From Planctomycetaceae bacterium (GTDB taxonomy: Bacteria; Planctomycetota; Phycisphaerae; Phycisphaerales; SM1A02): a DNA stretch of 29,415 nt. The position numbers were made by a program, and so were the translations under genes. Below the pieces are notes generated by a model. That model searched no databases and was not told the origin of the DNA. It worked only from the letters and a program-made list of their open reading frames with translations. The stretch spans positions 1-29,415 of the forward strand of contig CANJIC010000001.1 of the NCBI GenBank assembly GCA_947474205.1, given 5' to 3'. Every line of letters begins with the position of its first letter. Position 1 is the stretch's first letter. This document shows, one piece after another, positions 1 to 29,415 of the stretch.

Positions 1-1
1 C

Positions 2-661
2 GTGTTGCTTGGAAAGACAGAAGTGCCTTGGGAATTGCTTGACGCGTTTGTATTTTCGCGCGACGCGGGTAGCGGACCCGCGCAAGCCGACGCCATTGCG
101 CGTCCAAGCAAACCGTACATTTCCATGGACCGCGGATTTGGTCACGCGGGGTTTCCAGCGATTTCTGTGAGCGAAGAAAATGCCAAACTTTTTTGCGTGT
201 GGCTTAGCGCCAAGACCGGAAAAAAGTTTCGTCTGCCCACGCTGCAAGAGTTTCAAGCAGCGTGCGCGCAAGGTTCCAGCGACGCCGTTCCATTGGACGA
301 CATTGCGTGGTACGCCAACAATTCCGCACGCCGAACGCACCGCGTTGGCAGCAGCAAGCCCATGACCAATGGTTTATACGACCTCAAAGGCAACGCCGCT
401 GAATGGGTCACCACAAGCGATGGGGCAGGCGTGTTGGTTGGCGGCGCGTACAACGACTCAGTAGAACGGGTGAATTGCGCCGCAATTCGAGCATATTCAC
501 CAGAGTGGAACGCCACTGATCCACAAATTCCACCCAGTCGTTGGTGGCTTGCCGACGGTTCCTTCGCTGGGTTTCGAGTGGCATGTGAAGTATCTTCGCC
601 AACAACCACAATTCCAGCCGCCAGCACTTCCCAAGAAACTAAGCCTAGCCCCGTGAAATAA
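2..661 (+). CDS. Formylglycine-generating enzyme (SUMF1/FGE-sulfatase) family protein, 3' part
   Basis: The reading frame is open from the first bases, so the true start lies outside the window; only the C-terminal 219 residues or so are visible. They match the FGE-sulfatase fold: an RLPTLQEFQAAC segment (family RLPTEAEWEYAA), a GLYDLKGNAAEW segment (family GLYDMxGNVWEW), a GG turn followed by an arginine-rich stretch, and a closing FAGFRVACE (family GFR). Family members either oxidise a sulfatase cysteine to formylglycine or serve other roles, for example in iron-dependent sulfoxide synthases. I cannot assign a substrate, and the catalytic cysteine pair of true FGE is not evident. A Pro/Thr/Ser-rich tail of about 20 residues follows the domain. 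No sulfatase gene is in the window. The family call is firm and the function is open. Confidence 0.8.
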   Translation: MLLGKTEVPWELLDAFVFSRDAGSGPAQADAIARPSKPYISMDRGFGHAGFPAISVSEENAKLFCVWLSAKTGKKFRLPTLQEFQAACAQGSSDAVPLDDIAWYANNSARRTHRVGSSKPMTNGLYDLKGNAAEWVTTSDGAGVLVGGAYNDSVERVNCAAIRAYSPEWNATDPQIPPSRWWLADGSFAGFRVACEVSSPTTTIPAASTSQETKPSPVK

Positions 662-768
662 TGTGCACCCTATTTTCACAATCATTCATACTGTTCAAGC
701 TTCGCTTTCACATTATCTGCGATTGAGTTTCAGTTTGTCGCCGCACCCACCAACATCAGGAGTCACGC

Positions 769-2076
769 ATGCAACAGCCCAACGAAAAAAGTTTTCAGCG
801 TAGACAATTCATCCACACCGCGGCCATGGCTGGCGCCGCGGCCATCGCCGCGCCCGTGCTTGGTCGAGTGCTCACTCAGGCCGCCGGCAGTAGCCAAATT
901 AAAGTGGCGCTCATTGGCTGTGGTGGCCGAGGCACTGGCGCCGCGGAGCAAGCGCTGAAAGCCGATCCCGGAGTTGTGATTTGGGTCATGGCTGATACAT
1001 TCGCCGACCGCATTGAAAGCGCGCACGCGGAACTTGCAAAACGTCCGGAAGGTTCGCGCGTCATGGTTCCACCAGAGCGACGCTTCACTGGCTTTGACGC
1101 GGGCAAGTTGGCGTGCGCCAGCGATGTGGACGTGGTGATTCTGGCAACCGCACCATACTTTCGCCCCATGCATTTGCGCGCCGCGGTGGACGCGGGCAAA
1201 AATATTTTCTGCGAGAAGCCCATGTTCACAGACGCCGCTGGCGCGCAAATTGTCATTCAGTGCATTGAAGACGCGCGCGCCAAAAAGCTGCAATTTATGA
1301 GCGGTTTTTGCTGGCGTTACTCGTTGCCAGAGCGTGAGACTTTCATGCGCATTCGCGGCGGCGACATTGGCGAAGTGTTGGCCATGCACAGCGATTATCT
1401 CACCAGTCCCTTGGGAACCAAGCCGCGCAAGCCAGAGTGGAGCGACATGGAATTTCAAATTCGCAATTGGCAACACCATGTCTGGCTTTCCGGCGACTTT
1501 ATTGTGGAGCAGGCCATTCACAGCATTGACAAAATAAATTGGGCCTTTGGCAACGAGCCACCAACGCGTTGCACTGCGACAGGCGGTCGTGGCCTGCGTG
1601 AAAATATTCCAGAATTTGGCGATGTCTATGACCACTTCGCCGTTGTCTACGAGTGGCCGCGCAATCGCCGCGCCACATTGATCTGCCGCCAACAAGATAA
1701 TTGCTTCAACGAAAATGTCGACACTGTTCTAGGTAGCAAGGGAAGCGCCTTCATCAATGGCTGGGGACCAACCCACGAGATCATTGGCGAACATCCCTGG
1801 AGCTATCCGCCAGATGGACCAAATCCAAATATGTATCAGACCGAGCACGACGAGTTCTACAAAGCGCTTCGCAGTGGCAAGCGCATTGATGATGGAAACT
1901 TTGTGGTCAACTCATGTCGCATGGCGCTCATGGGTCGCATGGCGGCATACACGGGTCAAGATGTAACTTGGGATCAAGTGGTCAACAGCAAGGAAAACCT
2001 TGGTCCCGACAAACTTGAAATGGGAAACGCGCCGCCAGTGGTTATTCGGGTGCCAGGAAAAACCAAATTAATCTAA
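769..2076 (+). CDS. Gfo/Idh/MocA family oxidoreductase with Tat signal
   Basis: The protein has 435 residues and begins at an ATG with AGGAG six bases upstream (758-762). Residues 11-31 form a twin-arginine leader: RRQFI, then an Ala-rich hydrophobic stretch. This predicts export of the folded, cofactor-loaded enzyme. A Rossmann segment (VALIGCGGRGTG, about 46-57) binds NAD(P). The EKP motif at 149-151 and the AIHSID segment with His251 match the catalytic Lys and His regions of the family. Tat-exported members are numerous in planctomycetes and are presumed to act on sugars or sugar derivatives; the substrate cannot be read from the sequence. The gene lies 107 bp after the FGE-like gene on the same strand and converges on apbE with only 36 bp between stop codons. 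I see no terminator hairpin there. Confidence 0.9.
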   Translation: MQQPNEKSFQRRQFIHTAAMAGAAAIAAPVLGRVLTQAAGSSQIKVALIGCGGRGTGAAEQALKADPGVVIWVMADTFADRIESAHAELAKRPEGSRVMVPPERRFTGFDAGKLACASDVDVVILATAPYFRPMHLRAAVDAGKNIFCEKPMFTDAAGAQIVIQCIEDARAKKLQFMSGFCWRYSLPERETFMRIRGGDIGEVLAMHSDYLTSPLGTKPRKPEWSDMEFQIRNWQHHVWLSGDFIVEQAIHSIDKINWAFGNEPPTRCTATGGRGLRENIPEFGDVYDHFAVVYEWPRNRRATLICRQQDNCFNENVDTVLGSKGSAFINGWGPTHEIIGEHPWSYPPDGPNPNMYQTEHDEFYKALRSGKRIDDGNFVVNSCRMALMGRMAAYTGQDVTWDQVVNSKENLGPDKLEMGNAPPVVIRVPGKTKLI

Positions 2077-2112
2077 ATACTAATTTCGGCGCGTACGCAA
2101 ATCCAAGCGAAT

Positions 2113-3108
2113 TCATTGCCCAATCGATTGCAATCCGCCATCGTGCTCCAAGCGTTCGATGGAAATATGCGCGTTTGGAAATTTTTTCGCGAAGTCCTTC
2201 AGTTGCTCCACGCTCATCACGCACGCAATTGTTGCAATGGCGTCTGCGGTGGTTGCGTCGTTGGCGATCACCATTGATTGGCGCGGCGACTCAATTGGCC
2301 AACCATTCTTTGGATCAAGAATGTGCGACAGCGTTTTTCCATTGATGTGTCCAGGTTGCCCGCGGTCACCACTGACGCACAGCGCCTGATTGCGTAGATA
2401 AATAATGCGTGGCTGTTCACTTTTAAATTCGGGATCAACCTGCACAACCCAACCAGTCGTTTGTGGCGGCGCATCGCCAGCCAAAATATCGCCGCTGATA
2501 TCAATCAGCGCGCAAGTCATATCGCGCGTGCGCAACACTTGCATGGCCGCGTCCGCCGCCAAGCCTTGGCCAATGGCGCCAAAGTCAAATTGAATGTCGG
2601 CAATATCAAATGTCACCGTGTGGGTTGGCTCATTCCAATGCATGTGCGCGCATCCAGAATGGTTCAGCGCGTCCGCAATCACCGCGTCGCTAGGCATGCT
2701 TGATTCACGAAACGCCGCGCGCCATATTTTGGTCAATCGCCCAAGCGCGCAATCAAAAGCGCCAGATGAAGAATGATTGAATTCAACGGATTTTGCTATG
2801 GCTTTGGATAAACGCGCTTGCACTGTGGCGGGTTGATTAGCCAACGTGGGAAGTTTGGAAACTTCCGAGTCGGCCATGTAATCACTTAACGCCATGTCCC
2901 ACGCCGCAATTTCATCAAACGCCGCGCGCGCCGCGGAAGCGGCGTTAGCTTCGTACTGCGCATACAAGGTGATCTTGACCTTGGCGCCCATGTGAATTTC
3001 TTCAAAGTGAAATCGCGTTGGCGCTATTGCTTGTGTTGGTGGCTCGCATCCAAGACAAATGCTCACACAGACGGTGAACATGAATGTGCGCAATGTCTCA
3101 TTCATCAT
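2113..3108 (-). CDS. apbE: FAD:protein FMN transferase (ApbE), probable lipoprotein
   Basis: ApbE moves FMN from FAD onto a Thr/Ser of exported flavoproteins such as NqrB/C and RnfG. Family landmarks are clear: DFGAIGQGLAAD (family FGAIGKGYAVD), ISGDILAG, LCVSGDRG, SHILDPKNGWPI and the Mg-binding ATTADAIAT near the C terminus. I start at the ATG pair at 3108/3105, because the next upstream option is a TTG at 3168 that would place about 20 extra residues before the leader. From 3108 the N terminus is a short hydrophobic segment ending ICLGC. This is an imperfect lipobox, with Cys rather than an aliphatic residue at -3, followed by a mature sequence. The gene follows the chemosensory operon by 76 bp on the same strand and could be read through from it. 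No Rnf/Nqr or FMN-binding target gene is in the window. Confidence 0.88.
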   Translation of the reverse strand: MMNETLRTFMFTVCVSICLGCEPPTQAIAPTRFHFEEIHMGAKVKITLYAQYEANAASAARAAFDEIAAWDMALSDYMADSEVSKLPTLANQPATVQARLSKAIAKSVEFNHSSSGAFDCALGRLTKIWRAAFRESSMPSDAVIADALNHSGCAHMHWNEPTHTVTFDIADIQFDFGAIGQGLAADAAMQVLRTRDMTCALIDISGDILAGDAPPQTTGWVVQVDPEFKSEQPRIIYLRNQALCVSGDRGQPGHINGKTLSHILDPKNGWPIESPRQSMVIANDATTADAIATIACVMSVEQLKDFAKKFPNAHISIERLEHDGGLQSIGQ

Positions 3109-3184
3109 TTTGCTTAGACGCAAGATTGAATCACGCAGCGAAATTAAAATAACGCAATCACCTTGCAATCAATGCAAGCAAGAC

Positions 3185-4375
3185 TCACGGCTTGTATGTC
3201 ACCTCAAGCAAACTCACATCGTCCACAAAGTGCGGACCGCCTTGAGCCGCCTGTCCCCACGTCACCATTTGCTCAAGCGCATCGGGCTTGGTGTGTAATT
3301 TGCCAACCTGCGCAATGTAATCCTCAAGTGAAGTCATGCTTAAGTCCGGCTTGGTGATTTCAAATATTCCATCGCTGTACACAAACAATTTGGAGTTCGG
3401 CTGCAATGTCAACTGACTCGAGTCATATGGAATCCCAGTGGCCGCGCCAATCATCAAGCCTTGAGAGGCAAGTTGCGTAATCGAACCATCTGGTCCCACC
3501 AAAACAGCGGGGGGATGGCCGCCGCCGCACCATTTGATGGTGCCCGCATCCACATCAAGAATGCCGTACCACAGCGTGAAGAACATGTCATTGTGCTCCG
3601 CCATTGGATACAGATCATTCAAGCCCTCCAACACCGCGGCGGGATCGCGCATGTCGCGTCCAGGAATTCCGCCGCCTTTAATAGTGTTCATTGCGCTCAC
3701 GCCAAGCAACGCGGGACCAACTCCGTGTCCGCACACATCAAGCAAATAAATCGCCAAGCGCGACTCATCAAGCCAGTGGTAGCCGAACGCGTCGCCACCC
3801 AAACTTTCGCTGGGAACAAATTTCCATTTTGTTGTTGCCGTGCCTTTGGTCAGTGGCGCGGGCAACAGCGAGCGCACATATTCCGCCGCGCGCTTGGCTT
3901 CCTCTTGTAAATGTTTTTCGCTGGCGGCAAGCGCGGCGTAGGCGGCGTTGCGCTCCATGGCGGCCTTGTATCCATCCGAATGATGCTTAATGCGAGCGAT
4001 CAACTCAACCGGATCTGGCAACTTCACAAGGTAATCATTGGCGCCCAATTCAAACGCCTTGGCTTTGGTCAGCGCTTCTTCGCGCGAGGAAAGAACCACC
4101 AACGGGGTCTCCGTCAGCGCGGCGTGTTTGCGATATTCAGTCACCAATGTCAAGCCATCGATATTCGGCATGACCAAATCTTGCAGTATCACTGTTGGTT
4201 TTAAAGTCAACGCCATCTCCACGGCCTTGGTTCCATCGCTGCAATAATGAAACTCCCATGTCGGCTGGGATTGCAGCATTTTGTGCACCGCGCCAGCGAT
4301 AATGGCTTGATCATCAACCAACAGAACAATGGTTTTGAAAGCGGCCACAGGGTGGTTGGATGCTGAATTAGACAT
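3185..4375 (-). CDS. Response regulator: WspR-type receiver fused to PP2C/SpoIIE serine phosphatase
   Basis: The protein has 396 residues. Residues 14-130 are a receiver with the acidic pair D21-D22, phosphoacceptor D66 (ILQDLVMP) and K118 (DYLVKLPD). This segment resembles the WspR receiver closely as I remember it, including EFHYC, KPTVILQDLVMP, DGLTLV and GANDYLVKLPD. A helical linker (about 130-175, EKHLQEEAKRAAEY) leads to a PP2C-type phosphatase domain. All metal-binding stations are present: GGDAFG, LLDVCGHG, VYSDGIFE and DDVSLLEV. Phosphorylation by the hybrid CheA would be expected to control dephosphorylation of a Ser/Thr phosphoprotein, typically a STAS-domain anti-anti-sigma factor. 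No such partner lies in the window. The ATG at 4375 overlaps the cheB stop by 8 nt; an upstream TTG (4423) is less likely. This is the last gene of the operon. Confidence 0.92.
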   Translation of the reverse strand: MSNSASNHPVAAFKTIVLLVDDQAIIAGAVHKMLQSQPTWEFHYCSDGTKAVEMALTLKPTVILQDLVMPNIDGLTLVTEYRKHAALTETPLVVLSSREEALTKAKAFELGANDYLVKLPDPVELIARIKHHSDGYKAAMERNAAYAALAASEKHLQEEAKRAAEYVRSLLPAPLTKGTATTKWKFVPSESLGGDAFGYHWLDESRLAIYLLDVCGHGVGPALLGVSAMNTIKGGGIPGRDMRDPAAVLEGLNDLYPMAEHNDMFFTLWYGILDVDAGTIKWCGGGHPPAVLVGPDGSITQLASQGLMIGAATGIPYDSSQLTLQPNSKLFVYSDGIFEITKPDLSMTSLEDYIAQVGKLHTKPDALEQMVTWGQAAQGGPHFVDDVSLLEVTYKP

Positions 4376-5405
4376 GGTTCGGTTTAGGCTTTCTTGTAAG
4401 AGCGACTTGAATGGCTGGACCAATAAGTTCTATGGCAAGCACTTGCTCCGCGGCAAGGCATTGCACCGCTGCGCCAGGCATTCCCCAGACAATACTGGTT
4501 GCGGCGTCTTGCGCAATGGTTGCCCAGCCAGATTTTCGCAGCGCCAACAATCCCGCGGCGCCGTCCCTTCCCATGCCGGTCAGCAACGCGGCCACGCCAC
4601 ATAATTTTGTGCCAGCCGCGCCAAGCATGAGCGAGTCCACGCTTGGTTTGTGAAGCGCCTCCATGGGAATATCTGTTTCAATGAACACGCCAGCGGATGT
4701 GATTTGCAAATGTCTATCCGATGAAGCCACGGACACGCTTCCGGCAACCGCGCGATCGCCTGGCAACGCCGCGCGCACCGCAAAGCCCGTCTCATGGCTT
4801 AACCAATTTCTAAATCCTGGCACAAACGCGGTGTCCAAATGTTGAACAATGACCACGGCAAAATTGATAGGTTGCTTGAAGGATCGAAGAACGGTGGCCA
4901 AGGCTTGCGGCCCACCCGTGCTTGCGCCCAAAATAACAATGGGCGTGGAGCAAGACTGATCGCTGACATGCGCTTTGTGAATGACATTGCTGGCAACGGG
5001 CTTCACAATAATGCGTTGATTGCGTCGAATTTGCTCTATTTTGGCTCGTAAACGATCCCCGCCCGCGCCATCAAGCGATTGCTCAAAGCGCGGCGTTTCA
5101 ACCGCGTCAAGCGCGCCGGCGCCAAGGGCCTCAAACACGCGGCTGGCATTTCCCTCAATGGTGGCGGTGACCACAAGAATTGGACAGGGGGTCTTGCGCA
5201 TAATTTGGCGCGTGGCCTCCACGCCATCCATCTTGGGCATGATCAAGTCCATTAAAATTAAATCCGGTTTATTGGCGGCGCATTTAGCCACGGCCTCTTC
5301 ACCATCCAAAGCGGTCCACGCCAAGGTGACATTGGGCATGCCTTGCACAATATGTGTCAGCGCATGCAACGCGATTTTTAAATCATTCACAATCCCAATG
5401 TTCAC
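4368..5405 (-). CDS. cheB: Chemoreceptor-type methylesterase/deamidase CheB (WspF-like)
   Basis: CheB removes methyl groups from glutamates of chemoreceptors and resets receptor sensitivity. The 345-residue protein has an N-terminal receiver with phosphoacceptor D53 (LILMDLIMP). Its first acidic position reads IVND rather than VVDD, a feature shared with WspF-type CheB. The C-terminal methylesterase domain has the catalytic triad S162 (GASTGG), H189 (VQHL) and D281 (TGMGRDGA). The start is GTG (5405-5403), which overlaps the cheA TGA by four bases and implies translational coupling. No methyl-accepting receptor is encoded nearby, so its substrate must be elsewhere in the genome. Domain call is firm; assignment to the Wsp branch rests on gene order and the IVND signature. 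Confidence 0.93.
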   Translation of the reverse strand: MNIGIVNDLKIALHALTHIVQGMPNVTLAWTALDGEEAVAKCAANKPDLILMDLIMPKMDGVEATRQIMRKTPCPILVVTATIEGNASRVFEALGAGALDAVETPRFEQSLDGAGGDRLRAKIEQIRRNQRIIVKPVASNVIHKAHVSDQSCSTPIVILGASTGGPQALATVLRSFKQPINFAVVIVQHLDTAFVPGFRNWLSHETGFAVRAALPGDRAVAGSVSVASSDRHLQITSAGVFIETDIPMEALHKPSVDSLMLGAAGTKLCGVAALLTGMGRDGAAGLLALRKSGWATIAQDAATSIVWGMPGAAVQCLAAEQVLAIELIGPAIQVALTRKPKPNHV

Positions 5406-7759
5406 GCTTGCGCCTCGCCAATCAAGTCCGTGATGGTTTGAATGAATGATTGATCTTGGAATGAACCCTTGGTGAGATAGGCGTTGGCGCCCGCTTCCAA
5501 TCCAGCGGCGCGATCCTCGGCGCGATCTTTGTAGCTGACAATGGCGACGGGCAACGTCGCGAAGCGCGGTTCGCGACGAAGCGCTTTCACAAACTCAATA
5601 CCGTTCATGCGTGGCATGTCCACATCGGTCACGAGCAAATCAAAACGCCCAGCTTTCAATTGGGTGAAGCCATCAACGCCATCCACCGCGGTCTCCACTT
5701 CATATCCCAAACGCGCCAACATTTGCCGCTCCACTTCGCGCACGGTGATTGAATCATCCACCACCAAAACACGCTTGCGGCCCGATGAATTACGGCGTAA
5801 TGACGCGATATCCAACCCGCGCACGCCACCCTCGGAAAGGCCGCGACGAATACCAATAAGCAGGTCCTCCACATCCATGATCAAGATCGCGTGGCCCTCG
5901 TCGTCAATGGCGGCGGAACTTACAAATGGAGTTTTGCCAAGGCGTGGATCAAGTTTGCGCACCACCAAATCCTGCTCGCCCATGAATTGGTCAACTACCA
6001 AGCCGCACGGATTGTCTATGTCGCCAAGCACCACCACATTCACCACGGCGGAATTAGTCGTGTTGGGGTTGTGTGGCAAGCCAAATAATTCACTCGCGCG
6101 CAACAATCCAATCGATCGCTCATCAAGCTCAAATGTCAATCTTCCTTCCATGCTCTTCAAGGAAGCTGAATCCACCTTCACAATTCGCTCAATGCGCGCC
6201 AACGGAAATGCGTATCCCTCTCCACCGACCATCACTGTCACGGCGCGGATAACGCTAAGCGTGATGGGCAGCGACAAAATAAATTCCGAGCCTTGACCAG
6301 GCTGGGATTCCAAGCGAACTGTTCCACCAATTTCACGCACCGTTTGACTGACCACATCCAAACCAACGCCGCGGCCAGAGACTTCGGTCACTTGCGAAGC
6401 GGTGGAGAAGCCGGGCAAAAATAAGAACTCAAGCAACTCTGTCTTGTTCAAGCCAGCAGCAATATCCGCGGATTGCAAGCGTTTTTCAATCACTTTGCTG
6501 CGCACGCGCTCGGGATCAATGCCGCGCCCATCGTCGCGAATGCGCACTTCAAGCATGCCCGCGTGGTGGCGCGCTTGCAAGCGCAAGTGCGCGGTCTCGC
6601 CTTTGCCAGCGGCCAAGCGGTCCTCTGGACCTTCAACACCGTGATCAATGGCGTTTCGCAACATGTGATTCAACGGAGCCTCCAAACGCGCAAGCACATC
6701 GCGATCAACCGCCACGTGCGTGCCTTCAATATCAAATTGAACTTTCTTGCCAAGCTTCTTGGCAAGATCACGGATCATTCGTGGATGACCCGCGGTCACA
6801 TCGCCAAAGGGCCTCATGCGACTGCCAATGACTTCGTGATACAACTTCGTTCCAACTTCCTCGGTGCGTCTAAATACATTCTCCAAAAATTCCGCATGGT
6901 TTGTCAGGCTTCCTTCAATGCTGGCCAAGCGCGCCAATGAGTTCGAAATCTCCGCGGTGTCGCGTCGTTTCACCGCCGACTCGAACGAGTCGCGCGCGAA
7001 ACGGAGTTGTGATTTCATCTCGCGCAAGCCGCGGCGAATTTGTGGAAATCGTTTTCCCTCAACCATGCTTTCTCCAGCCAGGCGCATCATGCGGTCAAGA
7101 TTTTCAGCGTTCACACGAACCGTTCTTACTTCTGGAGCCGCAGCAGCGGCGACAGATTTAGCAGTATTTCCCGACTTATTCGAGGGTTGAATCGGTTGTT
7201 CCGAAGAACCCGCCACGGACTTGGTGGCGGACAACGCCGCCGTGGGTGGATTGGTGGGGGCAACCAAACTTTCCGCTTTGGGTTGAATAATTTCCGCGGC
7301 GGGTACAAATGGTTCAACAATATCAACAGGCTTGGCAACTTTCACCGACGCCGGCATAGCTTGCGGCGGAGCCGACAATGCGGTGATCAGCGCGTTGATA
7401 TCTACGGCGTTGGTGGATTTCCACGTTGGCAAATCCGCCTCTTGAAGTGTGGCTAATTGTGTCAAGATATCCGTGCCGCCAAGCAACTGTTCAACGCGCT
7501 CTGGCCCACACACTTCAACCTTCTTTTGAATGTTGACTAGGCAATCCTCCATGTGATGCGCCAAATCAACCGCTAAATCCAAACCAATCACGCGCGATGC
7601 TCCTTTGATTGAATGCGCCGCACGCATCAAACTTTCAATGGGATGCACGTCCGAGGGGTTCTGCTCCAAACGCAGCAGGCCATCGTTCAACGACGCCCCA
7701 TGCGCCACAATTTCAGCGCGGAACAATTCAAATAAATCAAATCCGCCAAATGAACTCAT
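5402..7759 (-). CDS. cheA: Hybrid chemosensory histidine kinase CheA-REC (WspE-like)
   Basis: The protein has 785 residues. An N-terminal Hpt domain carries the phosphorylatable H49 in AAHSIKGAS. A Pro/Ala-rich linker (about 125-210) replaces any evident P2 domain. The dimerisation and HATPase region follows, with the N box MLRNAIDHGVE, the G1 box RDDGRGID and the G2 box VSGRGVGLDVV. Then come a CheW-like coupling domain (from about 505) and a C-terminal receiver with VVDDS, phosphoacceptor D712 (VTDVDMP) and LTKGS. Hpt-kinase-CheW-REC without P2 is the WspE architecture; the attached receiver may act as a phosphate sink or relay. The ATG at 7759 overlaps the preceding cheW stop by four bases. 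The expected phosphate targets are its own receiver, CheB and the REC-PP2C protein downstream. Confidence 0.95.
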   Translation of the reverse strand: MSSFGGFDLFELFRAEIVAHGASLNDGLLRLEQNPSDVHPIESLMRAAHSIKGASRVIGLDLAVDLAHHMEDCLVNIQKKVEVCGPERVEQLLGGTDILTQLATLQEADLPTWKSTNAVDINALITALSAPPQAMPASVKVAKPVDIVEPFVPAAEIIQPKAESLVAPTNPPTAALSATKSVAGSSEQPIQPSNKSGNTAKSVAAAAAPEVRTVRVNAENLDRMMRLAGESMVEGKRFPQIRRGLREMKSQLRFARDSFESAVKRRDTAEISNSLARLASIEGSLTNHAEFLENVFRRTEEVGTKLYHEVIGSRMRPFGDVTAGHPRMIRDLAKKLGKKVQFDIEGTHVAVDRDVLARLEAPLNHMLRNAIDHGVEGPEDRLAAGKGETAHLRLQARHHAGMLEVRIRDDGRGIDPERVRSKVIEKRLQSADIAAGLNKTELLEFLFLPGFSTASQVTEVSGRGVGLDVVSQTVREIGGTVRLESQPGQGSEFILSLPITLSVIRAVTVMVGGEGYAFPLARIERIVKVDSASLKSMEGRLTFELDERSIGLLRASELFGLPHNPNTTNSAVVNVVVLGDIDNPCGLVVDQFMGEQDLVVRKLDPRLGKTPFVSSAAIDDEGHAILIMDVEDLLIGIRRGLSEGGVRGLDIASLRRNSSGRKRVLVVDDSITVREVERQMLARLGYEVETAVDGVDGFTQLKAGRFDLLVTDVDMPRMNGIEFVKALRREPRFATLPVAIVSYKDRAEDRAAGLEAGANAYLTKGSFQDQSFIQTITDLIGEAQA

Positions 7760-8337
7760 TGAATGGACCTCTCCATGACGGTTTGAATTGCGATTGGATT
7801 CAACAACACCGCGTCGCCATCATCCATTGGAATGATGCAATTGGTGCAGGAAGAAGCGTTTTTTGGAATAGTGGCGGGGGCGTTTCGAAATTTCGACGGA
7901 TCCACTTTGCGGATGCAATCCACAGCGTCCACCTCGAAGGCCCAAGACGCATCCTCGCTTCCAATCACAATCATGCGCCGCAATTTCGCGTCGGCGTTCT
8001 TATCCATGTCCATGTCAAGCACAACATGCAGCAAGCCCGTCAACAAAATGGCGCCTTCATGGCAACATAGTCCACGAAATGGCGGACGCGTTCTATGCGG
8101 CACCTTGCGCACGGTTGTGCATGGAAAAACATTCAGCACGCTGTTGGCGGGCAAAGCAAACCGTTCTCCGCCAATGCGAAAGAGCAATATGGTGTCCTCC
8201 TCACGCAACGACTGCGCCCGTTCTTGCGCCAAATCGCTGGTGTTCTTGGCCAAGTTCGCCGACTGAATTGGACGCGCCAAAAGTTGCGTTAAACCAATTT
8301 TTTTATCTGCAAGATCTTCTGGCGGCAATTGGGTCAA
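7756..8337 (-). CDS. cheW: CheW coupling protein (WspD-like) with N-terminal extension
   Basis: CheW links receptors to the CheA kinase. The 193-residue protein has an N-terminal extension of about 45 residues and then the CheW fold. It opens with ILLFRIGGERFALPA and continues through the VPHRTRPPFRGLCCHEG segment (family RGxxxxRG) to a C-terminal strand ending NPIAIQTVM. It begins at a TTG (8337-8335) supported by GGAG eight bases upstream, which overlaps the cheR TGA by four bases. It lies directly before cheA, the position of WspD in the Wsp operon. A long N terminus is also usual for WspD-type proteins. Why two CheW paralogues are kept cannot be read from the sequence; in Wsp they have separate roles at the receptor array. 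Confidence 0.87.
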   Translation of the reverse strand: MTQLPPEDLADKKIGLTQLLARPIQSANLAKNTSDLAQERAQSLREEDTILLFRIGGERFALPANSVLNVFPCTTVRKVPHRTRPPFRGLCCHEGAILLTGLLHVVLDMDMDKNADAKLRRMIVIGSEDASWAFEVDAVDCIRKVDPSKFRNAPATIPKNASSCTNCIIPMDDGDAVLLNPIAIQTVMERSIQ

Positions 8338-9557
8338 GGTCGTTTCTCCACAGTTCGAGCGGCTCGTTCACGAAAGCGTTGCGCACTTTTGACATCTCCA
8401 CGCAAGTCAGCAAGGGCGCCTAATGACAACAGTGAGAGTGAGTTTAGAGGATCAAGGTACACGACCTTGGTGAAGCTTCGCTCGGCTTCCGTGAATTTGT
8501 TTTGCGCCATTTGAACGCAACCAAACAACACATGAGCTTCAATTCCAAGCGGTTCAACGGCTAAATGCGCCAGCAATGCTTTCTCGGCCTCCACCAAATT
8601 TCCGCTGTCGGCGGAAATCTGTGCTTTTGTAAGCAAAGTCATTATTGGAGCTGGCGCAGGACTTGGCGTGGCCGCGGTGCGCGCGGACAACGTCTTTGCA
8701 GCAGAAACGCCTGGCTTCATTTTCGGCGCGCTTGGCGTTACCAACGGCATCAACGCGCGCGTAGCCATGTCCAATTTCATTGACTCGCTTGGCTTGTCCG
8801 ATCGTGCAAACACAAATGCATGATCCACTTCGCTTCTGCGCATGTCCGTGTCAGCCAAAATAATTGAGTCCGCGTGTCCAAGAAAAACCAAGCCGTTTGG
8901 CTTGGTGATTTCACACAACAATTTGCCCAGTCGCTTTTTGGTTGCCTCGTTTAAATAAATCGCAACATTTCGGCAGAACACAAAATCAAACGCGCGATCA
9001 GGTTTCCATATGGACAAATCGCCACGCGTCAACTCAATCATGGCCATGCCGCCAGCGTCAAGTTCCAATTGTCCTTGAGTTGTTGGGTGCAACCATGGCG
9101 CGGCCCACGTTGGAATGGGCGTGCGTTGCGCCAACGCGCTGGCCCGACCAGTCTTGGTGACCGCCAAATGATCATCGCTGTAATCAAGCGCAAGAATGTG
9201 TATGTGCTGCGCTGTCAAACCGCATGAAAGCGCCGTGGCGGCAATGGAAAACGGCTCCGATCCGGTGGCGCAACCAAGACTGGCCACTTGAATCACTTGC
9301 GAGCGATCACGTTTAAGAATGTGTTCGCGCAACACTTCAAACGCCGCGACATAACGAAAGAGCCACGTTTCTGGCGGGGCCAAATGCTGGTGCAAATACA
9401 TGGCCTCTTGCGGGTCGCGTTGCAAGCGCGCCACATAGTGCTCAATCGTTTTGTCACCAAGCAAACGCATTCGTTCCTGCGCGAACAACTCCACAAATTT
9501 ATTCACTTCAGGTTCAAGCGGCGTGTTCGCGGCCAACCACGCTGACAATTGCCTCAC
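8334..9557 (-). CDS. cheR: Chemoreceptor methyltransferase CheR with C-terminal TPR (WspC-like)
   Basis: CheR uses S-adenosylmethionine to methylate receptor glutamates. The 407-residue protein has the N-terminal all-alpha subdomain with PETWLFR (family ETxFFR). The SAM-binding loop is ASLGCATGSEPFSIA (about 92-106, family AGCSTGEEPYS), followed by ALDYS around D125 and FCRNVAIYL (about 194-202). A Ser/Ala/Pro-rich linker (about 265-305) leads to two or three TPR helical pairs (about 305-400), the arrangement of WspC. The start is GTG (9557-9555), overlapping the upstream cheW stop by four bases. It is expected to act with CheB, but no receptor is in the window. The two departures from consensus (Trp-Leu in ETWLFR and Ala-Thr in CATGSEP) are mild and leave it plausibly active. 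Confidence 0.93.
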   Translation of the reverse strand: MRQLSAWLAANTPLEPEVNKFVELFAQERMRLLGDKTIEHYVARLQRDPQEAMYLHQHLAPPETWLFRYVAAFEVLREHILKRDRSQVIQVASLGCATGSEPFSIAATALSCGLTAQHIHILALDYSDDHLAVTKTGRASALAQRTPIPTWAAPWLHPTTQGQLELDAGGMAMIELTRGDLSIWKPDRAFDFVFCRNVAIYLNEATKKRLGKLLCEITKPNGLVFLGHADSIILADTDMRRSEVDHAFVFARSDKPSESMKLDMATRALMPLVTPSAPKMKPGVSAAKTLSARTAATPSPAPAPIMTLLTKAQISADSGNLVEAEKALLAHLAVEPLGIEAHVLFGCVQMAQNKFTEAERSFTKVVYLDPLNSLSLLSLGALADLRGDVKSAQRFRERAARTVEKRP

Positions 9558-10051
9558 GACACAAGCCGCCGATGATCGCTGGCGGCCACCGCGCTGGCGC
9601 CTTGCAAAAGAAGTTGATGTTGCATGGCGATACGCGTGGCGTCGAACACTTGAACGCGTCCCTCTGGAATATTCAGAACCTCGCGTAAATGTTCAAAGCC
9701 AGGCAAGCCCGCCGTTGGATTCCACGCGCCGCTTTCGTCAAGATCGCGCAACCCAATCGCTTGCTCCACGCGCAGACCAAATGTCGCGGTGCTGGCGGTT
9801 TGAGAATCGTGTTTCATTGGAACCTCTATCAGCAACGTTCGAGAACCAACTTGCGGTTCAATGCATTCCTGACCGGTGAGAATTCCAGCGTCAAGCAGGG
9901 GGATGAGTGCGCCGTGATAATCAAACAAACCAAGCATCCAATTTGGACCAGCGGGCAAAGGTTGCGCTGAAACCACCGGGCAAACTTCACGAATATGGCC
10001 GACATCAATGGCGAAAAATTTATTCTTTGCGGTCCAGATCAGCGTTCTCAT
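9554..10051 (-). CDS. cheW: CheW coupling protein (WspB-like)
   Basis: The protein has about 165 residues and is a single CheW domain: LIWTAKNKFFAIDVGHIREV at the start, WMLGLFDYHGALIPLLDAG in the middle (family RGxxxPVxDL) and GLRVEQAIGLRDL after it. I place the start at the ATG at 10051, which begins just before the domain. A TTG at 10084 would add 11 residues and give a four-base TTGA overlap with the upstream gene, matching the overlaps seen at the next four junctions, so it cannot be excluded. Neither start has a well-spaced Shine-Dalgarno sequence. The gene sits between the HD-GYP gene and cheR, as wspB sits between wspA and wspC. Confidence 0.83.
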   Translation of the reverse strand: MRTLIWTAKNKFFAIDVGHIREVCPVVSAQPLPAGPNWMLGLFDYHGALIPLLDAGILTGQECIEPQVGSRTLLIEVPMKHDSQTASTATFGLRVEQAIGLRDLDESGAWNPTAGLPGFEHLREVLNIPEGRVQVFDATRIAMQHQLLLQGASAVAASDHRRLVS

Positions 10052-10080
10052 GGACGAAGCATAGCCAAACTTCCAACAGT

Positions 10081-11862
10081 TCAATCTTCCGTGTGCAGTT
10101 CGCTAATGTCCCTGATATCAGATAATTTCGAGAAGAAAATATCCACAATCTCTGGATCAAATTGCTTGCCCGCCTCGCCGCGAATGGTGTCAAGCACGCG
10201 TCGTTCAAGCCACGCCTCTTTGTAACAACGCTTGTGGGACAGGGCGTCAAACACATCCGCAAGAGCCACCACTCTGGCAAACAGCGGAATGTCCTCGCCC
10301 TTCTTACCGCCAAGTTTGCGCTGATGCGTGATGGGATCAATCAGCACATTGCCATCTAGGTCAACATATCCTGGATAGCCGCCACCATCCCAGCGTTCGT
10401 GATGGTTCAACACCACCTCACGCGACGACTCATCAAATTCGGTGGGTTGATCCAGAAAAAAACGGGCGCCAATGAGCACATGCTGTTTCATCTCTTCATA
10501 TTCGTGGGCGTCAAGTTTGGCTGGCTTTTTCAAAATGACATCGGACACGCCAATCTTTCCTACATCATGAAGACGAGTGGCGATGCGCAATCGCTCTCGT
10601 TGACGTTCGAAAGCCGGACCTGTGAGTCCACGTCGATGGGCCCACTCTTCAAATAAAATTCCGGCAATTCCAGTCACGCGCGCGATGTGGAGAGGGGATT
10701 CAATAGGATCGCGCGACTCGGTCATGCACAACATGCGCGTGATAATGCTTTCGGTCAATTGCGTGCGTTCAATAGCCACCGTGGCCATGCTGGCAAAGTG
10801 CGAAAGCAACGATTGATCCGAGTCAGTGAATCGTGGTCTGGCGCGGCCATCACTGTCCTTGGCGTTGATTAATTGCAGAACGCCAACGGTCCGGCCCAAG
10901 CTGGTGCGCAGTGGCAGAGCCAGAACGCTTTGCGTTTTGTATCCAGTGATGCGGTCGAATGATGGGTCAAATTGAAATGCGCCGCCGAGTTCAAGCGCGT
11001 AGGCGTTTGCAATATTCACGCTTTCGCCGCTCACTCCAACCCATCCCGCTATGGAATTCTCACTGACTGGCAGCAAGTAACTGGAAAAGCGGGGCTTTTC
11101 AGTGGTTGAGCCACGTCGTTCAATGGTGTCATTTTGCGCATATGCAAATCGAAGAATTTTATTTTCACGGATGTACACCGTTCCCGCATCGGCACCAATT
11201 AGTGTGCGCGCCTCTCGTAGAATTCGATCCATTAACAAATGAATGTCTTGCACCTTGTTCAATTCCATGCCAATGGCAACCAAACTATCTACGCGGTTGC
11301 GATGCAACTCGCTGTCCACAGCCAACGACTTTTGCAAATGCGTCACACGGCGTTCGCTGTCAGTTAAAGAATGCGCGCGATCGTTGAATCGCTTCTGCAA
11401 TGCCTCGATCTCCATTTCCGCAATACGCCCCCGTGAATGAGCCATCCCTAATTTCGCAAGCGTATTGACGCGCGTGCGAACTTCATCGGGCTCGCTTAGG
11501 CGCGACATAAAGTCCTCCGCGCTGGCCGCGAAAGCCGCGGCGCGAATCAACGGATCAGGCAATGGTGCCATGGCAATGCACGGAATGTCTTTGGTGTCAT
11601 CAAGACTTGCCAGTTGGCGAAGCAAATCAAACGCCTGTGTGCCAGGGCCGGAAAGTTCAATGGCAATCACGGATGGCGCGTCTCGCAGAATGCGTTGCAC
11701 GCATTGATCGTCGCGCCGGATAATTTCCAGTTGCGCAATGTCCGATGTCACCGATGTTCGAAGCAAGTCGGCGGCCCAGGATTCATTCGTCGCCAGAATT
11801 AAAAGCGGCTTATTCAGTGGATCATTCATGGTCGAGCGAATTGGAGTTGGTGATTCGCTCAT
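10081..11862 (-). CDS. Pseudo-receiver/GAF/HD-GYP c-di-GMP phosphodiesterase
   Basis: The protein has 593 residues. Residues 18-135 look like a receiver fold that has lost its phosphorylation chemistry: the acidic pair is replaced (NES), the phosphoacceptor position is E69 (VIAIELSGPG) and the conserved Lys is R121. A coiled segment (about 145-200) leads to a GAF domain (about 200-368). The HD-GYP domain follows (about 375-580), with H392, the HD pair 432-433 in RLHDVGKIG, NHHERWDGGGYPG (GYP at 495-497) and D536 in ALADVFDAL. The metal and GYP residues are intact, so hydrolysis of c-di-GMP is expected. It is the first gene of the chemosensory operon, where Wsp operons encode the WspA receptor. 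The GAF domain could supply the signal input. I see no membrane segment. Its start lacks an obvious Shine-Dalgarno sequence; a second ATG lies at 11829. Confidence 0.92.
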   Translation of the reverse strand: MSESPTPIRSTMNDPLNKPLLILATNESWAADLLRTSVTSDIAQLEIIRRDDQCVQRILRDAPSVIAIELSGPGTQAFDLLRQLASLDDTKDIPCIAMAPLPDPLIRAAAFAASAEDFMSRLSEPDEVRTRVNTLAKLGMAHSRGRIAEMEIEALQKRFNDRAHSLTDSERRVTHLQKSLAVDSELHRNRVDSLVAIGMELNKVQDIHLLMDRILREARTLIGADAGTVYIRENKILRFAYAQNDTIERRGSTTEKPRFSSYLLPVSENSIAGWVGVSGESVNIANAYALELGGAFQFDPSFDRITGYKTQSVLALPLRTSLGRTVGVLQLINAKDSDGRARPRFTDSDQSLLSHFASMATVAIERTQLTESIITRMLCMTESRDPIESPLHIARVTGIAGILFEEWAHRRGLTGPAFERQRERLRIATRLHDVGKIGVSDVILKKPAKLDAHEYEEMKQHVLIGARFFLDQPTEFDESSREVVLNHHERWDGGGYPGYVDLDGNVLIDPITHQRKLGGKKGEDIPLFARVVALADVFDALSHKRCYKEAWLERRVLDTIRGEAGKQFDPEIVDIFFSKLSDIRDISELHTED

Positions 11863-11899
11863 TGAATTCGAATGTTAGCAATGATTCTTATTCAATGAA

Positions 11900-11928
11900 A
11901 TTATTGAACACCCATAGAAATAACTCAA
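11900..11928 (-). promoter_or_regulatory. Candidate sigma70-type promoter of the chemosensory operon
   Basis: On the minus strand, TTGAGT (11928-11923) and AATAAT (11905-11900) are separated by exactly 17 bases: 4/6 and 5/6 matches to the -35 and -10 consensus. Transcription would begin about 30 bases before the ATG at 11862. The -35 box begins five bases beyond the tRNA-Leu discriminator base. Sigma preference in this organism is unknown. Confidence 0.5.
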
Positions 11929-11933
11929 GCAAA

Positions 11934-12018
11934 TGGGACCGGTGGGAGTTGCACCCACACGTCAATTTCTTGACTGCGGATTTTAAGTCCGCTGCGTCTG
12001 CTGTTCCGCCACGATCCC
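11934..12018 (-). tRNA. tRNA-Leu (anticodon UAA)
   Basis: On the minus strand an 85-nt class II tRNA folds cleanly. The acceptor stem is GGGATCG/CGGTCCC (one T-G wobble) followed by discriminator A. The D stem is GCG/CGC, the anticodon stem GCGGA/TCCGC with loop CTTAAAA (anticodon TAA), and the long variable arm GTCAA-GAAA-TTGAC. The T stem is GTGGG/CCCAC. The long variable arm and discriminator A fit leucine. CCA is not encoded. The D-loop lacks the usual GG and the T-loop reads TGCAACT rather than TTCRANN. The gene lies 92 bp after zwf on the same strand. Confidence 0.92.
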
Positions 12019-12110
12019 GTCACCCGTGCCTTGAATATATCCAAGCGCCTTATCGCATAGAAACCATACAAGTCATTTTGGAGACATTTTGAATGCACTG
12101 CCATGTCACA

Positions 12111-13511
12111 TTAACCGCTCTTGACTTCCTCTGAAAGTTGCGGCGAATGCCAACCGCCCGCGGGCATTAAAATTTCATTGGCCGGCTCTGGTCCCCATGT
12201 TCCTGGTTTGTACTTCATAACGGGCACGGCGTTGTCAAGAATATTTTCAACAATGCGCCAGCCTTCTTCAACCACATCTTGACGAGCAAACAAAGCTTGG
12301 TCGCCGCGAATGGCGTCACCAATAAGTCGCTCGTATGGCGTCATTTCATCGGGTTGCGCGTCAACGGCCATTAATTCAATGGGCATTCCGCCCATGACTT
12401 CGCCGTCAATCTTGGCCTGCATGTTTATGCCAATCTCAATGCGCGGCGTGAACAGAAAGCGCACATAATTGTGTGGTCCTGGTGGCGCCTCTGGAAAAAC
12501 AACATTAGGTGGGCGATGAAATTCAACGCGCACCTCTGTCGCTGAAAGCGGCATGCACTTGCCCGCGCGGATGTAAATAGGAACGCCGTCCCAACGCCAA
12601 TTGTCAATCATCAATCGAATGGCGCCCCACGTTTCCGTCTGGCTGTTCTCCGCAACTCCGGGCTCCTTCAAGAAGCCATCAAATTGACCGCGAACAACAT
12701 CGCGCGTGGTCAAGGTTCGCACCGCGCGGAACAATTTCACTTGCTCGTCACGCACGCGTTCCATGTCGCTCCACAATGGCGGCTCCATGCACAAAAACCC
12801 AACCACTTGCATGAGATGGTTTTCAATCACATCGCGAATGCAGCCGGTCTCATCGTAAAATTTTCCGCGACCTTGCACGCCAAAACTTTCCGCCATGGTG
12901 ATCTGGATTTGCTTGATGTACTGGCGATTCCAAATTGGCTCCAGAAACGCGTTGGCGAAACGCGTGAACAAAATATTCTGCGTCGCCTCCTTGCCCAAGT
13001 AGTGGTCAATGCGGAAAATATGTTGCTCATCAAACACCTCGTGCAAAGTCTCGTTCAGTTTCTTGGCCGTGGCGCTGTTGTGCCCGAATGGTTTTTCAAC
13101 CACCACGCGCGCGCCGGTCACGCAACCCGCGGCCTCCAACTGTTTGGTCACGGCCCCAAAAAGCACGGGCGGAATAGCCAAATAATGCAGCGGACGCTGG
13201 GATTTGCCCAGCGCTTTCTTCAGCGATGTGAACGTTGCAATATCGGCGTAATCGCCATTCACAAATTGAAAGTTGTCCGACAACTTTTTGAAAGAAGGCT
13301 CGTCAACGCCGCGGCCATATGTGGTAATTCCCTCGCGCGCGCGCGCCAGCAATTGCTCGCGCGTCATGTCGCTCTTGGCCACGCCAATAATTGGTCCGTC
13401 AAAGACATTGCGACGAATCAACGCCTGAATAGTGTCGAACAATTTCTTGTGCGCAAGATCTCCCGTGGCTCCAAAAAGAACCACGGCGTCGCAATGCAGT
13501 TGAGTGGTCAT
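12111..13511 (-). CDS. zwf: Glucose-6-phosphate 1-dehydrogenase
   Basis: It oxidises glucose 6-phosphate to 6-phosphogluconolactone with NAD(P)+, the entry step of the oxidative pentose phosphate pathway, in the cytoplasm. The 466-residue protein shows the nucleotide-binding [15 protein letters not shown] at the N terminus, the [10 protein letters not shown] segment and the signature [13 protein letters not shown] that holds the substrate-binding and catalytic residues. The C-terminal domain includes the conserved [16 protein letters not shown]. It is slightly shorter than the usual 480-500 residues but appears complete. The ATG has an AAGGGA sequence upstream inside the end of gnd. Only three bases separate it from the gnd stop, so gnd and zwf form one transcription unit. 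A separate 6-phosphogluconolactonase gene is not seen here. Confidence 0.97.
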
Positions 13512-13514
13512 AAA

Positions 13515-14540
13515 TTATTTTCCCTTCGGCGCAGTCTGCTCAAGATGTCCACCAAACTCGTAGCGCATGGCGGAGCACAACTTGTCGCCAAACAACGCCG
13601 CGCCACGGCTTGCAAAACGCGCGTACAACGCGGCCGTCAACACATACGCAGGCACGCCTTCGTCAATCGCCGCGTCAATGGTCCAACGACCTTCACCAGA
13701 ATCGCTCACGCGTCCGTCAAACTTGGTCAACTCCGGATCGGCGGCCAAGGAATTTGCGGTCAAGTCAAGCAACCAACTGCTAATCACGCTGCCGCGGCGC
13801 CACACTTCGGCCACATCGGGCAAATTAAATTTGTACATGTACGCCTCTGGCTCGCGCAGGGGAGTTGTCTCAGCATTCTTCTCGCGCGCATGCGTGCCCG
13901 CGTCGGCGTTCTTAATAATGTTCAAACCCTCGGCATACGCCGCCATAATTCCATATTCAATTCCGTTGTGAACCATCTTCACAAAGTGGCCGCCACCGTT
14001 TGGACCGCAATGCAAATAGCCTTGCTCCGCCGTGCCTGGCATATTTTTGCGCGCGGGAGTGACAGGAATTGTTCCCTTGCCTGGCGCAAGCGCGCTGAAG
14101 ATTGGATCAAGACGTTTCACACTTGCTTCTGGCCCGCCAATCATCTGGCAGTAACCGCGATCAAGACCCCACACACCGCCAGAAGTTCCAACATCAACAT
14201 AGTCAATGCCAGACTTGGCCAATTCCTTGGCGCGGCGAATGTCGTCCTTGTAATAACTGTTACCGCCGTCAATCAGCGTGTCGCCCTTTGAAAGGTGCGG
14301 CGCAATTTTGGCGATGGTCTCGTCCACATACGCGGTTGGAATCATCATCCAAATACTGCGCGGCGCCGGAAGTTTGGCGATCATGTCCTCAATGCTGCTT
14401 GCGGCAATGGCGCCTTGCGCGGCCAAAGCCTTCACGGAATCAGCCGACACATCAAAGGCCACAATTTCATGTTTGGCTTTCATTAAACGAACCGACATGT
14501 TGGCACCCATACGACCCAGACCGATCATTCCCATTCGCAT
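13515..14540 (-). CDS. gnd: 6-phosphogluconate dehydrogenase, short (GntZ/YqeC-type), decarboxylating
   Basis: It converts 6-phosphogluconate to ribulose 5-phosphate and CO2 and acts after Zwf. The 341-residue protein begins MGMIGLGRMGANM (dinucleotide fold). It has LIDGGNSYYKDD, the substrate-binding VDVGTSGGVWGLDRGY, the catalytic-Lys segment GGGHFVKMVHNGIEYG and GEGRWTIDAA. The length is that of the short class, which often prefers NAD+, against about 470 residues for classical Gnd. An Asp (FDVSADS) ends the second beta strand where NADP-specific enzymes usually carry Asn-Arg, which supports NAD+. That point is inference. The ATG at 14540 has AGGAG seven bases upstream. A 124-bp gap separates it from coaB; I see no convincing promoter there. 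Confidence 0.95.
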   Translation of the reverse strand: MRMGMIGLGRMGANMSVRLMKAKHEIVAFDVSADSVKALAAQGAIAASSIEDMIAKLPAPRSIWMMIPTAYVDETIAKIAPHLSKGDTLIDGGNSYYKDDIRRAKELAKSGIDYVDVGTSGGVWGLDRGYCQMIGGPEASVKRLDPIFSALAPGKGTIPVTPARKNMPGTAEQGYLHCGPNGGGHFVKMVHNGIEYGIMAAYAEGLNIIKNADAGTHAREKNAETTPLREPEAYMYKFNLPDVAEVWRRGSVISSWLLDLTANSLAADPELTKFDGRVSDSGEGRWTIDAAIDEGVPAYVLTAALYARFASRGAALFGDKLCSAMRYEFGGHLEQTAPKGK

Positions 14541-14664
14541 TGCGTTGCTCCTAAAAGTTGTTGTTGCAAAGACTGTGAACGCAAATGTATGCGTCTACCA
14601 AACGCCTATACAAGTTGAGTTCTTAGTATTTCTAAATTCATCTAAACCAAACAGAATGACAAGA

Positions 14665-15357
14665 CTAACGATCGCCGCACTTTTGTGCGATCGCTGGCGA
14701 AATAGCACGCACAATCCAGCGCGCAACCGTGGACTTAAGGGCAAATTCGCTTGATTCCCCGTGATGTTGCACGCGTCCATCGCCCCAAACAATGTGCGCG
14801 TCGGAGTGGGTGGAGTCCAATGTTTCCAATGAATTTGCAACAATGCAATCCACTTTTTTTGCCGCCAACTTTCGCCGCGCGCTTGCAAGCAAATCGTCCT
14901 TGGGTTCCAAGGCAAATCCAACCACAAACTGATTGTGTCTGCTTTGCAAATTGCCCACAATTTCAGCCACGGGTTGCAACTGCAACATGGGCGGCGTGGC
15001 GTCGCGGCGAATTTTCCCGGCAAGCGGTGCGCCCACAACTTGCCAATCCGCCACGGCCGCCGCCATGACCAACACGTCAAAGTTGGGCCACTCCTTGGTC
15101 AATAACTGGGCCAAGTCCGCCGCGCTCTGGAACCGCGCGACATCAAAACACGAATCAATTTCAGGCAAAGAGCAAGGTCCCGCTAGAACTCGCACATTCA
15201 CGCCAGTTTCTTTCGCGGCCTTGGCTATTTCAAATCCCATGCGTCCACTGGAGCGATTTCCAATGAATCGAACCATGTCAATGGGCTCATGGGTGGGTCC
15301 CAAGGTCACCAACCACCGAGTCGGCCTGTCAGGTTTGCTCGTATTTATGTTGCTCAT
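14665..15357 (-). CDS. coaB: Phosphopantothenate-cysteine ligase (CoaB), stand-alone
   Basis: CoaB joins 4'-phosphopantothenate and cysteine with CTP or ATP in coenzyme A synthesis. The 230-residue protein corresponds to the C-terminal half of the bifunctional CoaBC (Dfp) protein. It has VTLGPTHEPIDMVRFIGNRS (family GGTREPIDPVRFIGN), SSGRMGFEIA, VLVMAAAVADW, KIRR (family KIKK), FVVGFALE and IVANSL. The flavoprotein decarboxylase half (CoaC) is absent upstream and downstream, so decarboxylation must be encoded elsewhere. The ATG at 15357 begins shortly before the domain; its ribosome binding site is weak. The gene is divergent from the pilus/secretion block and upstream of gnd on the same strand. 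Confidence 0.9.
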   Translation of the reverse strand: MSNINTSKPDRPTRWLVTLGPTHEPIDMVRFIGNRSSGRMGFEIAKAAKETGVNVRVLAGPCSLPEIDSCFDVARFQSAADLAQLLTKEWPNFDVLVMAAAVADWQVVGAPLAGKIRRDATPPMLQLQPVAEIVGNLQSRHNQFVVGFALEPKDDLLASARRKLAAKKVDCIVANSLETLDSTHSDAHIVWGDGRVQHHGESSEFALKSTVARWIVRAISPAIAQKCGDR

Positions 15358-15360
15358 GGG

Positions 15361-15389
15361 TTGCCACTTAGGTGGGAGGTCTGCATACT
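15361..15389 (+). promoter_or_regulatory. Candidate promoter of the pilus/secretion operon
   Basis: TTGCCA (15361-15366) and CATACT (15384-15389) are 17 bases apart, 5/6 and 4/6 matches to the sigma70 boxes. Transcription would start about 50 bases before the GTG at 15446. The -10 box overlaps that of the opposing coaB promoter candidate. Confidence 0.4.
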
Positions 15390-15413
15390 ACGACCCCTCG
15401 ATTGGATTGTCAC
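15385..15413 (-). promoter_or_regulatory. Candidate promoter of coaB
   Basis: On the minus strand GTGACA (15413-15408) and TAGTAT (15390-15385) are 17 bases apart, 5/6 and 4/6 matches. The predicted start is about 20 bases before the coaB ATG. Five of the six -10 bases are shared with the plus-strand promoter candidate. Confidence 0.4.
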
Positions 15414-15445
15414 AATTGCAAATCGTTTGATTGAAGGAGATTCGC

Positions 15446-17254
15446 GTGGCTCGAAAGATTCGATTGAAACTTGGTGAGATCTTTGTGCAATGGAACGTGG
15501 CCAATGCCGACCAAGTCGCCAAAGCCTTGGAACTTGCCAAAGGCACGGGCAAGCGCATTGGCGAGGCTTTCATAGAGATTCAAGCATGCAACGAGGAAGA
15601 TGTTGCCAAGGCATTGGCGCATCAATTTGGCATGGAGTTTCTCAACCTTGATCGCGCCGAAGACAGTAGCAAGATCAACATCTCGCTTATTCCAGAAGAT
15701 ATTATTCGCAAGCACTTGGTGATTCCGCTTTCCAAGGGAAATGGTCGCCTGAAAATTTTAGTGCATGACCCAATGGATCTGGAATTATTTGATGGGCTGC
15801 GCTTTCGTTTGGGCGCGGAATTGGATACCGCTATTGCAAGCAAGCGCCAAATGCAGGCGTTTCTTGATATTGGAAACAAAGCCGCCAAAGCGGTGAAGCA
15901 GGAAACAGGGGCGGCAGTTGACATTGAGAAGTTAATTAACAAGGCCAACAATTCGCTTGACAAGTCGCTTGATAAATCCATAGACAAAGATGCCTCAAGC
16001 GATTCGGCCCTGGTTCAATTGGTCAACGGCATCATCATCAATGGTGTGCGTGGTAGAGCCAGTGATATTCATTTTGAGCCACGCAAAGAAAATGTTCTTG
16101 TTCGATTTCGAGTTGACGGCGAGTGCGTGGTGATAAGCAAACTTCCAAAGAATAATCAGTCCGGTGTGTTGGCGCGTTTAAAGTTAATGGCCGGCGTCAA
16201 CATGTCGGAGCGTCGCATTCCGCAAGACGGTCGTATTAAGATGGCTGTTCCAAGACAGGATGCCGAAGGAAATCAAGTGTTCGAACTTGATGAGAAAACA
16301 AAATTACAGAGTCCCGTGATCGACCAAGTCGACTTTCGTGTTAGCACATGCCCCGCGACCAACGGCGAAAGCGTGGTGCTGCGTATTTTGCGGCCAGATA
16401 GCGTGCGCATTGGTTTGCTTAACTTGGGTCTTGAACAGGACATGTTGGACACGTTCAACAAGGTCATTCGCAAGCCCAACGGTATTTTTCTGGTCACTGG
16501 TCCAACTGGTAGCGGTAAAACAACCACGCTGTATTCAGCGCTGGCGGTGCTCAATCGCCCAGATAAAAAAATCATTACCGCCGAGGATCCCGTTGAATAC
16601 AACTTCAAGGGCATCAATCAGGTCCAGGTGCGCGATCAAATCGGCTTGACATTTCCAGCCATTCTAAAGTCCATGTTGCGCCAAGCGCCCAATATTATTT
16701 TGGTGGGTGAAATTCGAGATCGCGAAGTCGCAGACATCGCCATTCAGGCGGCGCTCACTGGACACTTGGTCTTCAGCACGCTGCACACCAATGACGCGCC
16801 AAGCGCCATCACGCGATTGGTGGACATGGGCGTCAAGCCCTTCTTGGTGGCCAGCAGTATTCAAGCCATCATGAGTCAGCGTCTCGCCAGAATATTGTGC
16901 GACAAATGCAAAAAATTGGATCCCGCGCCTGATCCAAAGATTCTGCGCCTGGTCGAGATCGCGGACTCCGAAAAAGAGAAGGTCATGATGCCAGTGGGTT
17001 GCCCCGAATGTGGTGGCGTTGGATATCGAGGTCGCCGCGGAATCTATGAAATGATGATCATGAACTCAGAGATCCGCAATCTGGCTTTCGAGCGCGCGGG
17101 TATCGCCAAACTTCGTGCCGCCGCAATTCGCTCTGGTATGCGCACGTTGTTGGGCGACGGCAAGTTGAAGATTTTGCGCGGACGCACAACCCCAATTGAA
17201 ATTTCCAAATTTGCCCAGACATCAACCTTCGATCCAGCTTCGGTTGGTGGTTGA
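15446..17254 (+). CDS. pilB: PilB/GspE-family assembly ATPase (first copy)
   Basis: This is a hexameric cytoplasmic ATPase of the type that powers pilus or pseudopilus extension. The start is the GTG at 15446, with AAGGAG six bases upstream; a TTG at 15431 lies before that ribosome binding site. The 602-residue protein has an N-terminal MshEN-like region (about 1-150), then the N2 domain (SDIHFEP, VRFRVDGE). The Walker A motif GPTGSGKTTT is near residue 352, with the Asp box TAEDPVEY, Walker B ILVGEIRD and His box GHLVFSTLHTND. A four-cysteine zinc site follows (CDKC near 486, CPECGG near 519). Two features differ from the second copy: a linker with three S-L/I-D-K units (about 170-182) and an insertion of about 20 residues in N2 after RIPQDGRIKMAVP. 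It is followed by pilT after 38 bp. Confidence 0.92.
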   Translation: MARKIRLKLGEIFVQWNVANADQVAKALELAKGTGKRIGEAFIEIQACNEEDVAKALAHQFGMEFLNLDRAEDSSKINISLIPEDIIRKHLVIPLSKGNGRLKILVHDPMDLELFDGLRFRLGAELDTAIASKRQMQAFLDIGNKAAKAVKQETGAAVDIEKLINKANNSLDKSLDKSIDKDASSDSALVQLVNGIIINGVRGRASDIHFEPRKENVLVRFRVDGECVVISKLPKNNQSGVLARLKLMAGVNMSERRIPQDGRIKMAVPRQDAEGNQVFELDEKTKLQSPVIDQVDFRVSTCPATNGESVVLRILRPDSVRIGLLNLGLEQDMLDTFNKVIRKPNGIFLVTGPTGSGKTTTLYSALAVLNRPDKKIITAEDPVEYNFKGINQVQVRDQIGLTFPAILKSMLRQAPNIILVGEIRDREVADIAIQAALTGHLVFSTLHTNDAPSAITRLVDMGVKPFLVASSIQAIMSQRLARILCDKCKKLDPAPDPKILRLVEIADSEKEKVMMPVGCPECGGVGYRGRRGIYEMMIMNSEIRNLAFERAGIAKLRAAAIRSGMRTLLGDGKLKILRGRTTPIEISKFAQTSTFDPASVGG

Positions 17255-17292
17255 TGCTCCATTCGTAATCAATCCCTAAGGAGAAAACCACA

Positions 17293-18456
17293 ATGTCAGG
17301 CGGAGAAACAAGTAGTTCCAAACCAACAGTGGGCAGCACGGTTCAAATTGACCGTCTGCTTGATGTCATGGTGAAACAAGATGCGTCCGATCTTCACATT
17401 ACGGTTGGTCGCCCTCCCACGGTGCGGTTGAACGGTCGCCTGCGCAATTTGCAAACTAAAATTCTTGACCCCGACGACACTATGGCGTTGATGAAGTCCA
17501 TTACACCGGAAAAAAATCAGGCGGAGTTTCAAGAGGTGGGTGGAACCGACTTTGGCTTTAGCTTCAGCGACGCGGCCCGCTTCCGCGTCAGCGTGTTCCG
17601 CCAAAAATCATTCGTAGCCATGGTGCTTCGACTCATTCCAAACCGCATTCTCACTTTCGAGCAAATCGGTTTGCCCGAAATTTCCCGCGAGTTGATCAAG
17701 CGTCCGCGCGGCCTCTTTCTTGTGACTGGTCCCACTGGCAGCGGCAAAACCACCACCATCGCCACCATGGTCGACTACGTGAATTCAAATTTTGAAAAGC
17801 ACATTGTGACCGTGGAGGACCCGATCGAGTATTACCATGTGCATAAGAAAAGCATCGTTAATCAGCGCGAAGTAGGAGCGTTGGCTGACGTGCCTACATT
17901 CGCCGACGCTTTGCGCCGTGCTCTACGCCAGAACCCGGACGTGATTTTGGTGGGTGAAATGCGCGATCTTGAAACCATCGAGGCCGCCATCAAAGCCGCC
18001 GAAACTGGACACTTGGTGTTCGGAACATTGCACACCACGGGCGCGGCTGGAACCATCAACCGAATTATTGACGCCTTTCCAGTGAATCAACAAGAGCAGG
18101 TTCGTGTCCAGTTGTCCACCAGTTTATTGGCGGTTCTGAGCCAAGTTCTTTTGGCAAGAATCGACAAGCCTGGCCGTATCGCTGGCTATGAGTTCATGGT
18201 GGTCACCCCGGCCATCAGCAATCTCATCCGTGAAAGCAAGACCTTCCGAATTGACTCGGCCATTCAAACTGGAAAGAAATTCGGCATGCAATTGCTTGAC
18301 GAACATCTGTGGTCCATCTTTGGAAAGGGCATCATTTCCGCCGAGGAAATGATTGAAAATTCCCGCAATCCGGATGATCTCAAAGATAGAATCCGCAAGT
18401 CAGGCGGCCAAGTCCCGGGCACGCAATTTGATGGTCCAACCGAGACAATTTCCTAA
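17293..18456 (+). CDS. pilT: Twitching/retraction ATPase PilT
   Basis: PilT drives pilus retraction by disassembling pilin subunits. The 387-residue protein begins at an ATG with AAGGAG nine bases upstream. It has the N-terminal PAS-like domain (QDASDLHITVGRPPTVRLNGRL in two adjoining parts), Walker A GPTGSGKTTT near residue 146, VEDPIEYYH, Walker B ILVGEMRD, the His box GHLVFGTLHT and the PilT-type segment RIIDAFP. It lacks the zinc cysteines of PilB/GspE, as PilT should. The C terminus is extended by about 20 residues of Gly/Pro/Thr-rich sequence. PilT next to GspE/GspF and pseudopilins suggests that the machine can retract, which classical type II secretion systems do not provide for. The next gene starts after a 208-bp gap. 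Confidence 0.96.
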   Translation: MSGGETSSSKPTVGSTVQIDRLLDVMVKQDASDLHITVGRPPTVRLNGRLRNLQTKILDPDDTMALMKSITPEKNQAEFQEVGGTDFGFSFSDAARFRVSVFRQKSFVAMVLRLIPNRILTFEQIGLPEISRELIKRPRGLFLVTGPTGSGKTTTIATMVDYVNSNFEKHIVTVEDPIEYYHVHKKSIVNQREVGALADVPTFADALRRALRQNPDVILVGEMRDLETIEAAIKAAETGHLVFGTLHTTGAAGTINRIIDAFPVNQQEQVRVQLSTSLLAVLSQVLLARIDKPGRIAGYEFMVVTPAISNLIRESKTFRIDSAIQTGKKFGMQLLDEHLWSIFGKGIISAEEMIENSRNPDDLKDRIRKSGGQVPGTQFDGPTETIS

Positions 18457-18664
18457 CCAGTGACCGGTACATTGCAAGTTATTGTCGATTTGCAGACTAC
18501 TTTGATTTCAATTTAAGACCTCTTTTTGACTATGAGCCAAAGTCCGAATTATTGGCGACGTAATTATCAGTTCAATAATTAGGAACTAGACCTTGCACTG
18601 AATCGAATGTAAATGCGAATGCGGACCCAAATTCAGTCTCCGAATTCAGTTAGGATAAATCGCC
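18457..18664 (+). other. 208-bp intergenic region before gspE
   Basis: No gene or stable hairpin is apparent. It is AT-rich and holds a TTGACT at 18526-18531, but no good -10 box at the right distance. An AGGA at 18652-18655 lies nine bases before the gspE ATG. A separate promoter for the gspE-onward genes could lie here, but I cannot point to it. Confidence 0.4.
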
Positions 18665-20437
18665 ATGCCTGAAATACAAAATTTGAATTTTGATCCATCA
18701 AGCGAGCGCTTCGCCTTGGAACTTAAGGGCCGCAGATTTGGTCGAGCCCTGACCAAATTGGGCAAGGTCACCCGCGAGCAAGTGCATCAAGGTCTTGAGT
18801 TGCAAAAGACAACTCATAAAGGAAAAAAGATTGGTGAAATTCTTGTGCTGATGGGTCTGATTGATGCCAACGACATCACCATGACTTTATCAGGAATGGC
18901 TGGCATGCCATTCATCTCGCTCAAAGGTCGTGTCATTGACGACGCAACTTTGAAGTCCATCAATTCCGCGATGGCTAAAAGCGTTCAAGTGATTCCAATT
19001 GAATATGACGCCACAACCAAGAAGTTGGTTGTGGCCATGAAAGATCCCACAAACTTTTCCGCCGTGGACACGCTGCGCAATATGTTGGGCCTGAAAGTTT
19101 CCGCAGTCATAGCACCCGTCGATGAGATCGACGCCATGCTGAAAGAGCACTACCAATCAAAAGATGAATTGAAAGAGATTTACGCAGATCTTGCCCAAAG
19201 CGACGCGGTCGCGGCTCTTGATGGCCGCGGCATGAGTGTGGATCTTGCCACGCTGCAAGACGCTGCCAACGACAACAATGTTGTTCAACTTTTAAATTTG
19301 GTTCTTCTGCAAGCCATTCGCGACAAGGCAAGCGATATTCATTTGGAGCCATTCGAAGACGAATTCAAAATGCGATATCGAATTGACGGCGTGCTGTATG
19401 ACATGGATCCGCCACCGCCTAGTTTGTCAATGGCCATTGTCAGCCGCGTGAAGGTCATGGCCAAACTGGACATCGCTGAACGGCGCTTGCCGCAAGACGG
19501 ACGCATTGAATTGAACTTGAACAACGCGCCAATCGACCTTCGCGTGGCGGTGTTGCCGACCATGTTCGGCGAAAGCGTGGTCATGCGCGTGCTGGATCGA
19601 GGCAACGTGCAGTTGAGTTTGGATAAAGTTGGCTTGCGCGAGGACGACCTTGAAAAAGTCCGCGGTCTCATTAACAGACCAAATGGAATTGTGATTGTCA
19701 CGGGTCCAACCGGCAGCGGTAAAACCACCACGCTCTACGCCGCACTGAACGAACTGAATGACCCCAGCACAAAAATCCTCACCGCCGAGGATCCCGTTGA
19801 ATATGACATTGCCGGATTGATTCAATGTCAGGTGAATCACGATCAGGAACTCACCTTCGCCAAGTTGCTGCGAAGTTTCTTGCGTCAAGATCCCGACATC
19901 ATTCTGGTGGGTGAAATCCGCGATCTTGAAACGGCGCAGATCGCCATTCAAGCCAGCCTCACTGGACACTTGGTGTTCAGCACATTGCACACCAATGACG
20001 CTCCCAGCAGCATTCTGCGTTTGATGGATCTTGGCGTTGAAAGTTTTCTTCTTACCGCGACTCTAGAGGCCATTGTGGCGCAGAGACTTGTGCGCCGTGT
20101 GTGCGCAATTTGCAAGGAAACATACACGCCCACCGAGGAACAATTAATGGAGCTGTCCATGCGCCAATCGGACTCGGTCAATTACACATTCACCCGTGGC
20201 AAAGGATGCGAGAAGTGCAACAAAACAGGTTACAAAGGGCGCCTTGCGCTATATGAAATCATGTCTATGGATGACACGTTGCGCGAACTCATCATGACAC
20301 AAGCAAGCACCGCGGTATTAAAAATGGAGGCCCGCAAGCGCGGCATGCGCACGCTTCGTGAAAGCGGCATGTTGTCTATTTACGACGGACAAACCACCAT
20401 TGACGAAGTTGTTCGTGAAACGCTAGGCGAAGAATAA
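18665..20437 (+). CDS. gspE: GspE/PilB-family assembly ATPase (second copy)
   Basis: The 590-residue protein has an N-terminal MshEN-like domain (about 20-165, RFGRALTKLGKV and KKIGEILVLMGLI), which in related proteins binds c-di-GMP in some cases. The N2 domain follows (SDIHLEPFEDEFKMRYRIDG). Walker A GPTGSGKTTT is near 348, then TAEDPVEY, Walker B ILVGEIRD, GHLVFSTLHTND and the zinc site CAIC (about 479) with CEKC (about 515). The arrangement is that of canonical GspE/PilB without the insertions of the first copy. It directly precedes gspF/pilC, as gspE does in type II secretion operons, so it is the likelier partner of the pseudopilins. Its last codons (GGC GAA GAA TAA) belong to the first unit of a tandem repeat that runs on into the intergenic region. 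Confidence 0.93.
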   Translation: MPEIQNLNFDPSSERFALELKGRRFGRALTKLGKVTREQVHQGLELQKTTHKGKKIGEILVLMGLIDANDITMTLSGMAGMPFISLKGRVIDDATLKSINSAMAKSVQVIPIEYDATTKKLVVAMKDPTNFSAVDTLRNMLGLKVSAVIAPVDEIDAMLKEHYQSKDELKEIYADLAQSDAVAALDGRGMSVDLATLQDAANDNNVVQLLNLVLLQAIRDKASDIHLEPFEDEFKMRYRIDGVLYDMDPPPPSLSMAIVSRVKVMAKLDIAERRLPQDGRIELNLNNAPIDLRVAVLPTMFGESVVMRVLDRGNVQLSLDKVGLREDDLEKVRGLINRPNGIVIVTGPTGSGKTTTLYAALNELNDPSTKILTAEDPVEYDIAGLIQCQVNHDQELTFAKLLRSFLRQDPDIILVGEIRDLETAQIAIQASLTGHLVFSTLHTNDAPSSILRLMDLGVESFLLTATLEAIVAQRLVRRVCAICKETYTPTEEQLMELSMRQSDSVNYTFTRGKGCEKCNKTGYKGRLALYEIMSMDDTLRELIMTQASTAVLKMEARKRGMRTLRESGMLSIYDGQTTIDEVVRETLGEE

Positions 20438-20514
20438 AGGCGAAGAATAAAGACCAAGTATCAGGGCCAAGAATTTAGGCCAAGTATCAGGGCCAAGAAT
20501 TAGGCCAAGAAAAA
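20425..20514 (+). repeat. 13-bp tandem repeat, seven units, across the gspE stop codon
   Basis: Units begin at 20425, 20438, 20451, 20464, 20477, 20490 and 20502. The first two are identical (AGGCGAAGAATAA). The later ones are variants of RGGCCAAGWATYA; the sixth has lost one base. The (C/G)AAG core recurs every 13 bases, with one 12-base step. Unit 1 encodes the last residues and stop of gspE, and the array fills most of the gap to gspF. Confidence 0.9.
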
Positions 20515-20523
20515 GTTGATCTC

Positions 20524-20557
20524 AGGAGCAAGCGTCCGCGCTTGAACACATCACATG
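20524..20557 (+). promoter_or_regulatory. Hairpin-bridged ribosome binding site of gspF/pilC
   Basis: The only Shine-Dalgarno sequence before the start is AGGAG at 20524-20528, 26 bases from the ATG at 20555, which is too far to work directly. Between them CAAGCG (20529-20534), loop TCCG and CGCTTG (20539-20544) form a perfect six-pair hairpin that begins right after the AGGAG. Folding leaves an effective spacing of 10 bases. A stop codon in frame at 20543-20545 rules out an earlier start. Confidence 0.6.
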
Positions 20558-21838
20558 GCAACATACGCATATGAAGCAATGACAGCGGCGGGCAAAGCGC
20601 AGAAGGGCACCATGGACGCCGCTTCAAGCGATGAAGTGACCAAGTCGTTGCGTGGTCAAGGCCTGTATCCAACCAGCATCCGCGAACAAAAAGCCGTCAA
20701 GGGCAAGACGGAAAAAGTAAAGACCGCTAAAAAGAAGGGCAAAGGCATGGGTTTTTCCATGCCAGGCCGCGTCAAGACCAAAATCATGACCAACTTCACG
20801 CGCCAACTCAGCACCTTGCAGGACGCTGGATTGCCGCTTCTTCGCAGCATGCAAATTTTGGAGCAACAACAGAAATCTGGAAAATTCAAAAGCATTCTTG
20901 GCGCCGTTTGTGAGGATGTCGAGGGCGGCACCACATTGAGTGAATCATTCTCCAAACATCCCAAGGCATTTGACCGCTTGTATTGCAAAATGGTCGCGGC
21001 CGGCGAGGTCGGCGGCGTGCTCGATGTCATCTTGCAACGACTCGCGGACTTCATGGAAAAAGGCGAGCGTCTCAAGCGCCACATCAAGGGCGCCATGATT
21101 TATCCAACCTGCGTCATCAGCATCGCGGTGCTCATTGTGACGGGCATCATGTATTTCGTCATTCCAAAGTTCATCACCATCTTCGGCGACTTCGATGTGA
21201 CTTTGCCCGACATTACAAAGGCCCTGATCAACACGAGCAATTGGATCGCGGGAAAGGATCAAGTCGTGCCCGGGGCGGTGTGGATTATGTTGTCGCCATT
21301 TTTAATGATGATTGTTTTTAAATTGCTGCGCAGGACAGATTTTGGACGCGCCGGATTCGATATTGTCTTTTCCAGGACGCCTGTGCTTGGCAATTTGATA
21401 CGCAAGACCACCATCGCCAGATTTACGCGCACGCTAGGCACACTGATCAGCGCCGGAGTTCCCATTCTGGAGGCCGTTTTGATCACCCGCGACACCTGTG
21501 GCAATTGGATTTATGAGCGGGCCCTGAACAACGTGCACGACTCCATACGCGATGGTGAAAGTTTCGCCACGCCACTGCGCGCCAGCAAGGTGGTGGACAG
21601 CTTGGTGGTGAACATGATCGACGTGGGCGAGGAAACTGGCGACATGGACGTCATGTTGACCAAGATCGCCGACAACTACGACGAAGAAGTAGACGTGGCC
21701 GTGGGCAGCCTTTTAAGTTTGCTTGAACCATTCATGGTCATCGTGCTCGGTGGAATCATTGGAACAATTGTGTTGGCGTTGTTCATGCCCATGGTCAGCA
21801 TGATTGACAAGGTCGCCGGCGGAGGTTCAAAGAAGTGA
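20555..21838 (+). CDS. gspF: Inner-membrane platform protein GspF/PilC
   Basis: This polytopic inner-membrane protein couples the assembly ATPase to pilin assembly. The 427-residue protein begins MATYAYEAM, a usual opening for the family. It has a charged Lys-rich linker (about 48-65), then two homologous GspF domains. The first carries FTRQLSTLQDAGLPLLRSM and MVAAGEVGGVLD, the second FTRTLGTLISAGVPILEA and MIDVGEETGDMD. Three membrane segments are visible at about 185-208, 247-266 and 390-418. The gene follows gspE by 117 bp, most of it tandem repeat. The next gene starts at a GTG overlapping its TGA by four bases. Confidence 0.95.
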   Translation: MATYAYEAMTAAGKAQKGTMDAASSDEVTKSLRGQGLYPTSIREQKAVKGKTEKVKTAKKKGKGMGFSMPGRVKTKIMTNFTRQLSTLQDAGLPLLRSMQILEQQQKSGKFKSILGAVCEDVEGGTTLSESFSKHPKAFDRLYCKMVAAGEVGGVLDVILQRLADFMEKGERLKRHIKGAMIYPTCVISIAVLIVTGIMYFVIPKFITIFGDFDVTLPDITKALINTSNWIAGKDQVVPGAVWIMLSPFLMMIVFKLLRRTDFGRAGFDIVFSRTPVLGNLIRKTTIARFTRTLGTLISAGVPILEAVLITRDTCGNWIYERALNNVHDSIRDGESFATPLRASKVVDSLVVNMIDVGEETGDMDVMLTKIADNYDEEVDVAVGSLLSLLEPFMVIVLGGIIGTIVLALFMPMVSMIDKVAGGGSKK

Positions 21839-23220
21839 TTTGCATGACCCAACAAAAGACAAAATCGCTCACGCGCCATCACGCGCGCGCGGCTTTCACA
21901 TTGATTGAACTTTTGGTGGTCATGGCAATCATCGCGCTGCTTGTGGGATTGATCATTGTTGGCGTTGGAGCGGCGCAGCGGCGCGCGCAACAAGTGAACA
22001 CCCAGTTTCTTATGAGCTCCATTTCACAGGCGTTGGCCCGTTTCAAATCCGACCACGGCTATTACCCGCCGGTGCTTGGTGATCCATCCACGCTGACATC
22101 AACCTTGTGGCGGTCTTCCGCATCAACCGCATTGCCCGCGACAAAATCCGATCAAGTTGGATTCATGCGCGATGTGATGTTGCCACCGTTGAATGTCACA
22201 ACCGCAACGGCAACCAAGCCAGTCACCAACAAAGTGGACCAGTGGGATTCGACAGAAGCCAAGGCGCTTCAAGATTGGTACAGCGTCACGTCGCTGGCGG
22301 AATATCTTATTGGCGCCGGCGATCGCTCCCAAGATGGCTACGGAATTTGCGGCGAGTTGCCAGATCCAGTGCCCACGGATCTTTTGCCTGGTCAGCGAGA
22401 ACTTCCGCGCGCGGGCATTCGCTCGCCTGGATTGGACGGAGTTTGGGGCGCCGCTATTCAACCGATCATGGCACCCGATTACAACTCGACGTCTCCAACT
22501 CCTACGGTGGGCACTTTTTATAGCGGGGCAACCATGGGGAATCCCACCACCAAACCACCAACACGTGGTCTGTTTTTCATGCGCAACTTGGCGCTTCCAA
22601 CTCAAGTCCCTATCGCTGCTACCCCAGTGAATAATCCGCCGGGAAACGACAACGCGAGATGCATTCTTCGTAGCCGTCCAAACTTGGAAGGCAAAGTTTT
22701 TGGTCCCTACCTGGAGCTCAAAGATCCTTCCATTATTGGCGCGTGCAAGGGGCGGGACCCAGTCACCAACAATCTCATTATTATCCGCGCCACGGATGGT
22801 GACGCGAACTTTGATAAATATCCCAAAGTGATTCTTGATTATTGGGGTCAGCCCATTCGCTACTACCGCCGCGGCTATGTCAACCTAATGCCCAACACGC
22901 CGGATCAAGCGACCGACGGAACAAGATTTGATCTTGGGGACTTCTTCGCGTTGCGGCCAGCGAAAGGCGACAACGCCGATTTTGTTCCAGATGAGCAAGC
23001 CAAAACCGACGTTCTGGATGATGAAAATCCTGATCTACAAACTTCATCATCCATTAACGGCAAGGACCGCTCTTCAACTCCGCGCCTTCGCAGCGCCGAG
23101 TTCGCGCTGCTTTCATCTGGACCTGATAAAAAATTGGATCGCTCACGACGCATTGGTTTGTCTGGTCCCAACAAAGATGTGGACGTGAACGCCGACAATA
23201 TTGTGGAGACTGGCCCGTGA
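21835..23220 (+). CDS. GspG-like major pseudopilin, enlarged
   Basis: The 461-residue protein has a class III leader: cleavage is expected at A20|F21 in AAFTLIELLVV, with Glu at +5 (E25), then a hydrophobic helix. The segment FKSDHGYYPP is typical of GspG near the start of its globular domain. Near the C terminus LDYWGQPIRYYRRG and FALLSSGPDKKLD match the GspG DPWGxPYxY and SxGPDG motifs. Between these lie roughly 280 extra residues, against a usual GspG of about 140. The start is taken as GTG at 21835, with GGAGG nine bases upstream and a four-base overlap with gspF; an ATG at 21844 is the alternative. The residue before the cleavage site is Ala, not Gly. Confidence 0.85.
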   Translation: MICMTQQKTKSLTRHHARAAFTLIELLVVMAIIALLVGLIIVGVGAAQRRAQQVNTQFLMSSISQALARFKSDHGYYPPVLGDPSTLTSTLWRSSASTALPATKSDQVGFMRDVMLPPLNVTTATATKPVTNKVDQWDSTEAKALQDWYSVTSLAEYLIGAGDRSQDGYGICGELPDPVPTDLLPGQRELPRAGIRSPGLDGVWGAAIQPIMAPDYNSTSPTPTVGTFYSGATMGNPTTKPPTRGLFFMRNLALPTQVPIAATPVNNPPGNDNARCILRSRPNLEGKVFGPYLELKDPSIIGACKGRDPVTNNLIIIRATDGDANFDKYPKVILDYWGQPIRYYRRGYVNLMPNTPDQATDGTRFDLGDFFALRPAKGDNADFVPDEQAKTDVLDDENPDLQTSSSINGKDRSSTPRLRSAEFALLSSGPDKKLDRSRRIGLSGPNKDVDVNADNIVETGP

Positions 23221-23993
23221 AGCGCGCCACCACGGGCTTCACGCTTATTGAACTGCTCGTGGTCATAGGCATCATCGCAATTCTTGCAAGCATGGTGTTG
23301 GCGGTTAGTGGCGGCGTTCTTGCCAGCAGTGAACGCAAGCAAGTAGAGGACACTTTTACTTTGTTGAACCAAGCCACCCGTGAGCTTGAATTGACGCGCG
23401 GGCAGGATTTGGTTTTTTCCCGACTTTCTTCATCTGCAACTGTTCCGGAACTTGCCTTTTATGACATCAAGGAAGAGCCGCCAAACACACCGGCTTACAT
23501 CATGCCTAAGTTGTTGGCGCTGTTAAGGAGCAATGACCGGAGCAGGGAATTCATCAGCAAAATCAATCCAGATTTCTTGAAGCGAATTGAAAAACCTACG
23601 TCCCCTTTAAACGCCAATGAAAATATTGACCTTGTCGACGCCTGGGGCAATCGCATAGCTGTGGTTCCTTGCGGGCGTCCGGCCACCGATCGTGAAATGC
23701 GCGACGCATACCGCGTTGGTTCCACCAAGACGCCGGTCACCGCCGATTCCTTCGCCATTGGAATTGACCGCGATGACCGCACTGTTCGAACCAATGATGA
23801 AAAATATCTTGGAGTGTGCAGCGGCCGTCGCTGGACCTTTGTTTCGCGTGGTCCGGACGGATTACTTGGAATACCGCCGTGGAGTGCGAGCGCTTCCACC
23901 AAGGATCGTGATGGAAACTCGGACGGTATTGCTGATTGGGACGACAATATTTTTTCACAATCACTCACCCAACCCGTGTTGACAGTGCCATGA
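23217..23993 (+). CDS. Second GspG-like pseudopilin
   Basis: The 258-residue protein has a short leader with cleavage at G7|F8 (TTGFTLIELLVV) and E12 at +5. A conserved DLVDAWGNRIAVVP segment matches the GspG DPWGxP motif, and FVSRGPDGLLG matches SxGPDG. Near the C terminus (codons at 23904-23942) D-x-D-G-N-x-D-G-I-x-D resembles a thrombospondin type 3 calcium loop. Canonical GspG also binds calcium, but by a different loop. The GTG start overlaps the preceding TGA by four bases, so the two genes are probably translated together. Whether this is a second major pseudopilin or a minor one cannot be told from sequence. Confidence 0.82.
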   Translation: MKRATTGFTLIELLVVIGIIAILASMVLAVSGGVLASSERKQVEDTFTLLNQATRELELTRGQDLVFSRLSSSATVPELAFYDIKEEPPNTPAYIMPKLLALLRSNDRSREFISKINPDFLKRIEKPTSPLNANENIDLVDAWGNRIAVVPCGRPATDREMRDAYRVGSTKTPVTADSFAIGIDRDDRTVRTNDEKYLGVCSGRRWTFVSRGPDGLLGIPPWSASASTKDRDGNSDGIADWDDNIFSQSLTQPVLTVP

Positions 23994-25000
23994 GAAGTTC
24001 AGCGAAATCATGCACACATTTGGCGCTGCGTGGCTTTGATCACAAGCGCGCAACCCTGCGCATTCACGGCTTCACCTTGATCGAGCTCATGGTGGTCATT
24101 GGAATTCTAATTTCACTAGCCACGTTGACCGCCATCGGCGTTGCCAAAGTAACCAAGGACGCGCGCTTCTCCAAGTCAGTGAGCCAAGTGATGGGCGCGC
24201 TTGAAACTGCGCGCACGCTGGCCATTAAGGAGCATCGCACTGTTCTATTGGCTTTCACCGTGAAGACAGAACGAACGGGTTCAACTGTTTCTGGCGGCAT
24301 TCTGACGGATCCCATTACCAAGCAATGGACGCGCATTGTTGCGGCCCGCTTGCGTGATGAGTTGGTGAACGCGGATCAAACTGAAACCACCGCAAATCAA
24401 GGAAGCGTATTCATGGACCTGTTCGAGCCGCATCCTAATTTCATGCCAATTGATTTACCTGTGGGAATTAAAGTGGCGGTTCCGCAGATGGACTTTGATC
24501 GACGCGACGCTGTTTGGATTACACAACCAACCTTCTATGACAGCAATACCAACTTTGACGAAATGGAATATGGCGCAATGATTGGCGTCATGTTTGGAGC
24601 GGATGGGGCGCTGCTGACAAAACTCACGGGCGGAGGCAGCGCGAATATGGGGCAGGGGCGGTATGTGGTTTTGGATGCCGATCAAAATTGCGCGCAGAAG
24701 CCAGAAAATTCCGTGGAAGACGCCTCTGGATACTTCACCTACAACATTGAAAATGAGGAGGTGAATATTCAGCTTGCACCTTTCCTATCGGTCTTCAATG
24801 ATGCCGCGATGCGTGAGTTGTACGACGCGAATAATTGGAAGGGAAAGACGCGTCCGCCTTGGGCGGAAAATGTTCCCTGTTCCACCTATGGCAAAGGACG
24901 CACGCGCTTGAACTGCGACGAGTCCGAGTACATCAATCAATTTGGCGACAAGATTTATTTCAACCGCTACACGGGTCGCGCTGAGGTGTTAAAGCGATGA
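23990..25000 (+). CDS. GspH-like minor pseudopilin
   Basis: The protein has 336 residues from the ATG at 23990, which overlaps the preceding TGA in an ATGA. Open frame continues upstream to 23936, but that start would run inside the previous gene. The leader is long: cleavage is expected at G27|F28 (IHGFTLIELMVV), E32 at +5. After the helix, MGALETARTLAIKEHRTVLLAF fits the GspH pattern (SxLxxARxxAIxxxxxV). The rest is a globular region of about 240 residues without a recognised motif; canonical GspH is about 170 residues. Function as a pseudopilus subunit is inferred from leader and position. Confidence 0.82.
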   Translation: MRSSAKSCTHLALRGFDHKRATLRIHGFTLIELMVVIGILISLATLTAIGVAKVTKDARFSKSVSQVMGALETARTLAIKEHRTVLLAFTVKTERTGSTVSGGILTDPITKQWTRIVAARLRDELVNADQTETTANQGSVFMDLFEPHPNFMPIDLPVGIKVAVPQMDFDRRDAVWITQPTFYDSNTNFDEMEYGAMIGVMFGADGALLTKLTGGGSANMGQGRYVVLDADQNCAQKPENSVEDASGYFTYNIENEEVNIQLAPFLSVFNDAAMRELYDANNWKGKTRPPWAENVPCSTYGKGRTRLNCDESEYINQFGDKIYFNRYTGRAEVLKR

Positions 25001-26595
25001 CCCGGCAACATTCCAACCGCGCCTTCAGTTTGGTTGAGCTCATTATTGCCATATTAATTCTTGGCATTGGCATGATCTCTATTGCCGCGCTGTTTCCCGC
25101 GGGCATTAAACAACAGGAGATTGCGGAGGACGACGTGTACGGACCATTGGTCGCGCGGCACGCCATGGAGTTGTTGCGCACACGCCTGAAGCAAGAGGAC
25201 TTTGGAAGTTTCGAGGATTTCTCATCCGATACTTCAACCAATACAACAACAATTCGCGACCCCATACCTTTGAATGCGCCATCCACACAATATGCGGCCA
25301 CGAACGCCTTCACGCCAACGATTGCCAAAGATTGGATTTGGAAACGACCTGGCTTTGTCAATGTGGATGATCCGGACACCAAAGATCGCGATGAGAAAGC
25401 CATGTACGACGTGTTTTCGTATTACAAAACACGGCTTGGTATTGGCGCACTTAATAATCGAAATGCAATTCCATCCGCATTCCCCTTCACAATGGGGCAA
25501 CTTCTAACCGACACCGAAGTTGTTCTGCAACCACCAGTCTCGCAAAACAATTTGTATGGCATTCCCTACAACCGAAGAATATATGACGAACAATTTAATG
25601 TCAGCAAGCCAAATTATGTGTGGACGTATAGTCAAAATGGGCTTGCGAAATCGGGAGAGAGTCCGGCGGTTGCGGACACAACTGGAAAGTTGAACATTGG
25701 CAACGCCTTGCGCGAACCAGCTGTGTTTATAACGCAGCGCGAACGCTATTGGCCCACACCCACCAATGCGATCGGTTTAACGCCCACACCAAAGTATGTC
25801 TGGGATTGCATGTTCCGAAAGTTCAACGGCCGTATTTTAGTTGGAGTCTTTGTGTACAGAGTTGTTCCAGCCAACGGTTTGCGCGGCGGAAATTATGCTG
25901 CTATAGACGGCAACAACACAACGGGCCCGCAGATTGGCACGCCCTATGTCAGCGCGCAAGTCACGCAATCCATCGACCCATTGGACAATTTAATTCCAAC
26001 TACCGTGGGCAACTATCCGCCCATGCCCCAATGGGTTTCAAGGCGTTCGGGCATGACAAATTTATCCCTGACGCAAGGCGATGGCGCCAACAACAAGTGG
26101 GGCGCTGGCGGGCTGAACGCCGTAGTGGGAACCAGTATAAACACTGGACTCTACAGCCCAAACCGCGACGATTGCGGCGTGCCAGGAACTGGTCCCACAA
26201 CCGCCGAGACCGCACTGACTTATTCCGAAACGTGGCAGCAGCCTGGTCAGTGGATGATTGATCAATACAACAATGTGCACCATGTCATTGAAGGTCGACG
26301 CACGCATGTAGACGGTCCAGTGATCTTGGCAAAGCCTGTTCCGCGCCAACCGTATTCAAATTCGTTGTTTGACGCGAAGGACGCGACAGAGCGAAACCAG
26401 AATACAGCCGTAAATAAAGATGTTCCTGTTCCGCCTGCCTCGGGGCAGGCGCCTCCCCCCGACACAGCGCTTCTTGCAACGCCCGGCTCTGGCGGCGACG
26501 CAGTGCTTGGCATTCAAGACTTATGGTTTGTTCCACCCTATGACGCCAACGGCAACCAAATTATTCCAGTCTTTGCATGCGTGGAGGAACTGTAA
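24997..26595 (+). CDS. GspI/PilV-like minor pseudopilin, enlarged
   Basis: The 532-residue protein has its leader cleaved at A9|F10 (NRAFSLVELIIAILILGIGM) with E14 at +5. The continuation ALFPAGIKQQEIAEDD is of the GspI/PilV kind, in which the helix is followed by a segment near residue 30-50 rich in Ala and Gln. The globular part is several times the size of GspI (about 120 residues) and is rich in Pro, Asn, Thr and Tyr. A Pro-rich stretch (VPVPPASGQAPPPD) is encoded across a perfect palindrome at 26432-26451. The ATG overlaps the preceding TGA by four bases. The subunit call rests on leader, order and size of the hydrophobic helix. Confidence 0.8.
   Translation: MTRQHSNRAFSLVELIIAILILGIGMISIAALFPAGIKQQEIAEDDVYGPLVARHAMELLRTRLKQEDFGSFEDFSSDTSTNTTTIRDPIPLNAPSTQYAATNAFTPTIAKDWIWKRPGFVNVDDPDTKDRDEKAMYDVFSYYKTRLGIGALNNRNAIPSAFPFTMGQLLTDTEVVLQPPVSQNNLYGIPYNRRIYDEQFNVSKPNYVWTYSQNGLAKSGESPAVADTTGKLNIGNALREPAVFITQRERYWPTPTNAIGLTPTPKYVWDCMFRKFNGRILVGVFVYRVVPANGLRGGNYAAIDGNNTTGPQIGTPYVSAQVTQSIDPLDNLIPTTVGNYPPMPQWVSRRSGMTNLSLTQGDGANNKWGAGGLNAVVGTSINTGLYSPNRDDCGVPGTGPTTAETALTYSETWQQPGQWMIDQYNNVHHVIEGRRTHVDGPVILAKPVPRQPYSNSLFDAKDATERNQNTAVNKDVPVPPASGQAPPPDTALLATPGSGGDAVLGIQDLWFVPPYDANGNQIIPVFACVEEL
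26432..26451 (+). repeat. Perfect 8-bp palindrome with 4-base loop inside the gspI-like gene
   Basis: CGCCTGCC (26432-26439), loop TCGG and GGCAGGCG (26444-26451) form a strong GC-only-flanked hairpin. It lies in frame in a Pro-rich stretch of the coding region and is more GC-rich than the surrounding sequence. Confidence 0.75.
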
Positions 26596-28661
26596 TGCGC
26601 CGCCACGCCTTCACGCTTGTTGAATTGTTGGTCGCGCTTACCGTGTTGCTGGTCATTATTATTGCCACGTCACGAATTTTTGGAACCACCAGCAAGGTTG
26701 CCGCGCTTGGTGAAGCCAGCGCCGACTTGCAAGCCACTGCCACCGCGGTGGAGAAGGTGATTCGCGCGGATGTTGAACGCATGGCACGCGACGGCGTGCT
26801 TGCCATTCAATGCGTGGCGGTTCGCAACGATGTCAATCGCTTTCAAAGAGGCAATACCCCAGATCTCACTGGTGCCGCGATTTCAACAACATCATCAACC
26901 GCGCCACTGCTCAACCCAACGCTCGCACCCACCGACTTTGTGCGCTGCGATCAAGTTGTGTTTTTTGGCCGCGGACATGAGGCAAGTCAAGTGTATTTGG
27001 GCACGCGCGGCGGTTCGCGTTCTGAACAAGCCTACGCGGTCAATACATATCCAAACGGCACACTGAAGATCACCCCAGAGTTCACGGCGCAAGAGTTTAT
27101 GGTTCGCATAGGTCATGGGTTGCAATTTCCATCTCTGCTTGTCGATGTGAACAATCCCAACCTTTTTCCTGATGCGGACACTCTAGGAAGCTCCGCGTCT
27201 ACTTATATTCCGCCAGTCCCTTGGATGTGGAGCGCCACCCCAACCCTTAAAGGTGCATATTTTAATGGACCCGCCAACGGTTTGTCATATCTGCCAAGCC
27301 AGCCAGAAGCGCGGCAGTGGGTGTTGTCGCGGCAAGTTATTTTATTGGCTGATGATGGCAACACGCAGATAACAGCAACACCCACTGCGAAAAACATAAC
27401 TTGGTTTCGTAGCCTTTCAGCTAGCAACATGCTGCCAAATAGCGCCACAGGTATTGCTCAATTGGGATTTCTTTCCGCAGGCACGGCCGCTGGCACCACG
27501 GCCGCCGACGAGTCGAAATTATCAATCCCAGATAGCAATATGTTTCCAAATCGCGCCATTACCGCCTCGCGCGTGGACACGGCCGCAACTTCCATTGCCG
27601 AATATCGTGCGTTTGTTGAAACAGGTTCAACTTCCGCAAACTTGGCCAAAGATTTCAACTTTGAAAAGACATTTAGATTAATGTGGTCCGACAAAGAGGG
27701 CGGCGATCCCTCTGGTACGGGACTTGGTTTCATTCGAAATCGTATTTTTAATTCACTTTTTGGTGGCAACGTTTCAGGTCGAACCAACGGAATGTGGGGC
27801 TATCCACGCGCTGAAAAAGTGGCGCCAAGCATGGACCGCACTGATTCCATGGTGAGCATTCCCTTACTTGCTGGCAATTGCAGTTCCATACAAATTGATT
27901 GGACATGGAGCACAGGCACCGCGCGCTTTGAAACACCAGAAGGAACGCCGTTGCTGGCGCAGCTTCCGGCCAATGCTGCGCGCTCTCAGGCAATCTACGA
28001 TGTGCCACTTGCGGGATTGACAACTGTTCGGTGGCCGGTGCAACCATTTAAATCACAGAAGTTCCCGGATGTCACGCTGACGCCTGCAAATACGTTTATA
28101 CCAATCACCACCAACACAAATCAGGCGCAAATTGAGCAACCGTTGGGATTGCCACGAACCATTCCTTGGTTCGGTTTGCCTGATTCCATTTTTCCAATAG
28201 CCCAGCGAAGTGGGGTAACTCGTTTGGCTGGCGCATTTATCAGCGACGCGCTTACGCCACTCTCATCACCATCATTTGCCACACCCATTCGAGCCTTGAC
28301 TCCATTGGCCGCCAGCCAAACTCTGAATCCCACCGCGACAGATATTGAAACCATTGCGATTGCTACTCCACCTATTGATTGCGCGCGCATTGAAGGGGTT
28401 GGTCCAATTATCAATTCGTTGGATGTTGGGACAACGATAAAATATTCTATTTACACCTACCAAGCCATCTTTGGTCCCAACGGGGACAAGCCGTACCGCG
28501 AGGCAAAATTTCCTGGTGGCAGTGAGCGCGTGCTTCGAAGTGATTACACGCCGTGGCCAACGGCGCTTCGATTCACTATTACTCTGCATGACCCGAAATT
28601 ATTGCTTTCGCAGGGACGTGTATTTCAATTTGTGGTGGAACTACCAAAGGCAAATCAATAA
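26595..28661 (+). CDS. GspJ/PilW-like minor pseudopilin, enlarged
   Basis: The protein has 688 residues from the ATG at 26595, which shares one base with the preceding TAA (TAATG) and has GGAGG seven bases upstream. An ATG at 26577 is in frame but lies before that ribosome binding site. The leader is very short: A5|F6 (RRHAFTLVELLVAL), E10 at +5. The helix is followed by an Ala-rich amphipathic segment (ADLQATATAVEKVIRADVERMARDG in two parts), typical of GspJ/PilW. GspJ is normally about 200 residues; here more than 550 residues follow with no motif I recognise. Low-complexity Ala/Thr/Pro stretches are frequent. It is co-translated with the next gene through another one-base overlap. Confidence 0.82.
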   Translation: MRRHAFTLVELLVALTVLLVIIIATSRIFGTTSKVAALGEASADLQATATAVEKVIRADVERMARDGVLAIQCVAVRNDVNRFQRGNTPDLTGAAISTTSSTAPLLNPTLAPTDFVRCDQVVFFGRGHEASQVYLGTRGGSRSEQAYAVNTYPNGTLKITPEFTAQEFMVRIGHGLQFPSLLVDVNNPNLFPDADTLGSSASTYIPPVPWMWSATPTLKGAYFNGPANGLSYLPSQPEARQWVLSRQVILLADDGNTQITATPTAKNITWFRSLSASNMLPNSATGIAQLGFLSAGTAAGTTAADESKLSIPDSNMFPNRAITASRVDTAATSIAEYRAFVETGSTSANLAKDFNFEKTFRLMWSDKEGGDPSGTGLGFIRNRIFNSLFGGNVSGRTNGMWGYPRAEKVAPSMDRTDSMVSIPLLAGNCSSIQIDWTWSTGTARFETPEGTPLLAQLPANAARSQAIYDVPLAGLTTVRWPVQPFKSQKFPDVTLTPANTFIPITTNTNQAQIEQPLGLPRTIPWFGLPDSIFPIAQRSGVTRLAGAFISDALTPLSSPSFATPIRALTPLAASQTLNPTATDIETIAIATPPIDCARIEGVGPIINSLDVGTTIKYSIYTYQAIFGPNGDKPYREAKFPGGSERVLRSDYTPWPTALRFTITLHDPKLLLSQGRVFQFVVELPKANQ

Positions 28662-29415
28662 TGAACTCCGTACAACGTCAACAGAATGTTCCTGCTCAAA
28701 TACGTTTCTCTCAATGGCGTCGCGGCAATGCGTTGGTGTTGGTATCGGCCATGCTGGTCCTGTTGGTGCTAATTGCCACGGCGTTTCTAGCGCGCACGCA
28801 ATCGCAAAGAGACACCGCCGCCGCCATGCAAGATGCAAGTGGCGACGCCCGCCGGGTTGATTTGATTAAAAAACAATTGGCTTCAGAAATTGCCAAGCAC
28901 TTGTTTGTGAAGCCCATTGATCCAAGCGGCGCGGCCAATTACATCGGCGGCGACAGCGCGGGCAATCGCATTCCACCGAGCATGTATTCAGTTCGATACG
29001 GTGTTGAGTCGGCTTCAAAGACTGGGTTTTATCCAGGTGATCAAATGAGCGGAGTTGTGGATCCATCCAAACCCAACAATTACCAAGCGGCTGATACTGC
29101 CCTTACCAAAGGAGATGGTTTTCCTGATGGCTTCAACTTTGCTCCCTACAGCGTGATTCCATGGACCAATTGGCCAGATTTTACATCTCCAAGACAAATT
29201 TCATCAATCGCTTCAACGTCCGCCATTCCCAATTTTACTTTTGTCAACAACGCCAACGACCCCAACGGCAATCCACTTGGCAACCCAGGATTTGGTGACA
29301 CACGTTGGCTGCGCAGCACGGAGCCCATGCGTAAATCAGTCAACGAAATTATTACTCCGGGTGAAGCTGGCATACGTGATGTGCCCAATGGCGACCGCTT
29401 TAGCCACTGGCCTCA
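28661..29415 (+). CDS. GspK/PilX-like tip pseudopilin, 5' part (runs off the window)
   Basis: An ATG at 28661 shares one base with the preceding TAA (TAATG), and the frame stays open for 251 codons to the window end, so the 3' end is missing. The N terminus has a basic leader ending WRRG (cleavage expected at G22|N23), then ALVLVSAMLVLLVLIATAFL, an uninterrupted hydrophobic helix, and an Arg/Gln-rich segment. The pattern RG-x-ALVxV without Glu at +5 is that of GspK, which caps the pseudopilus, and of PilX. Position after the J-like gene agrees. The visible globular part is rich in Asn, Pro and Gly and has no motif I recognise. Confidence 0.8.
   Translation, partial: MNSVQRQQNVPAQIRFSQWRRGNALVLVSAMLVLLVLIATAFLARTQSQRDTAAAMQDASGDARRVDLIKKQLASEIAKHLFVKPIDPSGAANYIGGDSAGNRIPPSMYSVRYGVESASKTGFYPGDQMSGVVDPSKPNNYQAADTALTKGDGFPDGFNFAPYSVIPWTNWPDFTSPRQISSIASTSAIPNFTFVNNANDPNGNPLGNPGFGDTRWLRSTEPMRKSVNEIITPGEAGIRDVPNGDRFSHWP

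Follow-up and report, generated by a model that had tools for sequence, protein, structure and literature searches.

A planctomycete chemosensory operon of the Wsp branch with a PP2C phosphatase in the place of the WspR diguanylate cyclase

The operon and its last gene

The analysed stretch of planctomycete DNA, in the following called the window, comprises 29,415 nucleotides. It carries an operon of seven genes, all on the minus strand, which according to open reading frames and Pfam encode an HD-GYP protein, CheW, CheR-TPR, a second CheW, CheA-REC, CheB and REC-PP2C (Table 1). This is the gene order that had originally been predicted, and each gene has the Pfam content claimed for it; from the first CheW onward the order of reading frames and domains also corresponds, as had been stated, to wspB-C-D-E-F-R. 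A 4-nt overlap is found at each of the five junctions from the HD-GYP gene through cheB. The last gene probably starts at an ATG near position 4375 and not at the TTG at position 4423, because 15 aligned homologs start at or near that methionine. At three related loci (L001, L002, and L012) an ApbE match directly follows the PP2C gene, and at L032 it lies 3.1 kb further on.

Table 1. Features of the operon and its borders in the window
Feature	Position	Strand	Evidence
ApbE family gene, possible operon tail	2113..3168	-	Pfam ApbE 2.2e-55; 16 nt past the PP2C gene
WspR-type receiver, helical stalk, SpoIIE/PP2C phosphatase; wspR position	3185..4423	-	Pfam REC, SpoIIE
CheB methylesterase with REC; wspF position	4368..5405	-	Pfam CheB_methylest 1.2e-44; NCBIfam NF009206/PRK12555
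CheA-REC hybrid kinase; wspE position	5402..7759	-	Pfam Hpt, H-kinase_dim, HATPase_c, CheW, Response_reg
CheW; wspD position	7756..8337	-	Pfam CheW 1e-12
CheR methyltransferase, TPR-like C-terminus; wspC position	8334..9557	-	Pfam CheR 8e-28; in tree with Wsp CheR
CheW; wspB position	9554..10084	-	Pfam CheW 7.8e-13
Degenerate WspR-like receiver, GAF, HD-GYP; probable c-di-GMP phosphodiesterase, operon head	10081..11862	-	Pfam GAF, HD, HD_5
tRNA-Leu (taa), upstream border of the operon, between G6PD and HD-GYP	11934..12018	-	ARAGORN

The protein architectures had been predicted to match those of Wsp as well. This is the case for the receiver on CheA, the IVND-type CheB and the two CheW proteins, whereas for the TPR on CheR there is only a weak TPR_2 match below the Pfam cut-off (E 3.7e-4). 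In CheA the Hpt histidine and the checked ATP-site residues are kept, and in CheB the Ser-His-Asp catalytic triad; the positions follow the E. coli numbering. CheB reaches 364 bits with NF009206/PRK12555 (NCBIfam cut-off 342) and has the N-D acidic pair (IVND) in common with Azoarcus WspF.

In the wspR position a SpoIIE/PP2C domain stands in for the GGDEF domain, in agreement with the original prediction (Pfam). The receiver and stalk of this protein have WspR as best PDB match (3bre, E 2.5e-43) and are 50–55% identical to six GGDEF WspR-type receivers. An AlphaFold2 model (pLDDT 90.5) shows a helix, residues 138–185, joining the two domains. The residues D211, D229, D351, D401, and D402 of the SpoIIE-type PP2C domain, presumably metal binding, are invariant in 16 sequences. 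With the whole fold Foldseek ranked RssB of P. aeruginosa (PDB 3eq2, 3f7a) first, and WspR, Rv1364c, SiaA, and SpoIIE lower. RssB shares the REC-PP2C architecture and fold and also came third in the PDB sequence search, but with only 105.9 bits against the cut-off of 700 of the NCBIfam RssB model the protein does not belong to the RssB family by score, and its receiver is closer to WspR.

Taken as a whole, the operon shares with Wsp of Pseudomonas and Betaproteobacteria the succession CheW, CheR-TPR, CheW, CheA-REC, CheB, response regulator as well as the WspR-type receiver with its stalk, and its CheA, CheB, and CheR are kin to those of plasmid-borne proteobacterial Wsp loci. It differs from Wsp in the strict sense in that PP2C takes the place of the GGDEF domain of WspR, that wspA is lacking in the operon and that its head is occupied by an HD-GYP gene.

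Class of the sensory core and distribution of its outputs

Wsp, which prompts biofilm formation in Pseudomonas, serves as a model system both for the sensing of surfaces and for biofilm mutants that evolve again and again; it is known to act as a switch of c-di-GMP. In separate trees of CheA, CheB, and CheR the PP2C systems and the GGDEF Wsp systems group together with no reference inside; the references were few (among them E. coli, Listeria for CheA only, and a Chp-like, i.e. Tfp-like, cluster on a P. aeruginosa plasmid), and plasmid-borne proteobacterial loci represented Wsp, while Pseudomonas Wsp entered the analysis through the WspR structures of the sequence and fold searches. The support of the joint branch was 0.86 for CheA (0.76 with L048), 0.39 for CheB, and 0.83 for CheR; the CheA of Desulfofer_124 had been dropped as too short. 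Two concatenated trees of the three proteins gave the grouping with proteobacterial Wsp an SH-aLRT of 100. The P. aeruginosa Tfp-like sequence has a long branch, so its placement is unsure, and since it was left out of the second concatenated tree, together with Sinorhizobium_128, Desulfovibrio_119, and Desulfovibrio_120, this tree is without any Tfp representative.

The expected position in the ACF/Wsp clade was thus recovered, weakly in the CheB tree taken alone, and CheA and CheB did not cluster with flagellar or Tfp classes. With the three proteins outside such references, a flagellar or Tfp class is disfavoured. Because of these trees, the WspR-type receiver and the adjacency of CheB, the core is of the ACF class and its Wsp branch, the Wsp-defining diguanylate cyclase being absent. 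A multidomain response regulator and CheR-TPR, both ACF features, are present, the latter with the weak TPR match mentioned above.

The proposed conservation of the REC-PP2C gene next to cheB holds in relatives, CheB directly preceding REC-PP2C in 45 of the 80 related loci. The 20 loci counted as having no such neighborhood combine, without separation, shortened contigs, orphan genes, L046 with che genes downstream and no CheB, and L048 with CheA on the other strand. Four loci were classed as divergent, among them L050 and L051 with a CheA of another class. These first 80 loci were retrieved with a PP2C query, which biases the sample towards PP2C. When 246 genomes were drawn evenly, the WspR-type output was PP2C at 11 of the 13 places versus one HD-GYP. 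According to the record titles, PP2C versions of the same branch occur in Planctomycetota, Deltaproteobacteria, Lentisphaerae, Elusimicrobia, Ignavibacteriaceae, Acidobacteria, and Verrucomicrobia; GGDEF versions were found in Alphaproteobacteria and in genomes of a deltaproteobacterial phylum. A survey of 2021 describes Wsp as exclusive to Beta- and Gammaproteobacteria with an origin in Betaproteobacteria (PMC8552884). In the present data, CheA-CheB clusters of the same branch also lie outside these two classes.

That the diguanylate cyclase output had been replaced, as originally proposed, implies a change from GGDEF to PP2C, and this direction is not supported. The GGDEF systems are nested inside the PP2C systems in the tree, yet a single clade of all PP2C systems was compatible with the AU tests (p 0.289 and 0.317), and so was one of all GGDEF systems (p 0.532). 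The converse, PP2C as the ancestral output, was not adopted either: the tree leans that way, but a single PP2C clade was not rejected and the sampling favours PP2C. As a tentative and rather doubtful extension, Wsp might be an ancient core of many phyla and not a betaproteobacterial one, with the WspR receiver as an interchangeable plug, a PP2C partner switch as the older output and c-di-GMP synthesis as a later swap; planctomycete HD-GYP proteins with the same receiver would then let the signal on which Pseudomonas produces c-di-GMP destroy it instead, while it flips a phosphoserine switch.

Receptors, HD-GYP proteins and the target of the phosphatase

No chemoreceptor gene (MCP, wspA) was found over the whole window. 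Among related loci with enough sequence, 29 of 33 have an MCP within 3.2 kb upstream, and in the relatives G001 and G002 (drafts of unstated completeness) receptor genes are present away from the operon, which speaks against an organism without receptors. The hairpin tip of WspA from Cupriavidus and Azoarcus recurs in three of the four receptors of G001, while the remaining one (L084) has a variant of this tip; the comparison was confined to receptors of this one class. The Wsp-type system looks like the only array of the relatives, because no flagellin match was obtained in 9 of the 11 genomes searched (G004 and G009 have one) and 10 of the 11 contain just three matches to the CheW domain; G009 has only Wsp-type CheW proteins.

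The gene at the operon head had been taken for a c-di-GMP phosphodiesterase. This part of the claim fits the HD and HD_5 matches and the HD and HHERWDGGGYPG motifs, which are intact by eye, and the protein is probably such an enzyme. Its N-terminus is a degenerate receiver with WspR as best PDB match (3i5a, E 4.5e-10) and 40.8 bits with a WspR-receiver model versus 18.0 with a generic one. The positions of the acidic pair, the phospho-aspartate, the threonine, and the lysine read T, N, E, A, and R; since all five signature residues differ, switching by CheA through this receiver is unlikely. The suggested wiring to c-di-GMP removal finds better ground elsewhere in the genomes: in 8 of the 11 relatives (drafts of unstated completeness) a further HD-GYP protein carries an intact WspR-type receiver, and none of the best 19 WspR-type receivers (>110 bits) in the 11 relatives is fused to GGDEF. 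The HD-GYP receiver of L002 shows hardly any preference for the WspR model (44.0, versus 42.3 with the generic one). In the comparison with the WspR model no receiver scored between 80 and 200 bits; this gap is not clean over all data, because the intact HD-GYP receivers score 114–207 with the genome-search profile.

As to the target of the phosphatase, the STAS profile had no hit within the window, and it placed a STAS gene near REC-PP2C at only 4 of the 80 loci, plus a weak match at L051, so that a neighboring STAS protein was discarded as target. STAS and RsbW-like genes are present in all 11 relatives, and in all of them one STAS-RsbW pair adjoins a secretin gene. Among 31 of the 246 genomes, the RsbW of this triplet (E 1e-15) was found in 0 of the 11 other planctomycetes with a WspR-type receiver and in 2 of the 20 genomes without one. 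Because its RsbW was not found in these 11 planctomycetes at that threshold, the triplet is ruled out as a general target.

Proposed signal flow, alternatives and known systems

With moderate confidence we propose an ACF-class system of the Wsp branch in which the WspR-type receiver drives the PP2C phosphatase and thereby a STAS partner switch, while HD-GYP proteins lower c-di-GMP in parallel. Receptors encoded elsewhere, as judged from the relatives, would gather on CheW and control CheA, and CheR and CheB would set their methylation. We infer that phosphate passes from active CheA to the receiver of REC-PP2C and that the phosphorylated receiver switches the phosphatase on through the helical stalk. 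The substrate of the phosphatase would most likely be a phosphoserine on a STAS protein (anti-sigma antagonist), whose dephosphorylation would flip the partner switch. In parallel CheA would probably phosphorylate the HD-GYP protein with a WspR-type receiver that is encoded elsewhere, and c-di-GMP would thereby fall in response to the same signal. For the operonic HD-GYP protein, whose receiver is dead, control would come from the GAF domain or from contact with a protein.

A substrate other than STAS, for example a phosphosite of the nearby pilus or secretion machinery or of the HD-GYP protein, is unlikely in our view. The scarcity of STAS genes around REC-PP2C speaks for it, and so do genes of type II secretion/type IV pilus type at positions 15431–29415; in G001 and G002, the two relatives compared for this, they follow the operon region in the same order. 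However, these genes are divergently oriented, the first of them 3.6 kb past the operon head, and the housekeeping genes G6PD, 6PGD, and DFP also lie within the shared gene order, which therefore indicates no special link. RsbU/Rv1364c, SiaA, and SpoIIE are phosphatases of STAS substrates, and their presence among the nearest folds argues for STAS. The same conserved pilus-type genes, together with the flagellin matches in two of the 11 relatives, of which G009 has Wsp-type CheW proteins only, could point to chemotaxis of the flagellar or type IV pilus kind with REC-PP2C as an accessory. This we regard as highly improbable, as CheA, CheB, and CheR fall with Wsp and away from E. coli, Listeria, and the Chp-like cluster (the last on its unsure long branch), and most relatives have no flagellin match.

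We also give little credence to c-di-GMP as the main output, acting through the HD-GYP enzymes with a WspR-type receiver, and PP2C as a secondary one. Such enzymes are widespread in the relatives, the operon begins with an HD-GYP gene both in the window and in G001, G002, G003, G006, and G011, and at L070 a REC-HD-GYP gene sits between CheB and PP2C. RpfG is an HD-GYP protein. In Lysobacter WspR is described as acting via a complex with RpfG (PMC9758175). Against this, PP2C is present in all 11 relatives, genomes that had been chosen for PP2C, and it clearly outnumbers HD-GYP in the even draw.

Phosphatase outputs in such clusters are already known: a study of 2012 lists 'Ser/Thr phosphatase: family 2C' among the outputs of ACF-class CheR-TPR clusters (PMC3447774). 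These share CheR-TPR and a multidomain response regulator with PP2C output with our operon, whereas the passages on them describe no WspR-type receiver or Wsp order and leave planctomycetes unmentioned. Seen here is the Wsp-branch core with a WspR-type receiver on PP2C, in several distant bacterial groups. The linkage of a chemosensory locus to a module of phosphatase and anti-sigma antagonist has likewise been described: Shewanella che1 carries the CrsR-CrsA partner switch, and stage 1 F7 clusters contain a serine phosphatase together with anti-sigma-factor antagonists (PMC9855816, PMC7184735). Those loci are of the F7 class and include the antagonist gene, whereas none was found in the window.

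If the phosphotransfer steps are true, a single array could serve outputs as different as PP2C, HD-GYP, GGDEF, a nucleotide cyclase or a kinase, and would offer a testable system for output-domain swapping. An exception to Wsp as a c-di-GMP switch is WspH, reported as limited to Burkholderia, whose output is a REC-histidine kinase (PMC8552884). It resembles the present system in the equal gene order and the WspR-like receiver on another output, and differs in being a kinase and not a phosphatase. In the phylum of G001, one genome (L193) has a REC-HisKA-HATPase-REC protein in the place of the response regulator.

Operon layout and the output protein

All seven minus-strand genes of the original prediction, HD-GYP to REC-SpoIIE/PP2C, were seen in the window in the predicted order, with a 4-nt overlap at each of the five junctions from HD-GYP through CheB. 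A tRNA-Leu is situated upstream of the operon, and 16 nt separate the PP2C gene from an ApbE gene downstream. The gene order from the FGE-sulfatase-like gene at the left end through the pilus-type genes at the right end is common to the window and the related genomes G001 and G002.

Genes of the chemosensory operon
Gene	Position	Strand
HD-GYP	10081-11862	minus
CheW (first)	9554-10084	minus
CheR-TPR	8334-9557	minus
CheW (second)	7756-8337	minus
CheA-REC	5402-7759	minus
CheB	4368-5405	minus
REC-SpoIIE/PP2C	3185-4423	minus

The type II secretion/type IV pilus-type genes (15431-29415, plus strand), in the same order in G001 and G002, include two MshEN-T2SSE ATPases, a PilT-like ATPase and T2SSF; behind them lie five genes whose products carry N_methyl motifs (21835-28661). 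In an alignment the window CheR lacks a stretch found in E. coli CheR and Azoarcus WspC; its SAM motif looks kept.

The first PDB match of the receiver and stalk of REC-PP2C was WspR (3bre, E 2.5e-43), and the receiver is 50-55% identical to six WspR-type receivers of GGDEF proteins. RssB followed WspR (E 1e-28), with a match also spanning the phosphatase half. In the AlphaFold2 model (pLDDT 90.5) a long helix (138-185) connects the two domains; Foldseek ranked P. aeruginosa RssB and then E. coli RssB highest, with WspR, Rv1364c (RsbU-RsbW), SiaA and SpoIIE lower. The nearest homolog bearing an organism name is from a Planctomycetes bacterium (84% identity); identity is 86% in locus L001 (genome G001) and 62% in L002, titled Planctomycetota. 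By these matches, the DNA probably comes from a planctomycete. Among the loci then collected, 93 receivers scored at least 200 bits with a WspR-receiver model and 156 below 80, with none between. Because HD-GYP receivers from the relatives' genomes score 114-207 bits, the WspR-type set is distinct, without a sharp cut-off.

Chemosensory class, distribution and direction of change

Reference che clusters came from E. coli, Listeria (CheA only), a P. aeruginosa plasmid (Chp-like) and others. As predicted, CheA, CheB and CheR fell with Wsp: in separate trees of the CheA core (73 rows), CheB (77) and CheR (62), PP2C and GGDEF Wsp rows grouped together with no reference row inside, the joint branch having a support of 0.86 (0.76 with L048 included), 0.39 and 0.83, respectively. 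In a concatenated tree of 69 rows (50 PP2C, 7 GGDEF, 12 others), a branch of SH-aLRT 100 has the PP2C and GGDEF rows together on one side, and so has a branch of a second tree (74 rows, no Tfp row), to which four GGDEF systems from genomes of a deltaproteobacterial phylum were added.

The predicted adjacency of cheB and REC-PP2C is likewise conserved. In 45 of 80 loci collected with the REC-PP2C family as query, no more than 250 nt separate the end of CheB from the start of the receiver; in the remainder CheB lies further upstream (5), after the PP2C gene (4) or divergently (4, two having a CheA of another class), is not seen (20), or the locus is truncated (2). Overall, the window operon is a genuine and conserved variant within a chemosensory class already known.

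We considered two orders of events, PP2C first or GGDEF first. GGDEF rows are nested within PP2C rows in both concatenated trees, the first locus set having been gathered with a PP2C query; holding all PP2C rows as one clade costs 4.7 and 7.8 log units (AU test, p 0.289 and 0.317). Neither order is demonstrated by these trees and clade tests. Of the claim that the output had been replaced, the presence of PP2C in place of GGDEF stands; the direction is not borne out.

A WspR-type receiver was found in 12 of 246 genomes drawn evenly from the phylum of G001 (E up to 1e-40), its outputs at 13 places being 11 PP2C, one REC-kinase-REC, one HD-GYP and no GGDEF. The phylum of the genome of L030 (titled Deltaproteobacteria) gave 15 of 247 genomes and 16 places: 10 PP2C, five GGDEF and one unmatched by the output profiles used. 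Plasmid records supplied seven loci of the GGDEF Wsp type, including three from Alphaproteobacteria. PMC8552884 holds Wsp to be exclusive to Beta- and Gammaproteobacteria; given GGDEF and PP2C loci in other phyla and GGDEF loci on alphaproteobacterial plasmids, this range looks too narrow.

Output swaps as such are known from WspH, described in the same paper. PMC3447774 (2012) already lists regulators of phosphatase type for CheR-TPR clusters, a chemosensory locus tied to a phosphatase/anti-sigma-antagonist module is known from F7 systems (PMC7184735, PMC9855816), and planctomycete Wsp genes are reported from annotation in PMC6461901 and, for wspR, PMC9119077. No account of WspR-receiver PP2C or HD-GYP outputs was found in the literature searched, which left out most subscription journals.

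Two loci (L004, 7624-9111; L025, 8338-9798) carry, between CheB and REC-PP2C, a protein that joins a WspR-type receiver to a nucleotide cyclase domain (Pfam Guanylate_cyc). In L193 (8685-10349), from the phylum of G001, CheB is followed by a protein with a WspR-type receiver, a histidine kinase and a second receiver, a WspH-like output outside Burkholderia.

The HD-GYP receiver

The N-terminal part of the window HD-GYP has WspR as first PDB match (E 4.5e-10), more clearly so in its L032 counterpart (E 3.4e-21; next non-WspR match 1.6e-8). All four HD-GYP pseudo-receivers tested scored higher with the WspR than with a generic model (window 40.8 vs 18.0 bits; L001 46.6 vs 20.9; L032 100.5 vs 40.8), with only a slight preference in L002 (44.0 vs 42.3); the window CheA and CheB receivers prefer the generic model (49.9 vs 107.0 and 35.3 vs 66.8). 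All five signature positions are changed in the window (acidic pair to T and N, Asp to Glu, Thr to Ala, Lys to Arg) and in L001; the Asp is retained in L002 and L032. Judged by sequence, we read the operonic HD-GYP as a putative WspR-receiver effector with a decayed receiver.

Genome-wide content was compared in L001/G001 and other relatives, 11 drafts of unstated completeness. Eight (G001, G002, G005, G006, G007, G009, G010, G011) encode an additional HD-GYP whose WspR-type receiver is intact, in G009 inside the operon. The 19 receivers above 110 bits in these genomes are on PP2C (11) and HD-GYP (8); the three REC-GGDEF proteins annotated there (L167, L169, L171) reached about 60-71 bits.

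Phosphatase target and receptors

STAS proteins are substrates of SpoIIE-type phosphatases, and the Foldseek matches of REC-PP2C (RsbU-type Rv1364c, SiaA, SpoIIE) are consistent with such an activity. STAS and RsbW-like genes occur in all 11 relatives; just four of the 80 loci have a STAS gene in the neighbourhood of REC-PP2C, plus one weak match. As a putative circuit, the proposed wiring of the sensory core to dephosphorylation is plausible.

All 11 planctomycete relatives have a secretin, a STAS and an RsbW-like gene arranged alike in order and strand (L093-L103; secretin by Pfam in L093 and L102, otherwise by similarity), a putative partner switch tied to the secretin. Outside these relatives, its RsbW was found in none of the 11 planctomycete genomes examined that have a WspR-type receiver (10 PP2C, one kinase) and in two of 20 without one. 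The triplet is thereby rejected as a general REC-PP2C target; it may at most be a local one.

No MCP gene was found in the window. Of the 33 loci long enough to judge, 29 have an MCP gene upstream of the che genes; L001, L002, L006 and L058 have none. G001 encodes four MCPs away from the operon; three have the same hairpin tip as WspA of Cupriavidus and Azoarcus and the fourth has a variant tip, in a comparison confined to receptors of this class. Of the G001 receptors, the one encoded on contig 113 comes closest to the MCP of the L032 operon (42% identity). Ten of the 11 drafts gave three CheW-domain matches only, and nine no flagellin match. G009 (the genome of L070) has six flagellin matches, and its only three CheW-domain matches belong to the Wsp-type cluster, whose array may serve flagella there. 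In L084 (5223-8608) and L091 (329-3726) the MCP gene lies directly 3' of a gene for a periplasmic binding protein (a Pfam Peripla_BP_5 match in L084, judged by eye only in L091), possibly a ligand-sensing pair.
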